Source: Prosopocoilus inquinatus (lineage: Eukaryota; Arthropoda; Insecta; Coleoptera; Lucanidae). From it: 64,000 nt of DNA. Every line of letters starts with the position of its first letter. Position 1 is the first letter of the stretch. The position numbers and the translations under genes are program-made. The notes under the pieces were generated by a model that had not been told where the DNA came from, searched no databases, and was given only the letters and a program-made list of their open reading frames with translations. Shown here one piece after another: positions 1 through 64,000 of this stretch. The DNA lies in NCBI GenBank assembly GCA_036172665.1, contig CM069877.1, positions 18,935,001 to 18,999,000 on the forward strand, given 5' to 3'.

Positions 1-1
1 G

Positions 2-1240
2 AAAACCGGCTTACAAGAACGGCTGAAACAAGCTCTTGTACATGAAAGTAAAGACCCGGAAACATTTGGATTTGAAATTGAAGACGCGGCAGCTCTACTG
101 AAAGAAGTGAAAGAAAATATGAAATTAGAAATGCAGGAAGTGAAAGAAAATATAAAGGGACAAACGCAAGAAGTGAGAAAACAAACGGAAAATTTGGATA
201 TGAAAATGGAAACTTACAATTTAAAACCGATCTGAATATAGAAAACATGAAGATGCAAATCGACGAAAGGATCGAAGATCTTAAAACCGAATGTGACGAG
301 AAAATTGAAGGTGTACGAAATCAGTTTGATAGTACAATTATGGGCAAGAAATTTAAATTCGACGATAAACTGGATGAGAAATTTGGTGGAATAAAAATTT
401 AGTTCCAAGATAAATTTGAAGACTTAGCGAAAAAACTGCATAAGGTGGAACTGGGTCGTTCGATTGCACCACCGTCTGCGTCGTCAAACCAGAAACTGAA
501 ACCACCTAAATTTGAAGGCGATTTACCTTGGCCTACTTTCATCCGACAGTTTAAAATTGCTGCTGACGTAAATAGCTGGAATGACTGCGACAGAGCTGCA
601 GCACTCATTTTGGCTCTACGAAGTCCAGCATTGCATGCATTACAGTCAATTCCTGAGGAAATTCTGGGTAATTTTGACCAATTAGTGGAAAATTTGGACA
701 TGCGTTTTGGTGACGCACACATAAAGCAACTCCACATCATCCAATTGAAAACTCGTATCCAGAAGAATGGTGAGTCACTTCAAGAGATTGAACTCGACAT
801 TAAGAGATTGGTACGCACGGCGTATAGAGATTTCTTATCTAAACCAATTTTTCATCGTTCGGCCATCCAAGCATTCATAGACGGCATTAGAGATCAGGAA
901 ATGCAACAAGTATTACGATTGGGTAACTTCTCCAAATGCACAGATGTACTGGCCCGTGCACTGGAATGCGAGGCGACCAAGCAAGCATCTAGCCTAGGAC
1001 GGGTACGAGAAGTAAAAGCTAGTGGTGACAGTGCACTGACAGAAGTTCTCGAGGACTAAAGCAGCTGGAAGAGAACGTGGCCAGTCCCAGGCGAATTACA
1101 ACTTGTTGGAACTGTGGTAAACAAGGCCATGTAAGTTCCAATTGCAGGCGCAAACGGGCGCTTCAAGACGATGACTTTGAATCAAAATCAGTGAACAAGG
1201 AGGGCTCTGACACTACAGGACTAATTGCTGATTCAGTTGC
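2..1240 (+). pseudogene. Broken Gag of a Ty3/Gypsy-type element (5' end outside window)
   Basis: The plus strand encodes a Gag that resembles the Gag at 30303-31892: a charged coiled-coil N-terminal part (about 2-440, rich in Lys/Glu), a capsid-like segment (about 490-990, with a PPKFEGDLPWPTF-type start and an AFIDGIRDQ motif shared with the other copies as TFIDGIRDP), and a CCHC zinc knuckle (CWNCGKQGHVSSNC, about 1105-1146). The frame is damaged: a TGA at 233-235 followed by a frame change, a TAG at 401-403, a stop at about 1057-1059 and another frame change before the zinc knuckle. No protease or RT follows, and similarity fades after about 1240. It is an old relative, not the same family, and is not expected to make protein. 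Confidence 0.85.
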
Positions 1241-1603
1241 CATACTCGCAATTGTTCGAAAGCCTTTTTCTCTTGTAATCGAGTTTGAATTATCGCCTTG
1301 TGAAGTGTATTTAAGTGCGGTATTTTTACTCGGATTTGTCAAAATGACATTAACTTTTTGCTCTGATTTACTATTTAGTTCATGAGAATTGCCGCTAGAG
1401 GCGCAAGTTCTGAACAGATCGTTTCCAAATTTCTCTTTGCACCGATAAATTATACTCCTATTGCTTTCTGCAAGTAAGAATTTCCCAGATCTAAACAAAA
1501 ATTCCTAAACTTGGCAACGCGGATGTATTTCTGGTAGTGTGCATATTGGGCGCAAATTTGAAAATGCAGGTACGGTTCGACTCGGTTTGACTAGCCTTAA
1601 TAT
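1241..1603. other. No recognisable gene
   Basis: AT-rich sequence between the gag remnant and the next LTR element. Short open frames on both strands show no family motif. It may be the decayed continuation of the gag-bearing element. Confidence 0.5.
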
Positions 1604-1642
1604 TGTCACGTGGTTAGCTGCGACAGCGAGGAGCCTCCACCA

Positions 1643-2477
1643 TGTCACTTGGTTCGAGGTAGGTAGCGGGTTCTCAGTGGTAGAGCTTGAAAACACAGTT
1701 TACCAAAACAATGTATACCTTTATTAAATGAATATTTTTATCTATCGGCGGACGATCTTTAAATGTGTGGGGGTGCGTTTTCGTAATTATCGGAAATCGC
1801 GACGGGTCGGCTGCGACAGCGAGGATGAGGAATCCCTCCGTGCTGGGGTTGAAGAGACCCGACGATTCGACTAACCGGATCCAGGGCAATCTCGAGGGCT
1901 GCAGCAATTGCGATGAGGTGTCCTGATGAGGGTGGCGGCGGCAAGGCGTCGGTGAGGATGCCTCCGTGGAACGGGCAGCGTCCTGATGAGGGTGGCGGCA
2001 ACAAGGCGTCGGTGATGATGATCCTTCTTGGAAACGGCAGCGTCCTGATGCGGGTGGCGGTTGCACGGCGTTGGTGAGGAAGGTCCTCCTGGGGAAGTTG
2101 ACACTAGGCCTACTTGAGTCGACGGCTGGTTCGACTGCGAGGGCGGCTGCCCTTCTTACAGTAGGCACTAAGCCTACCGGAGTCGGGTTCGACTGTCTTC
2201 CCATCTTCTTCCCTACGTTATATAGGCGAAAATCTGTCTATTCGACTGTTATGACATTTTCTGTGTTCTCCTTTCGTCACCTGTTGTATTAATTTGTCCC
2301 ACATATAGCGCGTGCCACCGATGTTTTGTTATGAAACGTGAACCGCTTGTAGCTTAGATTTCGCAAGAATGCTGTCTTAATTGTTCTACTTTATTCCTCG
2401 CGGAAATATTTCGTCGCGACTCCTTTACATTTTATAATTATTAATTTTAGGCTAAAAATTAAATCCTTATCGTGACA
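1643..2477 (-). repeat. Downstream (3') LTR of the 1604-4953 element
   Basis: On the plus strand it starts TGTCAC and ends GTGACA, a perfect 6-bp terminal inversion. It contains a minus-strand TATATAA box (2218-2226), an AATAAA-type signal near 1725, and three tandem copies of an approximately 60-bp unit (1921-2098, each starting TCCTGATG). The outer edge is uncertain: another TGTCACG lies at 1604 next to an ATAT, and the 1630-1642 stretch reads as a second primer-binding-site-like string on the minus strand. Confidence 0.75.
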
Positions 2478-2491
2478 TTTCCCTCCCCTTT
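2478..2491 (-). promoter_or_regulatory. Polypurine tract
   Basis: Minus strand AAAGGGGAGGGAAA lies immediately before the LTR start TGTCACG, as expected for the plus-strand primer of reverse transcription. Confidence 0.75.
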
Positions 2492-2898
2492 AAGCTTGTG
2501 CGTCCCCGCACAAGAATAACTCGCGTCACGCGGAAAACTGTCTGTTGCGTAAGGTCACGAAACAATTCCCGCGCGTTGCACTTGAAAAAGAAAACCGTTG
2601 AGTTTGCTAAAGTTTTATAGTTCGCGGCGCGTACTTCTTATATTACATAGTATTTACCACCTTGACATTTAATTTTTTCAATGTTCTGTTGAAATAAAAC
2701 GTAAGCATAAGTTATTTAATGATACCTTGGTAATTTCTTCACCTCCGTTTCGTATTTCAGCCAGGATTTGGGATGACGATTGGCTTGGCAGGGAGCATGT
2801 TCGTTTTGGTTTTCTGACGGCACATTTTCTTCTATATCTATATCTTCTATATCTTCGTATACTCATTCTAATGTTGATTGCTTCTTTCTTCGGAGCGT

Positions 2899-4311
2899 CT
2901 AATGGAGTTTCCCAACCTTGTGGCTCAAGGAGGACTTGGCATGATCCAGAGGGTCTTTTCCTTGATGCAGCTTATGGTTTGGTCCATTTAATGCGTCTCC
3001 TTTTCTTTCACAGGATGGCCCGGTCCTGTTTCTTCGAGTTTCTTCTCTTCTTTTTCTGCCTAGTAATCTCTTTAACAACATTATATTTAAAGCAATCATA
3101 ATAATAACAAATGCAATTGTAGCGACATATACTACTACTTCGTGCATCTCTTGAAGACAGTGGACTGGCGTTGCCGTAAATGCTGTAGCAGTTCTTTAAA
3201 TAACATAATGCTCAATTCTTAGCATAACTCACATATTTAAATTCTTCATCTGCTGATTTACTCATTTTGATGATCCTGAGGCTCCAGTTTGGATTGATAC
3301 GTCCGGACAAGTTTGTGTATACAGGTTGTATCCAAGAAGTCGGCTTCATCACAAAAAATTTCAACGTTGTCCAAATGGCCAGGAGGATGAGTGCACTTTC
3401 TATTCCTTTAGGCCGGGACAAGGGAATCTTGTCGAAATCTTCTTCTTCTGTGGACAGGATATCCGAGTGCTTCATCGAGCTACCTAAGATATGAATGTTT
3501 GTTTGTGATGTGTGGTGTTAGATAGCTTAATGCTGGAATTTTCCATGTTCCTATCTGTGTCTTCAACTGCCTTACTTCTTGCAAACTTGTTTTTGAATTG
3601 GTTCCAAATTCCTGTAATTCTGCCTGTAGTCCGCACGTCAATTTCTTGATAGTCCTTCGGATGTCATCATCTTTCGCCATTTACTCGTCCAACTGTTGCT
3701 GTGTGGCATTACCACAATAAAAAAATCGAACGTCTCTAAACTTCTCCGTCATTACTTCAAATTTTCCTTCTCTCTTTGCTCCATTCTTCTATCCATTGTA
3801 TTTTCTTTCCTGCTTGCTGAAATCTGTCTTCGAAGGTTTCCATTTTCCCTTGGTTGATGGTTATTTCCTTAACTTAGTATTACATATAAGATTATATGTA
3901 CCTTCTAAAATTGGTAGTTACATCTATTTACGTAATTATACTGCCTATCTCTAATTTTGCTGTTTTGAACTCGCCCATTTCGTCATTTCCCTGGACCCTC
4001 GTTATTTCACCGCTCCTAATTCTTATTTCCTTGATTATTATAAATATTATTTTCATACCTAGGCTGTTCGTTTTCTTTCTTGTACACGTTTCGTCTCTCC
4101 ATGCAACTTCTTACAAAATGTTCGTTGAACGCTTCTGAATTTGTTGTTGGCCATTTTCTCGCTCGGTGGTTTCCTTCCTCGGTGACCTTGAGAGTGCTAT
4201 TTTGGGACTAAAAACTTCCTTTTCTTCGTATCCGACTTCTGTACTGCGATGAGGTGGATGAAACGGTGATTCCTTTGCTGCGTTTGATCTTGTTTGGTAT
4301 GGACCTGGCAT
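2899..4311 (-). pseudogene. Residual coding fragments of the deleted LTR element
   Basis: Three short minus-strand frames remain in the internal region. The first starts with ATG at 4311, about 40 nt after the primer site, and encodes about 66 residues rich in Ser, Arg and Glu, a plausible Gag N-terminus. The middle ones (3680-3480 and 3475-3212) are a Lys/Gln-rich helical piece and a piece with a hydrophobic stretch, with no known domain. The last (3147-2899) begins with a strong membrane segment (about 20 hydrophobic residues) followed by a dense Arg/Lys run and a hydrophilic tail. That layout resembles the C-terminus of an envelope-like or other membrane protein, but there is too little to assign it. 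No enzyme motif is present. Confidence 0.4.
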
Positions 4312-4349
4312 CCCCTTCTTATCGTCACGACGTATTATTTTGGGACTTT

Positions 4350-4362
4350 AGGCGCCTCCACC
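4350..4362 (-). promoter_or_regulatory. Primer binding site, tRNA-Ala-like
   Basis: Minus strand TGGTGGAGGCGCC directly abuts the LTR end. It would pair with a tRNA 3' end reading GGCGCCTCCACCA, close to insect tRNA-Ala ends. The isoacceptor is an inference. Confidence 0.5.
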
Positions 4363-4953
4363 ATGTCTCGAGGGCTGCAGCAATTGCGATGAGATGTCCT
4401 GATGAGGGTGGCGGCGGCAAGGCGTCGGTGAGGATGCCTCCGTGGAACGGGCAGCGTCCTGATGAGGGTGGCGGCAACAAGGCGTCGGTGATGATGATCC
4501 TTCTTGGAAACGGCAGCGTCCTGATGCGGGTGGCGGTTGCACGGCGTTGGTGAGGAAGGTCCTCCTGGGGAAGTTGACACTAGGCCTACTTGAGTCGACG
4601 GCTGGTTCGACTGCGAGGGCGGCTGCCCTTCTTACAGTAGGCACTAAGCCTACCGGAGTCGGGTTCGACTGTCTTCCCATCTTCTTCCCTACGTTATATA
4701 GGCGAAAATCTGTCTATTCGACTGTTATGACATTTTCTGTGTTCTCCTTTCGTCACCTGTTGTATTAATTTGTCCCACATATAGCGCGTGCCACCGATGT
4801 TTTGTTATGAAACGTGAACCGCTTGTAGCTTAGATTTCGCAAGAATGCTGTCTTAATTGTTCTACTTTATTCCTCGCGGAAATATTTCGTCGCGACTCCT
4901 TTACATTTTATAATTATTAATTTTAGGCTAAAAATTAAATCCTTATCGTGACA
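4363..4953 (-). repeat. Upstream (5') LTR of the 1604-4953 element
   Basis: Nearly identical to 1890-2477, with the same three approximately 60-bp tandem units. Relative to the other LTR it lacks about 240 bp next to the internal region (equivalent to about 1647-1889), the part that holds the AATAAA-type signal. It ends CGTGACA and is followed by ATAT. Confidence 0.8.
4694..4702 (-). promoter_or_regulatory. TATA box of the LTR promoter
   Basis: Minus strand CCTATATAA inside the 5' LTR, in a GC-richer context; the identical string is at 2218-2226 in the other LTR. Position within the LTR fits a retrotransposon promoter. Confidence 0.55.
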
Positions 4954-4957
4954 ATAT

Positions 4958-5456
4958 CACAGTCAAGTGTATGCAACCAATTATACGCTACTCTTATGAC
5001 GTTTTCAGTATGGAATCGTACGTGCTAACCTTTCGATAAAAGCTGCATTAGATTCATCCATTTGGATCGATCCAAATCGATACAAACAGCTTTTCTGTTT
5101 TCATTTCCTGCCATATCAGTTAACTCCCACCATAATTTAAACATTTAAAGTGATTCAAATCACCTCAAAGATATCCAGCTTATTTGTGTAAACTTGCTCG
5201 TTTCGCTATAAAGGATCACATTAATTTCACTATTGTGAACTGATCTAAATGAACCGATTCGACGCGTGAATCGAATGCAGCTAAAGAGACTTTCGGGGAT
5301 ACTAATTTTTTGGTGATTGGACTGACGTCATCACAACATTTCTGACGACCATAATTTTCAGTGACAAAAGTGATACCTCTTATTAGCTGCTCACCCTTTT
5401 TTCTCGTCAGGTGAGTTAAGGTGACATTTTTGTTGGTATCACAGTGAAATATAAGT
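4958..5456. other. No recognisable gene
   Basis: AT-rich sequence without a supported reading frame or clear repeat structure. Confidence 0.5.
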
Positions 5457-5590
5457 TGTGTTTGGATATTCCGTTCAGTGCACTCTATTCACTCCTTTTG
5501 CACTTTTGGTCTGTCTTTTCCTTTAAGTGAAAGTGAGACAAAAATACGAAAGGAGTAAATAGAATACACAGAACTGAATATCCAAATACA
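5457..5590. repeat. Palindromic MITE-like repeat
   Basis: Imperfect inverted repeat of about 134 bp. The left arm (GTTTGGATATTCCGTTCAGT, then CACTCTATTCACTCCTTTT) is mirrored by AAAGGAGTAAATAGAATACA and CAGAACTGAATATCCAAA. No coding content. Confidence 0.7.
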
Positions 5591-5794
5591 GCTATAGACG
5601 TCAGATGAAACGCTTATGTTTATTTTTAATTTCAAGTTTATGTTTTTAATGCATTGACACTACACTGACAGCAGTAGTAATTACTTACGCCAGAGTCGGT
5701 CACAAATGGTGCTTCTTTGTATTTGGTCAGAGTATTTGGCAGTATTCTGACATCTATTAAAATTAATGTAAGCAACCGAAGCAAACTGTACCTT

Positions 5795-5960
5795 TTCAAT
5801 TTCAAATTGGGACTAAACAAATTCAAATGGGGAATAAACAAATTTAAATTGGGACTAAACGATTTCGAATTGAGAATAAACAAATTCAAATTGGAACTAA
5901 TCAAATTCAAATTGGGAATAAACAAATTCAAATTGGGTTTAAACAAATTCAAATTGGAAA
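5795..5960. repeat. 21-22 bp tandem repeat array
   Basis: About eight degenerate copies of TTCAAATTGGGACTAAACAAA, with variants GGAATAAACAAA and GGTTTAAACAAA. The apparent open frames across it are an artefact of periodicity. Confidence 0.85.
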
Positions 5961-7234
5961 AAATATTTTAATTTAGAAATAATACTAGGTAGGTAGGTAA
6001 TTAAATTTTACATTATCCATATTTAACGCATGAATTTGTAAATGTTTGCAACCAATCTTATATGTACAGTTAGGTACGGTAATTTTATTAGTAATATTTT
6101 GTCGCACTATATTTTCTAATTTTTGTAAACGATATTCTATCTGCGTAATGACTGGCTTCACCTACTCAAATTTGTGGCATTTGGATTGTTAAGTCTCTTT
6201 AACACCTGCGTTTAGACAGGACCACGTGAATCAATTGGATTCAACATTAGGCTGAACGGGAAAAATTTCATCAACTGATTGATGGCAAATTTGCCCTGTC
6301 TCAAAACATCCTCAATTGAAACGTGGCACGGAGCAACGGAGCAATTTGAATTTGTTTAGTCTCAATTTGCTCAAACTCCACGAAGTCGATAAATTTACCA
6401 AACAGCAACAGTAATAATTTCAGTCGAATCCCAATTCAGTGCAAGAAGTTGCTAAGTAACAACTCGTGCTCCTAATTCCCGGAAATAACTACTTCTTGAT
6501 GCAAATGTCGCATGAAAAGTTGTTTCAGTATCAAATTCTGTTATTCTGATTTACCAAATTTGTCGCAATACGCGTGCTATTATTTATATTTATATTAAAT
6601 TCTTGTCCGGATTTTATTGTCTGCTACTGTACCTTCATTTTGTTTATAACATAAGTTCCAGCTCTTAGGTGACTAAGAATAAATTTCATGTCATAACTAA
6701 ATACAGATGTTGTTAACTTGATAGCGCATGTCTTTTCTTAACTCAAATGTTGTACCACCGTTTAATATAACTAATTTTTACTTTATACTTTTACAAAATG
6801 GTTTTTACAACAAACACAAAGCTTACATCACGGAAAATTAGTTAGTATTGCAAAAAAGTCGATGAAATTTGGACGTATTGGTACGTCTGTTCTAAGTTAA
6901 AACATGGTTTTTTTTGCACAAACAACAGGTTTGAAATTTAAAGAGTCATACTTTACTTCACTATCAACATTACCGAAATTCAGCGCAAAAAGTGGCCAAG
7001 TCCAAAACAACTTTTTATTATTTTTCAGGGCCTTAGCAAATTTTCTAAATTTGAACTTTAGCTTTTTATTGTATACCAATGTATCTCCGTGTGCCAAAAA
7101 ATCAAATGCCTGGAGCAATAAATAAAAATGTGGGACTGTATAGAAATATTCAGTTCACAATAGCTCGAAAACATAAAAGTGTGACTTAGCCACTTCTTGC
7201 ACTGACCCCTTCAATTATCAACGTCAAGTTATAC
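5961..7234. other. Probable intron or flank of the epimerase gene
   Basis: Apart from the inverted repeat unit at 6342-6369, no exon-like or repeat structure is evident. The remaining epimerase exons should lie downstream on the minus strand, but none was recognised down to position 1, so they probably lie outside the window. Confidence 0.45.
6342..6369 (-). repeat. Isolated inverted copy of the 21-22 bp unit
   Basis: The sequence reads as the reverse complement of one array unit (AAATTGAGACTAAACAAATT), about 400 bp from the array. Confidence 0.6.
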
Positions 7235-7647
7235 CAACCTCTAATAAATTCAACATCCCCACAAGATTATTCTTGTAATAAAGCAGGGGATACTCCATGG
7301 ATTCACCTACAGCCTTCATGGCAGCGAAGTGGATCACACAGTCAATTTTATGCTGTAAAAACACTTGCACAGTTACAATGAGTGCAACACAAATAGCGTA
7401 AGCGTATCACCTTCCTGAACACGTCTTCAATTGCTTTATAATTCAAGAGATCCACACGATAGAATGCAACAGTCTTCCCAGTGATCCCTTCCACCCTTCT
7501 CAAAGCTGCCGATTCACCATTCTCCTCATCGACGCTGTTAGCAAAATTATCCACTGCCACCACATCGTAGTTGGCATTGAGCAATTCAATGATGCAGTGA
7601 CTTCCTATATAGCCGGCCCCTCCTGTTACAAACACTGTCTTCACCAT
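7235..7647 (-). CDS. Gale: UDP-glucose/UDP-galactose 4-epimerase, first two exons (partial)
   Basis: This is an NAD-dependent short-chain-type epimerase of the Leloir pathway, interconverting UDP-galactose and UDP-glucose in the cytosol. Exon 1 (7647-7411, 79 codons) starts at an ATG in a good context (GCCATGG) and carries the Rossmann glycine motif [10 protein letters not shown] at residues 8-17, then VVAVDNF and the acidic NAD-ribose region. An AG|GTGATA donor ends it. After a 58-bp intron (7410-7353, TTTTACAG acceptor), exon 2 (7352-7239, or 7235 if the GTATAA donor is used) encodes the conserved [11 protein letters not shown] segment and a GMLNLLE end. Both exons are in phase 0. About 117 of roughly 345 residues are present; the active-site YxxxK part is not in view. 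No disabling change is seen. Confidence 0.9.
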
Positions 7648-8285
7648 GGCACCTCTTAATTACAACAATGAAGAGCTCTTCTGTACTTGAAGACTTTTGT
7701 CTCACAATGGGCAATGACCTTGTAACCTTGGCGGCTCGGGCTGAAACCTGTTAGGGACACTAATTAGGTGTAAATAAAGGCATGGCCCGGCTTAACGATT
7801 TGACGTTTCTACTTTCAGATAATCTCCATACGCCGTCAGGGCCAGAAAAAAGTTGACGAACGCGACACCCTAGAGCGATATATACATACTAGGATTTACC
7901 TCTTTTTTTTCCTTTCTTTTTTGCGTCTGCCTGTCGAATTTTACGAAAAACCCATTTTAAAGCGTGCACGTAAACCCACACGTCCTTATCGCGCGGATTA
8001 GGCACGTATACATTTTACAAAAAAGCGCACGTTGTTAATTGTTATTGGACGGTTGGTTTGTCTCTCGTTCGGATTGGTTGGGTTTCAGAACATGCGACGA
8101 TTCAACCAATCAACGCAGAACGCGGGTTTTTTAATTTATTTAATTTTTTCTCTGGCAAACGGACGGGAATGTGCGCAGTGTTGCCAGTGTGATAAGTTTA
8201 GGAATTTAGGTAAAAAAAGATTGACTGCATTACGACTTATGTCGGGATATTGCAAAAACTATTATATAAATACAAAGGTATAACG
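7648..8285. other. Upstream region of the epimerase gene
   Basis: It should contain the 5' UTR and promoter of the minus-strand epimerase. No clear core promoter element can be named. A small open frame at 8032-8283 on the plus strand has no family features. Confidence 0.4.
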
Positions 8286-8421
8286 TTTAGGACCAGTTTT
8301 ACAATGATGGTTTAACTTTGAGCCGAAGCTTAAATCCTTCACAACAATTGTTGAAATAATCGTTGCTAAGGGTTTAAGCCTCCGCTCAAAGTTGAGCCCC
8401 ATTTGTAAAACTGGACCTAAA
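8286..8421. repeat. Palindromic MITE-like repeat
   Basis: Inverted repeat with ends TTTAGGACCAGTTTTACAA and TTGTAAAACTGGACCTAAAA; the inner arms GGTTTAACTTTGAGC and GCTCAAAGTTGAGCC also pair. It shares its GTTTAACTTTRA core with the palindrome at 57250-57381. Confidence 0.75.
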
Positions 8422-8515
8422 ATTGATAATGGATATATGGGCTCGTTTTTTACTCAGGATTAGTTTATCCGTTGCAGCGATTAAACCAAAAGCGTTTTTT
8501 ACACCTTAAGTTCGG

Positions 8516-8945
8516 TAGCTAGAGGAGATCAAATTAAAGCTTTTTCTTAATAATTTTTTGGTAAAAAAAAACAATAATTAAAAAGTCTATAAAGTTAGAA
8601 GAGTTTAAAGTGAAATTAATTAACATGCAAAAGTTACTACCTGTAGTAACATTTTACGTTTTAAATTCAAATTTGAGGCATTTATGAGTTAATCGAACAC
8701 TGCTTTACAATAAACAACTATTTAAAAAAATGTAGTCACGTTAAAGTTACGGCTATTTCATATTTTCTTTTAATGCCCAAAAACGAATTTGTGCACCGCC
8801 TACTAATTAAAAACAACAGGAACTAGGAAACAGATTAACATAGACATTTTATGAATGGTGGTTTTGATAAATTTAGAGTTTATTTAACAATAAAGTTGCA
8901 TTTTGTGAATTAATTTTTATTAATTAAGATGCTATAGGTGCAGTG
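8516..8945 (+). repeat. Partial copy of a TACTGGGTGTCTC-ended MITE
   Basis: About 430 bp similar in the same orientation to 16000-16410 and inverted to 9690-10240, with shared blocks such as GAGATCAAATTAAAG, TTTTAATGCCCAAAAACG and ATTTTATGAATGGTGGTTTT. Neither terminal repeat is present, so this copy is truncated. Confidence 0.75.
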
Positions 8946-9589
8946 GCGACTCCTGGAATAATGTATAAGGTGTTCTGCAAGTGCAAGTCAAAAATTTCTG
9001 TATACAATGTCAATAATGTATAACTTTATCCTATTTCTTTTATATTAATTCTGTTCTTTGATCCTTCCTGGTTGCAATTTATCAGTCATCTTCGCATTAA
9101 AATAATAATTACTCATGCAGATACCAATACGTCAGATATGTGGTCGAGTATTCAAAATTCTAAATAAATTTCTTGAACCTAAAGCCTTCTTTACTAGTCA
9201 CATTTTCTAGGATGTACAAACTGTAGATTTTTGCTGTAGCTCTAGATGTCAGCACCATATAACGTAAAAATATCAAAATTTAAAAAAAATGTTGAAACAA
9301 AATTTGATGGCTTATTATTAATTATATTACTACAATAATATAGACAACATAATTACGTTTCTTGTAATTTATTTGGATTTATAAAATTTGAATGATCGGA
9401 TAACACACTTTTTGTATTTCATTTAGCGTTTTTGGGCCAGAAATGTTGGTATTGCATTCGTCAAAACCGTCCGGAAGCAGCCCTGTTGAAGGCTTAGGCC
9501 GTCAAAAATTTCCCAGATGTTGGCAGTATTGGCATTTCTTAAATAACAAGAGGTTTGATGTATTGAATAAATTTTTTAGTTTGGAGTTA

Positions 9590-10285
9590 TACTGGGTGTC
9601 TCATAACCTACGGAGGGGATTGAAAGGGCAGATGTATTCGCTTTTGGCCAAAATCCAATAATAAGAAAATTTCAGCAGTTTAACTGTCTTAATTTCTTCT
9701 TTAATTTACACATAGTTTCTTAATTAAGCAAAAGTATTTCACAAACTGCAACTTTATTGTCAAATAAACTCTAAATTTATCGAAATCGCCATTTATAAAA
9801 TGTCTATGTGTATCTATTTCCAAGTTTTGTTTTAATGAGTAGGCGGTGCACAGAAATACGAAAATCCGTTTTTGGGCATTAAAAGAAAACATGAAATAAC
9901 CGCAACTTTTATGTGACTACATTTATTTAGATAGTTGCTTCTCCTGTGATTTAGTAGGATAGAAGTCGCAACTACTGAATAGGCAGCATAGCTGCCAAAA
10001 TACGTATTTAGTTTTTTGAAAAAACATATTGTGGTTAGGAGTCAAATCCAAATTTTTAGTTGTTTCAAGTAAAGCAGTGTTCAATTAACTCATAAATGGT
10101 TCAAATTTGAATTTAAAACGTGCAGTATTACTCCAAGTAGTAACTTTATCTTAAGTAATTTCACTTTAAACTCTTGTAAATTTTTATTTAGTCTTTTTAC
10201 CAAAAGTTTATTGGGATAAAAGCTTTAATTTAATCTCCTGTAGGTGCCCTTTCAATCTCCACCGTACGTTCTGAGACATCCAGTA
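9590..10285 (-). mobile_element. MITE with ACTGGGTGTCTC terminal repeats, carrying an insertion
   Basis: The termini are ACTGGGTGTCTCATAACCTA and, inverted, ACTGGATGTCTCAGAACGTA, each next to a TA. The interior is the inverse of 8516-8945 and 16000-16440. A Penelope tail fragment (9935-10060) interrupts it. No transposase. A Tc1/mariner-type origin is suggested by the TA only. Confidence 0.75.
9935..10060 (+). mobile_element. Penelope-like 3' tail fragment with hammerhead-like motif
   Basis: Matches 12950-13064 closely (CTTCTCCTGTGATTTAGTAG; GTTAGGAGTCAAATCCAAA). It contains CTGAATAGGCAGCATAGCTGCC followed by AAAA (9974-10000): a CTGANNA box and a GGCA/TGCC hairpin, with the expected GAAA changed to AAAA. 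This copy is probably inactive. Confidence 0.55.
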
Positions 10286-11068
10286 TAGAGTGGTTTTGAC
10301 CACTCTACAATATCTTTACTAAAAATGTCGAAAATTTTTCGTACGCATTTGAGAATTAGCTTCAGTAAACATTTTAGCGATGTCGCATTCGAAATGCACA
10401 TTTGCTAATTTGAGAATAAGGCCCCAGGGCGACAAGGGGGACTCGCTATAAATGATCAATTTTGAACACCGCCCAGAGGAGGTTAGATAAAGCAATGAAA
10501 CACACAATGATCATTTAATGAAATTAAGTATAAATCCAACAAGATGGTGGCTAACAATAAAATCGAAATTAAATAAAACTCGCACGTTTTAGTTTTAGCA
10601 TTAAAATGACGTCTCTCTAAGAGAAAATGGAGCCCAAACTGAGGAATTTGTTGTCAGACTGTTTTGCATAAATTTACCTGAAGTTTGATTTTGATTTCTC
10701 GTCTGGTCCTGCTTTAGGTATTTATTTTAATGCATAAGTTAAAACCAGTGCATACAAAACAACGTGACGAATACGTATTTGCTTGAGTAACACTGTATAA
10801 TCCTTGAATGTATATTATTTATAATAACAATTATACTTCACCTACACATATTATCCTTCGCTAACATCTTCAGTGCAGAACGACCGAAATGAGCGATGGT
10901 AAAATTTAAAACAAAAGAATTCCAGAAAAAAAAAGAGAAACAACTGTCATCATCGTTCTGCACGGAAAACAAGTGAGTTACAACTACGGGCATGTTTGAA
11001 CAACTCTTCGCTTTAAAGCTAGTACAAAAGGCATACATTCGAGAGACGTTTGGAATCTACCCCGTGGA
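10286..11068. other. Galectin 3' flank, no gene recognised
   Basis: AT-rich sequence downstream of the minus-strand galectin stop. A minus-strand AATAAA (plus 10721-10726) could serve as its poly(A) signal. Nothing else is supported. Confidence 0.4.
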
Positions 11069-14000
11069 TTACATCGGGGGTGGATATTGATAGCCGGGCG
11101 CGTACATTCCCCCCATGGGTGGAGGAGGCTGATTCACCGCCTGTAATAGAAAAAAAATTGCTAAAAAATTCAGCCTCGGATTGAGTTATCAAAATGTTAG
11201 ACAAACAGACTTAATGAGTTTGCCTTGACTAAAGTGATTAACACTTTGTAATACCTGCGCGTATGATGGAGGAGCTGAGGGCATTCCTGGAGGTCCATAT
11301 GCGGGAGGCGCTGCTCCATAAGCACCAGGTTGGCCTCCATACATAGGGACACCGCTCATAGGGGCGCCTCCCATGGGGGCGCCGCCCTCGATTGAAATCA
11401 GAGATAGTGTGACATCGCCTTCCACCCCCAAATGGGATATACCCGTGTATGAAATTCTATGCCGGAATTCACAGTAATGCCTTCCGTTAATGGCTACCTG
11501 CAAATAAATGAGTAATGCAAATTTAAACACCGGCGGACTTCCTGGAAATTCAGTGCAAACATAGAAATGTTTGTTTTACCTTGAATTCAGTAGGTTCGCA
11601 CAGTATTAGGATTTCAAATCTTTGTCCCGGCTGGATTGGCAGATCGCCGAAGTCTTCTTCTTCTTCCCACATACCGTACCTGAAGGAATTTCTCGCGATG
11701 TAACCCTGCAATAAACGCACGGATATGTGAAAGGCGATGTCGTCCGTTTCGAAGGTCGTCGGCCTCGTCTGGAAGTTGATGTTGAATCTGAAAGAGAGGA
11801 AAAGCAGTTTTTAAAAGATGACATCTGTCACAAATTATAAATGCATATAAAACTTTCTTTTGTTTCAATTAAGTAATCTAAAATACTGAAATTCCTAATA
11901 TCTGTTTTTTTATTTATTTACCATCGAAGTATGCCGTGAAAATTTAGGGAAAAGTGGTACTTATGCAAGTAACTAAAGTTTGACAATTAAAGACATTTTG
12001 ATTTTGAGTTTAAGGTTATTAATAATTTGGATTTGACTCCTAACCACAATATGTTTTTTTAAAAACTCACACGTCTAAATATATTAAAATTCCGTTTGAC
12101 AAAAGCTGCTCTAAAGGTTTAAATAGCATTTTTAAAACACAAGGGTACACAATTGCATATACTAATAACAACATTCTAAAACGTTTACTAACAAACCCCA
12201 AGGACAAAACTGAACCAAATGAGAAATCAGGGATCTACGAAATATCTTGTCAAGGGTGCACCAAAAAATACATTGGGCAAACAAAAAGAAACGTACTAAC
12301 ACGTTTTAAGGAACACTTAGCTCACTTAAAGTACAATAAAATTTAAAAATCCAGTGTTGCAAAAGTCAAAAATTTGTTCCAACATATTTTTAACATCAGT
12401 CATAAAATAGATTTAAGTAACCTTATAGCGTTTTTCGCTGACTGTACCAGTGTGCACTAAGTGTATCTCTACCTCGTTTTATCACATAAAGCTGAACCGA
12501 TATGGAGATACACTCAGTGCGCACTGAGTGCAAGAAAGTGCGACCAGTGGAAAACGCTATTAGGTTAATGAACAGATAAAATAGGGACATCTTACTATCG
12601 CTTTTTGACCTGACATTGCAGTAGGATAGACAAATTGAAGCGGGATTTGCTCCTAAAAAGTCCCCCATGCAAGGCGGCCATGCTTGCTGTCAAAGCATAC
12701 TGAAAATTTTTCTAAATAAGCTATTAGGTTAGTAAAAGCAACGTCAAGCAATAGGGAATTAGACGGTTTTGAAACCATTTTTATACACAAAACCAGTAAT
12801 GATTTAATGAACGCCGATCACGGGCCTTTGGCAGGTTCTGTGTTGCTTGACTTAGTTGACGCAACCCGGTGAGGCGCTCACTACTGGAAGCGCACGCTTC
12901 TTTGGAGCGGAACGCACTTAGTATATAAGGTAGCGATAGGTATGACACCGTCACTTCTCCTGTGATTTAGTAGGATAGAAGTGGCAACTACAGAAGATGG
13001 CAACATAGCTGCCGAAATATGTATTAGTTTTTAAAAAAACATATTGTGGTTAGGAGTCAAATCCAAAGTATTGTTAGACATACCACAGTCTCCAATACAT
13101 TAAACATTTAAGGCTATTATTAAGGAATGAAGCTATGTTGCAATATTTTCTTTTCATCACAAGGTGTCACAAATTATATTGCCTAATTAGTCGTTAAAAA
13201 TCTTTTCTAAACATGTAATTGTAAAATTTGTCCGTAGCAAAACGTTTGCCAGAAGAAGAACTTTTTAGTTCGTCTCATTTTTTCTAGAAAAATTTTGTGC
13301 AAATCGTTTTTGATTGCAGTGAGAACCTCGAGCAGCCTCTGGACAGCTGTTTCAGCCCTGCTTGGGGCTTCTTCAGCTGAAACGTAGCTCGATATTCCCA
13401 CTGCAGACCAAAAACGACTTGCCCAATTTATTCGCAAATGCGATGTAAGAATGATGAACATATAAAATAGCGACATCTTACTATCGCTTTTTGACCTAAC
13501 ATTGCAGTCAAAGCTTTGACAGCAAGCATGGCCGCCTTGCATGGGGGACTCATTAGGAGCAAATCCCGCTTCAGTTTGTCTATCCTACTGCAATGTTAGG
13601 TCAAAAAGCGATAGTAAGATGTCGCTATTTTATATGTTCTCATTTTTTCGTCAATATATTTCCTACACACTTTTGTAACATCTACAAAAAGTTCTTCTAA
13701 ATGAAAAATGAGCTTACAAATTTAAAATATTGTACTCACTGCAAAAATTTCCTCTAATCTTTCAATTTTCCCCAAATCTGGCCCGCCCATTCGGTACCTT
13801 ACAAATGCTTTTTGTATAGCTTCATGTCGCGTCTTACAATTTTCACCATTTTAACATAAAATAATTAATTATTTACGTAACAAATTGACTTGCAGAATTA
13901 ACATAGGTACTAGATAAAAACGGATATTTCTTAAAGTTGAGAGTTGACAACATCGGTTGATCTATCTGGTTTGAAGTGTCACATTTTGGCATATGTTATA

Positions 14001-17000
14001 AAGACATCCAATTAATTTGTTTAATTTTACTTTAATAGTCAACCTTATAAAATAAAATCACGACCTAGTTGATGGTAAATAAATAAAAAACAGATATTAC
14101 ACGTTGTTCATAAATTAAAAAACCACCACCTGCATTAAGTTAGTATAAAATATAAGTTCCCTATAGAAGATTAGCAAAATAATAAGTTGGTAAGGTATTT
14201 GAAGTTTCATGTCAAATCAATTTTACTATTAGTTTATTTACATTTATATTCATTTTAATAAGCCGTTTCAATTAATTACAGTTTGTCTGCTATAAAATTA
14301 TTTGCGAACGATAAGGCAAAAACCATGAATCTATTATAATTATTAAATTTAGAACCAGGGATTTGTTCTAAAGGTATAACCTAATCGTTTATTTCAAACA
14401 CTTGCCAATTTTCTTACCAAATTTTTAACTAGGACACTAATGCCGGTTGTATTTTTCACAAGGCAACGCCGCCAGTGGTCTTTTAATTTGTGTACAAATT
14501 ATATTAATTTTTCAAAATGCAACGTATTTTGATAGGTGTTACTTTGACATAAAAACCTGCTTTCTTTCATGTCTGCCAAATTATAAATGAGAAGAAACCA
14601 TGAAATTTTACATGACAACTAGTCCTCAAAAGAACAAGAAAAATATCAAAGGAATATCATTATTATGAATATTCGACATTTTATTTGCCTAAATTCGTAA
14701 CATTGACACATCTCTTTGGCATTTCCCTTTTTCTTTATGAGCATTTTTCTTTTGATTTTATTTTTCTATACGTATAAGAATAGCAGTGACCTAAAATGTA
14801 GTGTCTTTTTGATAGCCGTCGCTTTGACATTTCCATTTTATTTCTCATACGTCAAATCATAAATGAAAAGAAAATAATAAATACATTTTAGACAGTAACT
14901 ATTTTTCCTAGAGAAAAAATCGAAGAAATAAATCGTTCAGTATGTAATATATTTAAACATATAAAATAGCGACATCTTACTATCGCTTTTTGACCTAACA
15001 TTGCAGTAGGATAGACAAATTCAAGCGGGATTTGCTCCTAATGAGTCCCCCATGCAAGGCGGCCATGCTTGCTGTCAAAGCATAATGAAAGATTTTAGAA
15101 AACGATTTGCACAAAATTTTTGTAATATATTTAGTTTGACAAAATCCATTTGCTTGTTCTCACAAAGCGCCTGTTAATTTATAACCAAAAAGAAGTCAAT
15201 TTAGGTGACAGCTATTCTTATAAAGAAAAAGAAAGTGTCATTTGTCAAATAATAAGTGAAAAAAAATACTTGTAGGTATTTTTATAAAAAAAAGGGAAAT
15301 GTCAGAGGGAGGTCTCAATACTTCGAATTCTGACAAGTATCGCTTTGACATTTTCCAATTCGTTTCTCTAGTATAATTTGTTAAATTATAGGCAAATGAA
15401 AATGAAACAAAATGAACGGCAAACGGCAACTATTCTCTTCTAAAGAAATTGATGAAATAACATATGTATTATAACGGGTGTTCTGTTTCCTTTTACATCA
15501 TATTTAAAATACAATTGAAAGAAGAAACTAAACTTTCCATGGTAACTATTCTCACAAAAAAAAAAAAACTAACGTTTAAAGCCAAACTCACTGCTAGGCG
15601 TTTTGCGTTAGCGTTAAAATTCTACACGATTGTATTGGCCCAATTTAAAAGCACATATTTTGTTTAATTAAACCAACCAATCAAGTATCTATCCCGTAAC
15701 GCGGCGATCAAAAATCGCCTAGCAATGAATCCAGCTTAATGCTACGAATTGTGACAGATGTCATTCTCACATTTTCTACTCCCATTATTTTATCAGATTA
15801 TAAACGAAAAGGAAAAAAAAAACAAACAAAAGTGGAAAACGTCAGAGTGACACATAAACATATTAGGGCGTCATCTGTCAAATTATAAATCTAAAGAAAA
15901 CCTTACACCATAAACAATCTAAAGAAAATGGAAAATATCAATAATCTATCAACATACTGGGTGTCTCATAACCTACAGAGGAGATTAAAAGGGTATCTAG
16001 GGGAGATCAAATTAAAGATTTTTTCTTAATAAATTTTGGGTAAAAAAGCAATAACTAAAAAGTTACAAGAATTTAAAGTGAAATTAATTAACAAACAAAA
16101 GTTACTCCTTGTAGTAATATTTTACATTTTAAATTTAAATTTGAGACACTTATGAGTTAATTGAACACTGCTTTATAATAAACAACTATTTTAAAAAATG
16201 TAGTCATGTTAAAGTAACAGCTATTTCATTTTTTCTTTTAATGCCCAAAAACGGGTTTTCATCTCGTTGTGCACCACCTACTAATTAAAAACAAAACAGA
16301 GACAGATTAACATAGACATTTTATGAATGGTGGTTTTGATAAATTTAGAGTTTATTTAATAATAAAGTTGCATTTTGTGAAATAATTTTGATTAATTAAG
16401 AATCTATAGGTGACAATTAAAGAAGAAATTAAGAAAGTTAAACTGCAGTAAGTTTCTTATTATAGTTTTGATGTCCTACAGCTGCCCTTTCAATCTCCTC
16501 CGTACGTTGTGACACACCCATTATAATAAATTTTGACAAGTATTACATTGATGCGCGTTCTTTGGAGTAATATGTCAAAGTATAATTGAAAAAAAAAACA
16601 AATTTTGAATGTCAACTATTCCTAATATCACATATTAACAGTCATCACTTTGATATTTTTCATTTTTTCTTGCTAATTGTCAAATTAAAAACAAAATGAA
16701 GAACCAAATTTTACCTCTCCACTATTATCTAGAAAAAAATGCCACGGTGAAACTCAGAAGCTCAAAACAAAAACGATATTTTGCAATGGTTTACTAGGAT
16801 TATTTTCCATTTTCAACTGTTAAAATACGTATTCCAGAGCATCTGTCAAATTATTTTTATTTGTGTTTATTTAAATTATAAATGTTTTTTGTTTGTTTTA
16901 AAAATTGGTAAATCGTGAAAAAGGGCATAATTTTAAAGAACCGTCAAAGTGGCACCAGACACACTGGAAATCACTAACAAACAAGCGTCAAATTATATTT

Positions 17001-18173
17001 TTAAGAAAGCAGTGATAGAGAGTTAATAAACTATCTTTTAATTGTTGAATAGAAAAAACAAAACAAAAGCAAATCGATGCGTACATTTTGAAAAATATAC
17101 GTCAAAATAATACCTGTAAAGTGTCCTGCCAAAAACGTCGAAATAATATCTGTCAAAAATCTATCTTTGTCCTTGGTCTTAAAATGCACCGTTTGTTTCA
17201 ATGAAACTAGAAAAAGGGTGGATAAATAGGAGCAAAATGGTTGTATTTTCTTGTGAAACGCGTATAATCACGTACTCGTTAAGTGACGCATGTTTTTGTA
17301 TGCATGGCGGGTGTTAAGATCATTTGCAGTCGGCAGATTTTAATTGCTGTCGCACGCATTCAACCATAGCTAAAAAAAAAGACGCCGTGCTATAGTGTGC
17401 CACAGCCTCAAGGCATATATTTGCGCATGTTTCCAATTCAAAATGAAACATGTGGTATACATATTTTTTTAATGTCAAAGTGACCCATGCTTAATATATT
17501 TGACAAATTATTGAGAAAAGATTTCTTTTTATCAACAAAAAAAAAAACTTGTCAAAAGTTGCTACTTTGACATTTGTCTGTCTATGGAGATGAGAGAACT
17601 AAGAACTAATGACTTATGAACATCAGATACAGAACCATAAATTTAAAGAAAATAGTAGAGAGAGTAATTTTTGAGGAAAATAATTGAAACGGTTTTTAGA
17701 ACGTTCATCGTCAAAAAGAAAACGCTGGTTATCTGTCAAATTAAAAAAAAAACGAAAATAATTTTTTTATCAAGTCGTGTTAACGATTCATATTTTCTTT
17801 TTCTTTTCATGAGTAGGTAAGTGAAATAAACACCCATTAATGCTGCATTTTACAGATGGTTAAAAATAACTTAAAACAAAATTTTCCATAATTTCACAGG
17901 CAACATGTTTTTGGAAGAAATAACAAAAATGCTAATCTACGTTATCGTTATCATTACGTACCTGTCCCCATTAGGTGAGGCAAATCCTTGAATTTTAACG
18001 ATGCGTCCCGGTCCAAAGCCGCCATCGATGGGGCAGACGAAGGGTACGGGCTGCGGAAAAGTTAGGTTAGGTCAGACCAGCGGTCCGGTCTAATTTGACA
18101 ATAACACGTATTCCACCAATTAAAACAATTGGAGATGACAAGTACTTACTGGATTTACGTATGGTTGTGCCAT
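11069..18173 (-). CDS. Galectin with Pro/Gly/Met-rich C-terminal tail (five coding exons)
   Basis: Galectins bind beta-galactosides in the cytosol or after leaderless secretion; in insects they are linked to immunity and gut barriers. Joined exons 18173-18150, 18050-17962, 11787-11580, 11497-11255 and 11140-11069 give 211 residues with consistent phases (0,2,0,0) and GT/AG borders. The start is MAQPYVNP, with no signal peptide. A single carbohydrate-recognition domain follows (about residues 9-145): FGPGRIVKIQGF, the DIAFHISVRL strand, ARNS, the GMWEEEE turn, QRFEILILC and HYCEFRHRI...GDVTLSLIS. The sugar-binding set is partly kept: His and Arg of the H-x-x-x-R strand, Asn, Trp and Glu are present, while the HxNPR Asn is Ser. 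The last about 65 residues are rich in Gly, Pro, Ala and Met (PMGGAPMSGVPMYGG), like the tail of chimera-type galectins but C-terminal. Intron 2 is 6.2 kb and full of repeats. Confidence 0.93.
12092..12346 (+). pseudogene. GIY-YIG endonuclease fragment of a Penelope-like element
   Basis: An 84-codon open stretch encodes the region linking RT to the endonuclease of Penelope-like retroelements and the start of the nuclease. The GIYEISCQGC segment and KKYIGQTKRN carry the GIY and YIG elements, followed by the conserved RFKEH. The endonuclease nicks the target for target-primed reverse transcription. It stops at a TAA before the catalytic Glu region, and the RT is missing upstream, so this is a truncated remnant. 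It differs from the Penelope element at 23.7-41.0 kb, so at least two families are present. Confidence 0.85.
12425..12560. repeat. Palindromic MITE-like repeat
   Basis: Imperfect inverted repeat with ends ATAGCGTTTTT and AAAACGCTAT and inner arms around GTGCACTAAGTGTATCTC and GAGATACACTCAGTGCGCA. Confidence 0.65.
12568..12719. mobile_element. Foldback-family element, copy 1
   Basis: Module A of the family (starting about AAAATAGGGACATCTTACTA, through GCAAGGCGGCCATGCTTGCT, ending near AAATTTTTC). Flanked by a perfect 12-bp duplication GCTATTAGGTTA (12556-12567 and 12720-12731). No coding capacity. Confidence 0.8.
12991..13017 (+). ncRNA. Hammerhead-ribozyme-like motif in a Penelope tail
   Basis: CAGAAGATGGCAACATAGCTGCCGAAA: a GGCA/TGCC hairpin between a box matching CTGAAGA at six of seven positions and a GAAA box, the core layout of the minimal hammerheads known from Penelope-like elements. 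The C-A-G change argues against activity in this copy. Confidence 0.4.
13285..13637. mobile_element. Foldback-family element, copy 2
   Basis: Starts GAAAAATTTTGTGCAAATCG (module B, through GACTTGCCCAATTTATTCGC), then module A in both orientations, ending GTCGCTATTTTATATGT. Flanked by the 12-bp duplication TCTCATTTTTTC (13273-13284 and 13638-13649). It lies within galectin intron 2. Confidence 0.8.
14956..15120. mobile_element. Foldback-family element, copy 3
   Basis: AACATATAAAATAGCGACAT to GATTTGCACAAAATTTT: module A with a short inverted module B end. Flanked by the 13-bp duplication TGTAATATATTTA (14943-14955 and 15121-15133). Confidence 0.8.
15955..16523 (+). mobile_element. MITE with TACTGGGTGTCTC terminal repeats
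   Basis: Left end TACTGGGTGTCTCATAACCT; right end, inverted, TAATGGGTGTGTCACAACGT. The interior matches 8516-8945 directly and 9690-10240 inverted. No reading frame of its own. Confidence 0.8.
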
Positions 18174-18791
18174 GGTAAGCGTCCGGAGAGCCAACGGTTT
18201 TTCTGCCGGGTGCGGTTCTCGGAGGTCACAAGAATTAATCCGCTCACGACGACTATGCACGACCGATACTAATGACGAAAAAGCTGCGTAAGAAAACAAT
18301 AATCACCGCGTGACCAACTCGTCAAGACAAGGTTGGCAAGAACTGTCAAAATGACACGTCCGAATAAGCGCTGCCATCTAACAATTCTCACACAATTTAT
18401 AATTCTACACTGTTGCCAATTATTGAATTAGAATAGTATATTCTGTTTTCAGAAACACTTCGTTCGAAAATCTTCGAATGATGAATAATTCGAACGAAAA
18501 GTTTAGAACGAAACTACCGGTTGGTATTCTCGACTGTGATTCGAAACTGTAGTTTCGAACGAAACTTATATTTCGATTGGAAACATGACAACAATGTATA
18601 AATTCAATGTTTTCAACAAAGAGGCAAGAAAAACTTAAACAATTGTGTTGGCTTTTTGCAAATTTCATATATCCCGCCCAAGTATCCCGCCATTCCTTCA
18701 ATTTTGCACGTGTAAGAGACCAAGAGACGCTGTTACGAAAGTGGTTTAGTGCTTGTGGGGTTTGTAATAAATTATTATATCGCAAAACAGA
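18174..18791. other. Galectin upstream region and TTCGAA-rich patch
   Basis: 18174-18300 should hold the galectin 5' UTR and promoter. 18450-18600 is unusually rich in TTCGAA/TTCGAACGAAA strings. A minus-strand frame across 18640-18720 has the segment KLKEWRDTWAGYMKFAK, reminiscent of the second half of zeste-like Myb/SANT proteins, but it is too short to assign. Confidence 0.35.
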
Positions 18792-19004
18792 ATGGCAGAA
18801 AGAATAACAAGTAAAAGATTGGGTAATATAACTCAACATCAAAAAGAATTACTGATTGAATATCTTAAGAATCACCCTCAGTTACAAAGTGGGAAATTTT
18901 CACAAACATTTTCGAAATTAAAAGCCCAAGAATTATGGAAATAACTTACAACCATGTTGAACGCTTCACCAGAAGCTAAAAAGGAATGGTTCCAATGGCG
19001 AAAG
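18792..19004 (+). pseudogene. Myb/SANT-like (zeste-type) DNA-binding domain, broken
   Basis: From ATG at 18792 the frame reads a helix-rich domain typical of insect regulatory-protein-zeste-like and Harbinger-associated Myb/SANT proteins: QHQKELLIEYLKNHPQL, then SGKFSQTF, KAQELWK, and after an in-frame TAA (18942-18944) LTTMLNASPEAKKEWFQWRK, which normally continues without a break. A GGCGAAAG|GTAATT donor-like end follows the WRK motif, where such genes often have an intron. Such proteins bind DNA and in Harbinger elements assist the transposase. One nonsense codon and no recognisable downstream exon suggest a dead copy. Confidence 0.7.
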
Positions 19005-20083
19005 GTAATTCAATGCAATACAACTATTGGTAATTATTTACAAAAGCTACAAGTTAACGTATGAAGATCAAATTTTGCACATGGCACCACTACAACAATA
19101 CCACAACAATATGTTGTCTCATAACACTACTTTTATTTGGGGCTCGCTGCTAGTTTAGCAGAAAAAAAATATTTAAAAACACACTTGGTTAAATGGCCAT
19201 ATTTCCTTTATAATGACGTTTGACACGTATAGCCGGTGGCATAACCAACGATTAGAAAAGGATAGAAAACTCCCTGTATCTATAGCTATTGGTTAGAGAA
19301 GGACAACACGACGATTTTAATTATTTTTTTAATTAAAAACGGGGTGTTTGCCCCAATTAATTCTAAGTGTATTTGAATTTTAATTTGTCGTAGAACATGC
19401 CCTCCAAAATTTATAATGTTTGATCCACTCGTAGCTTTGGTAAATAATTACTTAAAGCCATTATGCCCGATGTTTCAATTTCCAGCAAAAAATATGTTTC
19501 AAAATTATGGACCACAAAAAAGAAACAAACCAAACACGATATACGGTACGAAACCTATAAGTTTGCGGCCTTCGCGCATGTCACGAACAATTTTCGTATT
19601 CGAAAGTGTAAAAATGTAAAATGTAAAATTCGAATACGAAAAGTAATTCGCCTGTTCGAGAATACACTTTCGGTACATTCGGATAAAAATTCGTTCGAAA
19701 CGAATACTTTCGTATTTATAATAATTAAATTATATATAAATTATATAATTTAAGTCTAGAGTAGCCCGCCAGGATTCAGAAATGAAACGAAAAAATATTT
19801 CGTGAAACAATATCTTTGTCCGCGAAACCATTTATAACATGTAGCATGTACTGTCTATTTCAAGTACATAGTGTATCTTAGAATTCAACAAGAATATAAT
19901 ATAACAATTTCAAACGAAGTCAAAAATTTGATCTGTGCACAAACCGAAGCTAAAATTCTGGCTTGTGTCCTGGGATTTATTAGATCAATTCTTAATTAAT
20001 TTCGAATTAAATTCTTATACTGATCATGTAATACGTATGAGTCAGGGCCAGCCTTCGAAATGATGGGGCCTGGGTGACGTAAG
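19005..20083. other. No recognisable gene
   Basis: Apart from the hairpin at 19591-19642, this is AT-rich intergenic sequence. Confidence 0.5.
19591..19642. repeat. Small perfect hairpin
   Basis: Arms TTTTCGTATTCGAA and TTCGAATACGAAAA (14 bp each, 24-nt spacer) in a TTCGAA-rich stretch. Confidence 0.7.
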
Positions 20084-20490
20084 ACTTACTATCGCTTTTT
20101 GACCTGACATTGCAGTAGGATAGACAAATTGAAGCGGGATTTGCTCCTAATAAGTCCCCCATGCAAGGCGGCCATGCTTGCTGTCAAAGCATAATGAAAA
20201 TTTTTGAAAAATTTTATGCAAATCGTTCTTGATTGCAGTGAAAACCTCGAGCAGCCTCTGTACAGTTGTTTCAGCCTTGCTTGGGGCTTCATCAGCAGAG
20301 ACGCAGCTCGACATTCCCACTGCAAACAAAAACGAATAAATTGGGCAAGTCGTTTTTGTTTGCAGTGGGAATGTCGAGGTACGTCTCTGCTGACGAAGCC
20401 CCAAGCAGGGCTGAAACAGCTGTACAGAGGCTGCTCGAGGTTTTCACTGCAATCAAGAACGATTTGCACAAAATTTTTCATATTGTTATG
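20084..20490. mobile_element. Foldback-family element, inverted module B pair
   Basis: Module A (20084-20200) is followed by module B and its inverse around 20340, making a palindrome with arms of about 135 bp (20210-20330 against 20345-20480). No matching flanking duplication was found, so the ends are probably rearranged. Confidence 0.75.
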
Positions 20491-22072
20491 GTCTAGAGTT
20501 AAAATCCGCTTGATATTTTCATTCGTCATTCGTTTCTTAAAATTGAACTGACGTTTAAAACTGAAATATAGCGGTTCTCATTTTGTCGATTTATCAAATT
20601 GCAATGTATTGTTTTCAATTTTACAGAAAATAGACTCGTTTGTAAACTTAAATCTTAGGTTCGAAATTAAAAAAAAATCAAATACAAATACAAAGTATTT
20701 ATAACAAATTTATACAAAAAATTTAATGCGTTCATAATTTTTATTTCTCTTTGTGTTTCGTATACAGTGACCACCAAAAAGTTCGCACCATAGGTATGGG
20801 AAAATGTTTTATTATTGATTTTTTTTTTTTAATTTTTGCGCCAATAGTTTATGCATGTTCGATAGGCAAATATAAGTGGGACTATCCTGGTGAGCAATTT
20901 TTAGTGTTGTTAAAAATAGCACTTATTCATGATATGAAAATTAAAAAATTGTTGTAATTTGGAATTGCTGGACATATTAGATAAAATTTTAGTAGGATTC
21001 AATAAGTTATTTACAAAATGTGTATCTTGATTGCCTGACAAAATTTGCCTCGGTCTAGTATTTTGAAAAACGTAAGATTTTCGAGTGCACTAATTATTTA
21101 TTTTGAAATTAGTGCAACAAACTGCGGGATTTAACTAATTTTATCAGATGTTCAGGCAAACTAGTTCCACCGTTCCTTAGTTAGTTGATATCGTAAAACA
21201 TTATTTCGCTTAGTGAATTAAAATTTTAAATAAAATAATTAATAAACGATATCAGTGATTATTATTACAAAACGCTGCGTTGAAGATCAAGTGCAGTATC
21301 GGTGGGCGTGTTCATACCGAGAGGAAGGCGAAGTTGACCTTCGTATTTTTCTCGCACATTTCAGCAGTTCTAAACAAGCGGTCCATCCGAAATTTTTTGG
21401 CTATGATACGGTAGCCACCAAAAAATACCTGCAGAAGGTTTCGTGTGGTTATTCTGAGGTTTTTTTTGATTTGCACACAGTAAAAGAATACCCTGTATAA
21501 AGTACATAAAATGGTTGGAAAATAAAAGACTTGAGACACACACGAAAAATACATAAGAATGAAATACAAAAAAGACTGCGTTTGGCTGCAGGAAAGTTAA
21601 CCTACAAAAGGAACTACAAAACAATAAACAACAGTGTTACCAAGATTATGACGATGTGCATGACGAACTGATGGATATGTCTAAGGAAATATATAGGGTG
21701 TTTTGAAACGCAAGATAAGATATTCCATGTTAATTTAAATGTGCTCGAATATTGGCTTCCCTAAATATTTTAGAGCAAAATTCCATTTAGGTTTTTTAAA
21801 GTGCTCTTCAAGATGAATCTATTTATAAAGTTTGGGAATTTTTCATTTGCTCAGTTTCAAGATATTTAAAAATATCAATAACGTAATTCAATTTATACCA
21901 AATTATCAGCACGACCTTGATCAGTAAATGTTAAAATAAATTACTTGAAAAGCTTTTTCTATCAATATTTTTCAAAAACGAACTAGATTTATTAATTATC
22001 TGTTCAGTTTTCACTATCATTGATCAAGGTTTGGTTAGTTTGGTATAAATCTAGTATAGTTAGGCCTAGTAC
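20491..22072. other. No recognisable gene
   Basis: AT-rich, with short open frames lacking any domain or codon bias. Confidence 0.5.
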
Positions 22073-22345
22073 GCACTTGGATACAAAGTCGCCCAACTTT
22101 GTTTCACAGTCATGTTTCGCGATTGTTTCGAAACAGTTGCTAAACAAAATGTGGTGTATCTCAAGTGTTCCAGGACAAAATCGCAGAACTTTTATTTCGA
22201 AGCCTTGTGCACACTTGGATACAAAATCGCGCAACTTGTTTCAAAGCCTTGTTTCGCGATTGTTTCGAAACAGTTGCTAGACAAAATGTGATGTACCTCG
22301 AGTGTTTGGGGACAAAAATCCCAGAATTTTTGTTTCCCATTTCAA
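22073..22345. repeat. Two-copy direct repeat of about 138 bp
   Basis: Units start CACTTGGATACAAAATCG at 22074 and 22212, and both contain GCGATTGTTTCGAAACAGTT. The open frames here come from the repeat. Confidence 0.75.
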
Positions 22346-23640
22346 ACGGGAAACTTGAAACAGTGTTGCGCAAAATTTGGACGTGGGAGAAAAAAGAAGA
22401 TGAAGATCACAAATTCGATAAATCTCGCTCATAATCAATCACCTTCGTATTTTATCGGCTCTGCTGTTTTTTCTTTTTAATTATGGTTTCAAGAAAAAAA
22501 ACTAAAGATTTCCATGGTACAGCTTGCTTGTAGAACGTCTTTTTAGTAGAGTATAAAAATCGAATAAAAAATAGATATACAGGATGTTATCGAATAAAAT
22601 GACAATAATTATACCACGTATAGACCACATTATAATATTACAATTTATCTACATATAAAACTCTTTCGTTCCTGAGGTATAACTTCCTAAAGACGTAAGT
22701 ACAAAGTTTTATTAATCTCAAACTTCAACTAAAGACGTAACTTGAAAAGAATAATTTTCTCAAATATATCTGGAACGGTTTGAGGTAGATCACTGAAATT
22801 TGACAAGTAGTATAAGTGAAATACAGGAATAGATATATCATACGGAAAATTGAGCATTTTTGACCAGTGGCGTAGATCTGGGGAAGTAGGTTATCATTTT
22901 AGTAAATAAGTTTCTTATTGTCACTTTTTAAAGAAAGCTGAAAAAAAAATTGAAAAGTACGAATAAAATTGCACTAGAAATGAACTAAGTTCCATCTTCG
23001 TCAGATTAATTGTTTTCGAGATAATTAGGTCGAAAGAAATTTCGAAAAGCTCTAACTTACCTTGAAAACATTAGATGGAATTTTATCTGTGTATTTTACA
23101 TGTCAGTGTGCAATACTTAATTGTTGCGTAGTTCTTTGTCTCAAAGTATGCTTTTAAAGTTGCTTTTATAAGTTATATCACAGAAACGAAAAGATTTTGT
23201 ATATACAGAGTGGGCCAATAGTGCGTATTCGGTAAATAGCGCCTATATTAATGGAGATTTTTAAAATCTGTTTTCGCTATTACTTACCTATGGTATAGAT
23301 GCATGATTTAAGATTAGTTACAATTATACAGAGTGTTCCGTGTGGCTGTGCCAGACCAAAGTTATGTTTTTTTTTTAATGGAACACACAGTATATTATAG
23401 TTTATTTCGATTCGTCTTTAAGAGTAGATAAATTTATTGTAAGGACATTACGTACCTAAATCTAATAGTTTTTGAGATATTGACATTGCAATGTAAAAAA
23501 AAATGGTATTATTTGATGTTTTACAGATTAGATGTTTATTAAAATTCGGCATTTAAATTTTACAGTAACATTACATAACATTCCATCTCGAATATATTCC
23601 TATTATTTTACGCAGGGAGAATTCATAACTCCGACCTTGA
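22346..23640. other. No recognisable gene
   Basis: AT-rich sequence. Fragments such as TATACAGAGTGTTCC hint at old transposon ends, but no element can be delimited. Confidence 0.45.
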
Positions 23641-23687
23641 ATTCCTGGCTTCCGGTTGGAACCGCGTCTCTCCTCGAATTTCTTCTA

Positions 23688-24473
23688 CTGCCGACGTTTC
23701 GTTCTCCATTGCAGAATAACTTCTTCAGGACTGCTGCTGCTGGTGGTGGTGCTGCTTCTGGTGGTCTTGCTGCTGCTTCTCGTAAGGTGTTGAGACTGAG
23801 TTGGTACGTCCGTTGTCGTGGTATTTATAGTGATCGGTGGGGGAAGCGGGGTGGAACGGTGGGCGGAGATTGGTCCGTTGGAGCGTGATGGGTCGTTGAT
23901 GAGATGTTTGCATGTATTGTGAAGGTAGAAGCCATTGTCACGGTTCCAGTTACGGGGATGTTTGAAAATTTCTATAGATTCACGGATTCTACGATTAAAG
24001 AAAGATGAGCGGGCTAGGAGTTTTGTGTCGGAAATTTGGATTTGGTGGCTGATTTCTAGTTTGTGTTCAGCTAGAGCGAAGCCAGTAGTTTGTAGTAGTC
24101 TGGTACAGCGTTCATGTTGAGAAACACGAGTGCTGACCGATCGTTTCCTCTCACCGATGTATACACGTCCACAAGAACACGGAATTCGATACACGCCTTC
24201 CGATTGTAAGGAAATACGGTCTTTTGTGGAGGGTAGGTATTTTGAAAGTTTAGTTACAGGTAAGTAAATGGATTTGATGTTTTGTCGTTTGAGGATTTTA
24301 GCTATTCGGTCCGTTATGGTGTGGATATAAGGTAGGTAAGCTGTAGCGACTGGCGGTGTATCAGTTTCAGGGCGCGGTGGAATTGGGGTGAGATGACGGG
24401 TAATGGACCTTTGAATGTCGTGTTTATTCTAATTGTTGTTGAGTAAGACATTTGCTCCGTGGTCTAGTTCAGT
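23688..24473 (-). pseudogene. Penelope-like linker and GIY-YIG endonuclease
   Basis: Continues the RT fragment after the hAT insertion. The linker ends in a KILKRQNIKSIYLPVTKLSK segment. The endonuclease follows: VYRIPCSCGRVYIGE carries the GIY-YIG strands, then RVSQHERCTR, ALAEHKLEISHQI and RRIRESIEIFKHPRN with the expected Arg, His and Glu positions. The tail is Ser/Thr-rich and ends near TKRRQ. At least one in-frame stop lies in the linker (about 24425-24432), so the element is dead. Confidence 0.87.
23691..23729 (-). ncRNA. Hammerhead-ribozyme-like motif at the Penelope 3' end
   Basis: On the minus strand: CTGAAGA box, a GTT..TTC/GAGAAC-type hairpin, then CGAAACGTC. This is the box order of the minimal hammerheads described in Penelope-like retroelements. 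Stem II is weak (one mismatch and one wobble). Confidence 0.5.
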
Positions 24474-24609
24474 CTGGAGTGCAGTGCCGGCTCAAGCAAA
24501 CTTGGCGCCCTAGGCGAATTAAGAGAATAGCGCCTCTGTAGACCAACTTTTGTAGGAGTTTTGTAATGATTAAAACAAACAAGTAAACAATCAAATTTTA
24601 ATTTTAAGT

Positions 24610-25719
24610 CTACATTTTCATTTTCCTTGCCTTGACTTTAGCAAAAGTAGAAACAATATCCTTTAAATCAAGTTCTTGTGCTATCTGTTGTTCTATCGAT
24701 AATGTAGCCAACCCAACAAGTCTATCTTGGCCCATGGTAGAACGCAGGTAAGTTTTTATTAATTTTAATTTAGAAAAACTACGCTCACCACTTGCCACAG
24801 ATACAGGAAGTGTCATCAAAACCCTTAAAACAGTGACTAGATTCGGTACGCTATCCACTAATTTATTTTTACAAATGTAATTTAGAACTTCCTGCGGGGT
24901 TGTATTTATTGGCATTCTTCTTGCAATAGCTTGCAATTCACTGCATAATTCAGTACCATCAATATCCTTAGAATTCCCGTGAGTCAGAAATCCTTCCTAC
25001 TTTAAACAGTTTTCCAAAATAGTTTTGGAAGATTTATATTGCAACTCATGAACGTTATAAAGATAACCAAATACAAAATTAACCTGTTTTATTTGATTAA
25101 ACCTCTCATCAATTGCATTTATTGCGGTATCAAGAACGGCAAAATAGAAATTAATTTTGAACTGATCTTTGACATCACAGATCGGCTCATCTTCCGATTC
25201 ATAACTAAATTGCTTTTTCTTTTTTCTTAAGCGGGTTGGTTCTACCTCTGGTGCAAATGATGCGGAAATGTTAATTTCTTCAGAAATGTCTTTTGCATCC
25301 ACCAACATTTTCTCAAATCCCGAATCACTTCTGCAGCCTTCGAGAAAGGTTTTTGTTTTTAGCAGTGCATTTGTAGCAGCGATTAGATCAATTTCCTTTG
25401 ATTGAAGTAGTTTACTTGTCAAATTTATTTCGAACAAAATATTATACCACACAACAAGAGATGCAATAAATTTAAAATCAGCAATTTTTTTTGCAATCGA
25501 CTGCGCCTCAATTCGCGTTTGATTTCCAGATGGTCCCGTCAGAGTATTATTTTCGTAAATATCCATGAGTGCATCATGTACATCAGCTAGTTGATATCTT
25601 AATGGTTTCAAGGCATCAATTCGACTCTCCCATCTTGTGTCGCTCAGTGGCTTGAGAGTTAGAGTAGGGACGTGTTTCAGTAGAATTTCCCAACGCTGAG
25701 TTGAAGCAGAGAAATATAC
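24610..25719 (-). pseudogene. hAT transposase, C-terminal 370 codons
   Basis: Resumes in frame after the Gypsy insertion (QRWEILLKH, LKPLSDTRWESRIDAL) and ends with the hAT dimerisation region: LPVSVASGERSFSKLKLIK and TMGQDRLVGLATLSIE, with the conserved catalytic-side Glu in SGERSFS. One in-frame TAG (24997-24999) interrupts it; the frame continues unchanged on both sides. Stop at 24610. Together with 38636-40072 the product would be about 848 residues. Confidence 0.9.
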
Positions 25720-25723
25720 ATAT

Positions 25724-26067
25724 TGTTACGTTTCTAGGGTTTATGTTTATTTATTTAAACGAATAAAACACTCGATAAAAACTTAACCGTAATTTAATAA
25801 AGCTTAAAAACTAATTTATTTGTAACAATTTATTTTCACACTAAAATCTAACTTCGACGATCGCTGTTCGAATTCGACTGCCTCGTGAGTCAACCCGGGG
25901 CGATTTTATATCATTTGCCGCCGTCTGGAACTCTCTATGCGGGAAGATTCCAGTCTGTTCGATGTGACCCCGGTGTAGGCCCCGGTGGCGTGATGGCCGA
26001 TGACGCACAACAGCGAACCGACCTCCTGACGCCCTCAGCGTGATGCAGCACTGAGCGGCTCGCCACA
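25724..26067 (-). repeat. Gypsy LTR 1 (3' LTR of copy A)
   Basis: 344 bp, TGTTACG to CGCCACA on the plus strand. Minus-strand TATAAAA at 25904-25910 and an AATAAA-type signal near its far end. The first 33 nt, read on the minus strand, encode the last residues of Pol. Confidence 0.95.
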
Positions 26068-29000
26068 CTGCCCCCTTCTTAAAAACGTTTCGTCTCGAAA
26101 TGTTCCTGGTGATAGTCTTGAAGGAGGATGTCGGAATCTACAAGCTGGCCCATTCTTGCAATTTCCCGTCTGGAAGAAGTAGCAGTCTACGGTTTTGCTG
26201 TTGCTGACTGTTGCCTGTGGGTGATGGCTGCAGACTAGGACTTCAATTCCCGTTCTGTGGAAGATGACTTCCAGCATGCTTCGTATTACTCTCCAGTCTA
26301 GTCCGTCCAATCCGCAGCCCAATTTGGGGATGGCCAACTTCATCTGATGGTTCTCTATTAGCTGTCTCCTCAGGCTATATAGGGCTCTCCACATACTTTG
26401 ATAGTCAGGTTTACCGCTTGATGTCTTCTTAGTGACTAAATAATGCACGTGGCGCCTCCGATCTGCCGTCGAATCAATGATCTGCAAGCTCTTGCCTACC
26501 ATGGGATGCTGTCTTCGTAGCTCCTCGATTTGGCCAAATTTCTTCCTAAACACCTGAGCGATTCCTTTGGACATTTTCAGGTCTTCTGCTACGCAGTGGG
26601 CCAGACTGTACTCCAGTGGCACTTTAAAGAGATCTTGTTGCTTCTCCGTGGTCACTCCAAACCGTGCCTTGCTTCCTTCGGCGTGATGAGACATGAAGGT
26701 TTCGAAGTTCACTTCGGAAACTTGCGCCCTTTGTACTGTCCCTTCATCTGCTTCTCTATGGTAAGGGGCTATCCGGTTGAAGTGGATTACTTTGGGTTTG
26801 CCATGGGGGACCTTCTTGATGCGGTAAACGACGTCGTTGATCCGTTTCATCACTTTGTAAGGACCTTCCCAAGAGGTCTGTAATTTTGGGGAGAGGCCTC
26901 GACGTCTTTGGGGGTTATAAAGCCAGACCAGTGCTCCAGGTTGGTATCCCCCGTGTTGAGCGTTGATGTCATAGTGCTCCTTCATCCGATCGCTGGCCGT
27001 CTGTATATTGTGACGCACTTGGTTGTGGATATCATCCATTTTCCTGCGTAATTTGCTCACGTAATCTTCGTCGGCAGAGACTTCGCCAGGCTTCACACCA
27101 AACTTCAGGTCGCAGGGCAGTCTCGGCTCTCGCCCGAATACCACTTTCGCGGGAGTCTCCCCTGTTGTCTCATGAACAGATGAGCGGTATGCCATTAGAA
27201 ACAGGGGGATGTACGTGTCCCAGTCCCTCTGATGATTGGAAACGACCTTGGACAAATGTCGGTTGATGGTTCTATTGAACCTTTCCACCATTCCGTCCGA
27301 CTGTGGGTGGAGTGCAGTTGTTCTAGTTTTTCGTACGCCGAGCAGAGTACACACGTTCTTGAACAAGGCCGATTCAAAGTTCCTTCCTTGGTCTGAATGC
27401 AGTTCCATAGGTGCACCATACCGACTGATCCATTCCCTGACAAGGACTTCCGCAATAGTGACCGCCTCTTGGTTAGGTAGGGCGTAAGCTTCAACCCACT
27501 TACTAAAGTAGTCCATTACCACGACGATGTACTTGTTTCCACCATTCGTTTCTGGAAACGGGCCGGCTACATCGATGGCAACTCTCTCAAAAGGACTTCC
27601 CACGTTGTACTGTCTCATGGGAGCCTTACCCCGCCTGTGGGGGCCGTTACTGGCTGCGCAGACTGAACACTTTCTGCACCAATCCTTCACGTCTTCCTTG
27701 CAGTTCACCCAGTAAAATCTTTCGCGCACCTTCTCCATAGTCTTCTTAACTCCCAGATGCCCTCCCGAAGTTCCATCGTGAAGTTCCCTCAGAACTTCTG
27801 GCACCCTATTCTTGGGGATTAGTAACTGTGTCTTCTCTTCCATGCCTTCTGGATTCTCCATGCTTCGTCTCAGAAGACCACGATCCAACACTATGGAGTC
27901 CCACTGCGCCCAGTACGATTTTACGGACGGTGCACATGGTGCTACCTCTTCCCAGGTAGGCCTCGCGTCCCTGCTTTTCCACTCTAGCACTAATTTCAAA
28001 TCCGGGTCGTTCTCCTGGTCTCTTCGCAGTTCTTCGGCTTGCCATTTGTCGTCAACAATGGCAGTCCTCGCAGTCGTGGCTACTTTCTCGTCCAAACGAC
28101 TACAGTGCTTACAGTCTTCGGCACAGGGTCTTCTCGACAAAGCATCGGCATTTCGATGGCTAGTTCCTGCCCGATGCTGAATTTCAAAATCGTACTCCTG
28201 AAGTCGTTCGATCCATCGTGCAACTTGCCCTTCTGGGTTCTTGAAACGGAGAAGCCATTTTAGAGCGGCGTGGTCGGTCCTCAGCAGGAAGCGTCTACCA
28301 TACAAGTACTTGTAGAAGTGTTCTATCGTTTTTACGACGGCTAGCAATTCCCTTCTTGTGACGCAATAGTTTCGTTCCGGCTTTGATAGGACTTTACTGA
28401 AGTAGCCGATCACCTTCTCTTGCCCCTCTTGTATCTGGGAGAGTACGCCACCAATCCCAACGTTGCTAGCATCTGTGTCCACGACGAATTTGCCTTCCGG
28501 GAGAGGATAACTCAAAATAGGAGCACTAATCAAGTACTGCTTTAGTTGTTCAAAGCCAATTTGACACTGTTGGTCCCATTCAAATGGACGACCTTCTTCA
28601 GTGAGTTTTGTTAACGGCTTAGCAATGTCTGCAAATCCACGAACGTAGCGCCGATAGTAAGTGCACAGGCCAAGGAAACTCCTTATTTGGTGTTTATTTC
28701 TGGGAGTTGGCCAGTCTTTCACCACCTGAATCTTCACAGGGTCCACAGCGATTCCATTTCCATTAACAATGTGCCCCAGGTAATTCACTTCCTTCTGGAA
28801 CAGGTGACACTTCTTGAGGCTAAGCTTTAGTCCAGCTCCGCGAAGCCGCTGGAATACTCCTTCCAGGTTCCTTAGGTGGTCGTCGAACGTCTTTCCCACG
28901 ACAATTATGTCGTCAAGGTACACCATGCACGTTGTCCAGGACAGACCTTTCAGAACCGTCTCCATTAACCTCTCGAATGTCGCTGGGGCATTACATAATC

Positions 29001-30387
29001 CGAATGGCATCACTGTGAACTGCCACAGACCCATACCAATGGAAAACGCCGTCTTTTCTCGATCTTCGGGCGCCAGCTCCACTTGCCAATATCCACTCTT
29101 TAAGTCCAAAGTTGAGAAGATCTTTGAGCCGGCCAGGGTGTCCAGGGTATCATCAATCCGTGGCAGGGGATAGCTGTCCTTTTTGGTGACATTATTGAGT
29201 AACCGGTAGTCTACACAGAACCTGGTGGACCCATCCTTTTTCTTCACAAGCACTACTGGTGACGCCCACGGGCTGCTTGATGGTTCTATTACATTATCCT
29301 TTTCCATCTCGCGAATAATGCGTTCCGCTTCCTCACGCTTCGCCAACGGTAATCGCCTTGGAGCTTGACGGATAGGTCTTTCTTCTCCAGTCTCTATTTT
29401 GTGTTTTACATCAGTTCTTCCCTTGGATCCATTTTCTACCTCAAATACATCTTGATAGCGGCCGATCAGATTCTTTGCTTTTGTCTTCTGGTCTGGAGTC
29501 AATTCCTGGGCTGTTGACATAACCATTTCCCATAATTTCTTTGGGACTTTCGCTTCTGGCACGTTTGCTTCAAGGTGGCGGGAGATGGAGGACACCATGG
29601 TGCAGCTTCCCAAGATTGTTCCTTTCTTGATATTGACGGAGAAACAATTGACGTTCATCAGGCGGACAGGTACTTCCTTCTTCGCCGTCAACAACATTTT
29701 CCCAACGAGGACTCCTCTTCCAATCCTTTGATCATCAGTATTAGGTTCAACCATAATGACTTGCCCATCTTGAAAAACACCGTCCAGTTTTGCGTCGACG
29801 ATAACCTCAGTCCTGCTGGATAATACGTCTTCAGCGAGGACTACTCGAGCGGCCACGTCCCCTCGTTGATGTAGAACCAACTCCTCATTATTGACCACCA
29901 TCACGCCACGCTTTAAGTCCAATTGGAACCCGTGGGCACACATGACGTCCATGCCCAAAATTGCCTCGTCCTCTATATCTGCCACCAGTGCACGGTGTTT
30001 TATTGGAGTTGAACCAATGGTGATGATAACCTCTACTTCACCGTGGACAGTTGCTGATGTTCCAGTTGCAGTTTTCAGTTTCCACTTGGTCGGCTCGGTG
30101 CGTCCAGATGACTTAATGACGTCGGGTCTTAGGATGGTCTTCGTCGTACCCGTATCCAACAACATGGTGTGAGGAATGTCATCAATGGTGACATCCACGA
30201 AGACACTGCTGGTTAACTGCCGTAGGGATATTACTTGTTTGGCTTTCGTCTTTGGGGGCCTTTGAATACGGGTCGACGTTTGCCCCTCTGCACCGACCCG
30301 GCTTAGTTTAACTGTGGCTTCCTTGGATCCTGTCTGGGCTTTGGACATCGCCTGCGAACATGTCCTTCCTCCTGGCAATTCCAACAC
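26035..30387 (-). CDS. pol: Gypsy Pol with C-terminal macro domain and CCCH finger (copy A)
   Basis: An intact 1450-codon frame, entered by -1 frameshift from gag; it has no ATG of its own at the start. Domains by residue: aspartic protease with LLDTG (76-80) and ILGMDVM; RT with LPLPRIDD, the MPFGLCNAPATF block and YLDD (490-493); RNase H starting VVDTDASN (635-642); integrase with an HHCC finger (H870, H877, C904, C907) and D939, D999, E1035; a GPY/F-type module (SWEGPYKV). Then about 1255-1390 is a macro domain of the TARG1/OARD1 type: EYSLAHCVAEDLKMSKGIAQ, VTKK with K1320, and LGCGLD with D1361, the positions of the catalytic Lys and Asp of human TARG1. A C-x7-C-x5-C-x3-H finger follows (C1402, C1410, C1416, H1420). 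Pol ends 33 nt inside the LTR. Relative to copy B, one or two codons are missing near residues 188 and 327. Confidence 0.95.
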   Translation of the reverse strand: MLELPGGRTCSQAMSKAQTGSKEATVKLSRVGAEGQTSTRIQRPPKTKAKQVISLRQLTSSVFVDVTIDDIPHTMLLDTGTTKTILRPDVIKSSGRTEPTKWKLKTATGTSATVHGEVEVIITIGSTPIKHRALVADIEDEAILGMDVMCAHGFQLDLKRGVMVVNNEELVLHQRGDVAARVVLAEDVLSSRTEVIVDAKLDGVFQDGQVIMVEPNTDDQRIGRGVLVGKMLLTAKKEVPVRLMNVNCFSVNIKKGTILGSCTMVSSISRHLEANVPEAKVPKKLWEMVMSTAQELTPDQKTKAKNLIGRYQDVFEVENGSKGRTDVKHKIETGEERPIRQAPRRLPLAKREEAERIIREMEKDNVIEPSSSPWASPVVLVKKKDGSTRFCVDYRLLNNVTKKDSYPLPRIDDTLDTLAGSKIFSTLDLKSGYWQVELAPEDREKTAFSIGMGLWQFTVMPFGLCNAPATFERLMETVLKGLSWTTCMVYLDDIIVVGKTFDDHLRNLEGVFQRLRGAGLKLSLKKCHLFQKEVNYLGHIVNGNGIAVDPVKIQVVKDWPTPRNKHQIRSFLGLCTYYRRYVRGFADIAKPLTKLTEEGRPFEWDQQCQIGFEQLKQYLISAPILSYPLPEGKFVVDTDASNVGIGGVLSQIQEGQEKVIGYFSKVLSKPERNYCVTRRELLAVVKTIEHFYKYLYGRRFLLRTDHAALKWLLRFKNPEGQVARWIERLQEYDFEIQHRAGTSHRNADALSRRPCAEDCKHCSRLDEKVATTARTAIVDDKWQAEELRRDQENDPDLKLVLEWKSRDARPTWEEVAPCAPSVKSYWAQWDSIVLDRGLLRRSMENPEGMEEKTQLLIPKNRVPEVLRELHDGTSGGHLGVKKTMEKVRERFYWVNCKEDVKDWCRKCSVCAASNGPHRRGKAPMRQYNVGSPFERVAIDVAGPFPETNGGNKYIVVVMDYFSKWVEAYALPNQEAVTIAEVLVREWISRYGAPMELHSDQGRNFESALFKNVCTLLGVRKTRTTALHPQSDGMVERFNRTINRHLSKVVSNHQRDWDTYIPLFLMAYRSSVHETTGETPAKVVFGREPRLPCDLKFGVKPGEVSADEDYVSKLRRKMDDIHNQVRHNIQTASDRMKEHYDINAQHGGYQPGALVWLYNPQRRRGLSPKLQTSWEGPYKVMKRINDVVYRIKKVPHGKPKVIHFNRIAPYHREADEGTVQRAQVSEVNFETFMSHHAEGSKARFGVTTEKQQDLFKVPLEYSLAHCVAEDLKMSKGIAQVFRKKFGQIEELRRQHPMVGKSLQIIDSTADRRRHVHYLVTKKTSSGKPDYQSMWRALYSLRRQLIENHQMKLAIPKLGCGLDGLDWRVIRSMLEVIFHRTGIEVLVCSHHPQATVSNSKTVDCYFFQTGNCKNGPACRFRHPPSRLSPGTFRDETFLRRGQCGEPLSAASR
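30269..30312 (-). promoter_or_regulatory. -1 ribosomal frameshift signal between gag and pol (copy A)
   Basis: In the gag frame the codons read CAG TTA AAC TAA, so GTTAAAC (30312-30306) sits directly before the stop. A one-base slip gives GTT AAA CTA, which is the pol frame. Five nt after the heptamer a stem of 7 perfect pairs (CGGGTCG / CGACCCG, 30300-30294 with 30275-30269) closes an 18-nt loop. Heptamer, spacer and stem match the standard -1 signal. Confidence 0.85.
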
Positions 30388-31892
30388 ACCAGCGGCTTCT
30401 TCTGCTTGAAGACCTGTTCCACAATGCGGCGAACATCCTCGGCGGTGGTATACTCCCTGGGTCGCTCCTTTATAGCAGATCCCACCTTGGCGTTAGCGGA
30501 TTCTTCCTCTTCTTCCTCTTGGAAGTCCATAGCCGCTCGCACCTTGACATGCCCTCTTGAGACTCGTCTCGCCGCTTCAAATTCCAAGGCATAAGCCAAT
30601 GCGTTCTTGGACGTCTTCGGATGGGTCATTCTCAATGCCTGCTGGTTGTCTGGGTCACGGATTCCATCTATGAAGGTCTGCACCGTCAAACATTTGAGAA
30701 ATTCAACAGGAGCTGTGGGATATGCCAACTGGGCCAGACGCGCAACCTCTGCTTCGAATTCCTGAAGACTTTCTCCGGATTTCTGACAGCGATTCCTCAA
30801 CTGCGCATGGTATACCTCGGTCAGATGGGCCTGTCCGTAACGCATTTCCATCCTATTCACCAGCTTGTCGAAGTCTTCTTGTTCCTCTGGCGACATCGTC
30901 TGTAGCACATCGATAGCGTCCCCTCTCAAGGCCACAATTAACGAAGTGGCTTTTTCGCTGGCCGTCCATCTGTTTGCCTTTGCTGCTGCTTCGAACTGTT
31001 TGAAGTAGTTGGGCCAAGAAGACTTTCCATCGAACGTCGGTGGTTTTATCTTTAATTTCGAATTTTCTGCTGGTCCTTCCACAATTCGGGTTTCATTATT
31101 TTCTAGTACTTCTACTGGTGGCTGATCCCCGAACACTCGCAACCCCGCCATGATTTGTTCCAGATTTTTGATTTTGTTATCCTGCTGGAATATTATTTCT
31201 TCCACATTTTCTTGCAGGTTTCTTGTTTCTTCCGATATTTTTACCACTAGTTTATCTTCGAGTCCTTTCGTCTGTTCTAGAAATTCACCCTTCAAATTTC
31301 CGGACTGTTCTAGAAGTTTCTCGTCGAAATTTCTGGATTGCTCTAGAAATTTCTCGTCTAAGTCTCTAGATTGTTCCAACAATTTATTTTGTAATTTGTC
31401 GAAATTTCCAGATTGTTCTAGAAGCTTCTCCTCTAAATTTCTGGATTGTTCTTGAAGCTTCTGTAAATTTCCAGACTGTTCTTGAAACTTCTCGTCCAAA
31501 TTTCTGGATTGTTCTCGAAGTTCTTCCTTGAAATTTCCAGATTGTTCTAGAAGCTTATCCTCTAAATTTCTGGATTGTTCTCTAAGCTTCTCTAAATTTC
31601 CAGACTGTTCTAGAAACTTCTCGTCCAAATTTCTGGATTGTTCTCGAAGTTCGTCCTTGAAATTTCTGGATTGTTCTCGAAGTTCATCTTTCAAGATTTT
31701 ATTAAAATCGACGGGACCACACGAAATTTCAAAAAGGAAGGTCTCTGGATCTTCACCAGCTGTCAACAAATCGGATCGGAGACTCTGTTGAAGTGCACCT
31801 TTCAAACCACAGGTTTCTAACTCTCGTTCTTCCAATTCGGTTTTTAATTCGGCCACTTTTAAGTCTTTCAACAACACTTTTCTCGTAGCCAT
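30303..31892 (-). CDS. gag: Gypsy Gag with coiled-coil repeats (copy A)
   Basis: 529 residues from ATG 31892. An N-terminal alpha-helical part is followed, about residues 60-230, by many degenerate 11-18-residue repeats of the type LREQSRNLDEKFLEQSGN, predicted coiled coil. The capsid-like region starts about PPTFDGKSSWPNYFKQF and includes QTFIDGIRDPDNQQAL. A CCHC zinc knuckle (C503, C506, H511, C516) lies close to the end and would bind genomic RNA. Gag should form the cytoplasmic particle. The frame is intact. Its stop (30303-30305) lies directly after the slippery heptamer GTTAAAC. Confidence 0.95.
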   Translation of the reverse strand: MATRKVLLKDLKVAELKTELEERELETCGLKGALQQSLRSDLLTAGEDPETFLFEISCGPVDFNKILKDELREQSRNFKDELREQSRNLDEKFLEQSGNLEKLREQSRNLEDKLLEQSGNFKEELREQSRNLDEKFQEQSGNLQKLQEQSRNLEEKLLEQSGNFDKLQNKLLEQSRDLDEKFLEQSRNFDEKLLEQSGNLKGEFLEQTKGLEDKLVVKISEETRNLQENVEEIIFQQDNKIKNLEQIMAGLRVFGDQPPVEVLENNETRIVEGPAENSKLKIKPPTFDGKSSWPNYFKQFEAAAKANRWTASEKATSLIVALRGDAIDVLQTMSPEEQEDFDKLVNRMEMRYGQAHLTEVYHAQLRNRCQKSGESLQEFEAEVARLAQLAYPTAPVEFLKCLTVQTFIDGIRDPDNQQALRMTHPKTSKNALAYALEFEAARRVSRGHVKVRAAMDFQEEEEEESANAKVGSAIKERPREYTTAEDVRRIVEQVFKQKKPLVCWNCQEEGHVRRRCPKPRQDPRKPQLN

Positions 31893-31989
31893 TGTTTTTT
31901 TCCGATACTGTACTTATTTAATAATCTGATTAAATTTAATTTACTTTAAATTATTTATTTATTTGCACAAACCCGCACACCGACACCAC

Positions 31990-32333
31990 TGATACGTTTC
32001 TAGGGTTTGAGTTTATTTATTTAAACGAATAAAACACTCGATAAAAACTTAACCGTAATTTAATAAAGCTTAAAAACTAATTTATTTGTAATAATTTATT
32101 TTCACACTAAAATCTAACTTCGACGTTCGCTGTTCGAATTCGACTGACTGGTGAGTCAACCCGGGGCGATTTTATATCATTCGCCGCCGTCTGGAACTCT
32201 CTATGCGGGAAGATTCCAGTCTGTTCGATGTGACCCCGGTGTAGGCCCCGGTGGCGTGATGGCCGATGACGCACAACAGCGAACCGACCTCCTGACGCCC
32301 TCAGCGTGACGCAGCACTGAGCGGCTCGCCACA
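31990..32333 (-). repeat. Gypsy LTR 2 (shared middle LTR)
   Basis: 344 bp, TGATACG to CGCCACA; acts as 3' LTR of copy B and 5' LTR of copy A. The third base differs from the other LTRs. TATAAAA at 32170-32176 on the minus strand. Confidence 0.95.
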
Positions 32334-35300
32334 CTGCCCCCTTCTTAAAAACGTTTCGTCTCGAAATGTTCCTGGAGATAGTCTTGAAGGAGGATGTCGG
32401 AATCTACAAGCTGGCCCATTCTTGCAATTTCCCGTCTGGAAGAAGTAGCAGTCTACGGTTTTGCTGTTGCTGGCTGTTGCCTGTGGGTGATGGCTGCAGA
32501 CTAGGACTTCAATTCCCGTTCTGTGGAAGATGACTTCCAGCATGCTTCGTATTACTCTCCATTCTAGTCCATCCAATCCGCAGCCCAATTTGGGGATGGC
32601 CAACTTCATCTGATGGTTCTCTATTAGCTGTCTCCTCAGGCTGTATAGGGCTCTCCACATACTTTGATAGTCAGGTTTACCGCTTGATGTCTTCTTAGTG
32701 ACTAAATAATGCACGTGGCGCCTCCGATCTGCCGTCGAATCAATGATCTGCAAGCTCTTGCCTACCACGGGATGCTGTCTTCGTAGCTCCTCGATTTGGC
32801 CAAATTTCTTCCTAAACACCTGAGCGATTCCTTTGGACATTTTCAGGTCTTCTGCTACGCAGTGGGCCAGACTGTACTCCAGTGGCACTTTAAAGAGATC
32901 TTGTTGCTTCTCCGTGGTCACTCCAACCCGTGCCTTGCTTCCTTCGGCGTGATGAGACATGAAGGTTTCGAAGTTCACTTCGGAAACTTGCGCCCTTTGT
33001 ACTGTCCCTTCATCTGCTTCTCCATGGTAAGGGGCTATCCGGTTGAAGTGGATTACTTTGGGTTTGCCATGGGGGACCTTCCTGATGCGGTAAACGACGT
33101 CGTTGATCCGTTTCATCACTTTGTAAGGACCTTCCCAAGAGGTCTGTAATTTTGGGGAGAGGCCTCGACGTCTTTGGGGGTTATAAAGCCAGACCAGTGC
33201 TCCAGGTTGGTATCCCCCGTGTTGAGCGTTGATGTCATAGTGCTCCTTCATCCGATCGCTGGCCGTCTGTATATTGTGACGCACTTGGTTGTGGATATCA
33301 TCCATTTTCCTGCGTAATTTGCTCACGTAATCTTCGTCGGCAGAGACTTCGCCAGGCTTCACACCAAACTTCAGGTCGCAGGGCAGTCTCGGCTCTCGCC
33401 CGAATACCACTTTCGCGGGAGTCTCCCCTGTTGTCTCATGAACAGATGAGCGGTATGCCATTACAAACAGGGGGATGTACGTGTCCCAGTCCCTCTGATG
33501 ATTGGAAACGACCTTGGACAAATGTCGGTTGATGGTTCTATTGAACCTTTCCACCATTCCGTCCGACTGTGGGTGGAGTGCAGTTGTTCTAGTTTTTCGT
33601 ACGCCGAGCAGAGTACACACGTTCTTGAACAAGGCCGATTCAAAGTTCCTTCCTTGATCTGAATGCAGTTCCATAGGTGCACCATACCGACTGATCCATT
33701 CCCTGACAAGGACTTCCGCAATAGTGACTGCCTCTTGGTTAGGTAGGGCGTAAGCTTCAACCCACTTGCTAAAGTAGTCCATTACCACGACGATGTACTT
33801 GTTTCCACCATTCGTTTCTGGAAACGGGCCGGCTACATCGATGGCAACTCTCTCAAAAGGACTTCCGACGTTGTACTGTCTCATGGGAGCCTTACCCCGC
33901 CTGTGGGGACCGTTACTGGCTGCGCAGACTGTACACTTTCTGCACCAATCCTTCACGTCTTCCTTGCAGTTCACCCAGTAAAATCCTTCGCGCACCTTCT
34001 CCATAGTCTTCTTAACTCCCAGATGCCCTCCGGAAGTTCCATCGTGAAGTTCCCTCAGAACTTCTGGCACCCTATTCTTGGGGATCAGTAACTGTGTCTT
34101 CTGTTCCATGCCTTCCTGATTCTCTATGCTTCGTCTCAGAAGACCACGATCCAACACTATGGAGTCCCACTGCGCCCAGTATGATTTTACGGACGGTGCA
34201 CATGGTGCTACCTCTTCCCAGGTAGGCCTCGCGTCCCTGCTTTTCCATTCTAGCACTAATTTCAAATCTGGGTCGTTCTCCTGGTCTCTTCGCAGTTCTT
34301 CGCCTTGCCATTTGTCATCAACAATGGCTGTCCTCGCAGTCGTGGCTACTTTCTCGTCCAAACGACTACAGTGCTTACAGTCTTCGGCACAGGGTCTTCT
34401 CGACAGAGGATCGGCATTTCGATGGCTAGTTCCTGCCCGATGCTGAATTTCAAAATCGTACTCCTGAAGTCGTTCGATCCATCGTGCAACTTGCCCTTCT
34501 GGGTTCTTGAAACGGAGAAGCCATTTTAGAGCGGCGTGGTCGGTCCTCAGCAGGAAGCGTCTACCATACAAATACTTGTAGAAGTGTTCTATCGTTTTTA
34601 CGACGGCTAGCAATTCCCTTCTTGTGACGCAATAGTTTCGTTCCGGCTTTGATAGGACTTTACTGAAGTAGCCGATCACCTTCTCTTGCCCCTCTTGTAT
34701 CTGGGAGAGTACGCCACCAATCCCAACGTTGCTAGCATCTGTGTCCACGACGAACTTGCCTTCCGGGAGAGGATAACTCAGAATAGGAGCACTAACCAAG
34801 TACTGCTTTAGTTGTTCAAAGCCAATTTGACACTGTTGGTCCCATTCAAATGGACGACCTTCTTCAGTGAGTTTTGTTAACGGCTTAGCAATGTCTGCAA
34901 ATCCACGAACGTAGCGCCGATAGTAAGTGCACAGGCCAAGGAAACTCCTTATTTGGTGTTTATTTCTGGGAGTTGACCAGTCTTTCACCACCTGAATCTT
35001 CACAGGGTCCACGGCGATTCCGTTTCCATTAACAATGTGCCCCAGGTAATTCACTTCCTTCTGGAACAGGTGACACTTCTTGAGGCTAAGCTTTAGTCCA
35101 GCTCCGCGAAGCCGCTGGAACACTCCTTCCAGGTTCCTTAGGTGGTCGTCGAACGTCTTTCCCACGACAATTATGTCGTCAAGGTACACCATGCACGTTG
35201 TCCAGGACAGACCTTTCAGAACCGTCTCCATTAACCTCTCGAATGTCGCTGGGGCATTACATAACCCGAATGGCATCACTGTGAACTGCCACAGACCCAT

Positions 35301-36635
35301 ACCAATGGAAAACGCCGTCTTTTCTCGATCTTCGGGCGCCAGCTCCACTTGCCAATATCCACTCTTTAAGTCCAAAGTTGAGAAGATCTTTGAGCCGGCC
35401 AGGGTGTCCAGGGTATCATCAATCCGTGGCAAGGGATAGCTGTCCTTCTTGATGACATTATTGAGTAACCGGTAGTCTACACAGAACTTGGTGGACCCAT
35501 CCTTCTTCTTCACAAGCACTACTGGTGACGCCCACGGGCTGCTTGATGGTTCTATTACATTATCCTTTTCCATCTCGCGAATAATGCGTTCCGCTTCCTC
35601 ACGCTTCGCCAACGGTAATCGCCTTGGAGCTTGACGGATAGGTCTTTCTTCTCCAGTCTCTATTTTGTGTTTCACGACATCAGTTCTTCCCTTGGATCCA
35701 TTTTCTACCTCAAATACATCTTGATAGCGGCCGATCAGGTTCTTTGCTTTTGTCTTCTGGTCTGGAGTCAATTCCTGGGCTGTTGACATAACCATTTCCC
35801 ATAATTTCCTTGGGACTTTCGCTTCTGGCACGTTTGCTTCAAGGTGGCGGGAGATGGAGGACACCATGGTGCAGCTTCCCAAGATGGTTCCTTTCTTGAT
35901 ATTGACGGAGAAACAATTGACGTTCATCAGGCGGACAGGTACTTCCTTCTTCGCCGTCAACAACATTTTTCCAACGAGGACTCCTCTTCCAATCCTTTGA
36001 TCATCAGTATTAGGTTCAACCATAATGACTTGTTTTGCGTCGACGATAACCTCAGTCCTGCTGGGTAATACAACGTCTTCAGCGAGGACTACTCGAGCGG
36101 CCACGTCCCCTCGTTGATGTAGAACCAACTCCTCATTATTGACCGCCATCACGCCACGCTTTAAGTCCAATTGGAACCCGTGGGCACACATGACGTCCAT
36201 GCCCAAAATTGCCTCGTCCTCTATATCTGCCACCAGTGCACGGTGTTTTATTAGAGTTGAACCAATGGTGATGATAACCTCTACTTCACCGTGGACAGTT
36301 GCTGATGTTCCAGTTGCAGTTTTCAGTTTCCACTTGGTCGGCTCGGTGCGTCCGGATGACTTAATGACGTCGGGTCTTAGGATGGTCTTCGTCGCACCCG
36401 TATCCAATAACATGGTGTGAGGAATGTCATCAATGGTAACATCCACGAAGATACTGCTGGTTAACTGCCGTAGGGATATTACTTGGTTGGCTTTCGTCTT
36501 TGGGGGCCTTTGAATACGGGTCGACGTTTGCCCCTCTGCACCGACCCGGCTTAGTTTAACTGTGGCTTCCTTGGATCCTGTCTGGATTTTGGACATCGCC
36601 TGCGAACATGTCCTTCCTCCTGGCAATTCCAACAC
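32301..36635 (-). CDS. pol: Gypsy Pol with C-terminal macro domain and CCCH finger (copy B)
   Basis: 1444 codons without a stop and nearly identical to copy A, with the same order: protease (LLDTGATKT), RT (YLDD), RNase H, integrase (D, D, E kept), GPY/F-like module, macro domain (VTKK and GCGLD kept) and CCCH finger. Differences are an in-frame loss of 8 codons near residue 200, between protease and RT (DGVFQDG region), two codons present that copy A lacks, and scattered substitutions such as NADPLSRR for NADALSRR. It reads 33 nt into LTR 2. Its gag partner has a stop, so this copy may depend on another for Gag. Confidence 0.95.
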   Translation of the reverse strand: MLELPGGRTCSQAMSKIQTGSKEATVKLSRVGAEGQTSTRIQRPPKTKANQVISLRQLTSSIFVDVTIDDIPHTMLLDTGATKTILRPDVIKSSGRTEPTKWKLKTATGTSATVHGEVEVIITIGSTLIKHRALVADIEDEAILGMDVMCAHGFQLDLKRGVMAVNNEELVLHQRGDVAARVVLAEDVVLPSRTEVIVDAKQVIMVEPNTDDQRIGRGVLVGKMLLTAKKEVPVRLMNVNCFSVNIKKGTILGSCTMVSSISRHLEANVPEAKVPRKLWEMVMSTAQELTPDQKTKAKNLIGRYQDVFEVENGSKGRTDVVKHKIETGEERPIRQAPRRLPLAKREEAERIIREMEKDNVIEPSSSPWASPVVLVKKKDGSTKFCVDYRLLNNVIKKDSYPLPRIDDTLDTLAGSKIFSTLDLKSGYWQVELAPEDREKTAFSIGMGLWQFTVMPFGLCNAPATFERLMETVLKGLSWTTCMVYLDDIIVVGKTFDDHLRNLEGVFQRLRGAGLKLSLKKCHLFQKEVNYLGHIVNGNGIAVDPVKIQVVKDWSTPRNKHQIRSFLGLCTYYRRYVRGFADIAKPLTKLTEEGRPFEWDQQCQIGFEQLKQYLVSAPILSYPLPEGKFVVDTDASNVGIGGVLSQIQEGQEKVIGYFSKVLSKPERNYCVTRRELLAVVKTIEHFYKYLYGRRFLLRTDHAALKWLLRFKNPEGQVARWIERLQEYDFEIQHRAGTSHRNADPLSRRPCAEDCKHCSRLDEKVATTARTAIVDDKWQGEELRRDQENDPDLKLVLEWKSRDARPTWEEVAPCAPSVKSYWAQWDSIVLDRGLLRRSIENQEGMEQKTQLLIPKNRVPEVLRELHDGTSGGHLGVKKTMEKVREGFYWVNCKEDVKDWCRKCTVCAASNGPHRRGKAPMRQYNVGSPFERVAIDVAGPFPETNGGNKYIVVVMDYFSKWVEAYALPNQEAVTIAEVLVREWISRYGAPMELHSDQGRNFESALFKNVCTLLGVRKTRTTALHPQSDGMVERFNRTINRHLSKVVSNHQRDWDTYIPLFVMAYRSSVHETTGETPAKVVFGREPRLPCDLKFGVKPGEVSADEDYVSKLRRKMDDIHNQVRHNIQTASDRMKEHYDINAQHGGYQPGALVWLYNPQRRRGLSPKLQTSWEGPYKVMKRINDVVYRIRKVPHGKPKVIHFNRIAPYHGEADEGTVQRAQVSEVNFETFMSHHAEGSKARVGVTTEKQQDLFKVPLEYSLAHCVAEDLKMSKGIAQVFRKKFGQIEELRRQHPVVGKSLQIIDSTADRRRHVHYLVTKKTSSGKPDYQSMWRALYSLRRQLIENHQMKLAIPKLGCGLDGLEWRVIRSMLEVIFHRTGIEVLVCSHHPQATASNSKTVDCYFFQTGNCKNGPACRFRHPPSRLSPGTFRDETFLRRGQCGEPLSAASR
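32334..32346 (-). promoter_or_regulatory. Polypurine tract of copy B
   Basis: Minus strand AAGAAGGGGGCAG directly before the LTR; the same tract lies at 26068-26080 in copy A. In both copies it is inside the pol reading frame. Confidence 0.75.
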
Positions 36636-38191
36636 ACCAGCGGCTTCTTCTGCTTGAAGACCTGTTCCACAATGCGGCGAACATCCTCGGCGGTGGTATA
36701 CTCCCTGGGTCGCTCCTTTATAGCAGATCCCACCTTGGCGTTAGCGGATTCTTCCTCTTTTTCCTCTTGGAAGTCCATAGCCGCTCGCACCTTGACATGC
36801 CCTCTTGAGACTCGTCTCGCCGCTTCAAATTCCAAGGCATAAGCCAATGCGTTCTTGGATGTCTTCGGATGGGTCATTCTCAATGCCTGCTGGTTGTCTG
36901 GGTCACGGATTCCATCTATGAAAGTCTGCACCGTCAAACATTTGAGGAATTCAACAGGAGCTGTGGGATATGCCAACTGGGCCAGCCGCGCTACGTCCGC
37001 TTCGAATTCCTGAAGACTTTCTCCGGATTTCTGACAGCGATTCCTCAACTGCGCATGTTATACCTCGGTCAGATGGGCCTGTCCGTAACGCATTTCCATC
37101 CTATTCACCAGCTTGTCGAAGTCTTCTTGTTCCTCTGGCGGCATCGTCTGTAGCACATCGATAGCGTCCCCTCTCAAGGCCACAATTAACGAAGTGGCTT
37201 TTTCGCTGGCCGTCCATCTGTTCGCCTTTGCTGCCGCTTCGAACTGTTTGAAGTAGTTGGGCCAAGAAGACTTTCCATCGAACGTTGGTGGTTTTACTTT
37301 CAATTTCGAATTTTCTGTTGGTCCTTCCACAATTCGGGTTTCATTATTTTCTAGTGTTTCTACTGGTGGCTGATCCCCGAACACTCGCAACCCCGCCATG
37401 ATTTGTTCCAGATTTTTGATTTTATTATCCTGCTGGAATATTATTTCTTCCACATTTTCTTGCAAGTTCCTTGTTTCTTCCGATATTTTTACCACTAGTT
37501 GATCTTCAAGTCCTTTTGTTTGTTCTAGAAATTTCTCGTCGAAATTTCTGGATTGCTCTCGAAATTTCTCGTCTAAGTCTCTAGATTGTTCCAACAATTT
37601 ATTCTGTAATTTGTCGAAATTTCCAGCTTGTTCTAGAAGCTTCTCCTCTAAATTTCTGGATTGTTCCATTAATTTAGTTCGCAACTCGTCTTTGAAGTTT
37701 ACAGATTGTTCTCGAAGTTCGTCCTTGAAATTTCCTGATTGTTCTAGAAGTTTCTTCTCTAAATTTCCAGACTGTTCTTGAAACTTCTCGTCCAAATTTC
37801 TGGATTGTTCTCGAAGTTCGTCCTTGAAATTTCCAGATTGTTCTAGAAACTTCTCGTCCAAATTTCTGGATTGTTCTCGAAGTTCGTCCTTGAAATTTCC
37901 AGATTGTTCTCGAAGTTCGTCCTTGAAATTTCCAGATTGTTCTAGAAGCTTTTGCTCTAAATTTCTGGATTGTTCTCGAAGTTCATCTTTCAGGATTTTA
38001 TTAAAATCGGCGGGACCACACGAAATTTCGAAAAGGAAGGTCTCTGGATCTTCGCCAGCTGTCAACAAATCGGATCGGAGACGCTGTTGAAGTGCGCCTT
38101 TCAAACCACAGGTTTCTAACTCTCGTTCTTCCAATTCGGTTTTTAATTCGGCCACTTTTAAGTCTTTCAACAACACTTTTCTCGTAGCCAT
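36551..38191 (-). pseudogene. gag: Gypsy Gag with one nonsense codon (copy B)
   Basis: From ATG 38191 the frame matches copy A but is stopped by TAA at 37058-37060, where copy A has TAC (Tyr); 165 further codons then continue in the same frame to the normal stop at 36551. The coiled-coil repeat block (about 37530-37990) has a different number and order of units than copy A, giving a total about 14 codons longer. The zinc knuckle (CWNCQEEGHVRRRC) and the GTTAAAC-TAA shift site (36560-36551) are kept. Confidence 0.92.
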
Positions 38192-38273
38192 TGTTTTTTT
38201 TTTCTGATACTGTACTTATTTAATAATCTGATTAAATTTAATTTACTTTAAATTGTTTATTTATTTGCACAAA

Positions 38274-38290
38274 CCCGCACACCGACACCA
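38274..38290 (-). promoter_or_regulatory. Primer binding site of copy B
   Basis: One base inside the LTR end, the minus strand reads TGGTGTCGGTGTGCGGG, starting with TGG as required to pair with a tRNA CCA end. TGGTGTC is seen in tRNA-Leu primer sites, but the rest does not fit well, so the tRNA is not identified. Copy A has the same string next to LTR 2. Confidence 0.6.
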
Positions 38291-38291
38291 C

Positions 38292-38635
38292 TGTTACGTT
38301 TCTAGGGTTTGAGTTTATTTATTTAAACGAATAAAACACTCGATAAAAACTTAACCGTAATTTAATAAAGCTTAAAAACTAATTTATTTGTAATAATTTA
38401 TTTTCACACTAAAATCTAACTTCGACGTTCGCTGTTCGAATTCGACTGACTGGTGAGTCAACCCGGGGCGATTTTATATCATTCGCCGCCGTCTGGAACT
38501 CTCTATGCGGGAAGATTCCAGTCTGTTCGATGTGACCCCGGTGTAGGCCCCGGTGGCGTGATGGCCGATGACGCACAACAGCGAACCGACCTCCTGACGC
38601 CCTCAGCGTGACGCAGCACTGAGCGGCTCGCCACA
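38292..38635 (-). repeat. Gypsy LTR 3 (5' LTR of copy B)
   Basis: 344 bp, TGTTACG to CGCCACA, directly followed by ATAT and then hAT coding sequence. Confidence 0.95.
38472..38478 (-). promoter_or_regulatory. TATA box of the 5' LTR promoter
   Basis: Minus strand TATAAAA about 160 nt into LTR 3, with AATAAA-type strings about 155 nt downstream (38314-38319), the spacing expected for promoter and poly(A) signal in an LTR. Confidence 0.6.
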
Positions 38636-40072
38636 ATATAAATTTTGAACCAAATTGAAAAAAGATGTAGCTGATAGACAACATTTAGCTGCATCATTTA
38701 CCACAAGATTTAGTGTATGAGAACTGCAGGGTACGAAAAAAGCTCGTGGATTTATTTCTAAAATTCTTTTTTGAACACCACTGTTTTTACCTTTCATGTT
38801 ACTCCCATTATCATAACCTTGACCACGTAAATTTTCTATTGGGAGTGACATCTCTGCTAACTTACCAAGAATTGTTTCAGTTATTCCAGCGCCTGTTGTA
38901 TCGGTAAGAGGAACAAATTCCAGAAAATGTTCTTTAATTTCACTCTTACATTCTCCAAAATCAGTCGTGATGTTTACAAATCGAACGATTATTGTCATTT
39001 GTTCTACATGACTAACATCTGGTGTGCAATCTAAGATTATTGAAAAATATTTAGCAGAGAGAACTGAAGCAATTATTTTTTCCTGAACAGCATGAGACAG
39101 CAGATTGATCAATTCGTTTTGAATATTTTTTCCGAGATAATGAATGTGAATCTCTTTATCACGAACTTTTCGAAGATGTTCGTGCATAATAGGATCAAAA
39201 AAAGCTAGATATTCAACAAATTTCAGAAAATTTCCATTGTCAAACGTGAATAATTTTTCATGTAATCCACGAAATGCTAAATTTTGACTTCCCAAAACTC
39301 TTACTAATGCAATCAGTCTTTCCAGAATCTGCTGCCAGTACTTTTCTTCATCCCTTATTAAACGCAAATTTTCTTCGTCGATGGTTTTATTATTCTTCAA
39401 CCTAAGCTCTAACTCTTTCCAGTCTTGGTAGCATTTTAAGTGACTACTGCTTTTTTCGTGATTTGATAGTATCATAGAAATGTTCTTCCAGTCATTCACT
39501 CCTTTATTACATAGAGCAGATTTACCATCTGTGGGAAAAAGCTTACAACAAAAACAGAATACTACATCTTTTGATGCTGAATATTGCAAACATGGACGGG
39601 ACACACATTCTCCATTGATAAGTCGTCGTTTGTAGTGTACTATCGAAAACTTTCTACGATTAACGTCTAATGGAAAGTTGATATTTTGCACTTGATCTGG
39701 CCCATGTTCGACTAGAATTTGACGCAGACGATCCGTACATTTTTCCCACGTAGCAGGATCACTAAAGTTCAAAACAAAATCGGAAACATTTTTCTCGTTC
39801 TGTTTTTTGATTTCTTGATCTTCAGTTATACGGTGTTCTTCGGTATTCTCTATTTGTGAAACTAAAGCTGGATTTTCTGTGGCACTAGTTCCTGCATCTG
39901 CTTGGTGATCATATAATTCTTCTGGAAAATCATTTGCATTCTTATCAGTTTCTTGAGGATGTGGACGCAGAAACTTCAAGAATGATCCTGCTTGCTTTGC
40001 TAACGATAATTCTTTCTCTAATTTTCTTTTACGAAACTGTGCCCCAGATAGTTTTCTTCTATCATCTGCCAT
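38636..40072 (-). pseudogene. hAT transposase, N-terminal 479 codons
   Basis: Starts at ATG 40072 (MADDRRKLSGAQFRKRK). It has an acidic linker, a TTF-type zinc finger with Cys/His pairs (CLQYSASKDVVFCFCCKLF and NHEKSSSHLKCY, about residues 155-215), then the DUF4371/RNase H-like catalytic core: FSIILDCTPDVSH with the first Asp and RGQGYDNGSNMKG with the second. It resembles the transposases that gave rise to vertebrate ZMYM1-like proteins. It is interrupted after codon 479 by the Gypsy array at ATAT; without that the frame runs straight on. The enzyme would cut and paste the element in the nucleus. Confidence 0.92.
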
Positions 40073-40762
40073 GTCTCAAGAATGATATAAACCTGAAGTA
40101 AATGAAGAATAGAAGAACTTTGATATTTAACTAGGTATTTGTAACATTTACCAGCAGTGTAAGCAGCAGCTCGTAAGTAGAGATGGGAAGTACCGATCTG
40201 TTCGCGGAACGCTCCAAGCGCTACAGCGACACAAAAATAACGCGATTGAATACAGGTATTTTAAAATGTTACGTTTACTGCTTGTCGTCGACAACCGAAT
40301 TTGAAAAGCAAAGGAATTATCAATCGCGTACACGGAACACTATAAACAGAAAGATTGAAAATTTGCTTGCCTTTTACGACCTAGCGAAATTGAGCTTTGT
40401 CGCACATTTTATGGCATTACCTGCCAATGCCGGGGTAAACATCTCGACCGTCCTTAATAACCAGATGTCCGAATAAACAAGACTATTCTCTCCATCTCTT
40501 CTGCTTTGCACATTAGAAATTAAAATAAGCAAATCAGTTGTTTTCCTATATTACTGTTAGAATTAATTTTGTTAAGTTATCATTATAATTATTCGTTTTA
40601 CATAATAATATCATCCAATTAATTTATTATTATTTCATAGATATTAAAGAATAAAAAAAATGTAAATGGTAATTAAACATTAAATGCCGCGTCGGCGCCG
40701 CCCCCCTAAGCTAGGCGCCCTAGGCTGTAGCCTAGTTGGCCTATATGGACGGGCCGGCCCTG
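40073..40762 (-). other. hAT 5' non-coding region and terminal repeat
   Basis: About 690 bp between the transposase ATG and the right terminal repeat, AT-rich; presumably the promoter. No other frame is supported. Confidence 0.6.
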
Positions 40763-40770
40763 CTGGAGTG

Positions 40771-41042
40771 ACGAGGGTTCTGATAAGGCGAAGGCCCGAT
40801 TAGCTGGTGAGTTAATGATCGATTGCTTTTGTGAAGGATGATGGTGGGAATATGCGATGAGATAGCGATCAGTGTGAGTCGGTTTGCGATAAACAGAATG
40901 TCCTAATCTACCGTTAGGGAGACGACTTGCTAGGATATCAAGGAAAGGTAAGTGACCTTCACTTTCGTATTCCAAAGTGAAACAGATGTCAGAATGTTAG
41001 GAATTAAGATATTCAAAGACGTTGTCTAGGGATTCCTTACCA
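40771..41042 (-). pseudogene. Penelope-like RT, C-terminal part
   Basis: The frame encodes the RT thumb-side region of Penelope-like elements: GHLPFLDILASRLPNG, SVYRKPTHTDRYL and SHHHPSQKQSIINS, all hallmarks of the group. Upstream, KESLDNVFEYLNS precedes an internal stop. The catalytic YADD part is absent (5' truncation at about 41042). The RT would copy element RNA at a nick made by the GIY-YIG domain. Confidence 0.88.
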
Positions 41043-44000
41043 TGTGGCCGCTTTTTAAAATTTGTTTATATTATCGTATTTCTATTTTTTTCTTTATTTT
41101 CCACATTTTGTTCGTTGACGCTTTTTTACAGTTGTCTTTTGTTTTATTTTTTCGTTTTAATCGAATTGTTGACTTTTTTAGTTTTTTTTACATTCTTCGA
41201 GTTTTTATCTTTATTATTGGTAGCATTTAAATAATAGGAGTACTATTTTAGAGAAAGAAAAATTACAGGAAACTGTAATTGTCTACTATCTTTTTGTAAC
41301 ATATTAGAATTCTCTTTTAGAGAAAAATTGGCGCCTTTCGGCTACATGTTATCAACAAGTTGGCAACATTGGCTGCAGAAAACCTGGCGATCCTGGTAAA
41401 AGCAGATAACAACTTAAAGCGCGCCCTTAGGCGGCCAGGGGTTAGTTTTCTGGCATTGCTTTAGTTATTAGTGAATACTACTTAAAAGCAAGTTTTATTA
41501 GTTGGGTTGTGTTGGATTATACCGCCTTAACTTTAACGCAGTTCTTAACAACAGATGTTCGACTGTTTTTAACGGCACCTGCCACTAATTTTATGTAGGT
41601 AGGTATAGGTACGCTAACAGTGGTTGCGTTCAGGTAGAAAATTATTTGCAGTGCTGCAGCACAGCGCAAAGCTGTAGCGTTTTAAATTACCTAAATTGAG
41701 ATTCTGTTGTAGAGGTTATGAACTCGTTCATAGATAAAAGATATATTAGATGTCAAAGCCAACGTTGCCAAAAATTGCGCGCCTCACGCGGCCTGGGGGG
41801 AATTAAAATTAAAAAAGGCGCGTAATTTAAAAATATTTCTGTGTTAACGGTTTAAGTATTGTTCAGGAAATTAAATAATCTAATACATTGAGCTGCATTC
41901 TTGCCCAAAATACTAATTTAGGGCTATTCCAGAAGAATAAACGGAAATTTGTGATTTTCTTTCTATAAATTACGACCACATTTGCTCGGATCATTCTTCG
42001 CTCCGGCGCTTAATAAGTCGCGCGGCCGTGATAGCCGAAAAAGTGCACTTTTCGCTTATCGTTCTCACATACTTATTTTTATCACAAATTGTACTGTTCG
42101 TTGGCTTAGGATGGACGCAAAAGAAATGTAAACGTTTAATTAAAGAAGAAATCGAATTAATCAGACGCTTGTAAGTTATATGGCCGACCTTCAATCAGAA
42201 TTTTAGTTCGTATTCCAATCAGCAGAGGGCCAACCATAAATTTTATTTTTATATGACTTGGCATCTGTTAGATTAGAAGCACGATTCTGTTAAAAGTGTC
42301 CTCAGATCCAGTGACACGTTGTCTTAGAAGTTTTTACTTAGATAAAAACCTCAAATTGAAGTTATTAAGTCATCCTTTTTAGAAAATGTGATTGTAGAAA
42401 GATGGTGTCATGAAATTGTACTTAACGATAAACGGTAGCAGTGATTCGAAATTAAACCTTTCTGTCCGCTGCTGAAGAAGACCAGTCCCGGTTTTGGTTA
42501 GAAATAGAGAATTTCAGAATTATCAAATGTTAATCCATCGCTAAGAATTTTGTTGATATTGCGTCTTGATAGCTTTACGCAGAAGAATGATTTTTGACTG
42601 ACGCAATATCGAATGTCGGAAGAGAGAACATCATCAACTTTTTAGTCACAATACATCCAGATGACCGCAATTTTGAAGCTGTGACACCTCGGAGCACAAA
42701 AATTGAGGTAGTTCAGAGCCACTTATTCAATGGAATGATTGGTGTGTAACGTCATATGCTCAGGAACATGGAGTCTACAGCCACTGAAAAATTTGAAACT
42801 GCTTTTTTATGTAATAGAAAAGCACTTAATATATAAATTCGTGAAGCTGTGTATATTTTTGAGTTCTTACACAGAAAGGCATTTCATAAATAACAAGGTC
42901 AATAGCAAGTCAAAAGTGTCCTTTTGATTTGCTAAGTTATTCATGGATGCCTCAGATTGAAAGCAAATATTAAATCATACATGTAGTAGGCCACCTGCTC
43001 AACAAGATTAGTTTTTATTCCAATCATAAGGGAGCGCAGCAACTTGCCTGAATTTCTCAGCCTTCCCGATTCCAGTCTATAGAGTAGTTAGTCTATGGAA
43101 TTAATACTTTGGCTTCTGACAACCGATTCCAAACTTTTCAAAATCAATAAAAAGGTAACCATGGTAACTTAAAAATATGCTAAGGATTACAGATTACTGT
43201 AAATAGAGTGCCATCACTGCCATCCCAGCGACCTGGGGGGAATTATATTTGCGTTTAAAACTGTGGCAATAGACATAAATCCCCGTGAACTCGTTCTGCT
43301 TAATGGGGCGCTGGAATGAAGCGTAAAAATACCACGCTTGTTTAATGGCGGCCGCTTCAAATAAGCGCTGCAGGTAATGACGTCATATGGACCTCGTTCA
43401 GGCACGCTTTATTAAACGCGTCAGCGCTGTGATTACCTGAACGCAACCAATGAAAGAAAGTTTCCTTAACCACCATGAATTATGTATTCAATTCGGAGTG
43501 GAGGAGACTTTGAAGTTTTGTGAAGATATTTGTCATAAAGGTGAATAGTTTTTGATATTAAACATTTTATTCATTCTTAGTCCTTGAAAAATTTCGAAAT
43601 CATTGTGCAGGGACGCTCAGCGGCTGAGTTGCTTACTCAGCAATCATTGTGATTGGCTCACATTAAGGTAATAGCCAATCACGAACGACTGCTGAGTAAG
43701 CAAATCAGCCGCCGAACGCGCCCATTATAACTTCCAAACAACAGCAAATCGGACTTAAGTGGATATTTTTTTTTAACAAAATTACTTCATTCGCTCATTT
43801 GCCAAAGTTTGTAAAGAGGCTAAGCAATCAATATATTTTTAAGTACCTAACAGCTTCATTCGCTAAAAAGTGACTACGGCTTTTGAATAAATTGTCCCGA
43901 AACGTGTACTTTTTTTTCAAATTGTAAGATATGTTTGAATACTATACTATGCGGCAAACTATAGGGTAAGTAAAACGTTGGTTGCATTTGTACAAAAAAG

Positions 44001-44287
44001 ACAAGAATTAAACGTACAAGTCATATATTTTTATTCGTTTTATTCAAAAACTTACCACAGTATAGCATGAATCGATAGGATTTCGTAATGCCGTTGCCAA
44101 ATAAAAATCTTTTTGATATCCCTTCTTATAAAATAAATGTATAAGGTTGTCCAAAAAGATTCGTGTATTTCATCTCAAAGCGCTTTCGATTAGTTCGTGA
44201 ATAGTTTTTCACTTTATCTTGTGTAGATGAAATCTCTCTTCTTACCTTCACCCATTTCATAGTATCATTTGTGTTTAAAAGAATTAT
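41043..44287. other. Intergenic region with terminal-inverted-repeat candidate
   Basis: No gene is supported. A 16-bp perfect inverted pair TGGTTGCGTTCAGGTA (41621-41636) and TACCTGAACGCAACCA (43434-43449) could bound a 1.83-kb non-coding element, with CAGCGC strings just inside both ends. No matching flanking duplication is seen. Leu/Phe-rich frames at 41022-41234 come from T-rich sequence. Confidence 0.4.
43610..43723. repeat. Palindromic MITE-like repeat
   Basis: The arms around GCTGAGTTGCTTACTCAGCA / TGCTGAGTAAGCAAATCAGC and TGTGATTGGCT / AGCCAATCACG pair over about 45 bp with a short centre. Confidence 0.75.
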
Positions 44288-47200
44288 TTAAGAGAACTTG
44301 GCAGGATCTGCAATAGTCACGTGAGAGTTAACCATGCCGAAACGATAATACGCTAAGAAGGGGCAGTTCTCCATGAACCACAAGCACAAGTACATGTTGT
44401 AGTTGTGAAAGAGTCTGCAAATGGTAAATTTCAGCGTGTACAACGTAAACACGATGACGTGTAGGTAAAATCTTTGGAACACATTTAGTTTCTTGGTTGT
44501 ATAGTTGTTGTTGGTGTCTACCCCGATGGCCATTTCAATGAAGTGCAAGAAAACGTCAGGTTCCAAAGCGGGCATCATCGACCACATTCCGCTGATCATC
44601 GCGAACGACATCTGCTTGTAGTCGGCGTGGTTCTTTTCCACTTCCGGTTTGAAAACCCGGTCGATCAATTGCTGACATATCTCCCTCGTTTCATCAAGGG
44701 ATTCTCTGCAGATATTAAACCTAAAAAAGGAGTGTTAGCCGAAAAAAATACAAAATTATATCAACACCTGTCCTCGATACCCATCAAGTACCCAATCACC
44801 CTCCACAAGTGGATGAAAGCCTCCAGGTCTTCCTTCTTCGCGTTGTGTATTCCCATGAACTCGCTTTTCACCATGGCATACCCCATGAAACCAAACTGTG
44901 TGAGCGCCATGTTCTTCTGTGAAATGCGAGAGAGACCTTCGCCGCAACACCGTTTACTCACAGAGTTGTGCTTGTTTCTCACGTTCGCCATAGATTTCCA
45001 CATGCTGCAAGTGTGATGGTGATTTGTTTTATTTTCACGGATAAAGTGGACCTACTTGGAATCTGGTGTAAAATCGCTTTGGTACCAAACATACATATGA
45101 AAAGTGGTCGATAAGTATCGCTTGTACGCCGTCATGGGAATGTTGGACATACGTGTGAATTTCAATACCCGTACCAAGTCGGGCACCGCCAATATGGAGA
45201 TGAGGCCCAAAATTTTGGAGAAGAACATAGCGAAGATATGGTTGTGGAAGAATCTTTGACCTCTGAAATAATCAACATTATTAAAACTATGAAGAGAAGG
45301 GCGAACGCCTCTTATGTCGCTCACTTGGAAATTTACAAAATTGGCAGTACACCTAATTAGTTTATTCCCCACTAGCATTGCAAATTTTGTCTATAGGTTT
45401 GCGTGTGAAAATGAAATTTATATGAACCAAACAGACTGCTAGTTTCTGCAGAAATAAATAAATTTCGTCCGCTAAGTTTAATTCACTCATAGCACTGCCC
45501 TATTGTTGGCGTAACAAATAATAGCATACTCGCGATTTTATTTTTAAGACGATCCGAAGACGTTTATAGGAGTATTTTTCAAGATAATATTGACCAATGT
45601 CAGTGGTCCGTAACACCCCTGAGTGTTTCATTAAAATTATCTTTTTGTGAGTGGTAAAGGTAAATGGTAACTAATTTGACAATAGGTATAATTTTCACTT
45701 TATTAAATGCCCTACAAATCTAAATCGTATTTTATCTGTACGATTTGAAATCGATATCTTTTCGTCCCCGGCTGATTGAAAACGGTATGGCGTTCCCTCT
45801 ATTAAATAAATTTCAGGGTTAGCCTTTATAGTTTTATTGCTCTAGAAAAAAGTACAATAAAACATGCGAAAACACGATATCATAAAACTTACTGTTGCGA
45901 AATCGGTATTTAAGTGTACACACATTGGCGTAACGTGCCTTTTGGGGTCTTTTTTAATTATTATAATTTTTTTGAAAATCTTTTTAAAATATTTTTCTCA
46001 TAATCTATTATTTAAATTCTCTCACAGACATTTTTGGCAGCTTATTTAAGAATCACCCTGTGTGTTTGTACTTTTGTATCTCTTTTGTTTCTGAGAATTG
46101 AAGAAAATTTTTCTTGTTAAACTTGTGCAAGATTTTCTGTTGCTCTGAACTGGGTCCGCAGAAAAATATTAGAGCAACAGGTCCTCGAGGTATACACCTA
46201 GAACGTGGGGTCCTGCATATTACGTCGCCTATACAGGGTGTTCATGGGAAGCCACTACAATGGCTAACTATCTTATTTGTAGTTTTACGAAGTAACTTAA
46301 ATTAGAAAAGTTTTAGGACCTTTCCCTCTCGATTTTATGCTCCCTTCGGAAAAACAAATGACTGTCAGGTTTTCGAGATTTTGAATTGAACTTTTTTAAA
46401 TGGAATGTTAGATTTCTTATTTTCGCGTCGCGTTCAGGATGTCAAATTAAAATACCATCAAAAATATCATCTCCCGAAGCCTACTATTTTATAAATGATT
46501 TAGTAAATAAATCTTAGTGTTCACGGTAAATGGTTACAATAGCTAACTTTGTTATTTGATATTTCCCGAAGTAGCTTAAATTAGGAAAGTTTCGGGTCCT
46601 TCCTCTTCGATTTTATGGTACTTTCGGTGAAGCAAATAACTATCAGGTCTTAGAGATTTTCAATTGTTTTCAACTTTTTTAAATGGAAGGTTATGTTTTT
46701 CGACATGGCATCGCGTTCAGCATGTCATATTAAGTATGCCTCTAAAACATTATCCCTCAAAACAGAATATATCGTAAATAAATCTGTCTTGACATTCTCG
46801 GGCAGAAGTGTATCGTTACGATAGCCTTTTTATTTAAGAACACAGTCAGTTTTATTGTGACCAATGTCATTTAAGGAGCTTACATCACTAGTCGCAACAT
46901 AGATCTTCGTAACTGATTTTTGAGTTATTTTACATCTTTTTTTGAAAAATGTTGTTGCAAATCATTTTTGATTACAGTGAAAACCTCGAGCAGGTCAAAA
47001 AGCGAGCGCTCCCTTCGTACCTCTTTTGTTTTTGGAGTTCAGAAGTTATTACGCACAAATGTTGTAGAAAATTCTCTGTCGTCTTGAATGACTTCCGCAG
47101 AAAAATATTTTATTACTTAACCCGACATTGGTGGCTCCGTGAAGTTGGCCCCCACAATATTAGTTTATTAACTTACAATTTCGTAGCAATTAGTAATCAA

Positions 47201-50200
47201 TTAGTAATTACTTATGACCGATAGGTAATAATTTGTAAGATCATTGTTCAGGAGAAAAACACAGTTGACTATTTTGGTTGCTAACTTCTCGGGAGCATCC
47301 AATTATTTTAATTATTATATTTTTTCGTTACCAATAATTAGTAAGTTAATTGTAAGTTTCTGTAATCCCGAAAGCGTAATTTGTAAGTGATCCTTTTACG
47401 CGATTTTCATTAATTAATTTTCTGGGTGCTAACTTCTCGGGAGCACCTTACTTAATGAACTTTATATATTTATTCTGCTTAATATTTAGTAAACCTTTAG
47501 TAAGTACTTGTACGTGAAAAATTATAATTTGTAACTGAAACAATTAAGTAATAAAATAAAATAATGTAAAAATGATAACAAAACAAGTACGTATTACGTA
47601 TGGTCCGTGGGTTTGGTTGACATTTACCTTACTTGATGAGGTTTGAAAAAAACTGTCATATTCTCTATCTTTTCACGCGGGTACTCGATAAGTACTATTG
47701 TTTGTATAGTTGCTATTTCATAAGTGGTATTATGTGGTTACATAATACCACTTATGAAATAGCAACTATACAAACAATAGTACTTATCGAGTACCCGCGT
47801 ACTTATCAGGTAACGGGTAACTACGCGGGTATCAGTAACGGGTACCCTGGTAGCAAAATTATGGGTATCGGTATCCCTAGAAGATACTTACGTTTTTAAG
47901 TTTTTTTTTGTGGTATATTGAGGTAATAGAAAGAAAAGTAACAAATATTTTATATTTATTGAAAAATGTAACAAAGAGTAAAATTATACCGGCTGTTTCA
48001 AATTGAGTGTGCACTGAAGGGATCTCCTAAACCGTAAGAGATACAAATTCGGTTAAATGGAAGAAAAGTTGCACGAATCAATGTCTAATTCATAGCCATT
48101 GAGATAATGATTTTTTTCTCATTTCTTTTTTTAATAAAAATGTGAAAAAATCGATTTTCTTTTTCTCTCTGTATCTCATTTATTATACATAATTTCGAAA
48201 TTCTGATTTAACTTTCTACAAGCACTTTTTGATTCTGCTTCGAATAAGAGTAATAGAATTGAAGTCAAACGTTTCGTCTTTCCACGACCATCATCAGTTT
48301 CGATTTTTTAAATACAACTTATGTCTTTTTATTATTCTATTCGATAGAACTTTTTCTCCCGATTACAATGATATATCATACTTAATAGTTGATATTAATT
48401 TGAAGCTTAAATAATTCAGATTTTATATGAAAATTTTATTTAATACATAATTTCAAATTTTTTGTTCCTTTTCTTATCTTTTTATTATTCTAGTCGGTAG
48501 CATTTTTTCTTGCGATTTCAATGAGTATAATACTTAATACCTTTTTTCAAGTAAAGTTGTAATATGACAAAAAAACTGATGTAGTTTCGTCATGTTTTTC
48601 TTAATAAGTAAATTTATTCCTAACCACTTTTTTTATTTGTTAAGTATTAGCAACTAACATTCAGTTGTCGGAAGAGGAAAAGTCAATAAGTATTGACTAA
48701 ATGATATGAGGTGGTTAACACAAACCAAATAAACAGCAGCATAAACATATTAAATTACAAGAATTAAGTTGAATAAAAATTATAGAAGAAGAACATGAAA
48801 TAAATAAAGTGAAATAAATAAATTAAAGTAAATCCTCGAAATGACCTCCACTGATTCGTTCCTAATCCTATGTGTTATCTAACGTGTCGAACATGAATTC
48901 GCGAAACATTTCTGTAAGAATCTAATATTCGCCTTTTAGTCACTGTTTCAATGTCCAAAATATAAAGCCTACTTTATTCTGTTTAAATTATGGATGGTGG
49001 ATCCGATATAACGTGCCAAACTTCAACTGGTTAAAACGAGTGAACTTAACCATATTAAAAAAAAAAAATAAAGATACCGTTGAGAGCCACTGAGTGTTAA
49101 AGAAATTAAAAAAAAATACATTGTTATAGAATGTATCTTTCAAATTTATCACAAAAATATTCGTTTTAGCTGCCAATGTATTTGTAGAAGGCATTATTCA
49201 GTAATATCTAAATATTTTTAATAGAATTAGTATCCACTTTCTCTTTTAACACAACAGTGCGAGTCAAAATTAAAAACTAGACTTTTTCATTCCTATACTA
49301 AAGCTGAGATACCAATCTAGCAAGTTATATTAGAACCACTAGATATTTTTAGGTAAAAATGCATTTTCGTAAGTGCAGTGTATTATTAAAATAACGATAC
49401 AGAAAAACTTTAGATAGTTTATTATAATGTACACTATAACTAAGAAAAGGAACAAAAAATTTGAAATTATGTATTAAATAAAATTTTCATATAAAATTTG
49501 AATTATTTAAGCTTCAAATTAATATCAACTATTAAGTGTGATATATCATTGTAATCAGGAGAAAAAATTCTATCGAATAGAATAATAAAAAGACATAAGT
49601 TGTATTTAAAAAATCGAAACTGATGTTGGTCGTGGAAGTGGAAAGACGAAACGTTTGACTTCAATTCTATTACTCTTATTCGAAGCAGAATCAAAAAGTG
49701 CCTGTAGAAAGTTAAATCAGAATTTCAAAATTGTGTATAATAAATGAGATACAGAGAGAAAAAGAAAATTAATTTTTTCACATTTTTATTAATAACTCAA
49801 GAAGAAATGAGAAAATAATCATTCTCTCAATGGATATGAATTAGGCATTGATTCGTGCAACTTTTCTTCCATTTAACCGAATTTGTATATCTTACGGTTT
49901 AGGAGATCCCTTCAGTGCACACTCAATTTGAAACAGCCGGTATAGTATACAGATTGTACAAAAATAACTTGGCACTATTGCTACCTTTTTTATTATTAAA
50001 GTTACAAATATGGTTAAATTAGCAAGCTTACTAGCTTGCTTGTACTTTTTGGCTTGATTGCAACGATGTATTTAAAAAAATAATTGAACATTGCGCTTAC
50101 GAAATGAAGGGAAAAGAAGAGTTTTTTTAATGGAACACGCTGTATATTATTTGACCAATCGATAAAGAATAAAATTCTGAATTAAAATTGTCCTGTATCA

Positions 50201-50796
50201 TTTTATCGAAAATTAATAAATAAAGAAGATATTTTGATTTTTACAAATTCATTAAGATGGCATATGTCGAAGTGCATCGTAAAAAATTGACAAGAAACTT
50301 AATGACGGTAGCAGTAGTTTATGTTTGGACGCTATTTATAACGTTTAATAAATCTTTAATCAAATGAAATTAAGTAACGTTACCCGAGGTCGTGTTGCTC
50401 AAAACATTGTCTTATGAAAATTCTTGTTATTAAAAGATTTTTACAAAACTCAAACAGAAACACCTTTTATCACAAATGACAGGAACTCACTATAGAATAA
50501 AATTTATTCTTGAGTTCTAAACTGATGTACGCACAAGAAAATTTGAAACGATATTTCAGCTTTCTAGCCAAGGCCTTTTCCACATAAGATTTCGTTTAAA
50601 CAGCGACATCCTACGATTGCTTTTGACCTAACATTGCACTAGAATTGACAAATTGAAGCCAATTTGCTACATAATAAGTTATCCCATGGGTATTCTCCGA
50701 ATATCGGGTATCCGATAGTTATCGGGTAAGGATTTTCATAAAGTTTTCCAGTTCCATTTAAATAAATGGCAACACGGGTAAGTACGCGAATCATAG

Positions 50797-50846
<50 letters not shown>

Positions 50847-52925
50847 ATGAATGAAATTGATTCTTGTCCGATGAAAATTGTAAGTAAATGTTTTTTTAAT
50901 TTTAAACCGGACAGAAATATGATTGGAAAAACACTCAACGTTTCGCTATCAGCCGAAAGAATAAAACACACTATTGCTATTTCATAAGTGGTATGTGGTT
51001 GAAAAGATAAAGAATATGACAGTTTTTCTCCAAACCTCATCAAGTACGGTAAATGTCAACCAAACCCACGGACCAAACCTAATACGTACTTGTTTTGTTG
51101 TAATTTTTACATTTTTAACTTAATTGTTTCAGTTACAAATTATAATTTTTCACGTACAAGTACTTACTAAAGGTTTACTAAATATTAAGCAGAATAAATA
51201 TATAAAGTTCATTAGGTAAGGCGCTCCCGAGAAGTTAGCACCCAGAAAATTAATTAATGAAAATCGCGTAAAAGGATCACTTACAAATTACGCTTTCGGG
51301 ATTACAGAAACTTACAATTAACTTACTAATTATTGGTAACGAAAAAATATAATAATTAAAATAGTTGGGGGCTCCCGAGAAGTTAGCACCAAAATAGTCA
51401 ACTGTGTTTTTCTCCCGAACAATTATCTAACAAATTATTACCTATCGGTCATAAGTAATTACTAATTGATTACTAATTACTACGAAATTGTAAGTTAATA
51501 AACTAATATTGTGGGAGCCAACTTCACGGAGCCGACATTGGTCGCTATATGAGAGTCTCTCACAAGGTTTATTTTCTTTAATTTTTTCGATTTTCGAGTT
51601 ATATTTCAGGCCTGAAACTTCATCTAATAGTTTTTACCACCTTCTTATTTTTGGTAATCTGAGTTGCTAAATTTGATGATCATTAATAATCCGGAGAGAA
51701 AAAGTTTCTACGATAACTCTTATACGAAATAATTGTAGAAAAATTTTGTGCAAATCGTTTTTGATTGCAGTGAGAACCTCGAGCAGCCTCTGGACAGCTG
51801 TTTCAGCCCTGCTTGGGGCTTCTTCAGCAGAAACGTAGCTCGACATTCCCACTGCAGACCAAAAACGACCTGCCCAATTTATTCGCAATTGCGATGTAAG
51901 AATGATGAACATATAAAATAGCGACATCTTACTATCGCTTTTTGACCTAACATTGCAGTAGGATAGACAAATTGAAGCGGGATTTGCTCCTAATGAGTCC
52001 CCCATGCAAGGCGGCCATGCTTGCTGTCAAAGCATAATGAAAGATTTTAGAAAAATTTTGTGCAAATCGTTTTTGATTGCATGGGGGACTCATTAGGAGC
52101 AAATCCCGCTTCAATTTGTCTATCCTACTGCAATGTTAGGTCAAAAAGCGATAGTAAGATGTCGCTATTTTATATGAAATAATTGTAAAAAAAGAAAAAC
52201 TGGCATGTTCTTATTTTTCCCCTATCTTCTTTATTTAAAGAGATATGAAAAAAATAAAAACACTTTTTAATTTTCCACACAGTGGCAGAAACTATTTTTC
52301 TGTAACACGTTTCGTCAAATTGATACCATCATCATGTTCATTTTTTTCTTATGGCTCCTATATTGAAATTTAGTGGGAAAAGAATCTACTCATTATGCCG
52401 ATTATGGCAACATAGCATATATTATGAAAATTCTTTAAAACGAGGCTAGAATAAAAATAAGAACATGACAATTTTTCTTTTTTTTGCTATTGTTTCGAGT
52501 AAGAGTTAACATTTTTTTTCTCTCCGGATTTTTAATGCTCAACAAATTTAGCAACTTTGCCAAATTTGATCCTACCGTCTATCTCTTCAAATAAGCGAGT
52601 TCATCCTGGTGAGAGTCGAATTTGAAACAGTCTGTATGCATATATTTTTTTAATTGTAACTTGCATCTACCACCGCCAAAAATATTATTTAATTTAAACT
52701 ATGCTCAATTTTTTTCAGCGTGCAGCTAGCTACATTGAAAACTATTTTTTAAGATTAAGAAAATAACGGTCAAACAACTCACCTTCTGAATTTTTCTTGG
52801 TCGTAAAAAGGCGGTAATTCCTCTCTTCGAAACTCCTCATTGCTATCGTCGCAAGCCACCCTTGCCCCTTGCGTTAACAACGAATCCACGAATTGGTCCA
52901 CACGGAACCCGTCTGGAATCACAAC
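44288..52925 (-). CDS. DUF2236 / mpaB-like oxygenase-fold protein, last four exons
   Basis: Exons 52925(fuzzy)-52783, 45262-45056, 45004-44768 and 44720-44288 join with consistent phase-2 borders and good GT/AG sites (TTTTTTAG acceptor for the last). They give about 340 residues of the insect DUF2236 family, which shares a fold with rubber oxygenase and the ER-bound mpaB oxygenase; the insect substrates are unknown. Recognisable blocks: VIPDGFRVDQFVDSLL and PPFYDQEKFRR (first exon), GQRFFHNHIFAMFFSKILGL and SILAVPDLVRVL (second), LTQFGFMGYAMVKSE and AFIHLWRVIGYLMGIEDRFN (third), SLDETREICQQLI with a hydrophobic YLHVIVFTLYTLKF segment (last). Heme-ligand candidates (His in FFHNHIF and FIHLW) are present, but not proven to be ligands. 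An upstream first exon with the ATG is missing: the frame before 52925 closes at a TGA. Intron 1 is 7.5 kb of transposons. Confidence 0.85.
46241..46835. repeat. Tandem repeat, about 279-bp unit, two and a bit copies
   Basis: Units start at 46241, 46520 and 46794 (TTCAYGG.AA then ACAATAGCTAAC). Both full units share GAAGTARCTTAAATTAG, CGATTTTATG and CTTTTTTAAATGGAA. They are diverged, so this looks like old satellite in the DUF2236 intron. Confidence 0.75.
46942..47008. repeat. Foldback-family fragment
   Basis: Short piece of module B (TGCAAATCATTTTTGATTAC, GAAAACCTCGAGCAG) fused to a module A end (GGTCAAAAAGCGA). Confidence 0.7.
47676..47799. repeat. Perfect 60-bp hairpin with 4-nt centre
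   Basis: Arms 47676-47735 and 47740-47799 are exact reverse complements around GGTT. The outer ends read CGCGGGTACTCG and CGAGTACCCGCG. It lies at the inner edge of the left long terminal repeat; part of it (CTATTTCATAAGTGGTAT) also occurs near 50978-50995. Confidence 0.9.
47989..49940. mobile_element. TA-flanked palindromic element nested in the Mutator-like element
   Basis: Ends CCGGCTGTTTCAAATTGAGT and its inverse, flanked by TATA on both sides (47985-47988, 49941-49944), so a TA duplication is likely. Arms of about 440 bp (47989-48430, 49490-49940) are mirror copies; both include AACGTTTCGTC followed by a CATCATCAG-type box, a weak hammerhead-like arrangement. Related sequence is at 58110-59030. 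No transposase; Tc1/mariner-type mobilisation is possible. Confidence 0.8.
50596..50690. repeat. Foldback-family fragment, module A
   Basis: Diverged module A (CAGCGACATCCTACGATTGC, TTTTGACCTAACATTGCA) inside the Mutator-like element. Confidence 0.65.
50797..50845. repeat. (TTA)n microsatellite
   Basis: About 16 perfect TTA units. Confidence 0.95.
51738..52175. mobile_element. Foldback-family element, copy 4
   Basis: GAAAAATTTTGTGCAAATCG to GTCGCTATTTTATAT: module B, module A forward, a short B piece, then module A inverted. Flanked by the 12-bp duplication GAAATAATTGTA (51726-51737 and 52176-52187). Confidence 0.85.
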
Positions 52926-54469
52926 CGGTAAAGTCCGGGCGAAAATCCGGGTAAAGATTACCTGCGCGTTTCTCTTTCATTTCCGGGCGTTATCCTTCGT
53001 CCGTTCGAAATGCAGCACTGCGAGCGCACTTTTCAATCAAAACCGTTGTAGAAAGTGAAACTCTTGACACACTTTTGCGGCGAAGAGCAGGCTGTTAGAA
53101 AACGAACGTGATAATAACAGTTCTCCAACTCATTCATTATTTTACAGAATATTATTGTTATTATTATTATTAATTTCATTATTCATTTCAGCAGAAAAAT
53201 TAGAAACTAGAATTTCCATTTTTACTTACTTACAACTTGTGTTTACTTACTAATTATTTACTTTGATGTGATACAATTTAGAAAGCTGTGAAAAAAATTG
53301 AGTTATTTTTTTTATTAACCAACACGTACCCACGCACACACTTGAATTGAATCTTCCACATTCGATTGGAGAATGATACGTTTAGAAAGTGGGAAAGTGA
53401 GTTGTTACTCAATTGTAAGGGAGTGACGAAGATCCAGAAGATGTTGACCGACAGAGGCGTATATTTGATGACTTATTTTCAGCCGTTAGGTCAACAGCAC
53501 ATTCGCGCTAGCAAAGCTCGTGAATACAAATTAATTCGGTATTTTCCAGCAATTATAATTGCGATGCCTTTTTACGCATCTGTAATAAACAAATCAATTC
53601 CGGATTATGTCAACAGATGATCTTGGAATGCTAATATTTGTTTCTTTCTGTCATGTGAGAATCTATAAAAATGATTGTGCAAAAAACGACACATATTCTA
53701 CACACGATATTTAATTGACACGAACCGGAGTTCAAGGAAAGAGGTGTTAATTTAATTAAAAATAATTTATTTGTCCACAGTCTCTCAATTCATTACAGGC
53801 TGTATACATACTTTTCTACAAACCCACAGTTCAAGTAGTTCTATAAATCGATGTTAGCCAGGATGCACCAAGATGATTTAAAATTCGCGTCAGGTTCTGC
53901 TTTTATAGAGGTTGCCTTTTTAGGGAAGTGTGAGTACAAGCAATAAGAGTAAGAGGACAGTTACCAATTAGTTTTAGCGTCCATTTTCTAATATACCAGA
54001 AAAATAACTTTCAATAATAAAAGTTTTAAGAAAATAGATATAAAAATTTAAACGAACACTCTTAAAAATGGAAGGAGCATTTAACGTTTCACTTTTCATT
54101 AACGTTTGATAGCAAGGTTGAATGTCGTATCATTAAAATTGACAATTTGACAGACGATCAAACATGACCGAGTTTTTGCATAAAATTTAAAATAACTCGG
54201 TACATACTAAAAATAAGTAGGTATAATGTTATATCATTTTTGTTGTCTCTTCAAGGGCTAACCGAAACTGCAATAAAATATATAGTATTCCATTTAAAAA
54301 ATAATAAGTTAGGTTTGTAACTTATTAAATGAACAGCCTGTTTATTTGAAAATAATTTTATATTATGCAGAATGAAAACCTACACAACTTTTGTTAAGAC
54401 CTTTCCTTGATAAAATGAATTTAAAAGGCCATTATTGGACTTTTTTAGAGGTTTGGGACACCCTGCATG
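52926..54469. other. Upstream flank of the DUF2236 exons, nothing firm
   Basis: It could contain the missing first exon and promoter, but none can be placed. A TTATTATTG-type microsatellite lies at about 53147-53175. The open frame at 53366-53620 (plus) has no recognisable domain. Confidence 0.4.
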
Positions 54470-54751
54470 GCCAAGAGTTCACGGTCATAAGCACTATATT
54501 TGACTTGGTTTTTTGTCAAATTTCTGAAAAGAAACTAAGAGGTTGAATAAGTCCGTCCACGTTTTAATGCAATACAGCTCCAATGGCAGTATCTGAGGCA
54601 TCTGTTACCAAAGAAAGTAGGGCATTCTGTACGGGATGAGCTAATAATGCTGCTTTGCTTAGAGCTTTTTTTAACAGCACTAAAAGCGTCTTTCGTTTCG
54701 TCTGTCCATTCTAAGCGTTTTGTACTATTCTTTTTGTGTCCAATTAACATA

Positions 54752-55990
54752 CATGGGCTGCTGGAAAAGTTTCTAGAAACGGTATGAAAAAACGCATATG
54801 AAATTTGGTAAACGGTATCATTGTTTTTCGAAGTATTCGCCTTTGACGTCAATACACTTTTGCATACGCTCAAATCAATTTCTAAAGCACGTTTTCCACT
54901 CTAAAGACGATACCTCAGAAACCAGTGTCCGGAATGTTTCAACCGCTGCTTCAGCCGACGAAAATCGCTCACCACGCATTTTATTTTTGATATTTGGGAA
55001 CAAAAAGATATCATTAGGTGATAAATCAGGTGAATATGGACAATGAGTCATTAATTCAACATTTTTGTTGGACAAAAAATCAACTGCTTGACGGGCTGAG
55101 TGAGAGCTGGCGTTGTCATGATGGAGAATAATTCGTCGATTTCGATTGTTTCTTCTTATTTGATCGATGACTTCCGGCAAACAAATTGTAGTATACCAAT
55201 CAGCATTCACGGTTTTTCGATCCTCTAAAGCTACGGCTGCTACATGTCCAGTTAAATCAAAGAAACAAGCAATCATTTGCTTCGCAGCACTGCGTGAACG
55301 GACAACTTTTGTTGGTTTTGGTTCATTTTGAAATACCCAAACGGTAGATTGTTGTTTACTTTCTGGCTCGTACGAATAGATTCACGTTTCGTCACCAGTA
55401 ACGATGTTATAAACTAAATTTGAACGACCTCCATTGAATTTCTTGAGCAGTTCTTCGCACCATTTGTGACACGATCCTGCTTTTGCGCTTCTGTTAAATT
55501 GTGTGGGATCCAACGACTGCAAAGCTTTCGTACGTTCAAATGATCATGCAAAATCTGATGTATTGATGTCACATGTCGATCTCGCTCAAGAATTTCACGC
55601 ACAGCATCTACATTAGTGGCGTGACCTTCACGAAATTCGTCACTGAGAGAGGTACGTCCACACTGGAATTCGGCAAACCAATTATAAACACTGTTCTTTG
55701 ATGGTGCTTCATCTCCAAAAAGCTAAATGAAGCCGATCGAGGCACTGTTTCGGCGTTAGACCACATTTGAAATTGTAAAAAAATCATGGCACGAAAATTT
55801 TCAACCGAGATTTCCATGTTTACACGAAATTACTTTTTCTCAAATGCTGAACAAATAAAACTAGTTCACTTGCATAGGAACTGTCAATAGAATTATAGGC
55901 GAAAAACGTCAAATTTTTAAAATATGACAGTTGATAAACGCTAACAATTCTAGACCTACTAGATTCCAGAAAATTTTCCAGCAGCCCACA
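54752..55990 (-). mobile_element. mariner element inserted in the Gypsy remnant
   Basis: 1.24 kb with terminal repeats CATGGGCTGCTGGAAAA and, inverted, TGTGGGCTGCTGGAAAA, between TA dinucleotides (54750-54751, 55991-55992). Length and content fit mariner. The Gypsy RT/RNase H sequence resumes directly on both sides. Confidence 0.88.
54875..55817 (-). pseudogene. mariner transposase, broken
   Basis: Three minus-strand pieces. 55817-55608 starts MEISVENFRAMIF, the N-terminal helix-turn-helix, with a frameshift before CTAECQ-like sequence is reached. 55602-55414 has REILERDRHVTSIHQIL, HDHLNVRKLCSRWIPH and LTEAQKQ. 55276-54875 holds the DDE/D core: ACFFDLTGHVA, HHDNASSH with the second Asp, and PYSPDLSPNDIFLFP with the third. 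Frameshifts and a stop between the pieces make it inactive. The WVPH-type motif appears as WIPH, common in mariners. Confidence 0.9.
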
Positions 55991-56302
55991 TAGCGGTTGT
56001 TGTAATTTAGTGCAGTCAGGTATAAATCTGTGATAAAAATTGAGCGTACCAAGAAATCGTCGCATGCTGGTGGCAGATTGTGGCTCTAGAAAATTGGTTA
56101 TTGCTTCTACTTTTCCTATTAACGGTTTCATGCCTTCAGAATTGACTTCATAACACAGGAAATTTATCTTCTCGCCCATTTAGCTACATTGACACATAGA
56201 TCTTTCAAAAAACATGCGAAGATGTTAGGTGTGTTCTTTTTACTGTAAAACCCAGAATAACTCAGCGGCACTCAGTAACCTTGGAAATTTGATTGTTTTT
56301 TT

Positions 56303-56736
56303 AAGGCCAACGCACACTTATCCTACCCGGCCGGCAGCGCACCGATCCACGCCGGCCGGCATTTTATCATTTACCTATTTTTATATGTAACAACGCACAC
56401 TAATCGGAATCGCATCACTCCACACGGAATCGACCCGTATGGAATAATTCGACTAGAATATTTTAGCCGGCTGGCGAGATCATTATCATTACTTCTCAGC
56501 TTTTGTACTTCCTCTTCACATAATCATAATATTAGGATTTAAAAGAACATCCATATTTGTTTAAATTTGAAAGAATATCAAGAGAACTCAACATTCGCTG
56601 CTCTAGTGTATAGAAATTTGTAATTTGATGTAGATGACGATCCGTTAGTGTGCGCTTAAGAATAGGTAAATAATAAAATGCCGGCCGGCGTTGATCGATG
56701 CGTTGCCGGCCGGGTAGGTAAGTGCGCGTCGGCCTT
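56303..56736. repeat. MITE-like repeat with GGCCGGC-rich inverted ends
   Basis: The left arm AAGGCCAACGCACACTTA and CCCGGCCGGCAGCGC is mirrored by GGTAAGTGCGCGTCGGCCTT and GCCGGCCGGG over about 80 bp. The GC-rich ends stand out from the AT-rich flanks. Confidence 0.8.
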
Positions 56737-56861
56737 TATACGCTCGTTGATGAGATTTTGCGAGCTTCCTCCGAATCAATCAAAGAGGGATTTAGGTTAG
56801 AATGGATGTGTATAAAATGGCCGAATGTCTTTTTTGACATTTGCACGTTGTCAGTGTAGCT

Positions 56862-57095
56862 CTTACATCGCATTTGCGAATAAATTGGGCAAGTCGTTTT
56901 TGTTTGCAGTGGGAATGTCGAGCTACGTCTCTGCTGAAGAAGCCCCAAGCAGGACTGAAATAGCTGTACAGAGGCTGCTTGAGGTTTTCACTGCAATCAA
57001 AAACGATTTGCACAAAATTTTTCTAAAAACTTTAATTATGCTTTGACAGCAAGCATGGCCGCCTTGCATGGGGGACTTATTAGGAGCAAATCAAA
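56862..57095. mobile_element. Foldback-family element, module B plus A
   Basis: ACATCGCATTTGCGAATAAA through module B, then the module A piece GACAGCAAGCATGGCCGCCT to GGAGCAAATC. Ends incomplete; no duplication found. Confidence 0.75.
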
Positions 57096-57249
57096 AAGTT
57101 TTAAAAATACAGAGATTCAAAGAAAATAATGTCTGTTTTTGAATCAAAACACGTTTGGATCACGATTTTGTGAGCGAAAGAAAGTACCTATAATTGCTGT
57201 TTTGGGAATATCAGGTTCATGAATGGGTATTTGTTGACAAGCCCTTACT

Positions 57250-57381
57250 AAGGCCCGGTTTCACCATCACAGTTTAACTTTAAACTTCGCTTTATTCCCA
57301 TGGTAACAATTGCAAAGATAATTGTTTCCATAGGAATAAAACGGAGCTTAAAGTTAAACTGTGATGGAGAAACCGGGCCTT
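57250..57381. repeat. Palindromic MITE-like repeat
   Basis: Ends AAGGCCCGGTTTCACCATCA and TGATGGAGAAACCGGGCCTT; the inner arms CAGTTTAACTTTAA and TTAAAGTTAAACTG pair. Confidence 0.85.
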
Positions 57382-58109
57382 CTTATTTTTGCTTCTGACA
57401 TAATTTGACGGCACTCTGTACGAAAGGAAACTGGATATCTATCGGTCACGGTGATGTTATTTAGGGCTCTATAATCACCGCAAGGTCTTCAATCTTCCAT
57501 TTTTTTTTCTCTACTAGATGGAGAGGGGTTGACCAGCTACTTTTTGACGGTCTGCATAAACCTTGTTCATGTATTCGAATTCGAGCAGCACTTAGTTTTT
57601 CAGCGGAGAGTCTCCTTGCTTTAGTGAAATTCGGTGGTCCTCTAGTTTCGATGTGATGTTCTACGTTATGACTCTTTTCTTGTTTACAATGTTCGGTCAA
57701 ATTAGATCCGGAAATTCATGAAGAATTGTTTCATAAGGATTTTGATAATTCATATTACGAACGTTGATTTTATCTTGTGCAGCAGATACTGGTCTGTAAG
57801 CTAGGCAGGTGGTACCATCAATTAGTTTCTGACGTTGCTGTCAACTAGCAGATTGAAATGTGACTGAAAATCTACTCCGATTATAGGTTCCTGGACATCT
57901 GCTATAACAAAAAGCCAGTTAAATAACCATAGTAAGCCTAGGTCGAGTCGCAATAATTTCTTATCGTAAGTTTTAATAGTTGTTCTATTTCCCGCAAGGA
58001 GTTCCATTTTATTTAAATTTTTCTTTTCTTTAAAGGTAGGTGGAATGTCCGATATATCCGCTCCGGTGTCAATTAGAAAAAAGGTTGCTGATTCTTTGTC
58101 ATTAATATA

Positions 58110-59030
58110 CCCGCTGTTTCAAATTGAGTGCGCACTGAAGGAATCTCCCAAACCGTAAGAGACACAAATTCGGTTAAATGGAAAAAAGGTTGCACGAATC
58201 AATGCCTAATTCGTATCCATTGACAAAATGATGTGTTTCTTATTTCTTTTTGAGATATTAATCAAAATGTAAAAAATCTATTTTCGTTTTTCCTCTCTAT
58301 CTCTTTTATTATAAATAATTTTGAAATTTTGATTTAACTTTCTACATGCACTTTTAATTCTGCTATGAATAGAGGTGGCAGAATTGAAGTCAAACGTTTC
58401 GTCTTTCCGCGACCATCATCAGTTTCGATTTTTTAAACACAACTTATGTCTTTTTATTGTTCTATTCAATAGAATTTTTTCTCCTGATTGTAACGGTACA
58501 TCACACTTAATAGTTGATATTAATCTGAAGCTTAAATAATACAGACTTTTATATGAAAATTTTTATTTAATTCATAATTTTAATTTTTAGTTCATTTTCT
58601 TAGCTATAGTGTAAATTATAATAAGCTATTTAATTTTTTTCTGTATCGTTATTTTAATCGTGCACTGCTCTTACGAAAATGAATTTTTACCGACAAATTT
58701 GAAATTTTGATTTAACTTTCTACAGGCACTTTTTAATTCTGCTTCGAATAGGGGTAGCAGAATCGAAGTCAAATGTTTTGTCCTTCCATTACCATCATCA
58801 GTTTTGATTTTTTAAATGCAACTAATATCTTTTTATTGTTCTTTTCGATAGCACTTTTTCTCCTAATTGTAATGGTATATCATACTTAATAGCTGATGTT
58901 AATTTGAAGCTTAAATAATGCAGATTTTTATATCAAAATTTTATATAATGCATAATTTAAAATTTTTAGTACATTTTCTTAGCTATAATGTAAATTAAAA
59001 TAAACTGTTTAATATTTTCCAGTATCGCAA
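58110..59030 (+). mobile_element. Partial copy of the palindromic element at 47989-49940
   Basis: Starts CCCGCTGTTTCAAATTGAGT next to TATA and resembles the left arm to about 58680. A second, direct partial unit follows (58690-59030, from TTGAAATTTTGATTTAACTT), so it holds a tandem duplication rather than the mirror arm. Confidence 0.75.
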
Positions 59031-59182
59031 TATGGCAATCATTGTCTACCCTGCGTTAGCCATCTTGCTTTGTACCTGATTGACTTAAGTCACTAAACGT
59101 TTTATCTTTTAATTTTTAATGATTCCGCCTCGTTGTATATTTTTACCTTCAATGGTTAGCTTAATCACTCTTTAATTAATGT

Positions 59183-59217
59183 CCTGATGAAGCAATAAAT
59201 TGAATTGCGAAATGTCG
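59183..59217 (+). ncRNA. Hammerhead-ribozyme-like motif
   Basis: CTGATGA box, then AGCAAT / ATTGC with a perfect 5-bp stem and a 7-nt loop, then GAAATGTCG. Both core boxes are intact. The order and spacing fit the minimal hammerheads of Penelope-like elements, though no coding sequence of such an element is adjacent. Confidence 0.55.
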
Positions 59218-59335
59218 ACTAAAATTACAAGGAGTTCTTCTTAAACAACGTCCAACCACCAGCCGTTTATCCTCGTTAAACAATCTCTTTCGGTTTAAAT
59301 TTCAACAAGTACGGCGATACTTCCTTTCGGATTTA

Positions 59336-59357
59336 TATATATATATATATATATATA
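59336..59357. repeat. (TA)n microsatellite
   Basis: About 11 TA units directly left of the inverted repeat at 59358-59650. Confidence 0.9.
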
Positions 59358-59650
59358 TGCTGTAGTATTCTTCCGGGTAGTCCTCCGCGTTGAGTTCTCT
59401 AAAGAACTATTTGTCTTCTGACAACGTTTCGGCAAGGTCTCACTTGCCATCTTCAGGTCTTCGCTGCTGCTTGCCTGCTTCTGCTCCTCGTCGTTACTCG
59501 AGTCACAGTGGCTTCTGGTCGCGCTGGTGGTGGTTTAAGTACCGTGTTGCGGTCACGCGTCGTTACGCTTGGTGGTTTTTCCGTTGTCAGAAGACAAATA
59601 GTTCTTTAGAGAACTCAACGCGGAGGACTACCCGGAAGAATACTACAGCA
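59358..59650. repeat. Inverted repeat with 68-bp arms
   Basis: TGCTGTAGTATTCTTCCGGG... (59358-59425) is mirrored exactly at 59583-59650. The centre holds a Penelope-type hammerhead-like motif. (TA)n lies just outside the left arm and about 30 bp beyond the right arm. Confidence 0.88.
59418..59457 (-). ncRNA. Hammerhead-ribozyme-like motif
   Basis: Minus strand: CTGAAGA box, a perfect 6-bp stem GGCAAG/CTTGCC around TGAGAC, then GAAACG and TTGTC. This is the clearest stem II of the motifs in the window. Confidence 0.55.
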
Positions 59651-59677
59651 TTCAACACCCGCGGAAGCCCACGGATT

Positions 59678-59679
<2 letters not shown>

Positions 59680-59722
<43 letters not shown>
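59680..59722. repeat. (AT)n microsatellite
   Basis: About 20 perfect AT units. Apparent Ile-Tyr protein runs across it are not genes. Confidence 0.95.
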
Positions 59723-59728
<6 letters not shown>

Positions 59729-59867
59729 ATTCGAATGTTTTCTAAATGGAATGCCTCGTATATTTTTATACCATATGACTCAGGATTAAATGTTCTTTCG
59801 TCCTGTATTAGCATCCCTATACCTATCTCTTACAGTTCACTCGTTATCGATGATTTCCTTTCAAAAT

Positions 59868-60375
59868 TGTTGCAAATCGTTTTTGATTGCAGTGGATGCC
59901 TCGAGCATCCTCTGTACTGCTGTTTCAGTCCTATTTGGGGCTTCATTGGCAGAAGCGCAGCTCGAGAGTTCCACTCCAAAGCAAAACGACTTGTCCAAGG
60001 ATATTCGCAAATGCCATGTAATAGTAATGAATAGCTTAAATAGCGACATCCTACGAACGCTTTTTGACCTGACATCGCATTTGCGAATATCCTTGGACAA
60101 GTCGTTTTGGTTTGCGGTGGAACTCTCGAGCTGCGCTTCTGCTAATGAAGCCCTAAATAAGACTGAAACAGCTGTATAGGGGATGCTTGACGGATCCACT
60201 GCAATTAAAAACGAATTGTAACAAATTTCTTCAAAATTTTCTTTATGCCTTGACAACCAGCATGATCGGCTTGCATGGGATGACTTATTATGTAACAAAG
60301 TGGCTTCAATTGATCAATCTTAATGCAATGTCAGGTCAAAAAGAAATCGTAGGTTGTCACTATTTGAACTATTCA
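59868..60375. mobile_element. Foldback-family element, diverged inverted copy
   Basis: Module B (59868-60020) and its inverse (60075-60225) form a palindrome joined by TTTTTGACCTGACATCGCA, followed by an inverted module A (60235-60375). More diverged than copies 1-4, and without a recognisable duplication. Confidence 0.75.
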
Positions 60376-60603
60376 TTAATGCATTAGGTAAACAGTTATA
60401 CCAAATTTCATCAAAAACCAAATGTGTGAAAAATAGTTTTTCTCGATTTCTAAACAATCGAATCAAAAGAGCTTAAGTCATTTTACCTTAAACTTCGTGG
60501 TCTAGAATGACAAGCTGCGGTCATTCAAACCTCAATCTTTGGTATGTGCACTGCCATGGCCAGCGATATTGGAATTGCTACCTGTAGCATCGCTGCTTGA
60601 TAT

Positions 60604-60928
60604 TGTTATGTTTCTAGGGTTTAAATTAATTTATTTAATTGAATAAAACACTCGGTAAAAACTTAACCGTAATTTAATAATGCTTACAATCTAATTTATT
60701 TGTAACAATTTATTTACACACTAAATCCAACTTCGACGATCGCTATTTAGAACTCGACTGACTGCTGAGTCCACCCCAGCCGATTTTATATTCTTCGCTG
60801 CCTTCTCGTTTATTCCAACGCTGGAAAATTCGAGTTTGTTCGATGGTGGCATGGCGGCCGATGACGCATAATAACGAACCGACTTCTTGACGCCTTCAGT
60901 GTGACGTAGTGCTGAGTGGCTCGCCACA
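60604..60928 (-). repeat. Gypsy LTR of copy C
   Basis: 325 bp, TGTTATG to CGCCACA, clearly diverged and with small deletions relative to the 344-bp LTRs of the array. Followed on the inside by the CTGCCCCCTTCTT purine-tract complement. Confidence 0.92.
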
Positions 60929-63900
60929 CTGCCCCCTTCTTAAAAACGTTTCGTCTCGAAATGTTCCTGGTGATAGTCTTGAAGGAGGATGTTGGAATCT
61001 ACATGCTGGCCCATTTTTGCAATTTCCCGTCTGGAAGAAGTAGTAGCCTGCGGTTTTATGTTGCTGACTGTTGCCTGTGGGTGGTGGCTGCAGACTAGGA
61101 CTTCAATTCCCGTTCTGTGGAAGATGACTTCCAGCATGCTTCGAATTACTCTCCAGTCTAGTCCGTCCAATCCGCAACCCAATTTGGGGATGGCTAACTT
61201 CCTCTGGCGGTTCTCTATTAGCTGTCTCCTCAGGCTATATAGGGCTCTCCACATACTTTGATAGTCAGGTTTACCAATTGATGTCTTCTTAATGACTAAA
61301 TAATGCACGTGGCGCCTCCGATCTGCCGTCGAATTGATGATCTGCAGACTCTTGCCTACCACGGGATGCTGTCTTCGGAGCTCCTCGATTTCTTCAAATT
61401 TCTTCCTAAACACCTGAGCGATTCCTTTGGACATCTTCAGGTCTTCTGCTACGCAGTGGGCCAGACTGTACTCCAGTGGCATCTTGTTGCTTCTCCGTGG
61501 TCACTCCAAATCGTGCCTTACTTCCCTCAGCGTGCTGAGACATGAAGGTTTCGAAGTTCACTTCGGAAACTTGCGCCCTTTGTACTGTTCCTTCATCTGC
61601 TTCGCCATGGTAAGGGGCTATCCGGTTGAAGTGGATTACTTTGGGTTTGCCATGGGGGACCTTCTTGATGCGGTAAACGACGTCGTTTACACAGGCGCAT
61701 TAAATAATTGAGACATATCGTTGAATTTGGGTTGTTATTATAACATTTAAATAAAACTTTACTTATCATAAAAGTATCATGTTCAAACAATATTATGTAA
61801 TATTTCATCCAGTGCTTTAAAGTTATTTCGATATTTTCAATAAATGTTATTATTCTGTTATCTAGTAACATTACGTTGGTGTTTCATAACATTCCACATA
61901 CCATTTGTAATATTCTATCAACATTTTGTTCAAAATGTTGCTGTGTTGTTGTGTTGAAAATGTTTCAGAAATGCTACGTAACATTCTATGCTTAGTGGGT
62001 AGCATCTGTGTCCACGACAAACTTGCCTTCCGGGAGAGTATAACTCAGAATAGGAGCACTAACCAAGTACTGCTTTAGTTGTTCAAAACCAATTTGACAC
62101 TGTTGGTCCCATTCAAATGGACGACCTTCTTCAGTGAGTTTTGTCAACGGATTAGCAATGTCAGCAAATCCAGGAACGTAGTGTCGTGTCTGCAAATCCA
62201 GGAACGTAGTGCCGATAGTAAGTGCACAGGCTAAGGAAACTCCTTCCTTCCTTCCTCCTTTGGTGTTTATTTCTGGGAGTTGGCCAGTCTTTCACCACCT
62301 GAATCTTCACAGGATCCACGGCGATTCCATTTCCATTAACAATGTGCCCCAGGTAATTCACTTCCTTCTGGAACAGGTGGCACTTCTTGAGGCTAAGCTT
62401 TAGTCCAGCTCCGCGAAGCCTCTCCTTCCAGGTTCCTCAGGTGGTCGTCGAACGTTTTTCCCACGACAATTATGTCGTCAAGGTACTCCATGCACGTTGT
62501 CCAGGACAGACCTTTCAGAACCGTTTCCATTAACCTCTCGAATGTCGCTGGGGCATTACATAACCCGAATGGCATCACTGTGACCTGCTACAGACCCATA
62601 CCAATGGAAAATGCCGTCTTTTCTCGATCTTCAGGAGCCAGCTCCACTTGCCAATATCCACTCTTTAAGTCCAAAGTTGAGAAGATCTTTGAGCCGGCCA
62701 GGGTGTCCAGGGTGTCATCAATCCGTGGCAGGGGATAGCTGTCCTTCTTGGTGACATTGTTGAGTAACCGGTGGTCTACACAGAACCTTGTGGACCCATC
62801 CTTCTTCTTCACTAGCACTACTGGTGACGCCCAAGGGCTGCTCGATGGTTCTATTACATTATCCTTTTCCATCTCGCGAATAATGCGTTCCGCTTCCTCA
62901 CACTTCGCCAATGGTAATCGCCTTGGAGCTTGACGGATAGGTCTTTCTTCTCCAGTCTCTATTTTGTGTTTCACGACATCAGTTCTTCCCTTGGATCCAT
63001 TTTCTACCTCGAATACGTCTTGATAGCGGCCGATCAGATTCTTTGCTTTTGTCTTGTGGTCTGGAGTTAATTCCTGGGCTGTTGACATAACCATTTTCCA
63101 TAATTTCGTTGGGACATTTGCTTCTGGCACGTTTGCTTCATGTTGGCGGGAGATGGAGGACACCATGGTGCAGCTTCCCAAGATTGTTCCTTTCTTGATA
63201 TTGACAGAGAAACAATTGACGTTCATCAGGCGGACAGGTACTTCCTTCTTCGCCGTCAACAACATTTTCCCAACGAGGACTCCTCTTCCAATCCTTTGAT
63301 CATCAGTATTAGGTTCAACCATAATGACTTGCCCATCTTGAAAAACACCGTCCAGTTTTGCGTCGACGATAACCTCAGTCCTGCTGGATAATACAATGTC
63401 TTCAGCGAGGACTACTCGAGCGGCCACGTCCCCTCGTTGATGTAGAACCAACTCCTCATTATTGACCACCATCACGCCACGCTTTAAGTCCAATTGGAAC
63501 CCGTGGGCACACATGACGTCCATGCCCAAAATTGCCTCGTCCTCTATGTCTGCCACCAGTGCACGGTGTTTTATTGGAGTTGAACCAATGGTGATGATAA
63601 CCTCTACTTCACCGTGGACAGTTGCTGATGTTCCAGTTGCAGTTTTCAGTCTCCACTTGGTCGGTTCGGTGCGTCCAGATGACTTAATGACGTCGGGTCT
63701 TAGGATGGTCTTCGTCGCATCCGTATCCAACAACATGGTGTGAGGAATGTCATCAATGGTAACATCCACGAAGACACTGCTGGTTAACTGCCGTAGGGAT
63801 ATTACTTGTTTGGCTTTCGTCTTTGGGGGCCTTTGAATACGGTCGACGTTTGCCCCTCTCCACCGACCCGGCTTAGTTTAACTGTGGCTTCCTTGGATCC
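60896..63900 (-). pseudogene. pol: Gypsy Pol remnant with macro domain (copy C)
   Basis: From upstream: protease and N-terminal RT in one long open stretch (63769-62588), in which the protease motif is DTD instead of DTG; then RT pieces in shifted frames (62578-62393, 62361-62161, 62195-61992) with YLDD kept. RNase H (after its first Asp), integrase and most of the GPY/F region are missing, replaced at about 61998-61690. The macro domain is open (from about 61482), with VIKK in place of VTKK, so the catalytic Lys remains, and GCGLD kept. A frameshift destroys the CCCH finger. No activity is expected. Confidence 0.9.
61690..61998. other. Filler sequence replacing about 1.6 kb of copy C pol
   Basis: AT-rich, with several AACATT / AATGTT strings (GTAACATTACG, CATAACATTCC, CAACATTTTG, GTAACATTCTA) on both strands. 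It may be another insertion that accompanied the deletion. No gene. Confidence 0.5.
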
Positions 63901-63914
63901 TGTCTGGGCTTTGG

Positions 63915-64000
63915 ACTTTCACGGCGTGAAAATATTACTATTTAACATAATTTATCTATATACATTTTTTTTTCGTGTCTGTGATATAACCTATAAAAGC
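63915..64000. other. Window edge, nothing recognised
   Basis: AT-rich sequence beyond the breakpoint of copy C; not part of the Gypsy family as seen in copies A and B. Confidence 0.5.

What the first reader, a model, noticed from the sequence alone, without database searches (positions are those of the whole stretch)
26035..26640. Gypsy Pol fused to a TARG1-type macro domain and a CCCH zinc finger
Seen: one uninterrupted frame runs from integrase into a segment with SLAHCVAEDLKMSKGIAQ, VTKK and GCGLD, then a C-x7-C-x5-C-x3-H finger; copies A and B both keep it intact. Known: in human TARG1/OARD1 the matching Lys and Asp (K84, D125) remove ADP-ribose from proteins, and several RNA viruses carry macro domains that counter host PARP responses. 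Inference: the element captured a host-type ADP-ribose hydrolase that may protect its particles, RNA or integration from ADP-ribosylation-based defence, with the finger adding RNA binding. I know of no standard Gypsy family with this layout.
Basis: partly seen in the sequence, partly recalled or inferred. Interest (0 to 1): 0.93.

Follow-up and report, generated by a model that had tools for sequence, protein, structure and literature searches.

The report
Gypsy elements carrying an ADP-ribose eraser
Several families of insect jumping genes carry, inside their replication protein, a copy of a host enzyme of the kind that strips ADP-ribose tags, at different places in different families, which suggests that such tags matter in the contest between jumping genes and their hosts.

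Summary

The finding is larger than reported. The unnamed 650-Mb host genome gave 1,496 candidate copies, 150 scored. It also holds other Gypsy families with a TARG1 domain elsewhere in Pol: before RT, between RNase H and integrase, and after integrase. The RT tree rejects one origin of the before-RT position (p 0.009); the macro tree does not reject a single capture (p 0.46).

Best reading: an ADP-ribosyl hydrolase carried in Pol that cleans the element's nucleic-acid ends or proteins. Activity and substrate are untested. Precedent: fish endogenous retroviruses with macro-domain ORFs, seen only as cited. My searches of an open-licence library found no report for Gypsy elements.

The parts
25720..25723 (.). 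ATAT, left half of the target-site duplication of the tandem array
   Evidence: same four bases follow the right LTR
25724..26067 (-). LTR, 3' LTR of copy A, 344 bp, TG...CA
26068..26080 (-). polypurine tract upstream of the 3' LTR, inside the Pol frame
   Evidence: sequence printed; role from established knowledge
26035..30492 (-). Pol of copy A, 1,485 codons, open
26128..26184 (-). CCCH finger of copy A
   Evidence: Pfam zf-CCCH 24.3 bits; spacing kept
26230..26655 (-). TARG1/OARD1-type macro domain of copy A
30303..31913 (-). Gag of copy A (SAP-like N-terminus, repeat region, zinc knuckle); overlaps Pol, which lies in the -1 frame
31990..32333 (-). middle LTR shared by copies A and B
32301..36740 (-). 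Pol of copy B, 1,479 codons, open
32388..32462 (-). CCCH finger of copy B
   Evidence: Pfam match at residues 1427-1451
32496..32921 (-). macro domain of copy B
   Evidence: residues 1274-1415
36551..38215 (-). Gag of copy B, interrupted by one stop
   Evidence: two abutting frames 38215-37058 and 37057-36551
38292..38635 (-). LTR, 5' LTR of copy B
38636..38639 (.). ATAT, right half of the target-site duplication
60600..63916 (-). copy C, damaged: macro frame at 60940-61500 without intact finger, protease-RT piece at 62588-63877

Best explanation
The end of Pol is a captured insect TARG1/OARD1-type ADP-ribosyl hydrolase kept in working form by selection on the element. Shown by computation: homology, fold, retained Lys/Asp and pocket, purifying selection, high and recent copy number, and presence in several Gypsy lineages at three places in Pol. 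Inferred: being made as part of Pol, it is packed into the particle with RT and integrase, and there removes ADP-ribose that host transferases (PARP1-type, TRPT1-type) put on the ends of the element's RNA or cDNA, or on acidic residues of its proteins or nearby chromatin, so that reverse transcription and integration are not blocked. Being somewhere in Pol seems to matter more than a fixed neighbour, which points to an enzyme working in the particle or pre-integration complex. The finger may hold it on RNA or DNA in this family only.
Against: No activity, packaging or substrate shown. Macro changes between A and B alone are 2 and 2, uninformative. The domain is less conserved than RT and integrase (58% against 82% and 76% to P0001). 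Pfam Macro cut-off not reached by window copies. One of 22 covered element domains fetched from the genome has lost the Asp. Drosophila PARP-1 loss mainly raises elements, but the authors cannot exclude an indirect effect (PMC7712786).
Confidence: 0.55

Rival explanations
1. One reading: the domain binds ADP-ribosylated chromatin or break sites and steers integration there, as chromodomains behind integrase do in chromoviruses.
For: In the window family and L063 the domain follows the integrase C-terminal domain, where chromodomains sit (recalled).
Against: Other families carry it before RT or between RNase H and integrase, far from a targeting tail; the catalytic Lys and Asp, not only the pocket, are kept.
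Confidence: 0.15
2. Counter-defence against antiviral mono-PARPs acting on element RNA or proteins in the cytoplasm, as proposed for alphavirus and coronavirus macro domains.
For: Arthropod RNA viruses also carry TARG1-like domains: P0106, Kadipiro virus VP8 at 42% identity in the viral fold search.
Against: A review reports loss of catalytic macro residues in insect-restricted alphaviruses and links it to absence of antiviral PARPs in mosquitoes (PMC7729036, passage). The PARP set of this host was not examined.
Confidence: 0.15
3. Housekeeping use of a small substrate (O-acetyl-ADP-ribose or free ADP-ribose adducts), without a defence role.
For: OARD1 was first named for O-acetyl-ADP-ribose deacylation (names).
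Against: No clear reason for repeated placement inside Pol rather than as a free protein; none tested.
Confidence: 0.08
4. Passenger: a transduced host fragment kept by chance.
For: Macro evolves faster than RT and integrase; the finger is lost in one sublineage.
Against: Constraint among copies, pocket conservation, occurrence in beetle and leafhopper sources, several positions.
Confidence: 0.04

Closest known systems
TARG1/OARD1 (C6orf130)
   Different: Here a domain of a Gypsy Pol, followed by a CCCH finger; the VKGDLF strand of TARG1 reads EKQQDLF in the window copies
DarG macro domain (bacterial DNA ADP-ribosyl glycohydrolase, antitoxin)
   Different: 21-23% identity; 44 bits against a cut-off of 250; no DarT partner was looked for
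Fish endogenous retroviruses with macro-domain ORFs (Basta et al. 2009, seen only as cited in PMC4977317)
   Same: LTR retroelements that took up a macro domain
   Different: Described there as additional open reading frames of Epsilon-like retroviruses of vertebrates; here inside Pol of insect Gypsy elements. Their macro type is not known to me
Chromoviruses (Gypsy with a chromodomain behind integrase; recalled)
   Same: Extra domain C-terminal to integrase
   Different: Macro domain instead of chromodomain, and other positions in other families
Alphavirus nsP3 macro domain
   Same: Macro fold in a replication polyprotein

Membership tests
TARG1/OARD1 macro domain | Closest sequence and fold among solved macro domains | tested here: met
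TARG1/OARD1 macro domain | Catalytic Lys (K84) and Asp (D125) | tested here: met
   22 of 22 genome copies
TARG1/OARD1 macro domain | ADP-ribosyl hydrolase activity | not testable with these tools
   needs an assay
TARG1/OARD1 macro domain | Pfam Macro (PF01661) above cut-off | tested here: not met
   copies A and B not listed at E 0.01, copy C 18.8 of 22; related element P0101 22.3. This general model is not the family's own definition
Ty3/Gypsy LTR retrotransposon | Order protease-RT-RNase H-integrase, LTRs, short target duplication | tested here: met
CCCH zinc finger | C-x7/8-C-x5-C-x3-H and Pfam zf-CCCH | tested here: met
   24.3 bits, cut-off 20.5; spacing in 14 of 22 listed members and 85 of 96 Aromia proteins
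CCCH zinc finger | RNA binding | not testable with these tools
   model of this part has pLDDT under 50
DarG antitoxin | NCBIfam equivalog cut-off | tested here: not met
   44 bits against 250
Fish macro-domain retroviruses | Retroviral (Epsilon-like) lineage with a separate macro ORF | not tested
   source paper not held

The most novel reading that the evidence does not exclude
TARG1-type hydrolases have been installed in Pol of unrelated insect Gypsy lineages more than once, from the host or from element to element, because removing ADP-ribose from the element's own cDNA or RNA ends is a recurrent need; nucleic-acid ADP-ribosylation would then be an unrecognised arm of genome defence in insects.
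Probability: 0.35. Interest if true: 0.93.

Novelty: new variant of a known kind. Interest (0 to 1): 0.8.

Why it matters
[quoted passage not shown] Mobile elements that carry a matching eraser, at three places in Pol, would be natural evidence that such marks matter to them, and they supply a set of enzymes with which to ask what the marks do to retroelement RNA, cDNA or integrase. In practice, these proteins are annotated mostly as hypothetical proteins, and in a leafhopper as OARD1-like, so OARD1 gene counts in insects may be inflated by elements.

Tried and rejected
Chance or assembly artefact: rejected; two window copies, many genome copies and independent sources show the same fusion.

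Single capture: not rejected by the macro tree (all element domains one clade, AU p 0.457; P0105 and P0108 with the window family p 0.24-0.54). So repeated capture from the host is not shown; only repeated placement is supported, by the RT tree (p 0.0086). That tree is unrooted, holds macro-bearing elements only, and the test was run after the tree was seen. The two macro trees differ on the sister of the window clade: beetle host genes 86/71, other element domains 89/92.

Macro-less relatives: no result; the own-genome search with RT pieces did not complete. Viral contigs gave no relative for the window tail or the Pol alignment; the macro alignment gave 18 loci, not studied. Genome contigs gave none for the Pol alignment.

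Foldseek on the PDB alone did not complete; the VIA second look and the viral library were.

Rows left out: RT tree lacks L055, L061, L063 (RT taken from L075), L064-L067, L073 and L074; labels of the before-RT group rest on Pfam protease calls only for L057, L069, L071 and L072. Integrase tree: P0002 and P0032 had no long match; one Aromia row of 96, and B, C, P0117 and P0123 left out; its pocket list is recalled; 20 of 150 listed copies, all on the minus strand.

Full report
Observation. The minus-strand frame 30492-26035 is open over 1,485 codons. Pfam orders it as protease, RT, RNase H, integrase zinc-binding, rve, integrase C-terminal domain, CCCH finger. The stretch between integrase and finger matches human TARG1 at E 1.4e-29; the finger matches CPSF4 fingers at whole-sequence E 4.6e-8. 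Pfam's Macro model does not list copies A or B at E 0.01 and gives copy C 18.8 bits against 22. NCBIfam's only hit is DarG, E 1.7e-11 but far below its cut-off; a mammalian OARD1 (P0127) used as control also hits DarG best, E 2.6e-15.

Element anatomy. Three 344-bp LTRs (25724-26067, 31990-32333, 38292-38635) bound two copies head to tail that share the middle LTR; ATAT stands on both outer flanks. LTR differences: left-middle 9, left-right 8, middle-right 1 of 344. Gag and Pol overlap by 190 bases, Pol in the -1 frame (from the coordinates). Copy A is open in Gag and Pol; copy B has one stop in Gag; copy C is in pieces without an intact finger. On the right the array abuts a frame with DUF4371 (38603-40075); the frame on the left (24997-25725) reads like its continuation but has no Pfam hit.

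Relatives elsewhere. The Pol tail found 109 proteins, 93 of them from the beetle Aromia moschata; the rest are Logan, ENA and JGI contigs, two contigs filed under the mildew Erysiphe pulchra (true source of that DNA uncertain), a Cylas and a Brassicogethes protein that look like host genes, and two non-Gypsy proteins, one of them an RNA-virus polyprotein. Copy C as query gave 16, adding Brassicogethes, Pyrocoelia and Macrosteles members. Lys is unchanged in 124 of 124 and Asp in 125 of 125 covering sequences, of 128; 96 of the 128 are from Aromia (counted), so they are not independent. In 19 spread family rows (mean identity 57%) the recalled pocket columns are 94% conserved against 65% elsewhere, reached by 0 of 20,000 random column sets. 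The finger spacing is kept in 14 of 22 listed members, window copies counted, and in 85 of 96 Aromia proteins; it is missing in P0101, P0116 and P0119, which form one branch with P0117, whose protein ends before it.

Selection. Copies A and B: dN/dS 0.23 over Pol, with 2 synonymous and 2 nonsynonymous changes in macro. A against C in macro: 0.126 synonymous and 0.028 nonsynonymous differences per site. Among A, B and 20 further copies, distinct changes per site give 0.31 for macro, 0.45 for the integrase part, 0.82 for the short linker and 0.38 for the finger and end; two stops were seen, one in macro and one in integrase.

Own genome. G000 has 649,647,856 bases in 173 contigs; the window is C9:18935001-18999000. 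The tail query gave 1,496 first-look candidates, of which 150 were scored and listed at 96-100% identity; by my count 133 of 150 have no stop in the matched stretch, and seven places, copy A included, tie for the top score at 100%. A query with the Brassicogethes host-type domain found a best place at 59% (L049, C5:3752904) with two macro repeats over neighbouring frames. It groups with Cylas and Brassicogethes proteins, support 95/93, which suggests that the host is a beetle (inference).

Other families, other places. The same query listed further element types; I fetched 20 pieces and 7 flanking ones. Order by Pfam, BLAST and my own macro profile: after integrase in L063 (RT in L075); before RT in L056-L060, L062, L068-L072, with a protease called by Pfam upstream in L057, L069, L071 and L072; between RNase H and integrase in L073. 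Logan proteins P0105 and P0108 have that last order too (positions of macro). Of the eight element frames scanned, four pass Pfam's Macro cut-off (L063, L068, L069, L071); the others rest on the profile built here. Lys is kept in 22 of 22 covered element domains and Asp in 21 of 22.

Trees. Window-type domains form one clade: 22 rows, 100/99; 10 rows, 99/97. Their sister is beetle host OARD1 in the first tree (86/71) and other element domains in the second (89/92), so the donor is not settled. All element domains as one clade is not rejected (p 0.457). On RT (22 rows) three changes of position are needed; the before-RT placement is forced to two origins by starred branches and its one-clade alternative is rejected at p 0.0086. 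Thus the domain was placed into Pol at different sites more than once, whether from host or between elements; without macro-less relatives, gains cannot be told from losses. Integrase and macro trees of the window-type family share their small groups (P0001 with P0004; P0067 with P0081 and P0085), without starred conflict.

Function. [quoted passage not shown] TARG1 also acts on phosphate ends of DNA and RNA in vitro (PMC8501950, abstract and passages; PMC11833690, passages). TARG1 K84A does not rescue cells; the role of D125 is recalled. In Drosophila without PARP-1, five of eight significantly changed mobile elements went up, and nine of ten further ones that rose, without reaching the authors' threshold, were of the Gypsy superfamily; the authors cannot exclude an indirect effect (PMC7712786, passages). 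Because the place of the domain varies but it stays within Pol, I favour a particle-borne eraser over an integrase-tethered targeting module. Insect-restricted alphaviruses lost catalytic macro residues (PMC7729036, passages), which speaks against a plain copy of the vertebrate antiviral-PARP story, though arthropod viruses with TARG1-like domains exist and TARG1-like proteins are known in viruses, few with all active residues (PMC4245714, passages).

Print. Macro domain or macrodomain with retrotransposon, Gypsy, LTR or Pol terms: no paper; one (OARD1 and retrotransposon; PMC4695847, seen as a listing only); two, one of which cites fish retroviruses with macro-domain ORFs (PMC4977317, passages); nine, seen as a listing only. 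Passages of a review of accessory domains in retrotransposons name chromodomain, exonuclease and methylases; its one hit for 'macro' is macrophage (PMC6338049). PMC10499221 only cites the fish paper, which is not held. Repbase and most subscription journals could not be searched.

Noticed in passing
25724-38635: Two elements head to tail sharing one LTR, with one flanking duplication; LTR pairs differ by 9 (copy A) and 1 (copy B) of 344 bases.
   Followed up: partly
31272-31699 and 37517-37988: Gag carries a run of diverged tandem repeats (EQSRNL-like) whose number differs between copies A and B; a SAP domain lies at the N-terminus (27.8 bits in copy B, cut-off 23.9; below cut-off in A).
   Followed up: no
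24997-25725 and 38603-40075: The array sits between two frames that read like halves of one transposase-like gene; the right one has DUF4371.
   Followed up: no
23685-24428 and 403-1059: A frame with a GIY-YIG-like look and a Gag-like frame (both recalled impressions); no Pfam hit for either.
   Followed up: no
54875-55381: Mariner-type transposase piece (Pfam Transposase_1 and DDE_3).
   Followed up: no
L049:214-1959: The probable host OARD1-like gene has two macro repeats.
   Followed up: partly
P0106, P0109: P0106 is an RNA-virus polyprotein (methyltransferase, helicase, RdRP) with a TARG1-like macro domain; P0109 is a 917-residue protein of unknown kind with one.
   Followed up: partly
Aromia moschata proteins P0002-P0118: Most Aromia copies read A-S-G-L-D where TARG1 has G-C-G-L-D, with the Asp kept.
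   Followed up: no
L065:1797-3302: One before-RT element copy has Asn in place of the catalytic Asp.
   Followed up: no
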